The position numbers and the translations under genes are program-made. 47,571 nucleotides of DNA from Rhodocyclaceae bacterium (GTDB lineage: Bacteria > Pseudomonadota > Gammaproteobacteria > Burkholderiales > Rhodocyclaceae). The DNA lies in contig JAOADW010000020.1 in NCBI GenBank assembly GCA_026417115.1, positions 1 to 47,571 on the forward strand. Reading direction: 5' to 3'. Shown one piece after another: positions 1 through 47,571 of the stretch (the stretch's first letter is position 1; each line of letters begins with the position of its first letter). The notes beneath the pieces are model-generated. The model saw only the letters and a list, made by a program, of their open reading frames with translations, was not told where the DNA came from and made no database searches.

Positions 1-600
1 GGCTCCGCGTGGCCCAACCTGCAGGGCAGGTAGGGGAAACTTGCCTTGGGCTAACCAGGCATCCAGGGTGTTGCGAGAGATGCCCAAGAGTTCGCACAAG
101 TCGCGCGCTCCGATGAGTTCGTGTTCTTCCAGGCGTCCAGAGGTCGGTGGGCCGCCGGGATGGTTGAGTTTGGCTTGATCGGTCCCAGGGTGATACGCAG
201 TGCCCGCCACGACGCTGTGCGGCTGTACAGCACGCGATTGGGAGACCTCCACACCGAACAGGAGCCGCGGACGGTGAGGGTGGTGTTGAAGAATCCAGCG
301 TTTGAGGTCATCGCGGGTGACCTCACGCAAGGGTAAAGGCAAGGGGTGGCCATCCTCGTCGCGGCCGCCATACAGTTCCATGGTGTCCGTGGCATCAACC
401 AACGCTTGGAAGGCGTTGGTCAGCTCTGGATGGTCTAAGCTGACGATGCTACCATCCGGCATGTCTATGGCTGTGCGCAAGGCCGAAAACGGCAAATCCA
501 CCCACAGGCAGGCGGCCTCGGCGAGAGTGAGCCTGCGTTTTATCCGCTCCGGGGCGAACGCACCCAAAACATCCGCAGAGTGCTGTTGGTCCTTGCCCAC
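1..600 (-). CDS. Helix-turn-helix accessory protein, 5' part only
   Basis: An open frame of 200 codons runs from a GTG at 600-598 off the left edge without a stop. Residues about 25-120 form an unrecognised N-terminal domain that contains TRDDLKRWILQHHP. Residues about 158-200 read as a MerR/AlpA-like helix-turn-helix (ELIGARDLCELLGISRNTLD, then AWLAQGKFP), so the product probably binds DNA. A TAA lies in frame nine bases before the GTG, so the start cannot be moved far upstream, and no Shine-Dalgarno is visible. The gene lies just beyond the 3' end of tRNA-Leu, a common integration site, and its N-terminal style resembles proteins of mobile elements. Its exact role is unknown. Confidence 0.7.
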   Translation of the reverse strand, partial: MGKDQQHSADVLGAFAPERIKRRLTLAEAACLWVDLPFSALRTAIDMPDGSIVSLDHPELTNAFQALVDATDTMELYGGRDEDGHPLPLPLREVTRDDLKRWILQHHPHRPRLLFGVEVSQSRAVQPHSVVAGTAYHPGTDQAKLNHPGGPPTSGRLEEHELIGARDLCELLGISRNTLDAWLAQGKFPLPALQVGPRGA

Positions 601-607
601 GAATGTT

Positions 608-631
608 TATGTATACAGGAACGTATACATA
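608..631. promoter_or_regulatory. Perfect 9-bp inverted repeat, probable operator/promoter of the HTH gene
   Basis: TATGTATAC (608-616) and GTATACATA (623-631) are perfect inverted arms around AGGAAC. On the minus strand a TATACA hexamer at 611-616 could be a -10 element, which would put transcription start almost at the GTG at 600 and make the message leaderless. A dyad over the -10 of a gene for an HTH protein suggests autoregulation. This is inference from sequence only. Confidence 0.5.
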
Positions 632-640
632 CGAAAATTA

Positions 641-672
641 GACAAAATAAAACCCCATGAAATCATGGGGTT
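641..672 (-). terminator. Rho-independent terminator after tRNA-Leu
   Basis: AACCCCATGA (651-660) and TCATGGGGTT (663-672) form a perfect 10-bp stem. On the minus strand the stem is followed by TTATTTTGTC. It lies 12 bases past the CCA end of tRNA-Leu and fits as that gene's terminator. Confidence 0.8.
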
Positions 673-684
673 GTATGTTAAAAA

Positions 685-769
<85 letters not shown>

Positions 770-812
770 ACGGACGCGGCGAAGACCGTAGATTCTAATG
801 TAAAAGCTGACG

Positions 813-3026
813 ATGTCAAACCATAGAGAAAACAGAGCCCCCAGGAAGCTGCCGGCGATCCGCGCGGCAGACCCCTATCTCGCGCGCGAACGGCAAAAAT
901 ATGCCCATCCCTTGCCGAGTCGCGAATACATCCTACAAATCCTTGCCGAGCAAGGCGTGCCGGTGCCCTTGACGCGCCTGTGCGAACTCCTCGCGATTCG
1001 CCCCGACGAACAGGAAGCCTTTGCGCGTCGGCTTGCAGCCATGGCGCGCGATGGGCAGCTGTTGCAAAACCGGCGTGGCGATTTATTGATTCCCGACAAG
1101 GCCGATCTGATCAAAGGACAAGTGATCGGCCACCCCGATGGCTTTGGTTTTTTCAAACGCGATGACGGTGGCCCCGACCTCTTCTTGCCGGAAAAAGAAA
1201 TGGCGAAAGTGCTGCATGGCGACCACGCAATCGCCCGCATCGTCGGCATCGACCGGCGCGGCCGTCCGGAAGGCAAGATCGTGGAAGTCACGTTGCGCGC
1301 GAACCGCGAGTTGGTCGGTCGCGTCCATGAAGAGCATGGCGTCTATTTCGTCGTCCCCGAGGACAAGCGAATCTCCCAAGACATCTTGCTTGCGCCCGAA
1401 AAGAAACGCCGCCGAGCGCCGAAGCCTCAAGCCGGCCAAGTCGTGATGGTGGAGATCATCGAGCAGCCCAGCAAGCACAACAAACCGATCGGACGCATCA
1501 CGGAGGTGCTCGGCCACTATGCCGACCCGGGCATGGAAATCGAGATCGCACTGCGCAAACACGATCTCCCGTTCGTATTCCCGAAAGAGGCGCTCGCCGA
1601 GGCCAAACGGTTGCCCGAAACGGTGCGTAAGAGCGACTGGAAAGGTCGCGAGGATCTTAGGCAGTTGCCGCTCGTCACGATCGACGGCGAAACGGCCAGG
1701 GATTTCGATGACGCCGTCTATTGCGAACGCGCCGGCAAAGGCTTTCGCCTCGTCGTCGCGATCGCCGACGTCGCCCACTACGTCCCCCATGGCAGTGCGC
1801 TCGACCTGGAAGCGCGCAAGCGCGGCAACTCGGTCTATTTTCCGCGCCGCGTGATCCCGATGTTGCCCGAAAAGCTCTCCAACGGCCTGTGCTCATTGAA
1901 CCCCGGGGTGGAGCGCCTGGCCATGGTCTGCGATATGGCCATCGGCGCCACCGGCGCGATCTTGCGCTACCGCTTCTATCCCGCGGTGATCCGCTCACAT
2001 GCGCGGCTGACCTATACCGAAGTCGCCGCCGCCCTTTATCAGGACGACGCACAGGCAAAGCAGAAGCTTGCGCCGCTGCTTCCTCATCTGTCCGATCTCG
2101 ATGCGCTCTACCGCGTGCTTGCCAAGGCGCGAGCACGGCGCGGCGCCATCGAGTTCGAAACCGTCGAGACGCTGATGTACTTCGATGCGCAGGGCAAGAT
2201 CGAGAAAATCCTCCCTTATGAACGCACCGATGCCCACCGGCTCATCGAGGAGTGCATGCTGGCGGCCAACGTCTGCGCTTCGTCATTCCTAGAGGCGCAT
2301 GATCATCCCGCCCTCTATCGCGTCCATGAAGGCCCCACGGAGGAAAAGCTCGAAAAGCTGCAAGAATTTCTCGCCACCTTCGGCTTGCACCTGACCGGCG
2401 GCAAGACGCCGCAAGCGAAAGACTACGCCCGGCTCATTGAAAAGATCAAAGATCGCCCTGACAAACAGCTTTTGCAGACGGTCATGCTGCGTTCTCTTGC
2501 ACAAGCCCTCTATAGCCCGGACAACGTCGGCCATTTCGGTCTCGCCTATGAAAGCTATACGCATTTCACCTCGCCGATACGCCGTTATCCCGATCTTTTG
2601 ATCCATCGCGCGATCAAGGCGGTTCTCGCGGGCGGGCGCTATGATGCGATCGATTGGCATCAAGTCGGCCTCGAATGCTCGATGACGGAGCGCCGCGCCG
2701 ACGAAGCCACGCGTGAGGTCGAGTCTTGGCTCAAATGCTGGTATATGCGAGAACGCATCGGCGAGCGGTTTACTGGCACTATCTCGGCCGTCGTGCCGTT
2801 CGGCATTTTCGTCGCGCTCGACGAAGTCTATGTCGAGGGGCTCGTGCATGTCTCCGACCTCGGCCGGGATTATTTCCATTTCGATGAGAAGCGCCATGCT
2901 ATGATCGGAGAGCGCACCGGTGTCCGCTACCGGCTTGCCGACCGTGTGACCGTCGAACTCATACGCGTCGATCTCGATCAGAACAAGATCGATTTTCGCT
3001 TGGCCAACGCACCGCCCCGTGAGTGA
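813..3026 (+). CDS. rnr: Ribonuclease R
   Basis: Processive 3'-5' exoribonuclease that degrades structured RNA in the cytoplasm. The 737 residues show an N-terminal winged-helix region (about 35-95), cold-shock/OB domains, the RNB catalytic domain and a C-terminal S1 domain (about 650-730, with FTGTISAVVPFGIFV). The active-site aspartate cluster ARDFDDAV lies at about residues 295-302. RNase II proteins lack the N-terminal helix-turn-helix and are shorter. The start at 813 has only a weak ribosome site (AGCTGACG), but the N-terminus matches RNase R in length. The next gene begins within or immediately after its stop codon, so the two are probably co-transcribed. Confidence 0.95.
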   Translation: MSNHRENRAPRKLPAIRAADPYLARERQKYAHPLPSREYILQILAEQGVPVPLTRLCELLAIRPDEQEAFARRLAAMARDGQLLQNRRGDLLIPDKADLIKGQVIGHPDGFGFFKRDDGGPDLFLPEKEMAKVLHGDHAIARIVGIDRRGRPEGKIVEVTLRANRELVGRVHEEHGVYFVVPEDKRISQDILLAPEKKRRRAPKPQAGQVVMVEIIEQPSKHNKPIGRITEVLGHYADPGMEIEIALRKHDLPFVFPKEALAEAKRLPETVRKSDWKGREDLRQLPLVTIDGETARDFDDAVYCERAGKGFRLVVAIADVAHYVPHGSALDLEARKRGNSVYFPRRVIPMLPEKLSNGLCSLNPGVERLAMVCDMAIGATGAILRYRFYPAVIRSHARLTYTEVAAALYQDDAQAKQKLAPLLPHLSDLDALYRVLAKARARRGAIEFETVETLMYFDAQGKIEKILPYERTDAHRLIEECMLAANVCASSFLEAHDHPALYRVHEGPTEEKLEKLQEFLATFGLHLTGGKTPQAKDYARLIEKIKDRPDKQLLQTVMLRSLAQALYSPDNVGHFGLAYESYTHFTSPIRRYPDLLIHRAIKAVLAGGRYDAIDWHQVGLECSMTERRADEATREVESWLKCWYMRERIGERFTGTISAVVPFGIFVALDEVYVEGLVHVSDLGRDYFHFDEKRHAMIGERTGVRYRLADRVTVELIRVDLDQNKIDFRLANAPPRE

Positions 3027-3028
3027 GT

Positions 3029-3547
3029 ATGGACGCACTCAACCGTCCCGAAAATCTGCGTGAGCAGTTTGACCGTTTCCGCGCCAACTGGCGTTTGTTG
3101 TCGCTCTATGAGCGGTTCGAACAGATCATCGCCCTGCTTTTGTCGTTCACCATCGCGGTCATCATCGTCATTTCCTTGATGCAGCTGATCAAGACCGTCT
3201 ATGCCCTTCTCGTCGTCGACGCTTTCAACCCCCTTGATCATGCGGTGTTCCAGACCGTTTTTGGCATGATCATGACATTGCTGATCGCGATGGAGTTCAA
3301 ACACTCGATCATTCGCGTCGTCACTCAGCACGAAAGCATCATCCAAGTGAAGACCGTGGTATTGATCGCCTTGATCGCACTGGCGCGCAAGTTCGTGATC
3401 CTGGATCCCGAAACGCCGCCTACGAAAATCGCCGCACTGGCGGGAGCCACCCTTGCGCTTGGCATCACGTATTGGTTGATGCGAGACCGGGACGACCGTT
3501 TGAGCATGCTCAAACAACGCATCGAAGAACAAAAACCGTTGCACTAG
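3029..3547 (+). CDS. PsiE-family membrane protein
   Basis: A 172-residue integral membrane protein whose sequence resembles the phosphate-starvation-inducible PsiE family (PF06146). Hydrophobic segments lie at about residues 30-52, 68-85, 102-118 and 128-148, with charged linkers such as MEFKHSIIRVVTQHESI. The function of the family is unknown. An alternative GTG at 3023 overlaps the rnr stop and adds two residues; ATG 3029 was preferred. It is followed at once by the HtrA-type protease, so rnr, this gene, the protease, the HEAT protein and rlmB look like one transcription unit. Confidence 0.75.
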   Translation: MDALNRPENLREQFDRFRANWRLLSLYERFEQIIALLLSFTIAVIIVISLMQLIKTVYALLVVDAFNPLDHAVFQTVFGMIMTLLIAMEFKHSIIRVVTQHESIIQVKTVVLIALIALARKFVILDPETPPTKIAALAGATLALGITYWLMRDRDDRLSMLKQRIEEQKPLH

Positions 3548-3551
3548 GCCC

Positions 3552-4682
3552 ATGTATTCCGCCCCTCGTGACCCCTTGATCGCGCGCTTGTGGGCGCTCG
3601 CCGCCATCATCGCCCTGCTGATGTTGCTCTGGCATCTGTTGCCCACGATTACCCTGCATTTTTATCCTGAGCCGGCCACGCCCCGTACCGTGGCCGCACG
3701 TGGCGACCTCGCGGCGGACGAAAAAGCCACCATCGAAATCTTCGAAAAGGCACGCGATTCAGTGGTGTTCATTTCCACGAAGGCGCTCATGCGCGATTTC
3801 TGGACACGCAACGTCTTCGCCGTGCCTCGAGGCACGGGCTCGGGCTTCATCTGGGACGATGCAGGCCATGTCGTGACCAACTATCACGTCATCGAAGGCG
3901 CTGCCGAAGCCACGGTACGGCTCGCCGATGGCAGGAGCTATCGCGCGGCCCTCGTCGGCGCTTCGCCGATCCATGACATTGCCGTGCTACGCATCGGCGT
4001 CGCCTTCAAGCGGCCGCCGCCCGTTCCGATCGGCACGAGTCACGATCTCAAGGTCGGCCAAAAGGTCTTTGCCATCGGTAATCCGTTTGGCCTCGACTGG
4101 ACGCTCACCACGGGCATTGTTTCTGCGCTCGATCGTTCTCTGACCACCGAACGCGGCGTTTCGATCGAACACTTGATCCAGACCGACGCCGCCATCAATC
4201 CCGGGAATTCGGGCGGCCCTCTACTCGATTCGGCGGGGCGTCTGATTGGCATCAACACCGCGATTTATAGCCCTTCCGGCGCCTCGGCGGGCATCGGTTT
4301 CGCCGTGCCGGTCGATACCGTGATGCGCGTGGTGCCGCAGATCATCGAGCATGGGCGTTATCTCCGGCCGGCTCTGGGCATCGAAGTCGATGAGGAGCTG
4401 AATCGGCGCGTGCAGCAGATGACCGGCCGCAAGGGCGTGGTCGTGCTGCGTGTGCGGCCCGACTCGGCGGCCGAAAAGGCAGGTCTCCGGGGCATTCAAC
4501 TCGCACCGGACGGCCTGGTCTTGGGGGATGTCATCATCGCCCTCGATGGCCAGCCGGTTGATTCGGTAGGCAAGCTGCTTGCGCGCCTCGATGAGCGCAA
4601 AATCGGCGACGTCGTCAAACTCAGCGTTTGGCGCGACGGCAAGACGGTCGAGATTTCCGTCTCCCTAGAGCCCGGGGCATGA
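3552..4682 (+). CDS. HtrA/DegS-type trypsin-like serine protease with one PDZ domain
   Basis: A 376-residue periplasmic protease anchored by one N-terminal membrane segment (about residues 13-32), as in DegS/AlgW. The trypsin fold carries the triad His112 (in TNYHVIEG), Asp142 (HDIAVLRI) and Ser220 (NPGNSGGPLL). A single PDZ domain follows (about 272-375, with RPALGIEVDEE). DegP and DegQ have two PDZ domains and a cleaved signal, so the DegS-like architecture is closer. A role in envelope-stress sensing or periplasmic quality control is inferred from the family. No anti-sigma factor gene is adjacent. Its stop overlaps the next start (ATGA). Confidence 0.9.
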   Translation: MYSAPRDPLIARLWALAAIIALLMLLWHLLPTITLHFYPEPATPRTVAARGDLAADEKATIEIFEKARDSVVFISTKALMRDFWTRNVFAVPRGTGSGFIWDDAGHVVTNYHVIEGAAEATVRLADGRSYRAALVGASPIHDIAVLRIGVAFKRPPPVPIGTSHDLKVGQKVFAIGNPFGLDWTLTTGIVSALDRSLTTERGVSIEHLIQTDAAINPGNSGGPLLDSAGRLIGINTAIYSPSGASAGIGFAVPVDTVMRVVPQIIEHGRYLRPALGIEVDEELNRRVQQMTGRKGVVVLRVRPDSAAEKAGLRGIQLAPDGLVLGDVIIALDGQPVDSVGKLLARLDERKIGDVVKLSVWRDGKTVEISVSLEPGA

Positions 4683-5131
4683 GCACATCAGCCAGGTTCG
4701 GCTATCCGCTCGCCGCTGAGCACACCCGCATGCGCTTGCGCCAGGCCTTGCGGGATGCCGCGGAGCAGTTCCGGATTTGGCTGCTCGACGGGCAGCTTAC
4801 CCACGTGTTGGCCGCCCTCGAGAAACAGCCCGCGCTGCTCGCCGATCTGATTCCCGTGCTCGGCAAGCCAGACGCGCCCCTCAATGTCCGTCTCGGAGCA
4901 CAGGCCGTTTTCGAACGCTATGCCGGCGCCCCTGCCCTCACCGCGCTGATCCCGACGTTGGGGCTACTCTCGGCCCATGGCGACGCGCGCGTGCGCGCCG
5001 ATGCGTGCTACATCCTCGGCCTGACGCGCAGCGTGCGTGCGCGCCCTTATCTCGAAGCGCGGCTTGCCGACCCCGATGCCGACGTGCGTGAGATCGCCGC
5101 CGAAAGTCTCGCTGAGCTGACCGATGCCTGA
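4679..5131 (+). CDS. Small HEAT-repeat protein
   Basis: A 150-residue protein whose C-terminal half reads as HEAT/PBS-lyase-type helical repeats, for example ARVRADACYILGLTRSVRA and ADVREIAAESLAEL. Such repeats usually serve protein binding, and no catalytic residues are seen. The start at 4679 overlaps the protease stop, and its own stop lies inside rlmB, so translational coupling on both sides is likely. The role is unknown. A scaffold or adaptor for a neighbour is only a guess. Confidence 0.75.
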   Translation: MSTSARFGYPLAAEHTRMRLRQALRDAAEQFRIWLLDGQLTHVLAALEKQPALLADLIPVLGKPDAPLNVRLGAQAVFERYAGAPALTALIPTLGLLSAHGDARVRADACYILGLTRSVRARPYLEARLADPDADVREIAAESLAELTDA

Positions 5132-5903
5132 GGCGATCCGTCTGATCCACGGCTTCCATGCGCTCCACGCGCGGCTACGCGCCGCCCCTGAAAGCGTGCT
5201 TGAGATCCTCCTTTCCGCGAACCGGAAAGATGCGCGTAGCCGCCAACTGATGGCGCTTGCTGCCGCGCGCGGCATTCGCCTTTCCCTCGTCGAGCCCTCG
5301 CGTCTTGACGCTCTGGCGCCTAACGCCCGCCATCAGGGCGTCATCGCGCGCGTCAAAGACGTTTCCACCCAACCGACGCTTGAAGAGATACTCGCCCATC
5401 TCGATGAGCCTGCGCTCCTACTCGTGCTCGATAGCGTCACCGATCCCCGCAATTTGGGCGCTTGCCTGCGCGCTGCCGACGGGCTCGGCGCGCAGGCGGT
5501 CATCGCCCCCAAGGATCGCGCCTGCGGGCTCACCGCCACGGCCATCAAAGTCGCCTCGGGCGCCGCCGAAAGCACGCCCTATCTGATGGTGACTAATCTC
5601 GCACGCGCCCTGCGCACGCTCAAGGAGCATGGCATATGGGTAGTCGGCGCCGAAGGAAGCGCCAGAAAGACGGTGTTCGAGATCGATCAGCGGGGGCCGA
5701 TCGCTTGGGTGCTGGGCGCAGAAGGCGCAGGGTTGCGGCGATTATCGCGCGCCACCTGTGACGAGCTCGCCCGTATTCCCATGAGCGGCGCAGTGGAAAG
5801 CCTCAATGTCGCCGTCGCCGCCGGCATTTGCCTTTATGAAGCGCGCCGTCAGCGGCTCACCACAGCTTCCACCACGGTTCCGCCCTCTCCAAGCCGCGCT
5901 TGA
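5124..5903 (+). CDS. rlmB: 23S rRNA (guanosine-2'-O)-methyltransferase RlmB
   Basis: A 259-residue SpoU/TrmH-family methyltransferase, which in E. coli methylates G2251 of 23S rRNA. The N-terminal L30e-like substrate-binding domain contains NARHQGVIARV. The SPOUT domain carries the three family motifs: NLGACLRAADGLGA, IAWVLGAEGAGL and PMSGAVESLNVAVAAG. It starts inside the preceding gene and its last 47 bases overlap the convergent bamD gene, so the 3' ends are antisense to each other. Confidence 0.93.
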   Translation: MPEAIRLIHGFHALHARLRAAPESVLEILLSANRKDARSRQLMALAAARGIRLSLVEPSRLDALAPNARHQGVIARVKDVSTQPTLEEILAHLDEPALLLVLDSVTDPRNLGACLRAADGLGAQAVIAPKDRACGLTATAIKVASGAAESTPYLMVTNLARALRTLKEHGIWVVGAEGSARKTVFEIDQRGPIAWVLGAEGAGLRRLSRATCDELARIPMSGAVESLNVAVAAGICLYEARRQRLTTASTTVPPSPSRA

Positions 5904-6651
5904 AGTATTCGCTATTGGGGAAATTCTTGCGCATCACGCGCTCGGCGTCGTCGCGCAGATCGTTCATGCCAAGAGCATCATAGGCCTTGACCAAGATGAA
6001 CAGCGCCTCCTCGATCGCCGGCGCATCCTGATAGGTTTTCACGGCGTGCTGAGCGCGATTGGCGGCGGCGACATAGGCGCCGCGCTTCAGATAGTAACGC
6101 GCGACATGCACCTCATGAGAAGCCAACGCGTTGACGAGATAGGCCATGCGCAGGCGCGCGTCTTCGGCGTATTTGCTCTGGGGAAACTTCTCCACGAGGA
6201 TCTTGAAATCTTCGAAAGACTCCCGCGCCGCGCGGGGATCGCGCTCGGTGGGATCCTGCATGCTGACATGCCCGAGCAGGCCCAAGTCCTCGTTGAAGTT
6301 GATCAAACCCTTGAGGTAATAGACGTAATCGACGTTGGGATGATTCGGATGCAGGCGGATGAAACGGTCGCATGCCGCCAGCGCTTGCGCCTTTTCCTGC
6401 TGTTTGTAATAGGCATAGGCGATTTCGAGCTGAGCTTGTTGCGCATAGCGGCCATAGGGGTAACGCGCCTCCAGTTTCTCGAAGTATTTGATGGCTTTGT
6501 CATAAGCGCCGTCGGCCATCGCCGCCTTGGCCTCTGCATAGAGTTTGGAGGCAGACCAGCCCATGGTCTCGTCCGCTTGTTCGGGCAAGAGGCCACAACC
6601 CGCGAGTGAGAGGGCGACGAAACAGAGGAAGCAAGCTAAACTGCGGCGCAT
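5857..6651 (-). CDS. bamD: Outer membrane assembly factor BamD (ComL) lipoprotein
   Basis: A 264-residue lipoprotein and essential subunit of the BAM complex that inserts beta-barrel proteins in the outer membrane. The signal peptide ends in a lipobox LAGC with Cys19, and no Asp follows at +2, which suits outer-membrane sorting. Tetratricopeptide-like repeats follow (AYDKAIKYFEKLEARYPYG, QSKYAEDARLRMAYL, YQDAPAIEEALFILVKAYD). The gene diverges from rluD, as in other proteobacteria. Here the two ATG codons share the tetranucleotide CATG at 6649-6652. Confidence 0.93.
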   Translation of the reverse strand: MRRSLACFLCFVALSLAGCGLLPEQADETMGWSASKLYAEAKAAMADGAYDKAIKYFEKLEARYPYGRYAQQAQLEIAYAYYKQQEKAQALAACDRFIRLHPNHPNVDYVYYLKGLINFNEDLGLLGHVSMQDPTERDPRAARESFEDFKILVEKFPQSKYAEDARLRMAYLVNALASHEVHVARYYLKRGAYVAAANRAQHAVKTYQDAPAIEEALFILVKAYDALGMNDLRDDAERVMRKNFPNSEYFKRGLERAEPWWKLW

Positions 6652-7591
6652 GGCTGCATCCGATGCAAAAGATTCCGCCAGCGATTATAACGAAGCGATC
6701 ATCCCCGCCACCCTGGCAGGCAGCCGCCTCGATGCGGCGCTAGCCGCGATCTTCCCGGCGCACTCGCGCAGCCGCCTGCAGGCCTGGCTTATAGCAGGCT
6801 ATATCACGCTCGACGGCCAACGCGCGCGCCCCAAACACAAGGTGAGGGGCGGAGAGCGCGTTTGCCTGACCGTGCCGCTGGCGGCTTCTTCGCCGACGCT
6901 CGCGGAAGCGATCCCGCTGACGATCGTCTATGAAGACGAAAGCCTGCTTGTGATCGATAAGCCTGCAGGTCTCGTCGTCCATCCCGGGCATGGCCACGAA
7001 CGCGGCACCCTGATGAATGCGCTCCTGCACCATGCGCCGCAGCTCACGGAAATCCCTCGCGCCGGTATCGTGCACCGTCTCGACAAAGACACCTCGGGGC
7101 TACTCGTCGTCGCCAAAACATTGGCCGCGCAGACCTACCTCGTGCGCGCGCTGGCCGCTCGTCGCATCACGCGCGAATACTGGGCGTTAGTCGTCGGCGA
7201 CCTCGCGCAAGCCGGCGTCATCGATGCGCCGATCGGCCGTCATCCGGTGGAACGCGTCAAGATGGCCGTCCGCCCAGGCGGCAAGCCGGCGCGCACGCAC
7301 TATGAGCCGCTTATGCGCTTTGGCGTCGCTACGTTAGTCCTCTGCCGGCTCGAAACCGGCCGCACGCATCAAATTCGCGTCCATATGGCTGCATTGGGCC
7401 ACGCGCTCGTCGGCGATCCCGTCTATGGACGCCGCAAATGCGCCGATGTGCGGCTAGCCCGTTTTTCACGACAGGCGCTACATGCGCAGCGGCTATGCCT
7501 GGTTCATCCCGTCAGCGGCGCGCCCTTGTGTTGGGAATCTCCGCTGCCAGCCGATTTGGCGACCCTTTTGGAGGCCTTGCGTGGCGCTTGA
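6650..7591 (+). CDS. rluD: 23S rRNA pseudouridine synthase RluD
   Basis: A 313-residue pseudouridine synthase of the RluA/RluD family; RluD modifies helix 69 of 23S rRNA. An S4 RNA-binding domain (SRSRLQAWLIAGYITL, about residues 38-95) precedes the catalytic domain with HRLDKDTSGLLVVAK, where Asp145 is the expected nucleophile, and the motif GRTHQIRVHMA. ATG 6650 gives a normal N-terminus. Codons upstream in the same frame are antisense to the bamD signal peptide and look non-native. Because bamD starts two bases away on the other strand, promoter and leader must lie inside bamD. RluD and the next gene overlap. Confidence 0.92.
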   Translation: MAASDAKDSASDYNEAIIPATLAGSRLDAALAAIFPAHSRSRLQAWLIAGYITLDGQRARPKHKVRGGERVCLTVPLAASSPTLAEAIPLTIVYEDESLLVIDKPAGLVVHPGHGHERGTLMNALLHHAPQLTEIPRAGIVHRLDKDTSGLLVVAKTLAAQTYLVRALAARRITREYWALVVGDLAQAGVIDAPIGRHPVERVKMAVRPGGKPARTHYEPLMRFGVATLVLCRLETGRTHQIRVHMAALGHALVGDPVYGRRKCADVRLARFSRQALHAQRLCLVHPVSGAPLCWESPLPADLATLLEALRGA

Positions 7592-8312
7592 ATTTCTCCA
7601 TCCTGAGTGGCCGGCGCCGGCGCGTGTGCGCGCCCTGGTCACGACGCGGGTCGGGGGCGTCAGCCGCGGCCCTTACGCGAGTCTCAACCTCGCCATGCAC
7701 GTCGGCGACGACGCCCAAGCAGTAGACGTCAACCGCCGCATGTTGCGTGCCTTTCTCCCCGCCGAGCCGGTCTGGCTTGCGCAAGTGCATGGCACGACCG
7801 TGCTCGATGCGGCAAAAGCCATCGGAGAAGGGTCCGCCGATGCAAGCTACGCGCGCAAGCCCCATGTCGTGTGCGCGGTGCTCACCGCCGATTGCCTTCC
7901 CGTCCTCATTTGCGACGAAGCCGCGAGCGTCGTCGCGGCCGCGCACGTCGGCTGGCGGGGCTTGGCCGCCGGCATTCTCGAGGCCACCCTGAGTGCATTG
8001 GCGCTCCCGCCGGGTGCGCTGATCGCCTGGCTCGGGCCAGCCATCGGCCCGTGTTGCTTCGAGGTTGGTGCGGAGGTCAAGGACGCCTTGTGCGCAGACG
8101 ATCCCGCCGCGTCCGGCGCCTTTACGCCCAGCAGAGCAGGCAAATGGCGCGCCGATCTCTTCCAACTCGCGCGACTGCGCTTGGCGCGTATGGGTCTTGT
8201 TCGCGTCTATGGCGGAGGCCAATGCACCGCCTGCGATCGCCGCCGTTTTTATTCCTATCGTCGTGAGGGCGCCACCGGTCGATTCGCCAGTCTGATTTGG
8301 CTCGAAAAATGA
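7581..8312 (+). CDS. pgeF: PgeF/YfiH multicopper-oxidase-like protein (peptidoglycan editing factor)
   Basis: A 243-residue member of the DUF152/laccase-domain family, whose members edit peptidoglycan precursors or act on purine nucleosides. Family motifs are TTRVGGVS, LNLAMHVGDD, LTADCLPVLICD, AAAHVGWRGLAAG and GPAIGPCCFEVG; the His/Cys residues form the metal site. The GTG at 7581 is preferred over an ATG 99 bases upstream. It has a GGAG at 7570-7573 at good spacing and gives the usual N-terminus ALEFLHPEWPAP. It overlaps rluD by 11 bases, conserving the rluD-pgeF pair known from other proteobacteria. Confidence 0.9.
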   Translation: MALEFLHPEWPAPARVRALVTTRVGGVSRGPYASLNLAMHVGDDAQAVDVNRRMLRAFLPAEPVWLAQVHGTTVLDAAKAIGEGSADASYARKPHVVCAVLTADCLPVLICDEAASVVAAAHVGWRGLAAGILEATLSALALPPGALIAWLGPAIGPCCFEVGAEVKDALCADDPAASGAFTPSRAGKWRADLFQLARLRLARMGLVRVYGGGQCTACDRRRFYSYRREGATGRFASLIWLEK

Positions 8313-8361
8313 ACGAGCCCGTCGGCAATCGGCAGCTGCCCCCCCAGGGACAGGAGGCGCC

Positions 8362-9144
8362 TCAGCGAATGTCCAGCTCGCGCAATTGGTCGGGCGACTT
8401 GGCTTCGAGGTTGATGGCGACGCGTCGGTTGCGGCTGCGCCCTTCGGGTGTGGCGTTATCCGCGATGGGCCTTTGCTCGGCATAGCCGACGGCCGACAAG
8501 CGGCGCGGATCGACGCCGACCTCGATGAAGAGGCGTACGACACTCGCCGCACGCGCGCCCGAAAGCTCCCAATTCGAAGGGAAAAGCAGGGAATTGATGG
8601 GCACATTGTCGGTATGCCCCTCGACCGTGATTGGGAAATCGGTGCTTGCCAGGATGCGCCCGACCTCCGCAAGCACGCCGACCGCCTCGGGTTTGAGCCG
8701 CGCTTCGCCAGAATCGAAGAGAATGCTCGCGCTGATCTCGACGGTGACGCCCAGCATGCCCTCGGTGACGCGCACTTGGCCTCGCTCTGCCAAGGGCGCT
8801 AGCGCGTTGGAAAGCTCTCTTGCTTTGGCGCGCAGGAGCTCACGATTCTTTTCGCGCGCCTCATCGCTGCGCAATGGCGTCGCCTGCGGCTTCTTGAAGG
8901 GAATCGTCACGGGCAATGGCGTCGCCGGCTGGAGTTGCATCATCGCGCCGGCCGTCGTGCCGGGAATGTTGCGAAACGCAGAAGACAACGCATCCGAGAG
9001 CACGCGGTATTTCCCCTCGTTGATCGAGGATATCGCATACATGACGACGAAGAAGGCAAACAGCAGGGTAATGAAATCAGCATAAGACACGAGCCAGCGC
9101 TCGAGGTTTTCGTGCTCTTCTTCACCGCGTTTGCGTCGCGCCAT
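8362..9144 (-). CDS. motD: Flagellar motor stator protein MotD (MotB family)
   Basis: A 260-residue inner-membrane stator protein that anchors the ion channel to peptidoglycan. It has one transmembrane helix (about residues 20-43) with the ion-binding Asp in SYADFITLLFAF, which suggests a proton-type channel. A linker follows, then an OmpA-like peptidoglycan-binding domain (about 145-255, with VEGHTDNVPINS and NRRVAINLE). The gene is last in the flagellar operon, 18 bases after motC. The MotC/MotD naming follows the pseudomonad-style arrangement next to fliA, though a MotB label would also be acceptable. Confidence 0.9.
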   Translation of the reverse strand: MARRKRGEEEHENLERWLVSYADFITLLFAFFVVMYAISSINEGKYRVLSDALSSAFRNIPGTTAGAMMQLQPATPLPVTIPFKKPQATPLRSDEAREKNRELLRAKARELSNALAPLAERGQVRVTEGMLGVTVEISASILFDSGEARLKPEAVGVLAEVGRILASTDFPITVEGHTDNVPINSLLFPSNWELSGARAASVVRLFIEVGVDPRRLSAVGYAEQRPIADNATPEGRSRNRRVAINLEAKSPDQLRELDIR

Positions 9145-9162
9145 GACGTCGTTTGTCCTCGC

Positions 9163-9903
9163 TTAGCCCAAATATCCCTGGAGGCGGCTTTCGATGATAC
9201 GCGGATTGTCGCCATTGGCGATGCCGATGAGGCCGTCGATATACATTTCCCTAAGGCGGGAGTAGCGCCCAATGTGGGCCAGCAGTTTTTTTGCGATGGG
9301 CAGGAAGATCAGGTTGGCGCTGCCTACGCCATAGATCGTCGCGACGAAGGCCACGGCGATGCCCGCGCCGAGTTTCGAAGGCTCGGAAAGATTTTCCATC
9401 ACATGAATGAGCCCCATCACGGCGCCCAAGATGCCAATGGTGGGCGCATAGCCGCCTGCCGATTCCCAGATCTTGGCGGCGAGCTTCATTTGTTCTTCTT
9501 GCGCAGAGAGCTCCACCTCCAGCACTTCGCGGATGCGCTCGGGCTCGGCGCCATCGACGAGCAGCTGTAAGCCCTTCTTCATGAAAGGATCGGCAAGCAA
9601 CTCGACTTGCGCTTCCAAGGCAAGCAACCCCTCTTTACGGGCGATGTGACTCCAGTCGACGATGCGCTCGATCAGCGCCTCGCCATCGAGGCGCGGAGGG
9701 AAAAAGACCCACTTGCCCATCTTGACGCCGGCCGCGAACGTCGCCCACGGGCTTTGCAACATCACGGCGCCGAGCGTGCCGCCGATGACGATGAAAAAAG
9801 CCGTCGGCTGCAACAACGAGGCAATGTGTCCGCCTTCAAGGATCTGCCCCACAAGGATCGCTGAGATGCCGACAATGAGGCCGATCAAGCTGATCTTGTC
9901 CAT
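9163..9903 (-). CDS. motC: Flagellar motor stator protein MotC (MotA family)
   Basis: A 246-residue protein with four membrane segments and a large cytoplasmic loop, forming the proton channel with MotD. The first helices (LIGLIVGISAILVGQILEGG, FFIVIGGTLGAVML) and the last two (YAPTIGILGAVMGLIHVM, IAVAFVATIYGVGSANLIFL) match MotA/TolQ/ExbB proteins. The cytoplasmic loop is about residues 60-145. It lies three bases downstream of the fliA stop, so all three genes are likely on one message. Confidence 0.92.
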   Translation of the reverse strand: MDKISLIGLIVGISAILVGQILEGGHIASLLQPTAFFIVIGGTLGAVMLQSPWATFAAGVKMGKWVFFPPRLDGEALIERIVDWSHIARKEGLLALEAQVELLADPFMKKGLQLLVDGAEPERIREVLEVELSAQEEQMKLAAKIWESAGGYAPTIGILGAVMGLIHVMENLSEPSKLGAGIAVAFVATIYGVGSANLIFLPIAKKLLAHIGRYSRLREMYIDGLIGIANGDNPRIIESRLQGYLG

Positions 9904-9906
9904 GGC

Positions 9907-10686
9907 CTAACGTCCTCCTGCCTCTTTTTGCGCCGCTTTCGGCGCTTTTTTCCGCTTGCGGCGGCTGGCCTCGCTCGCCTCTTCCTTGAAGAGCGCAGCG
10001 CGCAGGCGCGCAATGGCCTGGCTGTGCAGCTGGCATACGCGAGATTCGGTCACGTCGAGAATGGCTCCGATTTCGCGCAAATTGAGCTCCTGTTCATAGT
10101 AGAGAGCCATCACCAGCTTTTCGCGTTCGGGAAGCGCCGCGATCGCGGCAGCAAGGCGTGTGCGCAAATCCGCATCCTCAAGCTGCGCCAAAGGGTCGGA
10201 AACCGTCTCAGACGCATGACGATCGAGAAAATCCTCGTCCTCCTCGACGAGATCCTCGAGATAGACGAGCTGACAACCCCGTGCATCAGCCAAGAGTTTT
10301 TGATACTCGCTCAAAGACATGCCGAGCGCCGCTGCGAGTTCGCTCTCGGCGGGTTGTCTGCCGAGTTCATGTTCGAGCTTCTGGATTGCAGCCTCCACGC
10401 GTCGCATCTCTTGACGCAGACCCCGCGGCAACCAGTCGGCTTCGCGCAGTCCGTCCAGCATGGCGCCGCGTATGCGCTGCACCGCATAGGTTTCGAATTG
10501 AGCGCCCTGTCCGTCCTGAAAACGCGCCAGCGCATCCAAAAGCCCCACCATGCCGTTCTGGATCAGGTCATCGATTTCGACGCTCGCGGGCAATCGCGCC
10601 ATCAGTTGATAAGCGAGGCGTTTGACGAGCGGGGCGTAGCGATCGACCAGCTCTTTGCGGCTGAGCGTGCCTTGCGGGGTATACAT
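9907..10686 (-). CDS. fliA: Flagellar sigma factor FliA (sigma-28)
   Basis: A 259-residue RNA polymerase sigma factor for late flagellar genes. Region 2 (YAPLVKRLAYQLMARLPASV, then DDLIQNGMVGLLDALARF), region 3 and region 4 (LPEREKLVMALYYEQELNL, then REIGAILDVTESRVCQLHSQA) are all present. The start at 10686 was chosen because the product then begins MYTPQGTLSRKELVDRYAPL as expected; an ATG 51 bases upstream adds an unrelated extension. The C-terminus has a lysine-rich tail (RRKRKKAPKAAQKEAGGR) longer than usual. Targets may include the flagellin gene at the right end of the window. Confidence 0.93.
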   Translation of the reverse strand: MYTPQGTLSRKELVDRYAPLVKRLAYQLMARLPASVEIDDLIQNGMVGLLDALARFQDGQGAQFETYAVQRIRGAMLDGLREADWLPRGLRQEMRRVEAAIQKLEHELGRQPAESELAAALGMSLSEYQKLLADARGCQLVYLEDLVEEDEDFLDRHASETVSDPLAQLEDADLRTRLAAAIAALPEREKLVMALYYEQELNLREIGAILDVTESRVCQLHSQAIARLRAALFKEEASEASRRKRKKAPKAAQKEAGGR

Positions 10687-10757
10687 CGAGAGGGTGAATC
10701 GTGAGCAGCAGTCTCGGCGAATTGTAAATGTGCGCAAGCGAGCGCGGCGGCTTAATG

Positions 10758-11030
10758 CTATTGTCCGTCATCTCGCCCCCGGTAATGAAGTCTCACGCCG
10801 AGATAGGCGCCAGCGACCTCACGCAGGCGCTCGAACACCCGCCGCGCCTCCTCGTCGCTCGCTGCGCCTCGCACTGCGATGGAAAACTCCGTCACGCCGC
10901 GGCGGATATGATGGTGCTTGATGCGCGCATATGTCGCCAACACCTCTTCCTCACAAACGGCCAGGCTGAGCTTCAGCGGCTCGCGATAGAGCAGACGCCG
11001 TAAGCCCTCGGCTTGATCGCCTCCTTGCAT
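10758..11030 (-). CDS. Mini-FlhG: FlhG-like protein lacking the ATPase core
   Basis: A 90-residue protein exactly where flhG (ylxH/fleN) normally sits, between flhF and fliA. Residues 5-12 (DQAEGLRR) match the DQAxxLR activator helix with which FlhG stimulates the FlhF GTPase. Residues about 28-85 (EEVLATYARIKHHHIRRGV, then SDEEARRVFERLREVAGAYL and GVRLHY) resemble the segment after the Walker B region of FlhG (DAYALIK, SEAEARxVFERL). The P-loop, switch regions and most of the MinD-like core of a normal FlhG (about 270-300 residues) are absent. GAGGAG overlapping the flhF stop supports ATG 11030. It could be a functional reduced activator or a decayed gene; the frame is intact. Confidence 0.75.
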   Translation of the reverse strand: MQGGDQAEGLRRLLYREPLKLSLAVCEEEVLATYARIKHHHIRRGVTEFSIAVRGAASDEEARRVFERLREVAGAYLGVRLHYRGRDDGQ

Positions 11031-11037
11031 GGTCTCC

Positions 11038-12507
11038 TCAGGCACAGGCCGTGGGCGCAATCAAACCCACCTCGCTGCGCTCGAGACGATGAGCGGAATC
11101 GATGCGCAAGGGTTTGAACGCGCGATGCAACAGCCACTGCCGATTGGGCAGATGCAAGTCTTCCGGCACGCGCTGGCCGTTGGCGACATAGGTGAGCAAG
11201 AGACCATGGCGCACGATCACGTCGAGCGCCGGCGCGAGTGCCGCAGCCTCATCCACCTTAGTCAAGATGACGCCCGCCAAGTCATCTCCGGCGTAGCTGG
11301 CGACGACGTCATCGAGCGTGTCCCCCCGGCTGCCCGCATTGAGCAGCAGCACCCTTTTTGCGGTCGCACGCGCAAGCATCATGGACTGCTCGGCGACCCG
11401 CTTGTCGCGCTGACACATGCCGGCCGTATCGATGAGCACGAGATGCTTCTGGGAAAGCGCCGCCAGCGTGCGCTCGAGCTCCGCGCCATCCCGCACGATA
11501 TGCACGGGCACATTGAGAATGCGCCCATAGATGCGCAGTTGTTCATGCGCACCGATCCGATAGCCATCGGTCGTCACGAGCGCGACTTTCTCAGCGCCAT
11601 GACGCACCACACCCCGGGCTGCGAGTTTGGCGGTGGTGGTCGTCTTGCCCACGCCGGTGGGGCCGACCAGCGCATAGACACCGCCTACTTCGACCAGATC
11701 GTGCGCACGCCCCAACGTGCGCAGTCGCCGGTCGATGGCGTTCTGCAAAAGCTTGCGTCCCTCCTCGAGCCCGATCTCGTCAGGCACTTCCGACATCAAA
11801 TGACGGGTGAGTAACCCTGAGAAACCGATTTCGAGCATTTCACTCATCAGCTGCGCCTTGGTTGGCGCTGCGCGCAAGAGATCGTTCCAAGCCAAGCCCG
11901 CCATTTGTCGTTCGAGCAATTGGCGGATGCGCTGCATTTCTTCGATCAATTGATTCCACGCGACCTCTTGTTGCACCCCGCCGGCGATGCCGGGCGGCAG
12001 TCCGACGGCGTTTGGCTCCGCTGGAGCACGCAAGACGTCTTGGGCTTTGGGCGGTGGTGTCTCGCGCGGCGGTAAAGGCCGCAACTTGGGCTTTTCCGAT
12101 GCCGCCACCGAAGCACCCATGTGCGCCTCGGCTCGCGGGGGCTGCCAGCGCTGCACGGGCTGGGTCAAGCGCCCGCGTGTCGATAAGGTCACCGCGTAAT
12201 CGAGTCCTTCCTCGCCGTAGGCGTCGTCTGCATGAGCGCCGTCGGAGGAGAACGAGGGCGCATGCCTTCTTTCCGCTGGCAAAGCTTGCTGTGCCGAAGC
12301 CGCGAAAGCGGCTCCAGAGGGCGGCTTGGCGGCTGGCGGCACACCATTCTCCTGCAAGGCCTCGAGGCTATCGGCCGACATCGCGAGGATTTCGACGCCG
12401 CCAGGCACGGCCTTGTTGGCGATGACCACGGCTTCGGGGCCCAGCGCCGCTTTTACCTTGCGCAGCGCCTCACGCGCCGTCTCCCCAAAAAAACGTCGTA
12501 CGGTCAT
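11038..12507 (-). CDS. flhF: Flagellar SRP-family GTPase FlhF
   Basis: A 489-residue SRP-type GTPase that sets the number and polar site of flagella. A basic N-terminal B-domain (MTVRRFFGETAREALRKVKA) is followed by a proline-rich linker of about 100 residues, an N domain (about 185-270) and the G domain. The G domain carries the P-loop GPTGVGKTTTT (about 282-292), TTDGYRIGAHEQL, the G3 motif DTAGMCQRD and LTKVDEAA. Partner FlhG is present only as a short remnant directly downstream, so control of the GTPase cycle may differ here. The start lies 11 bases after flhA. Confidence 0.94.
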   Translation of the reverse strand: MTVRRFFGETAREALRKVKAALGPEAVVIANKAVPGGVEILAMSADSLEALQENGVPPAAKPPSGAAFAASAQQALPAERRHAPSFSSDGAHADDAYGEEGLDYAVTLSTRGRLTQPVQRWQPPRAEAHMGASVAASEKPKLRPLPPRETPPPKAQDVLRAPAEPNAVGLPPGIAGGVQQEVAWNQLIEEMQRIRQLLERQMAGLAWNDLLRAAPTKAQLMSEMLEIGFSGLLTRHLMSEVPDEIGLEEGRKLLQNAIDRRLRTLGRAHDLVEVGGVYALVGPTGVGKTTTTAKLAARGVVRHGAEKVALVTTDGYRIGAHEQLRIYGRILNVPVHIVRDGAELERTLAALSQKHLVLIDTAGMCQRDKRVAEQSMMLARATAKRVLLLNAGSRGDTLDDVVASYAGDDLAGVILTKVDEAAALAPALDVIVRHGLLLTYVANGQRVPEDLHLPNRQWLLHRAFKPLRIDSAHRLERSEVGLIAPTACA

Positions 12508-12518
12508 GTCTCACCTCT

Positions 12519-14612
12519 TCATGCCGGCTTGGCCCCGATCACCGCGGTGACTTTGATCGTCTTGTTGTCCGGGATCTCGTTATTGGCCAACACGGTCAGA
12601 TTGGGCACCACGCGGCGCAGGAAGCGGGAAAGCAAAGGCCGCAAGCTGGGCGGCGTCACCAGGACGGGAGGTGCGCCAAACATTTCTTGGCGATTCGCGG
12701 CCGCGGCGGTTTCCTTGATCAAGGCCTCGGCAAGCCCGGGCTCGATGCTGGCCTGCTCGCCCCCACTTTGCAGCGCTTGTGCAAGCAGACGCTCCAATCC
12801 CGGCTCGAGCATCATCACCGTCACTTCTTGACCATTCGGGAAGAGCTGCTGCACGATCGCGCGAGAAAGCGCCACGCGCACGCGCGCCGTCAATTCCGCA
12901 GCATCTTGCGTCTTCGGCGCATATTCGGCGAGCGTCTCGAGAATCGTCCGCATGTCGCGAATGCCCACGCGCTCCTCGAGCAAGTTTTGCAGCACGCGTT
13001 GCACGGTCGCGAGCGGCAGCGCCTTGGGTACGAGGTCTTCCACGAGCTTGGCGTTGTCTTTGCCGATGTGATCGAGCAAGGCCTGCGTTTCCTGCCGCCC
13101 GAGCAGCTCGGCGGCATGTTGTTGCAATAGGTGGTTGAGGTGGGTCGCGATCACGGTACCCGCATCGACCACGGTATAACCCATCACTTGCGCTTGTTCG
13201 CGCAAGCCGGCTTCAATCCAATAAGCAGTCAGGCCAAATGCCGGATCCTTGGTCGGCATGCCAGAAAGCGGCCCTTGCGCACGGCCGGGATCGATGGCGA
13301 GGTACATGCCTGGCCACGCTTCGCCATGCCCAATCTCCACCCCTTTCAAGGTGATGCGATAGGCATTCGGCTTGAGCTCCAAGTTATCGCGGATATGCAC
13401 CGGCGCTGGCAAGAAACCGACCTCCTGGGCGAATTTCTTGCGCAGCCCACGTATGCGCTTGAGTAGTTCGCCATCCTGATTGCGATCCACGAGCGGTATC
13501 AGCCGATAGCCGACTTCGAGGCCGAGCATATCGACTGGGGCGACATCCGCCCAACTCGCTTCGAGAGACTCTTCTTGCGCAGGCCGGGGCGGCGGTTTCG
13601 CCGCAGCCGCGACCTCTTGGGCGGCCAGCCGCCGCCGCGCGTGCCAGGACAAACCCGCCAACACGCTCCCTAAGAGGAGGAACACGAAATGGGGCATACC
13701 CGGGATCAAGCCGAGTACGATCAAGATGCCGGCGGCAAGCGCGAGCACGTTCGGATTGCCAAACAATTGGCCAAGCAATGAGCTCGTGAGGTCCTTCTCG
13801 TCATCCACACGCGAAACCACGACGCCCGCTGCGACCGAGATCACGAGCGCCGGGATTTGCGCGACGAGGCCATCGCCGATGGTCAAAAGCACATAGGTGC
13901 GCGCCGCTTGGGCAACCGGCATGTCATGCTGGAGCACGCCCACGATCAAACCGCCGACGATGTTGATCAGCAAGATCAAGATGCCGGCGACCGCGTCGCC
14001 GCGCACGAACTTGGAAGCACCATCCATCGAACCATAGAAGTCCGCCTCACGCGCGATTTCCTTGCGGCGACGGCGCGCCTCCTCTTCGCCGATCAAACCG
14101 GCATTGAGATCGGCATCGATCGCCATTTGTTTTCCGGGCATCGCATCGAGCGTGAAGCGCGCGGAGACCTCGGCAATGCGACCTGCGCCCTTGGTGATGA
14201 CGACGAAATTGATCACCGTCAGAATCACGAATACGATGATCCCAACGGCATAATTTCCGCCGACCAAGAACTGCCCGAACGCCTCGATGACTTTCCCCGC
14301 CGCGTCCGGCCCAGTATGCCCTTGGAGCAACACCACGCGCGTCGAAGCCACATTGAGCGAAAGCCGCAGCAAAGTGGTGACCAAAAGCACCGTGGGGAAC
14401 ACGGAAAAATCGAGCGGCCGCAAGGTGTAGAGCGCTACCAGCATCACCATCACCGACAACGCGATGTTGAAGGTGAAAAACACATCGAGCAAAAAGGCCG
14501 GCAGCGGCAGCACCATCATCGAAAGGACGAGGAAGATGAGCACGGGCGCCGCGAGCGCCTTCGCGTTTTCCGGCCGCAGCAAAAGCCGCCAATCGAGTGT
14601 CTGCGTCGCCAT
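12519..14612 (-). CDS. flhA: Flagellar export apparatus protein FlhA
   Basis: A 697-residue core component of the flagellar type III export gate. About eight membrane helices lie in residues 20-325, and between the helices are the conserved FHIPEP-type segment (GNYAVGIIVFVILTVINFVV, then ITKGAGRIAEVSARF) and MPGKQMAIDADLNAG. The cytoplasmic domain (about 350-690) docks export chaperones and includes VGYRLIPLVD, a marker of the family. The start codon overlaps the flhB stop by one base (TGATG), indicating coupled translation. Length is typical. Confidence 0.96.
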   Translation of the reverse strand: MATQTLDWRLLLRPENAKALAAPVLIFLVLSMMVLPLPAFLLDVFFTFNIALSVMVMLVALYTLRPLDFSVFPTVLLVTTLLRLSLNVASTRVVLLQGHTGPDAAGKVIEAFGQFLVGGNYAVGIIVFVILTVINFVVITKGAGRIAEVSARFTLDAMPGKQMAIDADLNAGLIGEEEARRRRKEIAREADFYGSMDGASKFVRGDAVAGILILLINIVGGLIVGVLQHDMPVAQAARTYVLLTIGDGLVAQIPALVISVAAGVVVSRVDDEKDLTSSLLGQLFGNPNVLALAAGILIVLGLIPGMPHFVFLLLGSVLAGLSWHARRRLAAQEVAAAAKPPPRPAQEESLEASWADVAPVDMLGLEVGYRLIPLVDRNQDGELLKRIRGLRKKFAQEVGFLPAPVHIRDNLELKPNAYRITLKGVEIGHGEAWPGMYLAIDPGRAQGPLSGMPTKDPAFGLTAYWIEAGLREQAQVMGYTVVDAGTVIATHLNHLLQQHAAELLGRQETQALLDHIGKDNAKLVEDLVPKALPLATVQRVLQNLLEERVGIRDMRTILETLAEYAPKTQDAAELTARVRVALSRAIVQQLFPNGQEVTVMMLEPGLERLLAQALQSGGEQASIEPGLAEALIKETAAAANRQEMFGAPPVLVTPPSLRPLLSRFLRRVVPNLTVLANNEIPDNKTIKVTAVIGAKPA

Positions 14613-15751
14613 CAGTCAGGCGCTCCTGGGTCGAGTTCAGGCGGAACGGGGACCGCAGCCGGCTGCAGGGGAGGCGCCCCACCCTCGCTCAAATAGCGAT
14701 TGAGCTGCCAGACATAGGCCATCACCTCGGCCACGGCGGTATAGAGCTTGGCGGGAATCGTTTCGTCGAGGTCGACGTGGCGATACAGCGCGCGCGCAAG
14801 CGGCGGCAATTCGAGCACCGGCACGTTGTGCTCGCGCGCCAGAGAGCGGATCTTTTCCGCCACGGCGTTCATGCCCTTGGCGACGACCTTGGGCGCCGAC
14901 ATCTTGGCTGCGTCATATTTCAACGCAACCGCATAGTGCGTCGGGTTGGTCACCACCACATCCGCCTTGGGCACTTCGCTCATCATGCGCTTGCGCGCGA
15001 GCTCGCGTTGCTGCTGGCGGATACGCGCCTTGATCTGCGGATCCCCCTCGAGCTCTTTCATTTCTTGCTTGAGCTCCGCGCGCGTCATGCGCAGCCCTTG
15101 GTAATACCGCCAGAGCTGGAAAGGCACATCGACCGCCGCCACGATCATCAGGCCCGCGACGAACGCCATCCAGGCATACAGCAAGAGCTGTCCAAACGAA
15201 ACGGCCGCCAATGGCAGCGGCTGTTTGATCAAAGCGAACAAATTGTCCTGCTCGGCGAGCACTACCCACCCCACGATGCCCCCCAACAGCAGCGCCTTCA
15301 GCACCCCCTTGACCATTTCGTTGAGGCTATGCCAAGAAAACATGCGCTTGATGCCACGCAACGGATCGAGACGGGACAGATCGGGGGTCAGCGCTTTGGG
15401 AGAAAACACGTAACCGCCGAAAAGAAACGGCGTGATGAGGGCGGCGGCCATGGTCGCCAAGAACAAGGGGGCGAGCAAACCCAGCGCCTCCGCGCCGAGC
15501 GTCACCAGCATCACTCCCATCTGGCTGGGATCGAAAGCCTGCCGGCGATCGAACGCGAGTCCCTCGCGCATGAGGGCCTCGATCTTCGGCGTATACCACC
15601 CTGCCAGCCCCCACAGCCCCAGGGTACCTGCGGCCATCACGAGAAACGCCGAAAGTTCGCGCGAGCTGGGAACCTGTCCCTCTTCGCGGGCCTGTTCGAG
15701 GCGTCGTGACGAAGGCGGTTCGGTGCGTTCGAGGTCGCTTTCTTCTGCCAT
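14612..15751 (-). CDS. flhB: Flagellar export switch protein FlhB
   Basis: A 379-residue export-gate protein that switches substrate class after autocleavage. Four membrane segments lie between residues 35 and 215. The cytoplasmic domain has the autocleavage motif NPTH at 269-272. The C-terminal tail after about 350 is proline-rich (PPLQPAAVPVPPELDPGAP). ATG 15751 gives the usual N-terminus MAEESDLERTEPPSSRRLEQ. An ATG 63 bases upstream would add an unrelated extension. An inverted repeat sits between the AGGAGG at 15769-15774 and this ATG. Confidence 0.94.
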   Translation of the reverse strand: MAEESDLERTEPPSSRRLEQAREEGQVPSSRELSAFLVMAAGTLGLWGLAGWYTPKIEALMREGLAFDRRQAFDPSQMGVMLVTLGAEALGLLAPLFLATMAAALITPFLFGGYVFSPKALTPDLSRLDPLRGIKRMFSWHSLNEMVKGVLKALLLGGIVGWVVLAEQDNLFALIKQPLPLAAVSFGQLLLYAWMAFVAGLMIVAAVDVPFQLWRYYQGLRMTRAELKQEMKELEGDPQIKARIRQQQRELARKRMMSEVPKADVVVTNPTHYAVALKYDAAKMSAPKVVAKGMNAVAEKIRSLAREHNVPVLELPPLARALYRHVDLDETIPAKLYTAVAEVMAYVWQLNRYLSEGGAPPLQPAAVPVPPELDPGAPD

Positions 15752-15768
15752 GCGGCAATTATTGCCGC
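15752..15768 (-). promoter_or_regulatory. Inverted repeat between the flhB ribosome site and start codon
   Basis: GCGGCAAT (15752-15759), one base, then ATTGCCGC (15761-15768) form a near-continuous dyad. On the minus strand AGGAGG (15774-15769) precedes it, and the flhB ATG follows directly. The linear spacing of 17 bases is too long for good initiation. If the RNA folds as a stem of six base pairs with a five-base loop, the ribosome site and start come close together. A regulator-binding dyad is the alternative. Confidence 0.5.
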
Positions 15769-15867
15769 CCTCCTGGGGGAAGATGCCGAGAATAAGCGGA
15801 AAATGGCCATGCAATCCCGCTGGGTCGGCGCCCTGTCGGCTCTCCCCCCTGCGCGCGGTCGCTTGCG

Positions 15868-15885
15868 GGCGCTAGGTCTAGCGCC
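15868..15885. repeat. Inverted repeat in the flhB-phaC intergenic region
   Basis: GGCGCTAG (15868-15875) and CTAGCGCC (15878-15885) are perfect arms separated by two bases. There is no T-tract, so it is a protein-binding dyad or RNA hairpin rather than a clear terminator. It lies 43 bases upstream of phaC. Confidence 0.5.
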
Positions 15886-15902
15886 GATTGACTTCTAGGA
15901 TG

Positions 15903-15913
15903 CTGCATTGCAG
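15903..15913. promoter_or_regulatory. Candidate PhaR operator upstream of phaC
   Basis: CTGC-ATT-GCAG at 15903-15913 fits the pattern CTGC-N3-4-GCAG described for PhaR of Paracoccus. It lies 14 bases before the phaC start, within the probable leader or promoter, and a phaR gene is in the same cluster. The motif is short, so chance occurrence is possible. Confidence 0.45.
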
Positions 15914-15927
15914 AATCCCAGCCTGTC

Positions 15928-17544
15928 ATGACGCAATCGTCCCTCCCCCCCCTTATTGCCTCCGATGCGCTGCTTGCGCTCCAACGCGAGTGGCAAGCCA
16001 AACACGCCGAGCTCTGGCGCGCCATGTTGTTCCGTGCGAAGGACGCCCCTGCGCCGACTCTCGTCGAGCCGCCCCCCAATGACCGACGCTTCGCTCACCC
16101 CTCCTGGGGCGAAAGCCCCCTCTTCGATTATCTGCGGCAGGCCTATCTTCTCAATGCACAGTATCTGATGAAGATGGCGTCCGCTGCACCGGCGCCAAAC
16201 GAGAAGGCGAAAAAACGCCTCGAATTCGCCACGCGCCAACTCATCGACGCGATCGCACCTTCCAACTTCGCCGCCACCAACCCGGAATTCATTGCCAAAG
16301 CGCTCGCCACCCAAGGCGAGAGCATTCGTCAGGGCATCCAAAACCTAATCGCGGACCTCGCCAAGGGGCGCATCACGATGAGCGATGAATCTGCCTTCGA
16401 GGTCGGCCGCAACCTCGCTGTCACGCCGGGCGCCGTCGTCTTCGAAAACGCCTTGATCCAGCTCATCCAATATGCACCGCTCACCGAAGAGGTGGCCAAG
16501 CGCCCCTTGTTGATCGTGCCGCCCTGCATCAACAAGTTCTACATCCTCGACCTCCAGCCGGAGAACTCCTTCGTGCGCTATGCGCTCACGCAAGGCCATA
16601 CGGTATTCATGATTTCCTGGCGCAACCCGAACGCCGAGCTTGGACACCTGACCTGGGACGATTACCTCGAGCAGGGGCCGCTTGCCGCTTTCGACGTCGT
16701 CCGCGAGATCGCCAAGACCGACCAGATCAACGCGCTCGGCTTCTGCGTCGGCGGCACGTTGCTCGCCAGCGCACTCGCCGTGGCCAAGGCGCGCGGCGAT
16801 GATGTCGCGGCTTCGCTCACGCTGCTGACCACCTTCCTCGATTTTTCCGACACCGGCGAAATCGGTTTGCTCGTGGACGAAGAAACGGTTGCGGCCCGCG
16901 AAGCGACCATCGGCAAAGGCGGATTGCTCACGGCCAAGGAACTTTCCGCCACCTTTTCGATGCTGCGCGCCAATGACCTGATCTGGCCTTACGTGGTCGG
17001 CAACTATCTGAAAGGCGAGACGCCGCCTGCTTTCGACTTGCTCTACTGGAACGCCGACTCGACCAATCTGCCAGGACCGTTTTCCGCCTGGTATTTGCGC
17101 CATCTCTACCTCGAGAATAGCCTACGCACGCCCAACAAACTCGCAATGTGCGGCGTACGGGTCGATCTCTCTCGCCTCCAAGCTCCTGCCTTCATCCTGG
17201 CCACACGCGAAGACCACATCGTGCCCTGGCGTTCGGCCTATCTGAGCCGACACGTGCTCGGCGGAAACACCACCTTCGTGCTCGGAGCCTCCGGACATAT
17301 TGCCGGCGTCATCAACCCCCCGGCGAAGAACAAGCGCAGCCACTGGATCAACGAAGCCATGGAAAACGATGCCGACGCTTGGCTTGCCGGCGCCCAAGAG
17401 ATTCCAGGCAGTTGGTGGCCGCGCTGGAGCGCGTGGCTTGCGCAGCATGCGGGGGGCAAGACGCGCGCGCGCACGCGTCTGGGCGCCAAGAAATATCCGC
17501 CGTCCGAGCCCGCGCCGGGCCGTTATGTAAAAGAAAGGGCGTAA
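15928..17544 (+). CDS. phaC: Class I poly(3-hydroxyalkanoate) synthase PhaC
   Basis: A 538-residue enzyme that polymerises (R)-3-hydroxyacyl-CoA into storage granules. The alpha/beta-hydrolase domain has the lipase-like box GFCVGG with nucleophile Cys273, the catalytic Asp429 in ATREDHIVPW and His457 in GASGHIAGVINPP. The N-terminal 90 residues are the granule/dimerisation region. No phaE or phaR-type second synthase subunit is adjacent, so class I is likely. The ribosome site before ATG 15928 is weak. phaB and phaR follow on the same strand; no beta-ketothiolase (phaA) is in the window. Confidence 0.95.
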   Translation: MTQSSLPPLIASDALLALQREWQAKHAELWRAMLFRAKDAPAPTLVEPPPNDRRFAHPSWGESPLFDYLRQAYLLNAQYLMKMASAAPAPNEKAKKRLEFATRQLIDAIAPSNFAATNPEFIAKALATQGESIRQGIQNLIADLAKGRITMSDESAFEVGRNLAVTPGAVVFENALIQLIQYAPLTEEVAKRPLLIVPPCINKFYILDLQPENSFVRYALTQGHTVFMISWRNPNAELGHLTWDDYLEQGPLAAFDVVREIAKTDQINALGFCVGGTLLASALAVAKARGDDVAASLTLLTTFLDFSDTGEIGLLVDEETVAAREATIGKGGLLTAKELSATFSMLRANDLIWPYVVGNYLKGETPPAFDLLYWNADSTNLPGPFSAWYLRHLYLENSLRTPNKLAMCGVRVDLSRLQAPAFILATREDHIVPWRSAYLSRHVLGGNTTFVLGASGHIAGVINPPAKNKRSHWINEAMENDADAWLAGAQEIPGSWWPRWSAWLAQHAGGKTRARTRLGAKKYPPSEPAPGRYVKERA

Positions 17545-17606
17545 GGCGCAATCGTTTTTTTGCCAGCAACACCACTACCATCGATGACAAGAGAAAGGAA
17601 GCAACG

Positions 17607-18350
17607 ATGACACAACGAGTCGCATTCGTCACTGGCGCCATGGGGGGGCTGGGAACCGCCATCTGCCAGGCTTTCGCACGGGATGGCCACAAAGTGGTGG
17701 CCGCCTACCACCCGCAGTACGATGACAAAGACAAGTGGCTCGCGGAAATGAAGGAAGCAGGGTTTGCGGACTTCGTTTGCGTCGCCGGCGACGTCGCCAA
17801 CTGGGACGACTGCGTGCGTATGGCCGCTGAAGCCGAAGCGCAGGCCGGCCCCATCGACATCCTCGTCAATAACGCCGGCATCACCCGCGACCGCATGTTC
17901 GCCAAGATGGACAAGGCGCAATGGGACGCCGTCATCGACACGAACCTTACCTCGCTTTTCAACGTCACCAAGCAGTTCGCCTCGAAGATGGCCGAGCGCG
18001 GCTGGGGCCGCATCATCAACATCTCGTCGGTCAATGGCGTCAAAGGGCAAGCCGGCCAAACCAACTATTCCGCAGCCAAGGCGGGCGTCATCGGATTCAC
18101 CAAGGCGCTCGCCCAGGAGCTCGCGACCAAGGGGGTCACCGTCAATGCCATTGCGCCGGGCTATGTCGCCACCAAGATGGTGATGGCCATCCGTGAGGAC
18201 ATCCTCAAAAGCATCATCGAGACGATCCCGATGAAACGGCTGGCCAAGCCCGAAGAGATCGCCGCCGCGTGTTCCTATCTCGCCTCCGACCTCGCCGGCT
18301 ACATGACTGGCGCGACGCTCAATATCAACGGCGGCTTGCATTTCCAATAA
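17607..18350 (+). CDS. phaB: Acetoacetyl-CoA reductase PhaB
   Basis: A 247-residue short-chain dehydrogenase that makes (R)-3-hydroxybutyryl-CoA for PhaC using NADPH. It has the cofactor motif TGAMGGLGTAI, the structural motif NNAGITRD, Ser in ISSVNGVKGQ and the catalytic Tyr/Lys in NYSAAKAG. The C-terminus IPMKRLAKPEEIA, then NINGGLHFQ, matches PhaB proteins. AAGGA at 17596-17600 and the expected N-terminus MTQRVAFVTG fix the start at 17607, inside a longer open frame. Confidence 0.95.
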   Translation: MTQRVAFVTGAMGGLGTAICQAFARDGHKVVAAYHPQYDDKDKWLAEMKEAGFADFVCVAGDVANWDDCVRMAAEAEAQAGPIDILVNNAGITRDRMFAKMDKAQWDAVIDTNLTSLFNVTKQFASKMAERGWGRIINISSVNGVKGQAGQTNYSAAKAGVIGFTKALAQELATKGVTVNAIAPGYVATKMVMAIREDILKSIIETIPMKRLAKPEEIAAACSYLASDLAGYMTGATLNINGGLHFQ

Positions 18351-18358
18351 ACTCCATG

Positions 18359-18378
18359 GCGCCGGCAAATGCCGGCGC
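18359..18378. repeat. Hairpin between phaB and phaR
   Basis: GCGCCGGCA (18359-18367) and TGCCGGCGC (18370-18378) are perfect 9-bp arms with a two-base centre. With no following T-tract it may act as an RNA stabiliser or partial attenuator between phaB and phaR. Confidence 0.55.
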
Positions 18379-18397
18379 TTGCCAGGGAGGAAAGGCC

Positions 18398-18964
18398 ATG
18401 CCCGAGGACTCCGTCCGACTGATCAAGAAATATCCGAACCGACGGCTCTACGATACACGTACGAGCAGCTACGTCACGCTCGCCGAAGTCAAAGAGCTCG
18501 TGCTCAAGCATGAAGAATTCCGCGTCGTCGACGCCAAGACCGGCGAAGACCTCACGCGCAACATCTTGCTGCAGATCATCCTCGAAGAAGAAGGCGGCGG
18601 CGCGCCGATGTTCTCCTCCGATCTCTTGGCCCAAATGATCCGTTTCTATGGCGACGCCATGCAGGGCATGCTCGGCCAGTATCTGGAAAACAACATCAAG
18701 GCGTTCGCAGAAATGCAGAAAAGGCTCGAGGAACAGGCCAAGCAGCTCGGCCAACAACCCTTCTTTCCGAAAGACATGTGGGCGCAGTTTTTGCATTTCC
18801 AAGGGCCTGCCCTGCAGCAAATGATGGCCGCTTTCGTCGAGCAAAGCCAAAAAATGTTCCAGCAGATGCAAGAGCAGATCCAGGCCCAGACCCAGAAAAT
18901 GTTCGCCGCATTCGGCGCGCCGCCCTCGATGGGCAAGACCCCCAAAGGTCACGAAAAGAAATAA
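18398..18964 (+). CDS. phaR: PHA synthesis regulator PhaR
   Basis: A 188-residue repressor that senses PHA granules and controls phasin and pha genes. The N-terminal DNA-binding domain (PF07879) contains [20 protein letters not shown] and the following PHB-accumulation domain LLQIILEEE. The C-terminal half is rich in Gln and Met ([15 protein letters not shown]), probably a coiled coil that binds granules. GGGAGG at 18385-18390 supports ATG 18398. Its stop is one base before the GTG of rimO. Confidence 0.93.
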
Positions 18965-18965
18965 C

Positions 18966-20288
18966 GTGAGCGCCCGCCGGAAAACGCCGCGCATCGGTTT
19001 CGTCTCGCTGGGCTGCCCCAAGGCCGCGGCGGACGCCGAGCTGATCCTGACGCGCCTGCGCGCCGAAGGCTACGAGTTTTCCCCCAGCTATCGCGGCGCC
19101 GATCTCGTGATCGTCAACACCTGCGGCTTCATCGACGCCGCCATCGAGGAATCGCTCGCCGCCATTGGCGAGGCGCTCGATGAAAATGGCAAAGTCATCG
19201 TCACGGGCTGCCTCGGCGCGCGGCCTGAAACGATCCGAGAAAGACACCCGCATGTTCTCGCGATTGCCGGGCCGCACGCGCTCGAAGAAGTGATGTCGCT
19301 CGTCCATGCGCATGCGCCCAAGCCTCACGACCCGTTCGAGGATCTCGTGCCGCCCCAAGGATTGCGCCTCACGCCCAGCCATTATGCCTATCTGAAGATC
19401 GCCGAAGGTTGCAACCATCGCTGCAGCTTCTGCATCATCCCCTCGCTGCGCGGGCCTCTCGCCTCGCGTCCCTTGGCCGAGGTCGTCAAAGAAGCCGAGA
19501 CTTTGGTCAAGGCTGGCGTCAAAGAGCTGATCTTGATCGCGCAAGACACGGCCGCCTATGGCATGGATCTCAAGCACCGCACGGGCTTTCTCCACGGTCG
19601 TCCCGTCAAGACCCGGCTCTATGAGCTCTGCAAGGAGCTCGGCAGCTTGGGAGTCTGGATTCGCCTGCACTATGTGTATCCCTATTCCCACGTCGATGAT
19701 CTTCTGCCTCTGATGGCAGAAGGCAAATTGCTGCCCTATCTCGATGTTCCTTTCCAGCACGCAAGCCCCCGCATCCTGCGCGCCATGAAAAGGCCTGGCG
19801 ACGTCGAGCGCGTGCTGGAGCGCATCGCAGGTTGGCGCAAGGCGGTGCCGAATCTGACCATACGTTCGACCTTCATCACCGGTTTCCCCGGCGAGACGGA
19901 GAGCGACTTCGAAGAGCTGCTCGATTTTTTGGACGAAGCGCGCCTCGATCGTGTCGGCGCATTCGCTTACTCGGCGGTCGCCGGCGCTGCGGCGAACGAG
20001 CTGCCTGGCATGCTGCCCGAAGCCGTGCGGGAAGAACGCAAGGCGCGTCTTTTGCGCCACCAAGAAGAGATTTCGCTTGCGCGCCTGAGCGCCCTCATCG
20101 GTCAGACCATGACCGTGCTCGTCGACGAATGTGACGAGGAGGGCGCGATCGCGCGCACGATGGGCGATGCGCCGGACGTCGATGGCGTGGTCTATGTCCA
20201 AGACGGCCAGGATTTGCGCCCTGGCGAATTCGTCGAAGTCGAGATCACCGACTGCGACGTCCATGACCTCTACGCGCGCTGCAGATGA
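18966..20288 (+). CDS. rimO: Ribosomal protein S12 methylthiotransferase RimO
   Basis: A 440-residue radical-SAM enzyme that methylthiolates an aspartate of ribosomal protein S12. An UPF0004 domain with cluster cysteines ([24 protein letters not shown]) is followed by the radical SAM motif [12 protein letters not shown] and a C-terminal TRAM domain. The motif [10 protein letters not shown] deviates from the usual GCPKNLVDSE. The start is GTG 18966; no ATG is close. It overlaps the next gene by four bases. Confidence 0.93.
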
Positions 20289-21142
20289 AAGCCAAGCTTG
20301 GACTCGTGCTCGGCAGCGGCGCCGCGCGCGGATGGGCGCACATCGGCGCGATTCGAGCGCTTGAAGAAGCGGGCATCGTGCCCGACCTCATCGTCGGCTG
20401 CTCGATCGGAGCGTTCGTCGGCGCAGCCTATGCCGATGGTCAGCTCGACCGGCTCGAGCAATGGGTGACGAATTTGACCTGGCGCGACGTGCTGGGCTTC
20501 CTCGACGTCACGCTCTCCGGCGGCCTGATCAAAGGAGAGAAGCTGATCGAATTCTTCGAGCGCCATTTCACCGACGTCGCGATCGAAGAGCTGCCCAAGC
20601 CCTTCGCCTGTGTCGCCACGGACCTCGAAAACGGCCGTGAAATCTGGTTGCGCGAAGGCTCCACCGCAGCTGCCGTCCGCGCTTCGATCGCGCTGCCGGG
20701 CCTTTTTGCTCCCGTGGAGCGCGAAGGCAGGCTCCTCGTCGATGGCGGTCTCGTCAATCCAGTGCCCGTTTCTCTCGCCCGTGCGATGGGCGCCGAGATC
20801 GTGATCGCCGTCGATCTTTCCGCCGACATCGTGGGACGCGCCCTGCGTGGCAAGAGCGGCGCCGCATCGAGCGGCTGGACGCAAAGGCTACTCACCACGA
20901 TCGGGCTTTCCGATGGCGTGAAGCTGCCTCCCGTCACTTCGGTGCTCGCCACCGCCGTGCATATCATGCAAACGCGCATTGCCCGCAGCCGCCTGGCGGG
21001 CGAGCCTGCCGACGTGCTTTTGCAACCCCGGCTCGCGCGGCTGGCGCTCATGGATTATCACCGCGCCGAAGAGGCGATCGCCGAAGGGCGCGCCGCCGTG
21101 CGCCGCATGCTGCCTGCCATCGAACATGCGCTCTCGCTCTGA
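20285..21142 (+). CDS. Patatin-like phospholipase/esterase (RssA family)
   Basis: A 285-residue cytoplasmic serine hydrolase of the bacterial patatin family. The oxyanion motif [14 protein letters not shown], the nucleophile elbow GCSIGAF and the catalytic [13 protein letters not shown] are all present, so the Ser/Asp dyad is intact. The substrate is unknown; lipid esters are the general family substrate. It overlaps both neighbours (ATGA with rimO; 17 bases with the dehydrogenase). Confidence 0.88.
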
Positions 21143-22532
21143 TTTCATCGCCGAACTTTCCCGCCTCGTGGGCGCGGCACACGTCCTGACCCAGCCGGCG
21201 GATCTCTCGCCCTATTGCACCGATTGGCGCGGACGATACCACGGCGAGGCGCTCGCCGTGGTCCGCCCGGCCAACACCCAGGAAGTCGCCGCCGTCGTCG
21301 CCGCTTGTCACCGCGCCGGCATCGCCATCGTGCCCCAAGGCGGCAACACCGGCCTCGTCGGCGGCGCCACGCCCATCGGTGGCGAAGTCGTGCTCAGTCT
21401 TACGCGCCTGAATCGCATTCGCGCCATCGACGCAGCGAACCATACCCTGATCGCCGAAGCAGGCTGTACGCTCAAGCAGGTGCAAGAGGCTGCCGCGCAA
21501 GCGGGCCGGCTTTTCCCATTGTCCTTGGCCTCAGAAGGCACCGCCACCATCGGCGGCAATCTCGCCACCAATGCCGGCGGCGTGCAAGTGCTGCGCTATG
21601 GCAACGCGCGAGAACTGTGCCTAGGCCTTGAAGTGGTGCTGCCCGACGGCCGCATCTGGAATGGCCTCAAAGGCTTGCGCAAGGACAATACGGGCTACGA
21701 CCTCAAACACCTCTTCATCGGCGCAGAAGGCACCCTGGGCGTCATCACCGCTGCCGTCTTGAAGCTTTTCGCTCCGCCGCGCAGCCAAGCAACTGCCTGG
21801 GTCGCCGTGCCCTCGCCAGCCGCCGCGGTGGCCCTGCTCACCCGCCTGCGCGAAGCGATTGGAGGGCGCATCACGGCCTTCGAACTCATCGGTCAGCCTG
21901 CGCTCGAGCTCGTGCTCAAGCACATCCCTGGCAGTCGCGCACCCTTTTCCACGCCTTCCCCGTGGCACGTCCTCGTCGAGCTTTCCGACACCCTCGCCAC
22001 CGATCTCGCAACGCCACTTGCACACACGCTCACCACCGCTTGTGAAGCCGGCGAGGCGCTCGACGTCGTATTGGCGCAAAACGCCCGTCAGTCCCAGGCC
22101 CTCTGGAGTCTGCGCGAGAACATTTCCGAGGCGCAAAAAATCGAAGGCTTCTCGATCAAGCACGACATCTCGCTACCCGTCTCAGCGCTCCCCGCGTTTC
22201 TTGCCGCCTGCGATGCCGCCCTGAAGCAAGCGTTTCCAGGCGTGCGCATCGTCTGCTTCGGACATCTCGGCGATGGCAATCTCCATTACAACCAGTCGAT
22301 GGAACACGCGCACGACAACGCGGAATTGATGGCTGCCCAGCCCCGCGTCAACCGCCTCGTGCATGACCACGTCGCGCGCTTCTGCGGCTCGATTTCCGCC
22401 GAGCATGGTCTTGGGCAGCTCAAGCGCACCGAAATCCTGCGCTACAAAGAGGCGGTAGAGATTGAGCTGATGCGCAGAATCAAGAAAGCCCTTGATCCCG
22501 AAGGACTGATGAACCCCGGCAAGGTCGTCTAA
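21126..22532 (+). CDS. FAD-linked 2-hydroxyacid dehydrogenase (D-lactate/D-2-hydroxyglutarate type)
   Basis: A 468-residue flavoprotein of the GlcD/Dld/D2HGDH family. The FAD-binding PCMH domain has PQGGNTGLVGGATP and SEGTATIGGNLATNAGG. The C-terminal cap has the metal and substrate residues HLGDGNLHYN and SAEHGLGQLKR. The best fit is D-2-hydroxyglutarate or D-lactate dehydrogenase passing electrons to a quinone or flavoprotein; the sequence does not decide between them. A longer frame extends upstream into the patatin gene, but ATG 21126 gives the family N-terminus. Confidence 0.85.
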   Translation: MRSRSDFIAELSRLVGAAHVLTQPADLSPYCTDWRGRYHGEALAVVRPANTQEVAAVVAACHRAGIAIVPQGGNTGLVGGATPIGGEVVLSLTRLNRIRAIDAANHTLIAEAGCTLKQVQEAAAQAGRLFPLSLASEGTATIGGNLATNAGGVQVLRYGNARELCLGLEVVLPDGRIWNGLKGLRKDNTGYDLKHLFIGAEGTLGVITAAVLKLFAPPRSQATAWVAVPSPAAAVALLTRLREAIGGRITAFELIGQPALELVLKHIPGSRAPFSTPSPWHVLVELSDTLATDLATPLAHTLTTACEAGEALDVVLAQNARQSQALWSLRENISEAQKIEGFSIKHDISLPVSALPAFLAACDAALKQAFPGVRIVCFGHLGDGNLHYNQSMEHAHDNAELMAAQPRVNRLVHDHVARFCGSISAEHGLGQLKRTEILRYKEAVEIELMRRIKKALDPEGLMNPGKVV

Positions 22533-22783
22533 GCGACCAGGACGATCGCATACGCATAATTCATAAACGCTGGGCAAAAATCTTCGCAGCCAAGCAACGA
22601 TCGGCAGTCGTGGCCATGATCGAATCGAGGCTACTTTCGGTTCGTCCTTGCCTCGTCGTCAAGACAAGCTCTTCTCTAAGCGCAGCCTTCGCTTCCGCCG
22701 CAAAACCGCAAAGCGCCTGCGCGATCTTCGCGCTTCTTTGCTGGCCTACCCCTCGGGGGTCAATGCGATTGCTTTGAACGCGC
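22533..22783. other. Intergenic region before the tRNA promoter
   Basis: No convincing gene is seen. A minus-strand open frame ending at 22561 gives a cysteine- and arginine-rich peptide with no recognisable domain, and it overlaps the tRNA promoter and tRNA-Ala. Confidence 0.5.
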
Positions 22784-22811
22784 TTTACACATTCGCGAAA
22801 AACGCTATAAT
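22784..22811 (+). promoter_or_regulatory. Sigma-70 promoter of tRNA-Ala/tRNA-Glu
   Basis: TTTACA (22784-22789) and a perfect TATAAT (22806-22811) are 16 bases apart. Transcription would start about 22818, just before tRNA-Ala at 22825. Confidence 0.85.
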
Positions 22812-22824
22812 GCGCGTCTCTTTC

Positions 22825-22900
<76 letters not shown>

Positions 22901-22909
22901 CGAGACGAC

Positions 22910-22985
22910 GTCCCTATCGTCTAGAGGCCTAGGACATCACCCTTTCACGGTGAGAACCGGGGTTCGAATCCCCGTGGGGACGCCA
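22910..22985 (+). tRNA. tRNA-Glu (anticodon TTC)
   Basis: A 76-base cloverleaf: acceptor GTCCCTA/TGGGGAC, anticodon stem CACCC/GGGTG-type pairing around CTTTCAC (anticodon TTC), T-arm CGGGGTTCGAATCCCCG, ending GCCA. It is nine bases after tRNA-Ala and probably shares its transcript. Confidence 0.97.
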
Positions 22986-23133
22986 GCCGACAAAGCGCCC
23001 GCTCGAAGGCGACACACAGTCTGGCCATGCCGTCGTTCCGCGAGGTGGGCATGCAGGCCACCTCATCGCTCCGCACCCCGCCGCCTTTTCATCCCTTGCG
23101 CACGACTCGCCCTCAAAGGGTTCCATACGTCAT

Positions 23134-23186
23134 AAAAAAAGCCCCATCGCCTGCGCATGTCCGAAGAATGCGTGATGCGAAGGGGC
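23134..23186 (-). terminator. Rho-independent terminator of the cytochrome b/octahaem operon
   Basis: On the minus strand GCCCC-T-TCGC (23186-23177) pairs with GCGA-TGGGGC (23150-23141), with one mismatch and further GCAT/ATGC pairing inside. Seven T residues follow (23140-23134). It lies about 45 bases past the cytochrome b stop. Confidence 0.7.
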
Positions 23187-23189
23187 GAT

Positions 23190-23220
23190 CGCTTGGGTTG
23201 GCGAGTCACTCGCCCAAGCG
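23190..23220. repeat. Long inverted repeat downstream of cytochrome b
   Basis: CGCTTGGG (23190-23197) pairs with CCCAAGCG (23213-23220). An inner dyad GGCGAGT-C-ACTCGCC shares some of the same bases, so two alternative stems are possible. There is no T-tract. It may be an RNA-stabilising 3' hairpin or a pause site before the terminator at 23134-23186. Confidence 0.6.
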
Positions 23221-23228
23221 CGGCGTCC

Positions 23229-23825
23229 TCAATGCACCTCTTCCCAGCCCGTGATCATCGCCTTCAAGTGGGAGAAGACGGTCACACCGGTCGTGATCAG
23301 ATACACATGCACGATCAAGAAGACCAACATGAGAAACGCCCCGATCACGTGCCCTGTCGCCACCCAAGAGAGATCGAGACTCGACAAGCCCCAATGTTCC
23401 CACTGGTCATAGAACAGATAAAGCCAGCCCGTGATCCAGATCAAGGGGCTCACGATCACGAGGATGAACAGATAGGCCAACCGCTGCAAGGGATTGTGCT
23501 TGCGCAGCGTGGTTTGCCGGAAGGGGTGAGGCGCGTTCTTGAAGATGCCCAATAAATAATATTGCAGCATCGCGTCCACCTTTTCCAGCGTGGGGATGTA
23601 TTGTTTCCACTCACCGGTGGTCAGGTGCCAGAAAATCGCGAAGATCCAAAGGCCGACCAAGGTCCAAGCAGCAGTCGTATGGTATTCGACTGCCTTTTCG
23701 AAACCAAAATTCCGATAAGTGCCGTGGATTTCGAAGCCGGTCAGCAACAGGAAGATGATCAGCGCCGCTTGCGACCAATGCCAGAACCGCTCGAACCGCT
23801 TGAAGATATAGATTTTTTCGCTCAT
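23229..23825 (-). CDS. Cytochrome b561-type membrane subunit
   Basis: A 198-residue di-haem b cytochrome of the hydrogenase/thiosulfate-reductase cytochrome b family (PF01292). Four membrane helices lie at about residues 15-32, 50-68, 112-135 and 155-178. Candidate haem-ligating histidines occur in FWHWSQ, EYHTTAAW, IFWHLTTGEW, VATGHVIGA and LIVHVYL. It probably exchanges electrons between the quinone pool and the periplasmic octahaem cytochrome encoded 21 bases upstream on the same strand. Confidence 0.88.
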   Translation of the reverse strand: MSEKIYIFKRFERFWHWSQAALIIFLLLTGFEIHGTYRNFGFEKAVEYHTTAAWTLVGLWIFAIFWHLTTGEWKQYIPTLEKVDAMLQYYLLGIFKNAPHPFRQTTLRKHNPLQRLAYLFILVIVSPLIWITGWLYLFYDQWEHWGLSSLDLSWVATGHVIGAFLMLVFLIVHVYLITTGVTVFSHLKAMITGWEEVH

Positions 23826-23846
23826 GTCACGCTCCTTCGAGATTTC

Positions 23847-25451
23847 TCACTTCTTACGCGAAACGATACGCAGGAGGGCGTGGCCAAGGACACCGAGCAG
23901 AGCCAACAGCGCTAGGGTCCATCCCGCCTTGTCGAGCCATGGCAGCGCATCCCGGCCGGGGAGATAGACGCCTTCGACACCGGCTAAGCGGCCATCCTTG
24001 GCATGGCATTCGGCGCAAGCAAGCGCTTTGTCCTTGGGGGCGACCATGTGGGTAACTGGCCAATACATCTCGGTTTCCACGAAATCGACCTGACCGGAGA
24101 AAGGCGCGCCAGAGGTGCGCATGCCGGTCGCCGCTGCCTTGATCCAATCGAGGTTCTTCCAGTAGCCCGTGTCGTCCTCGCCCGCGGTATGAGGGGTGAT
24201 CAGCGTCTTGTTCACGGGGTCGAAGGGCTGCTTGCCGCGCATGATCTTGAACGGCCAAATCATCGACTTGCCATCGCTCGCCGAGCCGCCGATGCGGTTG
24301 ATCGGCGTCGGCTTGTCGCTTTTCTCGACGGGATCACCAAGCAAGGTATAGGTGATTTCCCCATTGAACCAGCGATATTCGGGCTTGACATTCTCGCCGA
24401 GCACGAAATCGCCTTTATGCGAGGCATAGATCACATGGCCTTTTTCGTCCTTGATTTCGAACTTCTTACCGTCCTTCAGCTTGCCGGCGGTAGACCAATC
24501 CCACACGAGTTTGGTCGGCACGCCTCCGCGAGCGAAAGCAGGGATGTGACAGGTCTGGCATGCCACCTTCTTGGCGTGATGATTGAGCCGTTCGGCGTGC
24601 TTGCTGTCTTCCTTCTTATGGGGCGCATTGCTATGGCAAGCCACGCAGGTCGCGGGGTTGCGGTTTTCTTCCTTGCCCCGTATCAGCGCGCCCTTGTCGT
24701 CTTTCGCCGTGGGTGTATAGCGGCTGCCGGGCACATCATGGCTCGAGGTTTTATGACAGGTCGCGCACGTGAAATCCAAACCCTCGGCGTCCATATGCAC
24801 ATCGATCTCCGCCGTGGGTGCCGCCAGCGAGGAATCCATGTCGCCATGTTTGACGCCATCTCCGCCCCCACCGCGGAAATGGCACGCCCCACAGTTATCC
24901 CGACTCGTCTTGCCGACCTTCTGCGCAACTTTCGTCAAATCGACGGGCTTGATGAATTTGCCCGACCCCGGCGGCAGCTCGAGCGGCTGCCCGACGACTG
25001 GATGGCCCGCAAGTCCAGGCGGCTTTTGATAAGTGCCGGTCGTGTCGTGGCAGACGAGACAATCGACGTTTTCTTCCTTGGTGAAGTCGAAGGTTGCGTC
25101 TTTCCATCCATAACCGACGTGGCAAGCCGTGCAAGCCGGATAGTTGGAAGAGATCGAAATACAGAAATTGTTGAGCACATGCTTCTTGCCCAGCTTTTGG
25201 CCGCTCGCGGGATTGAGAAACTCCCAGGTCCAATGCTTGGTGCGATGCACCTGTTTGGCGGCCTCGGTATGGCAAGAAAGACAGGCTTTCGTGACCTCCG
25301 GGCCAGACTTGAATTCCTGCTGCAATTCCTTGAATTTGCTATGGTCCGCAGTGCTCTTGGCGGAAGCCCCCCAAACGGCCGGCACGTTGGCCGTGAAAAG
25401 CCAAGCAAACGTCAAGATCCCTAACCATCGTGCTGCGGGCTTTCGTTTCAT
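23847..25451 (-). CDS. Octahaem c-type cytochrome, tetrathionate reductase (Otr) family, membrane-anchored
   Basis: A 534-residue protein with an N-terminal signal (residues 1-29) and eight CXXCH sites: CLSCH, CTACH, CLVCH, CGACH, CATCH, CVACH, CQTCH and CAECH. Heme spacing and conserved text (VLNNFCISISSNYPACTACH, MIWPFKIMRGKQPFDP) fit the octahaem tetrathionate reductase family, which reduces tetrathionate in vitro and also nitrite or hydroxylamine. A C-terminal helix (about 508-530, then RKK) anchors it with the haem domain outside. The physiological substrate is not established. The presence of a rhodanese and a YeeE transporter opposite favours a sulfur compound. It is divergently controlled from a promoter with FNR-type boxes. 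Confidence 0.9.
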   Translation of the reverse strand: MKRKPAARWLGILTFAWLFTANVPAVWGASAKSTADHSKFKELQQEFKSGPEVTKACLSCHTEAAKQVHRTKHWTWEFLNPASGQKLGKKHVLNNFCISISSNYPACTACHVGYGWKDATFDFTKEENVDCLVCHDTTGTYQKPPGLAGHPVVGQPLELPPGSGKFIKPVDLTKVAQKVGKTSRDNCGACHFRGGGGDGVKHGDMDSSLAAPTAEIDVHMDAEGLDFTCATCHKTSSHDVPGSRYTPTAKDDKGALIRGKEENRNPATCVACHSNAPHKKEDSKHAERLNHHAKKVACQTCHIPAFARGGVPTKLVWDWSTAGKLKDGKKFEIKDEKGHVIYASHKGDFVLGENVKPEYRWFNGEITYTLLGDPVEKSDKPTPINRIGGSASDGKSMIWPFKIMRGKQPFDPVNKTLITPHTAGEDDTGYWKNLDWIKAAATGMRTSGAPFSGQVDFVETEMYWPVTHMVAPKDKALACAECHAKDGRLAGVEGVYLPGRDALPWLDKAGWTLALLALLGVLGHALLRIVSRKK

Positions 25452-25513
25452 CGCACTCTCTCCCCATGGCTACGAACTTACGCTCAACGATACACCCAAA
25501 AAATTAGCATTTG

Positions 25514-25527
25514 TTGATATAGATCAA
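25514..25527. promoter_or_regulatory. FNR-type box, probably serving the octahaem cytochrome
   Basis: TTGAT-ATAG-ATCAA is a perfect match to the FNR/Anr consensus TTGAT-N4-ATCAA. Its centre is about 70 bases from the octahaem ATG. A minus-strand TATCGT at 25487-25492 lies where a -10 would be if the box is centred at -41.5. Oxygen-limited activation is inferred. Confidence 0.75.
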
Positions 25528-25539
25528 TACTGCATGTCG

Positions 25540-25553
25540 TTGACGTAAATCAA
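25540..25553. promoter_or_regulatory. Second FNR-type box, probably serving the cytochrome c-YeeE operon
   Basis: TTGAC-GTAA-ATCAA has nine of ten FNR consensus bases. Its centre is about 66 bases before the cytochrome c ATG, and a TAAAGT hexamer at 25574-25579 is placed as a -10. The two boxes are 26 bases apart centre to centre. Confidence 0.7.
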
Positions 25554-25611
25554 CATCAGTGTATGCATCAAATCTAAAGTATCAGTCGTCTCAACCGAGA
25601 AGGAGAAGCTC

Positions 25612-26001
25612 ATGAAACCCCGCTTTGCGATGATGTCCCTCGTGCTTGCTTCGGCCCTGACCGCGAGCGCCGCCCATGCCTATGACCCGGATTGGAAACG
25701 TGGGCGCATCTATTACCGTAGCGTCTGCACCTCCTGTCACGTCGCTTCGCCGATCGGACAAATCAACCCGAGCAGCAAGACGAAAGCGGAATGGACGGCC
25801 TATCTCTCCGCCAACAAACATGCCAAGGGCAAAGACACCGTCACCCATTACGTGAGCAAGGAATACCGCGCCCAGATCAAGGGGAGCAACAAGGCAGCAG
25901 AAAAATTCGCCGATGTGCCCGAGCAAGAACTCTTCGAGGACATCAAGGCCTTCCTGCTGCGCGGCGCGAAGGATGGCGAAGCGCCCGCCAGCTGTAGCTA
26001 A
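25612..26001 (+). CDS. Periplasmic monohaem cytochrome c
   Basis: A 129-residue protein with a signal peptide cleaved after about AAHA (residue 23) and one haem site CTSCH at 39-43. The sequence resembles small class I cytochromes but has an unusual lysine-rich middle (SSKTKAEWTAYLSANKHAKG). The sixth ligand could be a Met in the signal-proximal part only, so a His or another residue is more likely in the mature protein. GAGAAGGAGAAG at 25597-25608 is a strong ribosome site. It probably shuttles electrons for the octahaem system. It is first in the plus-strand operon. Confidence 0.85.
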   Translation: MKPRFAMMSLVLASALTASAAHAYDPDWKRGRIYYRSVCTSCHVASPIGQINPSSKTKAEWTAYLSANKHAKGKDTVTHYVSKEYRAQIKGSNKAAEKFADVPEQELFEDIKAFLLRGAKDGEAPASCS

Positions 26002-26103
26002 GGCAGTGGGTAAGAACGCACAAGGGTCTCGCCTTTGCAGGCGCGGGCTCCGCTGCGTTCTTGCCCCTTCATTCCGATCATTCGTAAACAAAAGAGGAAA
26101 CCC

Positions 26104-27342
26104 ATGAGCTCGGAAAAGGCATGGTTGGCTGGCTTCAAGGCCGATTACGAAAAGATCTTCGTCGAGGAATGGTCGCCATACACCGGCGCGATCCTCTTGG
26201 TGTGGGTGATCATCGCCTTGATGGTCAATGGCCTCTTTTGGGGTGTTTTCGGCGGCGTGCGCTATTGGGGAGACCAGTTCAATCACTGGATCGGTCTTGC
26301 TCCCCTCCTCGGCATCGCTCCAGCCGATGAAGGGTGGCTTACCCACCGCATGTCGCTGATGAACATCATGTTGCTGCTGGGCGCCTTTTCCGCCGCATTG
26401 ATTTCGCGCCAGTTCCAGCCCAATCGCCCGCCCAAACTCGAGTTGATCTGGGCTGCCATCGGCGGCACCTTGATGGGTGCGGGCGCTTCGCTGGCGGGAG
26501 GGTGCACGACGGGCGGTTTCTTCAATCCCGTTTTACATTCCTCGCCTGCGGGATGGACGATGGGACTGGGTTTGATCCTCGGCGCCATCGCCGGCCTCAA
26601 ATTCTTGCTCTGGACGTTCGAGCACATCAGTTGGGGAACCGAGCCACCACCGACACTCAACATTCCAGAAAGCGTACGCCGTCTCTTTCCCTGGTTGGGC
26701 TTTGCGATCGTGATCGGCGTCCTCGTCTGGGCAGCGCAATGGTACGCTTCCCCCGACACGGTGCTCGCCACACGCGCCGTGATCGTGATCCTGGGATTCG
26801 CCATCGGCTTCATCATGCACCGCGCGCGGCTGTGCTTCGCGCGCGCCTTCCGCGAACCCTTCATGACTGCCGAAGGCGACATGACCAAGGCCATCCTCCT
26901 GGCACTCGCGATCGGCATACCAGTCGCGGCTTTCCTGTTCGAGAAAAAAGTCATCGACCCTTACATCGCGATCCCGCCGACCTTCTGGATCGGCTCGCTA
27001 GTCGGCGGCATCATCTTCGGCGTCGGCATGGTCTTGGCTGGCGGCTGCGCCTCCGGCTCGCTTTGGCGCATGGGAGAAGGACATCTGAAGCTTTGGGTCG
27101 CCATGTTCTTCTTCGCCTGGATGGGTTCGACGATCGGAGCGATCCTGAAAAAGATCGGGCTCACCGCTCCTGATCCCGACAACGTCGAAAACTTCGAGGT
27201 CACCAAGCTCGGCTACCAGGCCTACTGGCCAGACCTCCTTTCTGGCTGGGGCTGGACCCTGATCGTCGGGGCCCTGTTGCTGCTGCTCTGGTATGCCTTC
27301 GTGCGTTACAACGAGTCAACGGAAAAATTCACCGTCCTATGA
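26104..27342 (+). CDS. YeeE/YedE-family sulfur transporter (two fused repeats)
   Basis: A 412-residue membrane protein with about ten helices of the YeeE/YedE family; characterised members import thiosulfate (TsuA-type) or move sulfur or selenium compounds. The two repeats each carry a conserved Cys loop, AGGCTTGGFF (about residue 138) and AGGCASGSLW (about 318), thought to pass sulfur along the channel. AAGAGGAAACCC before ATG 26104 sets the start; the longer frame is not needed. The neighbouring rhodanese suggests it hands sulfane sulfur to or from the periplasm. Confidence 0.88.
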   Translation: MSSEKAWLAGFKADYEKIFVEEWSPYTGAILLVWVIIALMVNGLFWGVFGGVRYWGDQFNHWIGLAPLLGIAPADEGWLTHRMSLMNIMLLLGAFSAALISRQFQPNRPPKLELIWAAIGGTLMGAGASLAGGCTTGGFFNPVLHSSPAGWTMGLGLILGAIAGLKFLLWTFEHISWGTEPPPTLNIPESVRRLFPWLGFAIVIGVLVWAAQWYASPDTVLATRAVIVILGFAIGFIMHRARLCFARAFREPFMTAEGDMTKAILLALAIGIPVAAFLFEKKVIDPYIAIPPTFWIGSLVGGIIFGVGMVLAGGCASGSLWRMGEGHLKLWVAMFFFAWMGSTIGAILKKIGLTAPDPDNVENFEVTKLGYQAYWPDLLSGWGWTLIVGALLLLLWYAFVRYNESTEKFTVL

Positions 27343-27354
27343 AAGGAGATCGCC

Positions 27355-28518
27355 ATGAGACCGCTATCCCTGCCACTCTTCCTCGTCGCGGCCGCATTCG
27401 TCGCCGCACCGCTTTCGGCGCCGGTTCATGCACAGCCGGCTTCCGCGGCGCAAGCGAAAGAAGGCTGGTATAAGCACATCGTCGATTTCGACTTCGTCAA
27501 GCCACATGCCGAATTGCCGCGCGATGATAAAGCAGCGCTGCTCGTCGATTCCCGACCGGCTGCGCGCCGCTATGACATCGGCCACATTCCTGGCGCCATC
27601 AACATTCCCGACACGCAATTCGAGAAGCTCGCACCGCAGCTTTTACCCGCCGACAAGAACGCCCTGATCATCTTTTACTGCCAGGGTTTCGACTGTGACC
27701 TCTCGCACAAGTCTGCATTCAAGGCAGAGGCCATGGGCTACACGAATGTCAAAGTCTATGCTGCAGGCATACCAGACTGGGAAGCGAAAGGCGAGTTGCT
27801 CTCCGTCAGCACCGCTTATGTCAAAAAACTTTTGGACGAAAAGGCGGATTTCATGCTGATCGACTCACGTCCCGCGCGCACCTTCGAAAAAGGCAGCATT
27901 CCCGGCGCCGTCAACATACCGGACACCCAGTTCGAAAAGATGACCGACAAATTGCCGGCCGACAAGAACAAGATGCTGGTCTTCTTCTGTGGCGGCCTCA
28001 AATGCGATTTGTCCTCGAAATCGGCGCGCAAGGCCAAGGCGCTCGGCTACACCAAAGTGTTCGTCTATGCCGAAGGTTATCCCGCCTGGCAGGCTGCGAC
28101 CGGTGCATCCTCGAGCACGGCTGCGCCGGCTTCCGCACAGCCGACGGCGACAGGTACGGCAGCGTCCAGCGGCGTGATCCCGATCGAGCCCGGCAAGGAA
28201 AAAGGCAGCATCAGCGCCGCCTCTTTCGAGCGCATCCTGAAGGAGAATCCGAACCAAATCGTGATCGTCGACGTGCGCGACGAGAAGGACGTCAAGAAAG
28301 GCACCTTCCCGGGCGCCATCAACATCCCGATCAACGATCTCGAAAAGAAACTCGCCACTTTGCCCAAAGACAAGCCCATCGTCTTCACTTGCGCCACCGG
28401 CGCACGCTCCGGCGAAGCCTATGACACCGTAAAGATGTTGGGCGCAGGGCTGCAGGCCTATTTCCTCGACGCCGAGGTCACCTTCAAGGATGGCGGCTAT
28501 AGCATCAAAGGCCGATAA
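27355..28518 (+). CDS. Periplasmic protein with three rhodanese domains
   Basis: A 387-residue sulfurtransferase-like protein with a signal peptide (cleaved after about PVHA, residue 26). Domain 1 (about 40-145) and domain 2 (about 155-250) are near-duplicates, each with PGAxNIPDTQFEK. Their active loops are Cys109-QGFD-Cys114 and Cys212-GGLK-Cys217. After a Ser/Ala/Thr-rich linker, domain 3 (about 285-385) has the usual loop CATGARS with Cys346. A strong AAAGGAGA site precedes ATG 27355, 12 bases after the transporter. It likely carries persulfide sulfur in the periplasm for the octahaem reductase or the transporter; this is inferred from context. Confidence 0.9.
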   Translation: MRPLSLPLFLVAAAFVAAPLSAPVHAQPASAAQAKEGWYKHIVDFDFVKPHAELPRDDKAALLVDSRPAARRYDIGHIPGAINIPDTQFEKLAPQLLPADKNALIIFYCQGFDCDLSHKSAFKAEAMGYTNVKVYAAGIPDWEAKGELLSVSTAYVKKLLDEKADFMLIDSRPARTFEKGSIPGAVNIPDTQFEKMTDKLPADKNKMLVFFCGGLKCDLSSKSARKAKALGYTKVFVYAEGYPAWQAATGASSSTAAPASAQPTATGTAASSGVIPIEPGKEKGSISAASFERILKENPNQIVIVDVRDEKDVKKGTFPGAINIPINDLEKKLATLPKDKPIVFTCATGARSGEAYDTVKMLGAGLQAYFLDAEVTFKDGGYSIKGR

Positions 28519-28573
28519 ACATAAGCATCCGGCGCATTCCCCAGCGCCGGATGCGGTCACGAGATTCTTCATC

Positions 28574-29023
28574 ATGCCTTTTCCAGACAAAAAAACTTTC
28601 CGGAAAGCGCTCGCCACGCTTGCCTTCTTCGTTGTCATGCCCGCCTATTCCGAAGATCCCAGGCAATTCGTACGCCTGACCCCACAAGCGCAAGAGACCC
28701 TACGGCAGGAAATGCTCGACAACCTGATGGCGCTCGTCGAGATCCTGTCTCTGATCGCTGAAGACAAGTTCAGGGAAGCCGGCATATTGGCCGAAGAGCG
28801 GTTGGGACGCGGCGCCATGGGCAAAAACGCAAGATTGCCATTCGACGCGCGCCCCGGGCCACAGATGCCGGCCGAGATGCATCGCATCGGCATCGAAGGC
28901 CATTTCGCCGCAAGCGAATTCGCGCGCGCTGCGATCGCAGGCGACAAGCAAGGCGCCTTGGCCAAACTTCCGGCCGTCCTAGGCCAATGTGTTGCCTGTC
29001 ACGCCGCCTTCCGCACCCGCTGA
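28574..29023 (+). CDS. Cytochrome c'-like periplasmic protein
   Basis: A 149-residue protein with a signal peptide (to about PAYS, residue 26) and a single C-terminal haem motif CVACHAAFR (Cys139-His143), the signature of cytochrome c' (CXXCHXXFR). The middle is predicted helical, as in the four-helix cytochrome c' fold. Members bind NO or act as electron carriers. ATG 28574 was chosen because upstream codons (KADKHKHPAHSPAP) do not look like a signal peptide. It closes the plus-strand sulfur operon, 55 bases after the rhodanese. Confidence 0.82.
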   Translation: MPFPDKKTFRKALATLAFFVVMPAYSEDPRQFVRLTPQAQETLRQEMLDNLMALVEILSLIAEDKFREAGILAEERLGRGAMGKNARLPFDARPGPQMPAEMHRIGIEGHFAASEFARAAIAGDKQGALAKLPAVLGQCVACHAAFRTR

Positions 29024-29135
29024 TCTTTTCACGCCGTCTTCACCGCCGCCGGCGCCTGCGCCTTTCGTCTCGCCGAGCAGGAAGACGCCGGCGAGCGTAA
29101 GATTCACACCGCTTGCAATCGCGAGGAGGAATGCG

Positions 29136-29429
29136 ATGCATATCGTCATCGTGCATGTCAAAGTCAAGCCCGAATGCGTCGAGGATTTCATCGCCGCGAC
29201 ACGGCGCAATCACGAAGGCTCGCTGACAGAGCCTGGCTGCCGGCGTTTCGACGTCTTGCAGTCGCATGAAGATGCGACGCGCTTCATCCTCTACGAAGCT
29301 TATGCAAGCGCCGAGGACGCCGCCAGACACAAAGAAACAACTCACTACGCCCACTGGCGTGACACGGTGGCGCCCATGATGGCCGAACCTCGCCAGAGCG
29401 AGCTTTGGCAGGGGCTCTTGCCTGCATGA
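29136..29429 (+). CDS. LsrG-like antibiotic-biosynthesis-monooxygenase-fold protein
   Basis: A 97-residue ABM-fold protein. It resembles E. coli LsrG, the phospho-AI-2 processing enzyme, with aligned text such as NHEGSLTEPGCRRFDVLQ and ARHKETTHYAHW. No other lsr genes are present. GAGGAGGA at 29123-29130 gives a strong start at 29136. The gene overlaps the alcohol dehydrogenase by four bases, so the two products probably act on one small oxidised substrate; AI-2 signalling is only one possibility. Confidence 0.85.
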   Translation: MHIVIVHVKVKPECVEDFIAATRRNHEGSLTEPGCRRFDVLQSHEDATRFILYEAYASAEDAARHKETTHYAHWRDTVAPMMAEPRQSELWQGLLPA

Positions 29430-30604
29430 TCTCGGCGTTCTCGTTTTCGCGCTTACCCCGCATCGAATTCGGCGCAGGCGCCTTGGCCAAATTGCCCGCA
29501 ATTGCCGAACGCTATGGGGGGCCTTTGCTTATCGTCTGCGGCGCGAAGAGTTTCCTTGCCTCGCCGTTCGCCGAATCGCTTTTTACCGAGTTTTCGCAGC
29601 GGCATCTGACGTGGGAAATCGTCAAAGTGGATGGCGAACCCACGGTGCGCTTCATCGATGACGCAGTGCGCACCTTGCGCCATACGCCTTTCACGGCCGT
29701 GATCGGTATCGGCGGCGGCTCTGCGCTCGATGCAGCCAAAGCGATCGCCGGCCTTCTGAAGCCCGGCAACTCGATCCTCGATCATCTCGAAGGTGTTGGC
29801 CCCGAGTTACCCTACCGCGGGCCCGCGACTCCTTTGATCGCCGTGCCAACGACAGCGGGCACGGGCTCGGAAGCGACAAAAAACGCCGTGATTGGCGAGG
29901 CGGGCCATTTCAAAAAATCATTTCGCGACGAAAAACTCGTGGCCGAATGGGCCCTCGTCGATCCCAACCTGATGGCCTCCTGCTCACCTGCATGGATCGC
30001 CGCAAACGGCATGGATGCTTTCACGCAGCTCCTCGAAAGCTTCGTCTCGCAGCGTGCGAACCCGCTGACCGATGCTCTTGCCCGCTCAGGCATCATGGCG
30101 ATCAAAGAAGCGTTGCTGCCTTTCTACAAAGACTCTACCGATGCGCGGGCGCGTGAAAAAATGGCCTATGCCGCGCTGCTTTCGGGCATCTGCCTTGCCA
30201 ACGCCGGGCTCGGCGCCGTGCATGGCTTGGCAAGCCCCTTGGGTGCATTTTTCCCCATCCCTCATGGCGTGGTCTGTGGGACGCTCCTCTACGAAGTCAC
30301 GCGCGCCAACATCGCCGCCCTCGAAGCGCGTATGCCCGATTCGCCCGCATTGCCTAAATACGCCGAGATCGGCCGCCGTTTTGCGATGCAAAAAGGCCTC
30401 AATGGCTTCGAAGCCAGGCGCTTTCTACTTTCGGTGCTGGCAAATTGGCAAGATGAACTCGGCCTGCCGCGCTTATCGACGTATGGCATCAGGGCTGCCG
30501 ACATCCCTCGTATCGTCGCGGGCGCACGCGGAACGAGCATGAAAACCAATCCTGTCGAGCTTTCCGATGCCGAACTCACGGAAATCTTGTATCACCGGCT
30601 TTGA
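29426..30604 (+). CDS. Iron-type (group III) alcohol dehydrogenase with altered metal site
   Basis: A 392-residue enzyme of the FucO/iron-containing alcohol dehydrogenase family. The NAD-binding motif GIGGGSALDAAKAIAG is at about residues 94-109, and PTTAGTGSEAT lies at about 141-151. By comparison with FucO the metal ligands should be Asp197, His201, His266 (AVHGLASPLG) and His280 (PIPHGVVCG), but position 201 is Gln (GMDAFTQLLE). A variant metal site or a known Gln subgroup is possible. The start ATGA overlaps the LsrG-like stop. The substrate is unknown. Confidence 0.9.
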   Translation: MISAFSFSRLPRIEFGAGALAKLPAIAERYGGPLLIVCGAKSFLASPFAESLFTEFSQRHLTWEIVKVDGEPTVRFIDDAVRTLRHTPFTAVIGIGGGSALDAAKAIAGLLKPGNSILDHLEGVGPELPYRGPATPLIAVPTTAGTGSEATKNAVIGEAGHFKKSFRDEKLVAEWALVDPNLMASCSPAWIAANGMDAFTQLLESFVSQRANPLTDALARSGIMAIKEALLPFYKDSTDARAREKMAYAALLSGICLANAGLGAVHGLASPLGAFFPIPHGVVCGTLLYEVTRANIAALEARMPDSPALPKYAEIGRRFAMQKGLNGFEARRFLLSVLANWQDELGLPRLSTYGIRAADIPRIVAGARGTSMKTNPVELSDAELTEILYHRL

Positions 30605-30904
30605 GCAACCCCATCGATCACGCTGGTGGCCATAAAATGCAAAGATGGATAACCTGGCAATCCAAGTGCACGAGGCGTGGCGGCGTATCCGTGCGCTAAT
30701 CGACGACGGCGCGTCATTCGGCAAAAGGTCAGGCCACGACACTCACGGGCGCGTGAAGCTTTTTATCGGGAAGGCCCGGCTGGGTCCCTACATTTTGTCC
30801 GACAAGCCGCTCTTCCGCCTCGACCGCCCGCGTGCTCATCGCCGCTGTAACGTTTCGCTTTTCCCGTTCAGCCCATTTTTCACCTGAAACCCGCTTTTTT
30901 TCTG
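30605..30904. other. Gap between alcohol dehydrogenase and SulP
   Basis: No convincing gene. A plus frame at 30645-30887 has no ribosome site and a proline/arginine-rich tail. A weak stem TTCAG/CTGAA (30867-30888) followed by a T-run (30894-30901) might terminate the dehydrogenase transcript just before the SulP start. Confidence 0.4.
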
Positions 30905-33055
30905 ATGCTTTGCCATCCTCTCCTGTTGCGTTGTTTTCCATTTCTTGGTTGGTTTCCCATCAACGGAGCGATCCTGCGTGGAGATCTGGTCGCCGGCATC
31001 ACGGGCGCTCTCGTCCTCGTTCCCAAAGCGATGGCGTATGCGCAGCTCTCCGGGCTGCCTGTCTATTATGGCCTCTATGTCGCCTTGGTGCCCGCGATCA
31101 TCGGCGCCCTTTGGGGGTCATCGAAGCAACTGGCCACGGGCCCGGTGGCGATCATTTCCTTGATGACCGCCGCGGCGATCACGCCTTTCGCCATCCCCTT
31201 CACCGACGAATTCATCGGCCTTGCCTTGCTGCTCGCCCTCCTCGTTGGTGTCATCCAGCTCTCTTTGGGGCTTTTGGGTTTGGGCGCCATCGTCAATTTC
31301 GTTTCTCACCCAGTCATTCTCGGTTTCATGAACGCCGCCGCGATCATCATCGCGCTATCCCAGCTCGACATGCTGCTCGGCATTCCCAAGGGCCGATCCG
31401 ACTCGTTCCTGAAAGACGTCTGGGAAATGATCACCTATCTGCCTTTGACGCATCTGCCGACGCTCATGATGTCGGCATTTGCCCTGGCGCTCATGTTGGC
31501 CCTGAAAAAAATCAAGCCCTTGGCCAAGCCATCGGTATTGATCGCCGTGATCATCACCACGCTCGTCAGCTACTTCATTGGTTTCGAACACAAGACCAAG
31601 GGCACCCTGGATGACATTGCTGACCCTGAAGTGCGCGCGCTCGTGGCGGCCTATTTGCAAACCGACGAACAAATCGCGCTACTGAACAAGGCAATCGCAC
31701 ATAAATTTTCGGCCTTACGCAAGGCCGAGAAAGAAGGTGATCGCCAAACCATCGTTAACCTCGATCATCAGATCGAATTGCTCAAGATCGAGCTTCTCGG
31801 CGCCGAGCAGCAGAATGCCGAACGCATGAAACGCTTGCGGCGTATTCATTTCGTGCGCACGAAAGCAAAGGAAAACGATGCTCCCGCCCTCTTCGTTGCT
31901 GGACAGGTGCCCGCCGACGTCGAACACGACGGTCGAAAATGGCGCATCAAGAAGATCGAAAAAGGCGTATTGTCGCTGACGGGTGGCGGCGAGGTCGTCG
32001 GCAACATCCCCTCGGGCTTGCCTTCTTTTCGCTTACCGACGCTCAAGTGGGATCTCATCCTGCAGCTTTTGCCTGCGGCTTTGATCGTCGCCCTCGTCGC
32101 CTTCATGGAGTCGATTTCCATGGCCAAGGCCATGGCTGCGAAAACCAAGGACAAGATCGATCCTAACCAGGAATTGATCGGGCAAGGGCTCGCGAACATC
32201 GCCGGCTCGTTTTTCCAGTCTTATCCCGCCTGTGGCTCCTTCACCGGCTCGGCGATCAATCTCCAAGCCGGCGCGAAAACCGGCTTCGCCATGGTCTTCA
32301 ACGGCCTGTTCGTCGCCGCCACCCTGCTCTTTCTCACTCCTTATCTCTACCATTTGCCTAAGGCGGTGCTCGCTGTGATCATCCTCATGGCAGTGACGAG
32401 CCTCATCACGCCCGAAGCGCTCAAGCACACCTGGAAGGCGAGTAAGCTCGATGGCCTGGTCGCGCTCGTCACCTTCTGCGCCACGCTCGCCTTCGCGCCG
32501 CATCTGGACAAAGGCATCATGATCGGCGCCGCCCTCGCGATCATCTTGCATCTCTACAACACGATGAAACCGCGTGTCGCAATCCTCGGCCGCATGCCCG
32601 ATGGCACCCTGCGTGATGCGAAAGTGAACAACCTGCCGCCGTCGAAAGTCGTCACAGCAATCCGATTCGATGGCCGCCTCTATTTCGCCAATGTCTCCTA
32701 TTTCGAGGATGCCGTTCTCGAAGCCGTCGCGAGCAATCCAGAAGCACCCTACGTCTTGATCGTCGGCGACGGCATCAACGACATCGACGCCTCCGGCGAA
32801 GAAGTGATCCGTCACCTCGTCGAGCGTCTCAATGAAAACGGCATCGTCGTCCTCTTCTCTGGGCTAAAGAAACAGGTGCTCGATGTCATACATGCGACAG
32901 GATTGTTCGCTAAGATCGGCGCCAAACGCTTCTATGCAACGACTGAACAAGCGCTCGCTGCGATCTATGCCCGCCCGGAGCACAGCGACGAAGACGATCC
33001 CTTGAAGCCGCCGCGGCGTTCGGCTACGCTTTCCTCTGTCGCTCTTCATGACTAA
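30905..33055 (+). CDS. SulP anion transporter with a long charged insertion and STAS domain
   Basis: A 716-residue transporter of the SulP family (sulfate, bicarbonate or other anions). The first half (about residues 10-225) has helices and family motifs such as DLVAGITGALVLVPKAMAYA. The second part resumes at GNIPSGLPSFRLP (about 356) with PACGSFTGSAINLQAGAKT. Between them, residues about 228-355 are a lysine/glutamate-rich stretch (EIALLNKA-type helices, then HFVRTKAKENDAP and a small beta-rich module HDGRKWRIKK) that SulP proteins normally lack. The C-terminal STAS domain is about 570-690. No good ribosome site precedes the ATG. CBS and DASS genes follow. Confidence 0.88.
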   Translation: MLCHPLLLRCFPFLGWFPINGAILRGDLVAGITGALVLVPKAMAYAQLSGLPVYYGLYVALVPAIIGALWGSSKQLATGPVAIISLMTAAAITPFAIPFTDEFIGLALLLALLVGVIQLSLGLLGLGAIVNFVSHPVILGFMNAAAIIIALSQLDMLLGIPKGRSDSFLKDVWEMITYLPLTHLPTLMMSAFALALMLALKKIKPLAKPSVLIAVIITTLVSYFIGFEHKTKGTLDDIADPEVRALVAAYLQTDEQIALLNKAIAHKFSALRKAEKEGDRQTIVNLDHQIELLKIELLGAEQQNAERMKRLRRIHFVRTKAKENDAPALFVAGQVPADVEHDGRKWRIKKIEKGVLSLTGGGEVVGNIPSGLPSFRLPTLKWDLILQLLPAALIVALVAFMESISMAKAMAAKTKDKIDPNQELIGQGLANIAGSFFQSYPACGSFTGSAINLQAGAKTGFAMVFNGLFVAATLLFLTPYLYHLPKAVLAVIILMAVTSLITPEALKHTWKASKLDGLVALVTFCATLAFAPHLDKGIMIGAALAIILHLYNTMKPRVAILGRMPDGTLRDAKVNNLPPSKVVTAIRFDGRLYFANVSYFEDAVLEAVASNPEAPYVLIVGDGINDIDASGEEVIRHLVERLNENGIVVLFSGLKKQVLDVIHATGLFAKIGAKRFYATTEQALAAIYARPEHSDEDDPLKPPRRSATLSSVALHD

Positions 33056-33074
33056 CCGTGCCAAGGAGAAGCCC

Positions 33075-33605
33075 ATGTCCATTTCTGGAATCGTGCGTGA
33101 TCTGATGATCCCGCTGGGAAAGTTCCCGCACGTAGGGGAATCCGCAACCTTGCGCGACGCCTTCGCGATGTTGCATTTGATGCCGAGCGAAAAAGGCGAC
33201 ATGTTCCGCAACGTCGTCGTGCTCGATGATCAAGGACACTTTTTGGGATTGCTCAGTCTCAAAAACATGTTGCTGGCGCTGATGCCGGACTATTTACGCC
33301 CTACGAAAGGCGTATACCAAGGCGCCCATGACGACATCAGCGCCCTGGCGCTTTTGTGGCAGGAGGATTGCCTCGAACATTGCCATCGTGCCCACACCAT
33401 CCGCGTCCGCGACCATCTCCAGGTTGTCGGAGAACACGTCACCCCCCATGAGCCACTGACGCGCGCGCTTTATCTTTTTGCCACGACTCCCCACTATTTG
33501 CTCCCCGTCATTGAAAACAAACGTCTCATCGGCATGCTGCGTTTGGTCGATGCCTTCGACGAAATCATGATCGAGGTTCTGAGTGAAAGGCCCAGAAATG
33601 AGTGA
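33075..33605 (+). CDS. CBS-domain protein
   Basis: A 176-residue protein with two CBS domains, IVRDLMIPLGKFPHV (about residues 5-70) and TIRVRDHLQVVGEHVT (about 110-175), which together could bind adenine nucleotides. No enzyme or channel domain is attached. AAGGAGAAG at 33061-33069 supports ATG 33075 over ATG 33048. It lies between two anion transporters and overlaps the next gene, so it may sense cell energy state and regulate one of them; inference. Confidence 0.85.
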   Translation: MSISGIVRDLMIPLGKFPHVGESATLRDAFAMLHLMPSEKGDMFRNVVVLDDQGHFLGLLSLKNMLLALMPDYLRPTKGVYQGAHDDISALALLWQEDCLEHCHRAHTIRVRDHLQVVGEHVTPHEPLTRALYLFATTPHYLLPVIENKRLIGMLRLVDAFDEIMIEVLSERPRNE

Positions 33606-35073
33606 AGACGCCTCCATCGTCAAACCCTTCCTCGCCGAATTCGACTGGAAGAAATGGACTGCTCTGGTGGGTGGTCTCGCCATCTTTTTTCTCGTTTATT
33701 TTTCTCCTCCCTGGCCCATCGCCATCGACCCCACGGGCAAGGAATTCGTGCTCAGTCCGCAAGGCAAGGCCGCCATTGGCCTCTTTTTGATGGCGGGCAT
33801 CTGGTGGGTCTTCGAGGTCATCCCGATCGGCGTCACGGCGATCGCAATCGGCGTCTTCCAAGTGCTCTTCGCCATCCGCCCTGCCAAGGAGGCCTTCCGC
33901 GACTTCATGGATCCCTCGGTGATGTTCATTTTCGGCTCGCTCATGATTGGCATGGCTTTCACGAAGACAGGGCTCACCAAGCGGCTCGCCTACCGCATGC
34001 TGACGATCGTCGGCGAGAACACCCGCATCATTCTGCTCGGCACGATGGTGATCACCGCCTTGCTCACTCACATCATGGCGCATACCGCGGTGGCGGCGAC
34101 GATGTTTCCGATCTTGCTGGCGATTCTTGCGCTTTACAAAGAAAGCGAAGGCCCCTCGCGCTTTGGCAAGGCGATGTTCATCGGCATGGCCTGGGCAGCC
34201 GGCGCCGGGAGCATCATCACGCTTTTAGGCGCTGCGCGCGGGCCTGCGGCTGCAGCAATGTTCGCGGAATTCACCGGCCGGCAGGTCGATTTCTTCGATT
34301 TCCCTCTTTACATGGGGCTCATTGGCTGGGGCATGGTGTTTCTGATTTGGCTCTATCTTTCCACCATCTTCAAGCCTTCGAAGGCGACGATTCCGGGCTT
34401 GCGTGAAAAAGTCGCCAAGCTCGCCGCCGCCTTGGGCCCGATGTCAGGCAAGGAAAAATTCGTCATCGCCTGTGTGGTCCTGGTCGTCGCCTTGATGGCC
34501 GGACAATCTTTCGTGCCCGCGCTCAAGAGCATCGATCGCGCAGCACTGATGCTCACCTCGACGCTTCTTTTCTTCATCTTTGGCGTGCTCACGGTCAAAG
34601 ATCTCGAAGAAATGCCTTGGAACATCGTGCTGCTCTTCTCGGGCGCCATGAGCATCGGCTTTTGCTTGTGGAAGACGGGCGCCGCCGAATGGATGGCCGT
34701 GCATTGGCTCGGCCTCTTCAAAGAAGCGCATTGGTGGGTGTTCGTAATGGGCATCGCCGCCTTCGTACTGACGATGACCAATTTCATCATGAACGTTGCG
34801 GCAATCGCGATTTCCCTGCCTGTTTCGCTCGTCATCGCCAAATATCTCGGCGTGGCTCCGGACGTGATCTTTTTTGCCTCGCTCGTCACTGCCGGCATGC
34901 CTTTCGTGTTCCTCATCGGCGCTGCCCCCAATGCAATCGCCTACGAATCGAAACAGTTTTCGCCCGGCGAGTTCTTCCGTCATGGGCTGGTCATGAGCAT
35001 GGTCTTGCTCTGCGTCTTGGGCATCGCACTCGTCAGCTTCTGGCCATGGCTCGGCATGCAAATCCTCTTGTAA
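33598..35073 (+). CDS. DASS/SLC13-type anion transporter with altered SNT motifs
   Basis: A 491-residue membrane protein of the divalent anion:sodium symporter family, with about eleven helices. In characterised members two SNT motifs bind sodium and substrate. Here they read AHT (about residues 161-163, in IMAHTAVAATMFPI) and MNV (398-400, in IMNVAAIAISLPV). The loop that normally reads TPPN near repeat 1 is GAARGPAAAAM; in repeat 2 it is GAAPNAIA. Ion coupling or substrate may therefore differ. ATG 33598 overlaps the CBS stop (ATGAGTGA) and was preferred to 33583. Confidence 0.82.
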   Translation: MSEDASIVKPFLAEFDWKKWTALVGGLAIFFLVYFSPPWPIAIDPTGKEFVLSPQGKAAIGLFLMAGIWWVFEVIPIGVTAIAIGVFQVLFAIRPAKEAFRDFMDPSVMFIFGSLMIGMAFTKTGLTKRLAYRMLTIVGENTRIILLGTMVITALLTHIMAHTAVAATMFPILLAILALYKESEGPSRFGKAMFIGMAWAAGAGSIITLLGAARGPAAAAMFAEFTGRQVDFFDFPLYMGLIGWGMVFLIWLYLSTIFKPSKATIPGLREKVAKLAAALGPMSGKEKFVIACVVLVVALMAGQSFVPALKSIDRAALMLTSTLLFFIFGVLTVKDLEEMPWNIVLLFSGAMSIGFCLWKTGAAEWMAVHWLGLFKEAHWWVFVMGIAAFVLTMTNFIMNVAAIAISLPVSLVIAKYLGVAPDVIFFASLVTAGMPFVFLIGAAPNAIAYESKQFSPGEFFRHGLVMSMVLLCVLGIALVSFWPWLGMQILL

Positions 35074-35209
35074 GAGCCCTCATTTGTCGTTTGCATACCC
35101 GTGCAATCTGCAACACCCGATGCTCGGCAGCAGGCGAAATCTTTTTTTAATTTTCTTTATAAACAATTGACTATCAGCACAACCCTGGCGGCACGCCTCC
35201 TGCAAAGAC

Positions 35210-35223
35210 AGGACACTTGTCCT
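35210..35223. promoter_or_regulatory. 14-bp dyad upstream of the small ORF and SulP-USP gene
   Basis: AGGACA (35210-35215), CT, TGTCCT (35218-35223) is a perfect dyad 16 bases before the small ORF. It follows an AT-rich stretch (35140-35170, with TATAAA at 35159-35164) likely to contain the promoter. Operator or hairpin cannot be told apart. Confidence 0.4.
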
Positions 35224-35239
35224 CAAAAAGGATGCTGCC

Positions 35240-35440
35240 ATGCCTGGCTTCCTTTACGAACTCTTGCGCGCACTCACCCTGCAGGAAGGGACCTTTAGCG
35301 AATTGTTCTCATCGCGACGCAAGTATCATTTATTGCAAAAAGAATGGTACGACTCTCTCCCGCAATCCGACGAGATGGGCGCTCAAGCTTGGCCCCTCGT
35401 CGATATCGTCCGCCTTCTTGCCGATGAACCCGCTTACTAA
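35240..35440 (+). CDS. Small hypothetical protein coupled to SulP-USP
   Basis: A 66-residue soluble, mostly helical peptide with no family recognised (begins MPGFLYELLRALTLQEGTFS). AAAAAGGA at 35225-35232 is a fair ribosome site, and the last 17 bases overlap the start of the transporter, suggesting translational coupling. It may be a genuine small partner or only a leader peptide. Confidence 0.5.
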   Translation: MPGFLYELLRALTLQEGTFSELFSSRRKYHLLQKEWYDSLPQSDEMGAQAWPLVDIVRLLADEPAY

Positions 35441-38009
35441 TCGCCTTGCCGTGTTTTTTCCCTTCTTACGGTGGTGGCCGCTCGTTAGCCAAAAGACTTT
35501 ACGTGACGACCTTGTCGCTGGGCTTACGGGCGCCCTCATCGTGCTTCCCCAAGGCGTCGCCTTTGCCCTCATCGCGGGGCTCCCCCCTCAATATGGTCTC
35601 TATGCGGCCATGGTGCCTGCCGCCATTGCCGCGCTCTTTGGTTCTTCCCTGCACCTCGTCACGGGTCCAACCACGGCCATCTCGATCGCGATTTATGCAG
35701 CGCTCTCCCATGTTGCCGAGCCGGGCTCTCCCCGCTACATCGAACTGGTGTTGACGCTGACCTTCTTGGTCGGGGTTTTTCAGCTCCTCTTGGGCCTTGC
35801 ACGACTCGGTGCGCTCGTCAACTTCATTTCTCATACCGTCGTCATTGGCTTCACCTCAGGTGCGGCGATTTTGATCGCTGTCAGCCAAGCGCGCAATTTT
35901 TTTGGCATTGACATTCCGCGCGGCATACCTTTCTATGAAATCCTGCATCAACTCTGGCTACATGCCCACGAAACCAATCCGTGGGCATTGTCAATTGGAC
36001 TTTTGACGCTTGCCACAGGCCTGCTGATCAAAAAGCGCGCGCCCAAAGTCCCCTATATGATCGTCGCCATGCTCGTCGGCACCCTCGCCGCCGAAGTGCT
36101 GAATCTCTGGCTTGGCCAAGAAACGACCGGCATACGCACCGTCGGTGCATTGCCCGCCGGTCTCCCTCCCTTGTCGGCGCCCGATCTCTCATTCGGCGCA
36201 CTCAAGGCCACGGTCGCGCCCGCTCTCGTCATTACCATGTTGGCATTGACCGAAGCGCTCTCGATCGCCCGCGCCATTGCCGTTCGCTCGGAACAACGGC
36301 TCGACGGCAATCAAGAATTCATCGGTCAAGGCTTATCGAACATCGTTGGTAGCTTTTTCTCCTCTTATGCCGCATCGGGCTCGTTCAACCGCAGCGGCGT
36401 CAATTTCGAGTCGGGCGCGAAAACTCCCCTTTCCTCGGTTTTTGCTTCCGCATTCTTGGTGATCATTTTGCTCGCCGTCGCTCCGCTCGCGGCCTATCTG
36501 CCTCATGCCGCCATGGCGGGCATTCTCTTCCTCGTCGCTTGGGGTTTGATCGATGTCCACCACATCGCCCACATTTGGCGGACGAGCAAGTCGGAAGCCG
36601 CCATTCTGGCCACCACCTTCACGGGTACGCTCGTCAATTTGGAGGCAGGAATCTTTTTGGGTGTTTTCCTTTCCCTCTTGATGTTTCTTTATCGCACTTC
36701 GAAACCGGAATTAGTCCCTGTCGTTCCCGCCCCCGAGGAGGGCGCATACCACTTCGTCCGCGCCCAAGGCCGCCCAGAATGCCCCCAGCTGAGAATCTTG
36801 CGCGTCACGGGCTCTCTTTACTTTGGCGCCGCCAACTACGTGCAGCAGAGTCTGCAGCAAATCGATGAGAACAACCCCTTGCAGAAGTCGGTTCTCTTGG
36901 CGTGTTCCGGCCTATCCTATCTCGACGTTGCGGGTGCAGAAGTGCTCGCAGCGGAAGCGAGGCGCCGTCGACGCCTCGGCGGAGGGCTGTATTTCTACCG
37001 CATGAACCAGAGCAACATGAAGCTGCTGCGCAAGGGTGGCTATCTCCATGACATCGGAGAAGGCGCATTCTTCCCTGTGATGAGCAATGTCGTAGGCGCC
37101 TTGTATTGGACTCTCGATCCAGACGTCTGCCGCCGCTGTCAGGTGCGCATCTTTAAGGAATGTAAGCACGGCATCCTTCCCGATGGCTGGCGCCGGCAGC
37201 GTTTGCTCCTCGCCACCGACGGCAGCGAATTCAGTCATGCGCCAGAAGAAATCGCCTTGCATTTAGCTCAGGCCTTTGGCGTCACCCTCGATGTGATGAC
37301 GATGGTCAGCCCAGGGGACAGCAGCGCAGCCGAGGCTAGACTCGCACAGGTGGAGCGACGGGCGCTCGCGCAAGGCGTCAGTATCGAAAAAATCATCCAT
37401 CAAGGCGATGACCCCGTTGCAGCGGTCATCGCTGCGGCCCGCGATTCCGACGCCAATATTCTCATCATCGGCAGACGCCCGCCCAAAGGGGGCGTCAAAG
37501 AACGCTGGTTGGGCGATATCGCTCAGAACATTTTGCTTTCCTCGCCCTGTCATGTCCTCATCGCCAATTGGCAAGCTCGTATCCCGCAGACCCGCCTACT
37601 CATCGCCTCGGATGCCAGTGATTTCAGCGAACGCGTGCTGCAAACGGCCATCCCCATCGCCAAGGCATTGAAGCTGCCTGTTACCCTACTTTCCGTCGCC
37701 GCCGATGCGAAAAGCCATGCGCTTTACGACGAAGACATACGTATCAAAGTAGGGCTGCTGCGCCTGGAAGGCATCGAGGCGGAAGGACGCATCGCTGAAG
37801 GAGCACCCGCCGACACCATCGTCGCCATCGCACGCGACATCAAGGCCGATCTGGTCATCATAGGCAATGATCAACGCAAAGGTCTCGCACGCAAGCTCAC
37901 GAGCGTGGTCACCGATCGTGTCGTAGGCCAACTCGCATCCGCCGTGCTGATCGTCAAGCCTGAGGCAGAGCCCGATGCATTGCGCGCAGCGATCGATAAG
38001 CAGGTTTGA
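35424..38009 (+). CDS. SulP transporter-STAS-USP-USP fusion protein
   Basis: An 861-residue protein. Residues about 12-410 form the SulP membrane domain (DDLVAGLTGALIVLPQGVAF, SGSFNRSGVNFESGAKT). A STAS domain (about 445-555) follows. Then comes a cysteine-rich linker with Cys568, Cys571, Cys579 and His581 (DPDVCRRCQVRIFKECKHG). Two universal-stress domains complete it (about 592-715 starting RLLLATDGSEFS, and about 721-845 starting RLLIASDASDFS). The USP nucleotide loops are only partly canonical (GGVKERWLGDIAQ; GLARKLTSVV). ATG 35424 gives the normal N-terminus MNPLTNRLAVFFPFLRWWPL. Regulated anion uptake is the simplest reading. Confidence 0.9.
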   Translation: MNPLTNRLAVFFPFLRWWPLVSQKTLRDDLVAGLTGALIVLPQGVAFALIAGLPPQYGLYAAMVPAAIAALFGSSLHLVTGPTTAISIAIYAALSHVAEPGSPRYIELVLTLTFLVGVFQLLLGLARLGALVNFISHTVVIGFTSGAAILIAVSQARNFFGIDIPRGIPFYEILHQLWLHAHETNPWALSIGLLTLATGLLIKKRAPKVPYMIVAMLVGTLAAEVLNLWLGQETTGIRTVGALPAGLPPLSAPDLSFGALKATVAPALVITMLALTEALSIARAIAVRSEQRLDGNQEFIGQGLSNIVGSFFSSYAASGSFNRSGVNFESGAKTPLSSVFASAFLVIILLAVAPLAAYLPHAAMAGILFLVAWGLIDVHHIAHIWRTSKSEAAILATTFTGTLVNLEAGIFLGVFLSLLMFLYRTSKPELVPVVPAPEEGAYHFVRAQGRPECPQLRILRVTGSLYFGAANYVQQSLQQIDENNPLQKSVLLACSGLSYLDVAGAEVLAAEARRRRRLGGGLYFYRMNQSNMKLLRKGGYLHDIGEGAFFPVMSNVVGALYWTLDPDVCRRCQVRIFKECKHGILPDGWRRQRLLLATDGSEFSHAPEEIALHLAQAFGVTLDVMTMVSPGDSSAAEARLAQVERRALAQGVSIEKIIHQGDDPVAAVIAAARDSDANILIIGRRPPKGGVKERWLGDIAQNILLSSPCHVLIANWQARIPQTRLLIASDASDFSERVLQTAIPIAKALKLPVTLLSVAADAKSHALYDEDIRIKVGLLRLEGIEAEGRIAEGAPADTIVAIARDIKADLVIIGNDQRKGLARKLTSVVTDRVVGQLASAVLIVKPEAEPDALRAAIDKQV

Positions 38010-38055
38010 ACCAGCAATCGGGTACACTTGCAGAGAATGACTTGCGCTCTCGGCT

Positions 38056-38607
38056 ATGGGCTATCGTCTTTCGAAGATCACGACACGGACCGGTGATACC
38101 GGCGAGACAGGTCTGGGCGACGGTTCGCGTCTGCCCAAGGATGCGCCCCGCATCGCGACCATGGGCGCCATCGATGAATTGAACTCATGGCTTGGCCTGA
38201 TCCTTAGCGAGGAGCTACCGCTTCCTGTGCGCCAAATTTTGCTCCGCATCCAGCATGATCTGTTCGATTTGGGCGGCGAGCTCGCAATGCCCGGTCATGC
38301 TTTTCTGCAAGAGAACCAGGTGACCCTGCTCGAAGCGGATCTTTCGCATCTCAACGCCGAATTGCCACCGCTGAAAGAATTCATTTTGCCCGGAGGTGTG
38401 CGCGCTGCCGCTTTGTGTCATCTGGCGCGCACGGTGTGCCGACGCGCCGAGCGCCATCTGGTCGCTCTGGGCCGCGAAGAGGTCGTGAGCGCCGCATCGC
38501 GCCGCTATCTGAATCGGCTTTCCGACCTGCTTTTCGTGCTCGCGCGCTGGCTCAACAAAGCTGCAGGCGCAAGCGACGTCTTGTGGCAGAAAGGCGCCCG
38601 CTCGTGA
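38056..38607 (+). CDS. Cob(I)alamin adenosyltransferase, PduO type
   Basis: A 183-residue enzyme that adenosylates cob(I)alamin to coenzyme B12 using ATP. The N-terminal ATP-binding motif TRTGDTGETGLGDGSR is intact, followed by DELNSWLGL, CRRAERH and NRLSDLLFVLARWLN. Length is normal. It is in the same direction as the SulP-USP gene with a 46-base gap and converges with the minus-strand genes one base after its stop. Confidence 0.93.
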   Translation: MGYRLSKITTRTGDTGETGLGDGSRLPKDAPRIATMGAIDELNSWLGLILSEELPLPVRQILLRIQHDLFDLGGELAMPGHAFLQENQVTLLEADLSHLNAELPPLKEFILPGGVRAAALCHLARTVCRRAERHLVALGREEVVSAASRRYLNRLSDLLFVLARWLNKAAGASDVLWQKGARS

Positions 38608-38608
38608 T

Positions 38609-39160
38609 CTATCCGAGCCAGCGCTCGCCCAGCAAAACCCCCACGAAAAGGATGAACGCCAAAAACTCCATCGCCAGCACGAGCAGGCTCACGCGGCGAG
38701 CGGTTGGACTCAATTTCAGCCACAGCCGATCGAGCAGCCACTTGCTTGCGCGCGCGCGCCAATCGTCGCGCATGGCCAAGGCAAGATAGCCCACCGTCGC
38801 TTCGAACCAGAGCGATAGCTCGGCCAGCCGCTGCGGCGGAAGAGGCTCGGCAAACACCTCCCGTTGTTCGAAGGAGAGCTCGCCTTCGCCATTTGCATGC
38901 CAAGAAAGTTCGATACGACGATTTTCGTTTCCGTGGAAGGCGACACATGCGCGATCGTCATCGAGCTCAACGATCACGCGCCAGACGACTTCTGCCTCAC
39001 TGCGCTCATAGCGCACGCATAGCTGCTCCTCGTGGGTAAAAGAAAGCACCTCCCATTCCGGATTGAGTCGAAACCATGTGAGCGGGGTACGAAAAAAAGC
39101 CGCTACGCGCGCGGGCGCGCCTCTGATCAAACGCTGACGGTGGAAAACGTATTCAGTCAC
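38609..39160 (-). CDS. Hypothetical protein with C-terminal membrane helix
   Basis: A 183-residue protein of unknown function. Residues about 1-130 look like a START/SRPBCC-type fold (TEYVFHRQRLIRGAPARVAA, then LNPEWEVLSF and ELSWHANGEGELSFEQREVF). One transmembrane helix lies near the C-terminus (about residues 157-176). The GTG at 39160 overlaps the USP stop and is preferred over an ATG 99 bases upstream, which would add an extension antisense-like in composition. It is probably co-expressed with the USP. Confidence 0.65.
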   Translation of the reverse strand: MTEYVFHRQRLIRGAPARVAAFFRTPLTWFRLNPEWEVLSFTHEEQLCVRYERSEAEVVWRVIVELDDDRACVAFHGNENRRIELSWHANGEGELSFEQREVFAEPLPPQRLAELSLWFEATVGYLALAMRDDWRARASKWLLDRLWLKLSPTARRVSLLVLAMEFLAFILFVGVLLGERWLG

Positions 39161-39605
39161 GCACGAGCAGCAGGGGGGCTGTGAGCTTGCCGTCGAGCCG
39201 CGAAGGAAGGTCGCGAGACCTCCAACGCTGGTAACGGCTCGTGAAACGCTTGCCGCCAAGAATCAAAAGATCGTAGGCTGCCTCCTCGATAAAATGGGGA
39301 ATGACATCTTCTGGCAGGCCATGACGCAGGAAAGTGCCGACCTCGACACCTGCGCGAGCGGCGAGCTCGGCAAATGCGGCCAACGCCGCCTGTCCTTCTG
39401 CTGCGAGCGCACGGTCGAGATGAGCGCGGCACTCCTCGCGATTGACAGCATAGATCTCGTCGGTAAATTTCTTGAGATAGGGATCGACGACGTAAAGTCC
39501 ATCGAGGCAGGCCTCGTGCCGTCGCGCAAGCTCTAGGGCAAGCCGCATCGCTTTTTCCGTATGCGGCTCGCCATCGACGCCGAGCAGGATACGCGTAAAT
39601 GGCAT
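39153..39605 (-). CDS. Universal stress protein lacking the ATP loop
   Basis: A 150-residue UspA-fold protein (MPFTRILLGVDGEPHTEKAM; HGLPEDVIPHFIEEAAYDLL). The usual G-X2-G-X9-G(S/T) nucleotide loop near the C-terminus is replaced by GGKRFTSRYQRWRSRDLPSR, so it probably does not bind ATP in the normal way. The ATG follows the T-tract of a terminator directly, and no ribosome site is visible between them. Confidence 0.85.
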   Translation of the reverse strand: MPFTRILLGVDGEPHTEKAMRLALELARRHEACLDGLYVVDPYLKKFTDEIYAVNREECRAHLDRALAAEGQAALAAFAELAARAGVEVGTFLRHGLPEDVIPHFIEEAAYDLLILGGKRFTSRYQRWRSRDLPSRLDGKLTAPLLLVRD

Positions 39606-39630
39606 AAAAAAGGGGCATCTGCGATGCCCC
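39606..39630 (-). terminator. Strong terminator/attenuator after the YeiH-type gene
   Basis: On the minus strand GGGGCATC (39630-39623), three bases, GATGCCCC (39619-39612) and six T residues (39611-39606) form a classical terminator. The next base is the A of the USP start codon, so readthrough would be needed for the USP, or the USP has its own promoter. Confidence 0.88.
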
Positions 39631-39644
39631 TCCTCGTCAGCTGA

Positions 39645-41009
39645 TCAGCCCTTGACCTTGAACGCCTCTTCGCCGATAGCCATGACCGCGATGGCCGCGA
39701 GTACGGCCTTCAGCGTGGCCGCTACGACGCCAATCACGAAAGCCGTGCCGCCGGCCTTCTTCAGATCATCGAAAGCAATGTTGAGCCCAACGCCGGCAAA
39801 GCCAATGGCGAAAAAGAGCTTCAACAGGTCGCTTGCGAGGATGGTGCGATCCTGCGCCGTGAAGAGGCCCATTTCGTTGAGCGTCACCATGATGAAGAAG
39901 CCGAAGACAAAGATTGGAAACTTGTCGCGGATCACTTCCCAGACATTGATCTTCTGTCCTTCGTGCCCCGCCTCGACCGCAGGTTTCACGACATAGAAGT
40001 AGATCGCCCAGAGCACGACCAAGGGGATGAAGCCGACACGCACGATGTTGACGACGTTGGCGGTGAGCAGAGAATCATGGCCATACCAGGAAGCTGCCGC
40101 CACCAATTGCGCGGTGTTGAGGATCGCGGTGCCGACCCAGGCGCCGAAGACGGGTTGGCTCATGCCGAGCGCCTGGCCGATGTAGGGAAATGTAAATAGC
40201 GCCAGGGTACCGAACAGCAAAATCGTGCCAATGGCATAGAAGAAGTCACGCGGCTTGGCATTGACCACGGGCGCCACTGCTACGGCCGCCGAGACGCCGC
40301 AGACGCCCACGCCCGCCCCCATGACGCCAGCAAGACCAGAGTCCACCTTCGCGCGCCGCCCCCAAAAAGAAATCAAGATCTGCGTGCCGATCACGAAGGC
40401 AATGACCAGCAAAAGGCCAACGACGCCGACCTTGAGCACGTCCGACCACATGTAATAGGCGCCCAGGATGATGATGCCCGGCTTGATCAGAGGGCGCGCA
40501 GCCACCGTGCCTGCGCGGAATATTTCCGGCACGCCGACGGTGTTGCGAATCAGCATACCGCCGAGCAGCAACACCGCGACATAGGTGAGCTGAAACTTGA
40601 TCACCATGTCGCCAAACGAGAGCTTGCCCGGAATCGCTTTGCTCTGCGTCACCTGGGTGAAGTCGGCTTCGGACAGCACGACGGGTTTTGCCGGTTTTTT
40701 GGGCTCCTTCGCGGGCTCGCCCTTGGCCTTGGCTTCCTTGTAGGCCGCTTCCTGGGCCTTGAACTCCTCCATCTTCTTGGCGTAGCTCTCCTCAAGCTTC
40801 TTCTTGTATTCGTCATAGGATGCGGGCGCCTTACCTTCGTTTACCGCTTTCAGCACTTTCTCGGCTTCTTTGAATTCGCGGCTCCAATTGTGCGTCGTCA
40901 CGTCCCATTGCAGGGCCAACCAGCCAAAGACGGCACACAGGAGCAATCCAGGCAACATCTTCGGCAGATTCTTGAAGCTGTATTCGACTCCGATGCCCCC
41001 ACTGCTCAT
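39645..41009 (-). CDS. YeiH-family putative sulfate exporter with charged insertion
   Basis: A 454-residue membrane protein of PF03601 (usually about 330-350 residues). Family motifs include GVGVCGVSAAVAVAPV, FGAWVGTAILNTAQLVAAAS and GFAGVGLNIAFDDLKKAGG. After the first helix (residues 18-35), residues about 40-130 are a soluble Lys/Glu/Ala-rich stretch (EFKEAEKVLKAVNEGK, KKKLEESYAKKMEEFKAQEA) predicted to be coiled coil and then Pro-rich. CTGGAGGGG at 41022-41014 is the ribosome site. The transported anion is not proven; sulfate, taurine or cysteine-related exports have been proposed for relatives. Confidence 0.85.
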   Translation of the reverse strand: MSSGGIGVEYSFKNLPKMLPGLLLCAVFGWLALQWDVTTHNWSREFKEAEKVLKAVNEGKAPASYDEYKKKLEESYAKKMEEFKAQEAAYKEAKAKGEPAKEPKKPAKPVVLSEADFTQVTQSKAIPGKLSFGDMVIKFQLTYVAVLLLGGMLIRNTVGVPEIFRAGTVAARPLIKPGIIILGAYYMWSDVLKVGVVGLLLVIAFVIGTQILISFWGRRAKVDSGLAGVMGAGVGVCGVSAAVAVAPVVNAKPRDFFYAIGTILLFGTLALFTFPYIGQALGMSQPVFGAWVGTAILNTAQLVAAASWYGHDSLLTANVVNIVRVGFIPLVVLWAIYFYVVKPAVEAGHEGQKINVWEVIRDKFPIFVFGFFIMVTLNEMGLFTAQDRTILASDLLKLFFAIGFAGVGLNIAFDDLKKAGGTAFVIGVVAATLKAVLAAIAVMAIGEEAFKVKG

Positions 41010-41024
41010 TTTTCCCCTCCAGGT

Positions 41025-41189
41025 TCAGAAGAACAGCGATTTGAAGAAATTCGGCCCGATGACGCCGGTAAGGACCAGGATCACGACGATGGCCGCGACC
41101 GCGAGCACGAAATAGTCTTCTTTCCGTTCGGCGGAAAAAGTCGCTTTCGCTTTTTGCTCGTATTCGACGTTGGGCTGCTGCTCGCTCAT
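41025..41189 (-). CDS. 54-residue single-span membrane protein
   Basis: Reading from ATG 41189 to TGA 41025 gives a 54-residue peptide. It has a polar N-terminal half (MSEQQPNVEYEQKAKATFSA) and one transmembrane helix (about residues 26-43, YFVLAVAAIVVILVLTGVIG), and it ends FFKSLFF. GGAGGAAAGGTC upstream is a strong ribosome site. It lies 12 bases after a USP and 15 bases before the YeiH-type gene, so it is likely an accessory subunit of the exporter. It is not similar to anything I recognise. Confidence 0.82.
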   Translation of the reverse strand: MSEQQPNVEYEQKAKATFSAERKEDYFVLAVAAIVVILVLTGVIGPNFFKSLFF

Positions 41190-41201
41190 GACCTTTCCTC
41201 C

Positions 41202-41618
41202 TTATTTGACGACGGTGACCGTGCAAGGCGCCCATTCGACGACGCGTGAAGAGACGCTGCCCATCGTGAGTCGAGCCAAACCGTGACGGCCATGCGAGGC
41301 GATGAAGACTTCATCGACCCCTTCCCGCTTGACGATTTCGATCAAGGTATCGGCTGGGGAGCCAACCTCGGAAATCGTGCGGACAGAAACTCCCGCTTGT
41401 TGTGCGCGAGAAGCGGCGGCGGAAAGAATGGCCTCCGCTTCCTTGCGCATCGCCTCTTCGAAGACCGCGACGTCGAATTCGGTCACTCCGAGAGGATAAA
41501 ATGGTTCGATGACATGGGCGACGATAAGCTCTGCCTTCGTCTCCCGCGCGCGCTTGATTCCCGCTTCGAGCGCTTTGTCCGACGCCGATGACCCATCCGT
41601 TGCGACGAGTAGCTTCAT
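41202..41618 (-). CDS. Universal stress protein (ATP-binding type)
   Basis: A 138-residue UspA-family protein with MKLLVATDGSSASDKALEAG at the start and the nucleotide loop SHGRHGLARLTMGSVSSRVV near the end. It therefore probably binds ATP. GAAGGAGGGAGC at 41633-41622 is a strong ribosome site. It heads the minus-strand unit USP, small membrane protein, YeiH-type exporter. Confidence 0.92.
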   Translation of the reverse strand: MKLLVATDGSSASDKALEAGIKRARETKAELIVAHVIEPFYPLGVTEFDVAVFEEAMRKEAEAILSAAASRAQQAGVSVRTISEVGSPADTLIEIVKREGVDEVFIASHGRHGLARLTMGSVSSRVVEWAPCTVTVVK

Positions 41619-41921
41619 GTGCTCCCTCCTTCTCGCGTGGTTGCGGTTTCCCGGTTTTAGCGATCGAATGTTGGATCTGTCAATTTTCTATATCTATCAA
41701 TAAATAAACATAATTGATAATACCTCCCTTCGACGCCCTGATCTTTTTTCGCGCAAATGCTGGAAAAAAGTACAGACCAAAGCGCTCAGGCAGCTCGCCC
41801 GCTCCCAAAGCGGAAGGAAAGCGCTCGCAACTTAATGCCGCCATGCCAGCGCAGCCGATGCATTCGGCATTTATCTACGCTGGCATAAAGCCAAGGTTCT
41901 CCGCCACCAGCCGGCAAGGCC
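41619..41921. other. Intergenic region with promoter and several inverted repeats
   Basis: No gene is seen. An AT-rich stretch (41683-41722) probably holds the promoter of the minus-strand USP operon and contains arms TATCAAT (41695-41701) and ATTGATA (41713-41719). A second pair is CTTTTTTC (41743-41750) and GAAAAAAG (41763-41770). A compound repeat follows at 41843-41886. Confidence 0.5.
41843..41886. repeat. Compound inverted repeat downstream of the cNMP-binding gene
   Basis: Outer arms ATGCCAGCG (41843-41851) and CGCTGGCAT (41878-41886) enclose an inner stem GCCGA (41854-41858) and TCGGC (41864-41868). On the minus strand it lies about 36 bases past the cNMP-binding gene. With no T-tract it may be a 3' stabiliser, a Rho-linked stop or part of a small RNA. 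Confidence 0.6.
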
Positions 41922-42485
41922 TCAGCGGATTCTTAGCCGCTGTTGATAAAGGCATTTCACGAGCTCGCTTCCGACGGTGCGCAGCCTTTGATTGAGCAGC
42001 TGCAGTAGCGAGGTCAGCAATTTCACGCCAAAAATGGGAGCCGCGGCAGTCAGTTGCACCAAGGTCGAACGATCGAGGACGGCGACCACGCAATCGGAAA
42101 GGGCAATGCAGGTGGCAAAGCGCGGTTCGCCATCGATCAGCGACATTTCTCCCAGCGTCTTTCCCGGTCCCACTACGGCCAGGCGCTCGAGCAGTCCATT
42201 GGGCGCACGTTTGACGATTTCCATTTCCCCTTCGATCAGCAAGAGCATGAAATCACCCACCTCGCCTTCTCGCACGACCTCGGTGCCCCGAGGAACGCGA
42301 TAACACACGAGATAGTGAGACAGCAAAGTCACTTCTTCTGGCGTAAAGTCGCCGAAAAGGCGGATATGGTTCATGAGCGCAAGCAGCTTCGGCACCTGGG
42401 AAACGGCATCGCCGAGTTTTTCACAACCCGCGAGGGCCTTTGCAGGGGCCTGTTGATGAGGCGCTGCGCGCATCGTATCCACCAT
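41922..42485 (-). CDS. Cyclic-nucleotide-binding-domain protein without DNA-binding domain
   Basis: A 187-residue protein. Residues about 42-160 form a CRP-type beta-barrel (LFGDFTPEEVTLLSHYL, GTEVVREGEVGDFMLLLIEG, GEMSLIDGEPRFATCIAL). A CRP/FNR regulator would continue with a C-terminal helix-turn-helix, but this one ends after the long helix (VGSELVKCLYQQRLRIR). It therefore probably acts by protein contact, not by binding DNA. The pocket segment GEMSLIDGEPRFAT resembles that of cyclic-nucleotide binders. It is last in the aroG-like/GT39/UbiA unit. Confidence 0.82.
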   Translation of the reverse strand: MVDTMRAAPHQQAPAKALAGCEKLGDAVSQVPKLLALMNHIRLFGDFTPEEVTLLSHYLVCYRVPRGTEVVREGEVGDFMLLLIEGEMEIVKRAPNGLLERLAVVGPGKTLGEMSLIDGEPRFATCIALSDCVVAVLDRSTLVQLTAAAPIFGVKLLTSLLQLLNQRLRTVGSELVKCLYQQRLRIR

Positions 42486-42502
42486 GGCACTCAGTCACTC
42501 TT

Positions 42503-43381
42503 TCAGCCGAGCATAATCAACAATAATACTAGCCAAAGCGCAAGGCTGATCCCGAGGTGGGGATCGCGAGAAAGCTCAAGCGTAGGATCGCCGCCACCCC
42601 CCTGCTTCAGACGCCATAGATAGCGCAGGAAGCCATAGACCACGAGGGGCGCCGTGAGGATCAGCCCTTCGCCATGGCGGGCGATGGTGTCTGTGCTCAC
42701 CGTGTAAAGACAGTATGCAAGAATCGCCGCGGACGACGTCACGGTCAGGAATTGGTCGAGCAGTTCGAGTGAGTAGGCGCCCAAGACGCGCCGATGCGCA
42801 ACACCCTCCCCGCCTAGCGCGGCGAGCTCTGCGCGCCGCTTGGCAAACCCAAGAAAGAGCGTGAGCATCAGTCCGCACATGAGCAGCCAATGGGACGGCG
42901 TAATGCCCAAACCCAGCGTCCCCGCCAGCAGCCGCAGCAGAAAACCTGACGCAATGGCGAAGACATCGAGGATCACGATATGCTTGAGCCAGCCCGTATA
43001 AGCGAGATTGACGCCAAGATAGGCCAAGAAAATCCATGGCGTACGGGAACCTGGTAAGCCCCACGCAGAAAACGCCCCCCACGCGATAGCCAAGCCGAAA
43101 ACGAGACAAATGACGCCAACAAAGCCGGCAGCCGTCAGCGAAACCTGGCCAGAAGCCAGTGGCCGGCGCCTTTTTTGCGGATGATGGCGGTCTTCAACGC
43201 GATCATGAATGTCATTGCCGACATAGACCGCCGAAGAAAGCAGACAAAAAGCGAGAAACGCAGAGAACGCGCCGCGCATGACTTGCGCATCGTCCCAAGC
43301 GTGGCCGAAAAGGGGCCCCGCGAACACGAAGCCATTCTTGATCCACTGATAAGGACGTAAGAGAACGATCAACGGCGGCAT
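42503..43381 (-). CDS. UbiA-type decaprenyl-phosphate phosphoribosyltransferase homologue
   Basis: A 292-residue membrane prenyltransferase of the UbiA superfamily, subgroup of 5-phosphoribosyl-1-phosphate:decaprenyl-phosphate transferases (DPPR synthase). The first motif region reads VGNDIHDRVEDRHHPQKRRR, then PLASG, with the metal-binding Asp pattern. RPYQWIKNGFVFAGPLFG is typical of the subgroup. About eight to nine helices are present. The start 43381 gives MPPLIVLLRPYQWIKN; the upstream ATG is inside the GT39 gene. It overlaps GT39 by 13 bases. The DprE1/E2 epimerase genes are not in the window. Confidence 0.85.
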   Translation of the reverse strand: MPPLIVLLRPYQWIKNGFVFAGPLFGHAWDDAQVMRGAFSAFLAFCLLSSAVYVGNDIHDRVEDRHHPQKRRRPLASGQVSLTAAGFVGVICLVFGLAIAWGAFSAWGLPGSRTPWIFLAYLGVNLAYTGWLKHIVILDVFAIASGFLLRLLAGTLGLGITPSHWLLMCGLMLTLFLGFAKRRAELAALGGEGVAHRRVLGAYSLELLDQFLTVTSSAAILAYCLYTVSTDTIARHGEGLILTAPLVVYGFLRYLWRLKQGGGGDPTLELSRDPHLGISLALWLVLLLIMLG

Positions 43382-44889
43382 GGGGAGGCAGGAAAATAGC
43401 GCGCGCAAAAATAACAAGACGTCATGGGCAGCCAAGCCGGCACACGATAGTAGCGCTGTCTGATCTCGTCGAGCACGTCATCGCGATAGGCGGCGTAACG
43501 AAACGAGCGCCCAATGACGCGCCAAAAACGCGCGCCACGATGCTCGAAATAAGACACGCTCACCGTGGCGAACCAGCGGCGATAACGATCGATGTCTTGC
43601 GGGCTCGGTTCTGTTTTGCGCAACAACACGACGTCTCGCCCCTCCATTTGGCGCCAATCGGTCAGCATGTCGTCATGCCGCGCATGCCCCGAACCCACGC
43701 CGAGAACCGGCACGTAACGTCGGTTCAGATAGCCCAAGGTAGCGGCGTTGGAATAGCCGTCGGAGGCGACGAGCGGCGCGTCTTTCAACGCTTCCTGCAT
43801 GATTGCCTGACCATCGACCGTCAGCACGAGGCTCGGATAGAACGTAAAGCGCCGCCACGCCTCCACAGGCATCTGACTGGCCGCGACGATGAGAAGGACA
43901 TGCGCCGCCGCCAGGCCGACGAGTGAAAGCTCCAGAGGACGCAAGAGGCGTTCCGGCAGGCGTGCGATCGTCAAGAGCGCCACGAAAGGAAGAAAAGCAA
44001 GCACCCAATGCAGGCCGATCTTCTTGAAAAGCGAGAGCAGCGCGAAGAGCAGTAGGGGGATCCAGCCTAGCCGGGCGAGCACGTCGCGCACAGGCTTTTC
44101 GCGTGCTGCGAAGCCAGCTTGCATGGGCTGCCGCCGCAGCAGCCAAGGCAAGAGCGGCGCCAGGGCATAGGCGAGCGTTGCCACGTAGAGCAAGGGTGTT
44201 GTCGCGTTCAAGCCGGTATTGGCAGCGTCATGGCGATTGACGAAATTGAAGAGGTAATTGCTCCAACAATGCGCGGCATTCCACCACGCCATCAAGGCCA
44301 AGGCCGGCAGCGTGCAGGCAAAGACGATCAAGAGGCCCCAGGCAGCGCCCTTCGTGCGGCGGGAAAGGGCGTCGACCAGGTAGGCAAACCCCAACAAAGC
44401 GGCGAAATATTTCGACAACACAGCGCCCGCGAGGCAAAGACCGGCAAAAAGATACCAGCGCTTGTCGTCTTCCTGCGCCGCACGCGCCCAGGCAAGCCCC
44501 GAGCAGACCGCGAACAGGACGAGGGGGGTGTCGGTCGTGATGAAAACGTTCCAAACCGACACAGGCAATGCGAGGACAGCCAGCGCCGCGAGCTCGCGCC
44601 GAGCGGCGAGCGAAGGAAACAGCCGCGGCCAGGCGCTGCGCACGCATAGGGCGAGCAGGAGCGGCAAAACGACCTGCGGCAGGCGTAGCCAAAGCGGCGC
44701 CTCGGACAATGGAATCAGCGCCGCAAGCCACCAGCCCACCATGGGGGGGTGGTCATAGAACCCCCAGTCAGGGAATTTCCCCCACCAGTAGAAATATGCC
44801 TCGTCGCCCGTGAAGGGGAAAGCGGCCGCCAGCCAAAGCCGAAACAGGGTGAGAACGAGCGCTGCGGCTGCAAAAACGCGCGCATTCAT
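43369..44889 (-). CDS. GT39/ArnT-like membrane glycosyltransferase
   Basis: A 506-residue polytopic membrane enzyme of the dolichyl-phosphate-mannose/ArnT type (PF13231). The catalytic acidic pair DEAYF lies at Asp29-Glu30 in the first periplasmic loop, and HPPMVGWW and SKYFAALLGF follow. The C-terminal quarter is a soluble periplasmic domain (VASDGYSNAATLGYLNRRYV). It transfers a sugar from a polyprenyl-phosphate donor, perhaps the one made with the UbiA-type protein next to it; the acceptor is unknown. ATG 44889 gives a normal first helix and is seven bases past aroG. Confidence 0.88.
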   Translation of the reverse strand: MNARVFAAAALVLTLFRLWLAAAFPFTGDEAYFYWWGKFPDWGFYDHPPMVGWWLAALIPLSEAPLWLRLPQVVLPLLLALCVRSAWPRLFPSLAARRELAALAVLALPVSVWNVFITTDTPLVLFAVCSGLAWARAAQEDDKRWYLFAGLCLAGAVLSKYFAALLGFAYLVDALSRRTKGAAWGLLIVFACTLPALALMAWWNAAHCWSNYLFNFVNRHDAANTGLNATTPLLYVATLAYALAPLLPWLLRRQPMQAGFAAREKPVRDVLARLGWIPLLLFALLSLFKKIGLHWVLAFLPFVALLTIARLPERLLRPLELSLVGLAAAHVLLIVAASQMPVEAWRRFTFYPSLVLTVDGQAIMQEALKDAPLVASDGYSNAATLGYLNRRYVPVLGVGSGHARHDDMLTDWRQMEGRDVVLLRKTEPSPQDIDRYRRWFATVSVSYFEHRGARFWRVIGRSFRYAAYRDDVLDEIRQRYYRVPAWLPMTSCYFCARYFPASPCRR

Positions 44890-44896
44890 CGCGGGC

Positions 44897-45976
44897 TCAG
44901 TCGGCAGGGTCCTGCGCGGCAAGCCGCGCGCGGCGCGCCTCGACGGCCTCCGCAAGTTCGGCGAGCACAGCCTCGGTATCCTCCCACCCGATGCAGGCGT
45001 CGGTGATCGAGACCCCATGCGCGAGCGGCCTGCCGGGTTTGTGATCCTGCCGACCCTCGACGAGGTTCGACTCGATCATGACGCCCATGATGCGGGCATC
45101 GCCGCCGGCGATTTGAGCAGCGACCTCATGGGCGACGACGAGCTGGCGCTTATAGTCTTTGCGGCTATTGCCATGGGAGCAGTCGATCATCACGCGCGCG
45201 GCAAGTCCTGCCCGGGCAAGCTCTTGACAGGCCGCTTCCACGCTCGCGGCGTCGTAATTCGGCTGCTTGCCGCCGCGCAGGATGATGTGACAGTCTTCAT
45301 TGCCCTGGGTGGAGACGATTGCCGAATGCCCTGCTTTGGTCACCGAGAGAAAATGGTGCGGAGAGGCTGCGGCGCGGATCGCATCGACGGCGATCTTCAC
45401 ATTGCCATCGGTGCCGTTCTTGAAACCGACGGGGCACGAAAGCCCCGAGGCAAGCTCGCGGTGCACCTGGGATTCGGTCGTGCGTGCGCCGATCGCTCCC
45501 CAACTGATCAAATCCGCCGTGTATTGCGGCGTGATAGTGTCGAGAAACTCGGTCGCACAGGGCAAACCCATTTCGTTGATCTCCTTGAGCAGGCTGCGCG
45601 CAAGCCGCAATCCTTCGTTGATGCGGAAGCTGCCGTCAAGTTTCGGATCGTTGATGAGCCCTTTCCAGCCCACCGTCGTGCGCGGCTTTTCGAAATAGAC
45701 GCGCATGACGATGAAAAGCGACAAAGCGTAGCGATCATGCTGAGTTTTGAGCCGCTGCGCATAGGCGCGCGCCGCCTCGACGTCGTGAATCGAGCAGGGA
45801 CCGGCGACCACCAAGAGACGATCATCGGCGCCATGCAGGATGCGATGGATGGCCTGCCGCGCTTCATAGGTCGTGCGCGCCGCTTCCGCTGTCGCAGGGA
45901 ATTCGCGCAAAAGCTGCGCTGGCGGAGAAAGCTCCTTGATTTCGCGAATGCGGACGTCGTCGACGAGGTATTTCAT
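44897..45976 (-). CDS. 3-Deoxy-D-arabino-heptulosonate-7-phosphate synthase, class I alpha (AroG/F/H type)
   Basis: A 359-residue enzyme that condenses phosphoenolpyruvate and erythrose-4-phosphate, the first step of the shikimate pathway. Family motifs are VVAGPCSIHD, RVYFEKPRTTVGWKGLINDP, ARTTESQVHRELASGLSCPV, GFKNGTDG, TQGNEDCHIILRGG and DCSHGNS. The N-terminus (MKYLVDDVRIREIKELSPPA) carries the feedback-inhibition region, but which amino acid it senses cannot be read here. ATG 45976 was chosen over 46000 as the family start. Confidence 0.94.
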   Translation of the reverse strand: MKYLVDDVRIREIKELSPPAQLLREFPATAEAARTTYEARQAIHRILHGADDRLLVVAGPCSIHDVEAARAYAQRLKTQHDRYALSLFIVMRVYFEKPRTTVGWKGLINDPKLDGSFRINEGLRLARSLLKEINEMGLPCATEFLDTITPQYTADLISWGAIGARTTESQVHRELASGLSCPVGFKNGTDGNVKIAVDAIRAAASPHHFLSVTKAGHSAIVSTQGNEDCHIILRGGKQPNYDAASVEAACQELARAGLAARVMIDCSHGNSRKDYKRQLVVAHEVAAQIAGGDARIMGVMIESNLVEGRQDHKPGRPLAHGVSITDACIGWEDTEAVLAELAEAVEARRARLAAQDPAD

Positions 45977-46073
45977 CGTAGGGCTCACAGGGACAAGCAA
46001 GAAAAAAGCATTCTACCCATCCCTTGGTTGCCCAAGTTTTTTCGGCAAATCTTGCCGCCTTTGCCGGCCTACT

Positions 46074-46089
46074 GGCAAATTTTTGGCAG
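46074..46089 (+). promoter_or_regulatory. Sigma-54-like promoter upstream of flagellin
   Basis: TGGCAAATTTTTGGCA has GG (46075-46076) and GC (46087-46088) at the -24/-12 spacing and fits TGGCAC-N5-TTGCA apart from three positions. Transcription would start near 46100, leaving a leader of about 107 bases. FliA-type control of flagellin is equally plausible; CAAGTTTT (46034-46041) and GCCGCCTT (46055-46062) are a poor match to it. Confidence 0.45.
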
Positions 46090-46206
46090 AGGGGCGCGTC
46101 AAAAGACCGGCTCTACCCCGAGAGAGCACGTTGGCACGCATGCTGCTAGCGATTTATCCGCAGGATTTTTACAACGTGCGCGCCGTCATCCGAAGGAGAA
46201 TCTCAG

Positions 46207-47571
46207 ATGCCGCAGATCATCAATACCAACATTGCTTCGCTCAACGCCCAACGCAATCTGGACCGTTCCCAAACTGGCTTGCAGACCTCCTTGCAGCGCC
46301 TGTCCTCCGGTCTGCGCATCAATTCCGCACGTGACGATGCCGCCGGTCTTGCCATCTCCGAGCGAATGACAGGACAGATCCGCGGCCTCGACCAGGCGCG
46401 CCGCAACGCCAACGACGGCGTCTCCCTCGCCCAAGTGGGGGAAGGCGCCCTCGATCAAATGGGCAACATCCTGCAGCGCATTCGCGAACTTGCCGTGCAG
46501 TCGGCCAACGCCACCAACTCGGCTTCCGACCGCGCCGCCCTCAACGCCGAAGTCACCGAGCTCGTCGCCGAGCTGCAGCGCTTTGCCATCGCCACCGAAT
46601 TCAACGGCATGAAGCTTTTGGATGGCTCGTTTGGCACAGCCATTTACCAGGTGGGCGCCAACGCCAATCAGACGATCACGGCCACCACCACCGATTTCCG
46701 CACCACCCAATACGGCACCTATCAAATCGGTAACTCCAGTTACTCCACCGCCGCGTCCGGCACCGGCACCGGCTCGGCCATCAGTGGCGTCGTCGTCTCT
46801 TCCGGCGGCAACCTCACCATCAACGGCCCCAACGGCTCCGCCACCATCGCCGTCACCACCGGCGATTCCGCGCGCGACATCGCCACCCAGATCAACAACA
46901 ACCCCACCACCGGCGTCAAGGCCTCCGCACGCACCGAAACCACCCTCACCTTCGGCGCATCCGGCTCCTATAGCCTGCAGGTCTTCCCCTCCACCGCCGG
47001 CGGCATCAATGGCACCATCCAGACCATCTCGTTCTCTCTTTCCAACAACACCGGCGCCGACGCCCTCACCCAGGCCGTCAATGCCTTCAACGAAGCTTCT
47101 TCGAAGACCGGCATCACCGCGAAACTGAATGCCGCCAACACCGGCCTCATCCTCACCGCCGAAGATGGCTCCACCATCAGCATCGGCAAGGCCGCTTCCG
47201 GTAACGCTGCCGGCGCCCTCACCCTCGGCTCCGGCACCACCGCCACGCTCGCCGCCAACGCTTCCGGCACCGTCTCGGTGGGCGGCCAGGTCACGCTCAA
47301 CTCGGCGAAGTCCTACTCGATCGCCACCGATAGCGCCGCAGGCTTCACCGCGGGTGTCTTCCGCGACACGGCCGTGGGCAACAGCGTGACGCTCTCTTCG
47401 ACGCTGCAAAAGGTTTCCGATCTCGACATCTCGACGGTGGCGAACGCGACCCAGGCCTTGCGCACCGTCGATTCGGCGATCGATGCGATCAACGCCCAGC
47501 GTGCGAAGTTCGGCGCCTTGCAGTCCCGCTTCGAGGCGACCATCGCCAACCTGCAGATCTCCTCGGAGAAC
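46207..47571 (+). CDS. fliC: Flagellin, missing its last part at the window edge
   Basis: An open frame of 455 codons from ATG 46207 runs off the right edge without a stop. The N-terminal D0/D1 domain is clear: [53 protein letters not shown]. The middle is rich in Gly, Ser, Thr and Ala, a surface-exposed variable domain. The C-terminal domain begins at [20 protein letters not shown] near residue 418, so only about 35-40 residues are missing. AAGGAGA at 46191-46197 is a good ribosome site. It polymerises into the filament after export through the FlhA/FlhB system. Confidence 0.96.

Follow-up and report, generated by a model that had tools for sequence, protein, structure and literature searches.

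Five genes in a genome with Rhodocyclaceae kin appear to form a single module, which we propose with moderate confidence handles sulfane sulfur in the periplasm and passes the sulfur to the cytoplasm. They encode an octahaem cytochrome of the tetrathionate reductase family (OTR), a membrane cytochrome b (CYTB), a small cytochrome c (CYC), a YeeE/YedE-family transporter (YEE) and a secreted protein with three rhodanese domains (RHD). The proposal is built on the identities of the genes, their strict co-occurrence in 150 related genomes, the conservation of catalytic residues and an association with Dsr and Sox genes. The DNA analysed, referred to here as the window, is a stretch of 47,571 nucleotides, a single contig of a genome of 2.27 Mb.

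Gene layout, linkage and co-occurrence

The locus is divergent. On the minus strand lie OTR (23847..25451), which carries a C-terminal membrane helix, and CYTB (23229..23825), a b561-type (Ni_hydr_CYTB) protein; on the plus strand lie CYC (25612..26001), YEE (26104..27342), RHD (27355..28518) and a gene for an accessory, c′-like monohaem protein (28571..29023). The two arms are separated by a 160 bp intergenic region (25452..25611) containing two FNR-like palindromes. All six genes described in the first-pass annotation were recovered at these positions by Pfam and NCBIfam profile matches and CXXCH motifs. The c′-like protein has a C-terminal CVACH haem motif and its name is tentative, since its match to PF01322 (20.0 bits) falls below the cut-off of 26.5; the signal-like start at 28571 is more likely than the listed open reading frame start at 28490.

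CYTB was the next gene downstream in 46 of the 48 Otr genes fetched from related loci, and in both exceptions (L035 and L052) Otr lies at a contig end. A cytochrome b was therefore found beside Otr wherever the related contigs go on, which argues for a neighbourhood kept by more than chance. At least one of CYC, YEE and RHD lay within seven genes of Otr in 27/48 loci, and none of the three did so in the other 21; six weak matches, to rhodanese at 30-32% (L097, L102, L104, L106 and L107) and to YeeE at 33% (L120), were not taken as members. Gene order varied between the divergent arrangement, CYC-YEE-RHD behind CYTB, and CYC-RHD before Otr, so the linkage has been kept, or re-formed, through rearrangement. 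The loci of Ideonella sp. A 288 (L081) and Magnetospirillum sp. UT-4 (L094), whose records carry no MAG label, contain all five genes. A plasmid search returned five records, four from Paracoccus and one from Photobacterium, and the two that were examined had matches to Otr and cytochrome b and none to CYC, YEE or RHD.

The co-occurrence sample comprised 150 related genomes, 38 with Otr and 112 without. RHD was present in 26, YEE in 29 and CYC in 27, in every case inside the 38 Otr genomes, and none of the three was found in the 112 relatives that lack Otr. RHD matches of 157-170 bits in G007, G013 and G015 were treated as paralogues and are outside the 26. Counted by genus, RHD (13), YEE (14) and CYC (15) again fell entirely inside the 21 Otr genera, with genera assigned by hand (127, vs 123 by automatic count). 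In a wider, phylum-level sample, Otr exceeded its family cut-off in 45/398 genomes and RHD was detected at E ≤1e-50 in four, all with Otr; these four include the window's own genome and a distant match of 190 bits (G383). Strict co-occurrence in the 150 relatives rules out a chance neighbourhood, and the sulfur-linked unit first suggested for this locus is conserved as neighbours in the 27 loci noted above. The expectation that all six genes would travel together held for CYC, YEE and RHD and failed for the c′-like gene, which occurs in 42/150 relatives, 25 with Otr and 17 of the 112 without. Although it directly follows RHD in one further locus (L198), its presence in Otr-less genomes excludes it from the core.

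Conserved residues and comparison with known systems

OTR scored 643.4 bits against TIGR04315 (cut-off 375) and has eight CXXCH motifs and a hydrophobic helix at about residues 512-530, in line with its first description as an octahaem Otr-family protein, predicted to be membrane-anchored. It aligned to the structurally known Otr, 1SP3, over query residues 43-489 (E 1.8e-114), and C97, D198 and K201 were paired with Cys64, Asp150 and Lys153. We take K201 to be the lysine ligand of the active haem, with C97 and D198 as the nearby cysteine and aspartate. C97 and K201 are invariant in an alignment of 23 rows and D198 is conserved in at least 90%; the comparison with a Lys-ligated Otr proposed in the first-pass annotation accordingly found the active-site residues kept. 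The window protein shares with 1SP3 its eight CXXCH motifs, lysine ligand and active-haem Asp and Cys, but differs in its C-terminal helix, where H524 is invariant in the window protein and 22 aligned relatives. The tetrathionate reductase activity that the family is named for is putative here.

CYTB belongs to PF01292 (94.8 bits, cut-off 30.1). Its best NCBIfam matches were all below cut-off, the first being the PhsC-type thiosulfate reductase cytochrome b (NF011582; 116.7 vs 204 bits), and it is presumed to be the quinol-interacting partner of Otr. The Shewanella enzyme reportedly interacts with STC, a periplasmic tetrahaem cytochrome supplied in turn by CymA (PMC4484225), whereas OTR is encoded with a cytochrome b of its own.

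YEE is a member of PF04143 (156.9 bits, cut-off 27). Its residues C134, C244 and C315 correspond to the three TsuA-type cysteines, align to positions 293, 22 and 91 of the TsuA chain and are invariant in 25 rows. YEE resembles TsuA (PDB 6leo) and SoxT1A in family and, by alignment, in these cysteines, and SoxT1A has been reported to import sulfur for cytoplasmic oxidation (PMC11582611). It differs from TsuA in that the two halves align in swapped order, the scores against TsuA profiles (102.6 and 75.3 bits) are far below the cut-offs of 400 and 645, and no TsuB (TusA-like) gene is adjacent, the neighbours of YEE being CYC and RHD. The best NCBIfam match was YedE/FdhT, also below cut-off (119.5 vs 350 bits).

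RHD contains three PF00581 stretches (180.1 bits) and is assigned to the rhodanese superfamily. Five of its cysteines are invariant in 26 rows, among them C109, C212 and C346, one in each active-site loop; domains 1 and 2 have a CX4C arrangement, with the second cysteine (C114 and C217) five positions on, and domain 3 has the usual single-cysteine loop. L192 and L193 each have another copy of RHD, located after soxX-soxA-soxY-soxZ and a gene for a monohaem protein. CYC has one CXXCH motif and only a sub-threshold Pfam match. Its mature chain lacks methionine, and its penultimate residue, C128, is a cysteine invariant in a 22-row alignment that leaves out L050 (cut by a contig end) and L056.

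An operon with this gene content was not found in searches of an open full-text library, preprints excluded, which agrees with the earlier statement that no characterized operon of exactly this composition is known. A close parallel in logic is Desulfurivibrio dismutans, for which a polysulfide reductase (Psr), YeeE/YedE proteins and a secreted protein with three rhodanese domains have been proposed to act together with cytoplasmic Dsr (PMC12142623). The periplasmic reductase, triple rhodanese, YeeE and proposed flow of sulfur to cytoplasmic oxidation are alike in the two systems; that organism, however, disproportionates sulfur and uses PsrABC, in place of which the window has an octahaem cytochrome, a cytochrome b and a monohaem cytochrome. 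Since a similar logic has been proposed there with Psr in place of Otr, the comparison supports our reading. In Dethiobacter alkaliphilus, genes for octahaem SirA/Otr-like cytochromes are likewise clustered with rhodanese genes, and the octahaem cytochrome of the type strain is upregulated with thiosulfate; it is, however, only 20-23% identical to Otr/SirA, and the portion of the source consulted mentions neither YeeE nor a cytochrome b of the module type (PMC10376724). In lucinid symbionts, which oxidize sulfur, otr adjoins divergent soxY/soxZ and so also neighbours the gene for a periplasmic sulfur carrier; the carrier there is SoxY, and the corresponding part of PMC11237559 mentions no YeeE or triple rhodanese.

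Sulfur-oxidation genes, FNR-like sites and the proposed direction of the pathway

DsrA, including fragments, was found in 31 of the 38 Otr genomes vs 18 of the 112 others (p 3.7e-13), and in 29 of the 32 genomes with any of CYC, YEE or RHD. Fragments (G014, G019, G088 and G104) are counted only where this is stated. Within the Otr genomes, DsrA accompanied YEE in 28/29 cases and occurred in 3/9 genomes without YEE (p 2e-4, fragments included); the contrast was 25/29 vs 3/9 without fragments (p 0.005) and 13/14 vs 1/7 by genus (p 9e-4). The link between YEE and DsrA draws on few independent events: of five phylogenetically independent pairs, two to three agreed in nearly every one of 200 pairings, with none in opposition, and the sign test was not significant. 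This analysis covered 36 of the 38 Otr genomes, G008 and G082 being absent, seemingly because their Otr rows duplicate named loci. Inside Otr genomes RHD showed no link to DsrA (p 0.18); for CYC the link was weak (p 0.014 when fragments are counted, 0.12 when they are not). DsrA also occurs without Otr, in 17 genomes over the cut-off and as one fragment, including G003 and G013 of the same genus, which means that Dsr does not depend on the module; conversely, G042, G053 and G061 have some or all of the module partners and no DsrA. SoxB was present in 26/29 YEE-bearing Otr genomes, with G015, where it is in two pieces neither noted over the cut-off, counted as lacking it. The window's own genome has SoxB, NosZ and DsrA.

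For the substrate, the directions of electron flow and of Dsr, the order of sulfur transfer and the role of CYC, we infer the following scheme. Electrons from quinol would pass through CYTB to membrane-anchored Otr, which would reductively cleave S-S bonds at its Lys-ligated haem with the help of the neighbouring cysteine. The substrate may be a polythionate or carrier-bound sulfane sulfur. RHD would take up the sulfane sulfur released, YEE would move it across the membrane as thiosulfate or sulfane, and a cytoplasmic reverse-Dsr pathway would oxidize it. CYC may serve as a dedicated electron carrier in the periplasm and could also hold sulfur on its C-terminal cysteine.

The same electron path would serve a terminal sulfur respiration, in which Otr reduces tetrathionate or polysulfide as an anoxic acceptor and RHD and YEE help to assimilate the product. 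This alternative, close to the first-pass annotation, is one we consider unlikely, although the family name of Otr, its kinship with 1SP3 and the PhsC-type proximity of CYTB, below cut-off as it is, all suit it. So do the FNR-like sites. The divergent gap contains a site without mismatch, TTGATATAGATCAA (25514-25527), and one with a single mismatch, TTGACGTAAATCAA (25540-25553), and the whole window has six sites with at most one mismatch vs 1.13 expected. Among relatives, 7/48 upstream stretches have such a site, where the remainder of the loci would predict about 0.6. Enrichment was weak in comparison with other intergenic gaps (at one mismatch or better 6/66 module gaps vs 9/218, p 0.11; at two mismatches 18/66 vs 27/218, p 0.005), and in this comparison a divergent gap that serves both otr and cyc may be counted once for each, as in L040 and L050. 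The putative FNR link thus stands for the window and is weakly conserved in relatives, which weakens the case for the FNR box as a defining trait of the module. Because the hosts mostly have both Dsr and Sox, and YEE tracks DsrA, we favour the feeding of sulfur oxidation over respiration, and sulfur respiration as originally formulated was not upheld.

FNR-like boxes also suit a DNR-type regulator, which is compatible with a role for Otr in reducing nitrite, hydroxylamine or NO in denitrifiers, the sulfur genes adjoining for another reason. NosZ is enriched in Otr genomes (26/38 vs 32/112) and present in 6/6 of those without CYC, YEE and RHD, and in a Paracoccus locus (L160) a nitrate reductase alpha gene lies ~8 kb from Otr. 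The Shewanella enzyme, moreover, is reported to reduce nitrite and hydroxylamine (PMC4484225). We nonetheless rate this as rather unlikely for the module. No nitrogen-oxide enzyme was found among the scanned window genes (18966 to 38607), NosZ showed no clear enrichment in genomes with all three partners (11/21, p 0.13), and the partners' absence from the 112 Otr-less genomes is unlike the behaviour of chance neighbours. These results weaken the case that this Otr clade acts mainly in nitrogen-oxide reduction.

It is quite improbable that Otr instead works oxidatively, as a quinone-linked sulfur dehydrogenase that takes electrons from thiosulfate, sulfide or sulfane sulfur through CYTB to quinone. 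The Sox and Dsr genes of most hosts and the RHD copy behind the sox operon would fit, but Otr has been characterized as a reductase (PMC4484225). SoxB, at the frequency given above, already provides these genomes with an oxidative route. Redox potentials also make the conversion of thiosulfate to tetrathionate with ubiquinone unfavourable. Reduction and import of a selenium oxyanion, suggested because YEE is nearer YedE/FdhT (119.5 bits) than TsuA (102.6) and rhodaneses can carry selenium, is extremely improbable, given that both scores fall far short of the respective cut-offs (350 and 400) and the gene context is sox and dsr.

Implications for the Otr family

We also considered, as an improbable proposal, that Otr of this clade acts reductively on protein carriers to free their sulfane sulfur, and not on free tetrathionate. 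RHD, through its CX4C loops, and CYC, through its C-terminal cysteine, would then form a persulfide relay, and quinol electrons would gate the supply of sulfur through YEE to the reverse Dsr pathway. CYC would thereby combine the functions of cytochrome and sulfur carrier, in a manner that we liken to SoxY and DsrC with their C-terminal cysteine arms.

The cellular role of Otr has been unsettled among tetrathionate, nitrite and hydroxylamine. For Otr of the Rhodocyclaceae type, strict co-occurrence with a transporter, a sulfur carrier and a cytochrome provides a concrete, testable sulfur context. If the favoured reading, transfer of periplasmic sulfane sulfur to the cytoplasm, is correct, a quinol-consuming periplasmic step would feed a sulfur oxidation pathway, and the annotation of this Otr clade as 'tetrathionate reductase' or 'nitrite reductase' would change.

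Co-occurrence and arrangement of the Otr module

The window is an entire 47,571-bp contig from a host genome of 2.27 Mb in 62 contigs (completeness 87), and profile matches together with the gene table confirmed all six genes that the first-pass annotation had read as a candidate FNR-linked sulfur-respiration system. The octahaem cytochrome Otr (23847–25451, minus strand) clears the TIGR04315 cut-off of 375 bits with a score of 643.4 and is accompanied by a b561-type cytochrome b, CYTB (PF01292; 23229–23825, minus strand). On the plus strand lie a cytochrome c with a single CXXCH, CYC (25612–26001), a YeeE-like transporter, YEE (PF04143; 26104–27342), a protein with three PF00581 rhodanese stretches, RHD (27355–28518), and an accessory c′-like monohaem protein (28571–29023) whose PF01322 score is under the cut-off.

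Among 150 relatives, Otr exceeded the TIGR04315 cut-off in 38. The three partners, RHD (26 genomes, ≥388 bits), YEE (29, E ≤ 1e-100) and CYC (27, E ≤ 1e-12), were found exclusively in genomes with Otr, and at these thresholds none was detected in the 112 Otr-less genomes. Three weaker RHD-like matches (157–170 bits), one of them in the Otr-less G013, were excluded as paralogues. At least one partner is present in 32 of the 38 Otr genomes and all three in 21 genomes; the same-genus genomes G003 and G013 have neither Otr nor, at the thresholds used, any partner. In a second sample, of 398 genomes across the phylum, 45 had Otr; RHD (E ≤ 1e-50) was limited to 4, each of which also had Otr. These 4 include the genome of the window itself and G383, where the match scores 190 bits and is distant. 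The idea of a six-gene set held for RHD, YEE and CYC in the 150 relatives but not for the c′-like protein, which is encoded in 25/38 Otr genomes and also in 17/112 others. The c′-like gene lies about 15–20 kb from dsrA in three genomes (G007, contig C14; G009, C1; G010, C39).

The 47 neighbourhoods fetched from relatives hold 48 Otr genes. CYTB is directly downstream of 46 of these, the two exceptions (L035 and L052) both being at contig ends, and at least one partner is located within 7 genes of Otr in 27. In a set of 82 loci from named genomes (the best 80 of 563 confirmed Otr stretches plus two plasmid loci), CYTB was present in 77, with Otr reaching the contig end in the other 5, and CYC, YEE or RHD was detected in 29, or in 23 once six weak matches (five rhodaneses at 30–32% and one YeeE at 33%) were removed. 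Named loci with the full partner set include those of a Sulfuritalea MAG (L082), Ideonella sp. A 288, Magnetospirillum sp. UT-4 and a Thiobacillus denitrificans MAG; Aromatoleum toluclasticum and Azoarcus sp. Aa7 carry CYC and RHD near Otr, with no YEE nearby. Gene order is not constant among loci. On the Paracoccus ferrooxidans plasmid (L160, 10538–11500), the cytochrome b match beside Otr falls in two pieces with no gene listed in an incomplete gene table, and it is possibly broken or misread.

Several other genes were observed near these loci. Downstream of the module, at 29136–30604, the window encodes an ABM protein resembling LsrG and an iron-containing alcohol dehydrogenase; the dehydrogenase was also seen in the vicinity of Otr at six loci of relatives (L035, L044, L062, L065, L071, L072). 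Genes at 30905–33055, 33583–35073 and 35217–38009, further along the same strand, code for two permeases of the SulP type, of which the second has Usp domains, and a protein of the Na/sulfate symporter family. L078 also has a SulP gene adjoining the module (68% identity), and in L064 one lies upstream of the module (57%). A candidate regulator of otr is a PAS sigma-54 activator encoded near Otr genes at several loci (L059, 11022–12314; also L037, L055, L075 and L076).

Conserved residues and Otr lineages

Comparison with the Otr reference structure, 1SP3, bore out the family assignment: the active-site Cys/Asp/Lys are kept, with C97, D198 and K201 aligning with Cys64, Asp150 and Lys153. In a 23-row alignment C97 and K201 never vary and D198 hardly does; every row has a hydrophobic helix at the C terminus that contains an invariant histidine, His524, which possibly lies near a haem b of the partner cytochrome. 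The three cysteines of the thiosulfate transporter TsuA are retained in YEE, whose two halves are in the opposite order to those of TsuA. RHD domains 1 and 2 contain CX4C and domain 3 the usual single cysteine, all five being invariant in 26 rows; a second cysteine in the rhodanese loop could let a persulfide resolve to a disulfide. CYC ends in (A/S)xC(S/N/Q), with the cysteine invariant in 22/22 rows and reminiscent of SoxY and DsrC. Since the mature CYC of the window has no Met, a Met-ligated haem is excluded for that protein.

In an Otr tree of 128 sequences, built by a quick method with SH-aLRT support, a single 61-row branch (support 96) gathers 46 of the 50 rows with a nearby CYC, YEE or RHD on their label, and thus the partner genes largely track Otr lineage. 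The 28 rows whose label gives an upstream DUF302 gene all fall, together with two partner-bearing rows, in a second branch of 30 rows (support 92); the remaining rows include CYTB-only loci. The DUF302 protein (PF03625) is a second conserved Otr partner in a separate branch, its gene lying directly upstream of Otr in L034, L057, L061, L066, L070 and others. In L104 and L107 (about 10500–14500), which belong to a different Otr branch, otr and cytb are followed in order by genes for a porin-like protein (our reading of the sequence), a small secreted protein and a divergent rhodanese, and this is a different Otr–rhodanese pairing.

FNR-like sites

The 160-bp divergent gap of the window contains two FNR-type palindromes, one at 25514 without mismatch and one at 25540 with a single mismatch, so the FNR link proposed at first pass stands there, and oxygen control of the module may hold in this genome. 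It extends poorly to relatives. Sites are enriched in the 410-bp upstream stretches when the remainder of the relatives' loci serves as background: of 48 stretches, 7 contain a site with no more than one mismatch, where about 0.6 would be expected, and 2 a perfect site (about 0.14 expected). Other intergenic gaps are the fairer control, and by them enrichment is weak: 6/66 module gaps versus 9/218 at up to one mismatch (p 0.11), and 18/66 versus 27/218 at two (p 0.005). L040, L042 and L043, closely related and arranged in the same divergent order, have no site at one mismatch. Oxygen control does not appear to be a constant property of the module.

Sulfur metabolism and a proposed mechanism

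Profile searches showed that the host genome encodes SoxB, NosZ and DsrA. Among the 150 relatives, DsrA exceeded its cut-off in 28/38 Otr genomes versus 17/112 others (31/38 versus 18/112 with fragments counted), SoxB was found in 30/38 versus 48/112, and NosZ in 26/38 versus 32/112. Within Otr genomes, DsrA accompanies YEE, occurring in 28/29 genomes with YEE versus 3/9 without when fragments are counted (p 2e-4), in 25/29 versus 3/9 when they are left out (p 0.005), and in 13/14 versus 1/7 by genus (p 9e-4). The corresponding link is weak for CYC (p 0.014 with fragments, 0.12 without) and absent for RHD (p 0.18). Relatedness of the genomes weakens the YEE–DsrA association: an independent-pairs test had 5 pairs available, of which 2 to 3 agree and none oppose in nearly all draws, and was not significant. 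Because the hosts carry Sox, we infer that Dsr is of the reverse type.

Second RHD copies follow soxX, soxA, soxY, soxZ and a monohaem protein gene in L192 (G086) and L193 (G019). All four Sox proteins exceed NCBIfam cut-offs in both loci, and any relationship between the monohaem protein and the c′-like protein of the window is distant at best. In L195 a gene whose product has domains of flavocytochrome c sulfide dehydrogenase lies about 2.6 kb away from an RHD copy.

In agreement with the first-pass annotation, we found no description of an operon combining Otr, cytochrome b, YeeE and a triple rhodanese in the library of open-access papers searched. The nearest described logic is the Psr system of Desulfurivibrio dismutans, in which the reductase is PsrABC; together with YeeE and a secreted protein of three rhodanese domains, it is proposed to connect the periplasm with cytoplasmic Dsr (PMC12142623). 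Other reports describe octahaem and rhodanese genes together in Dethiobacter (PMC10376724) and show sulfur import for oxidation by SoxT1A (PMC11582611).

The sulfur link proposed at first pass is retained, with reduction of an S–S bond as its proposed periplasmic step, but plain respiration is less favoured. Mainly because YEE tracks DsrA, we prefer import for oxidation: CYTB and Otr would carry out the reductive periplasmic step, RHD would serve as sulfur carrier, and YEE would import the sulfur for cytoplasmic oxidation.
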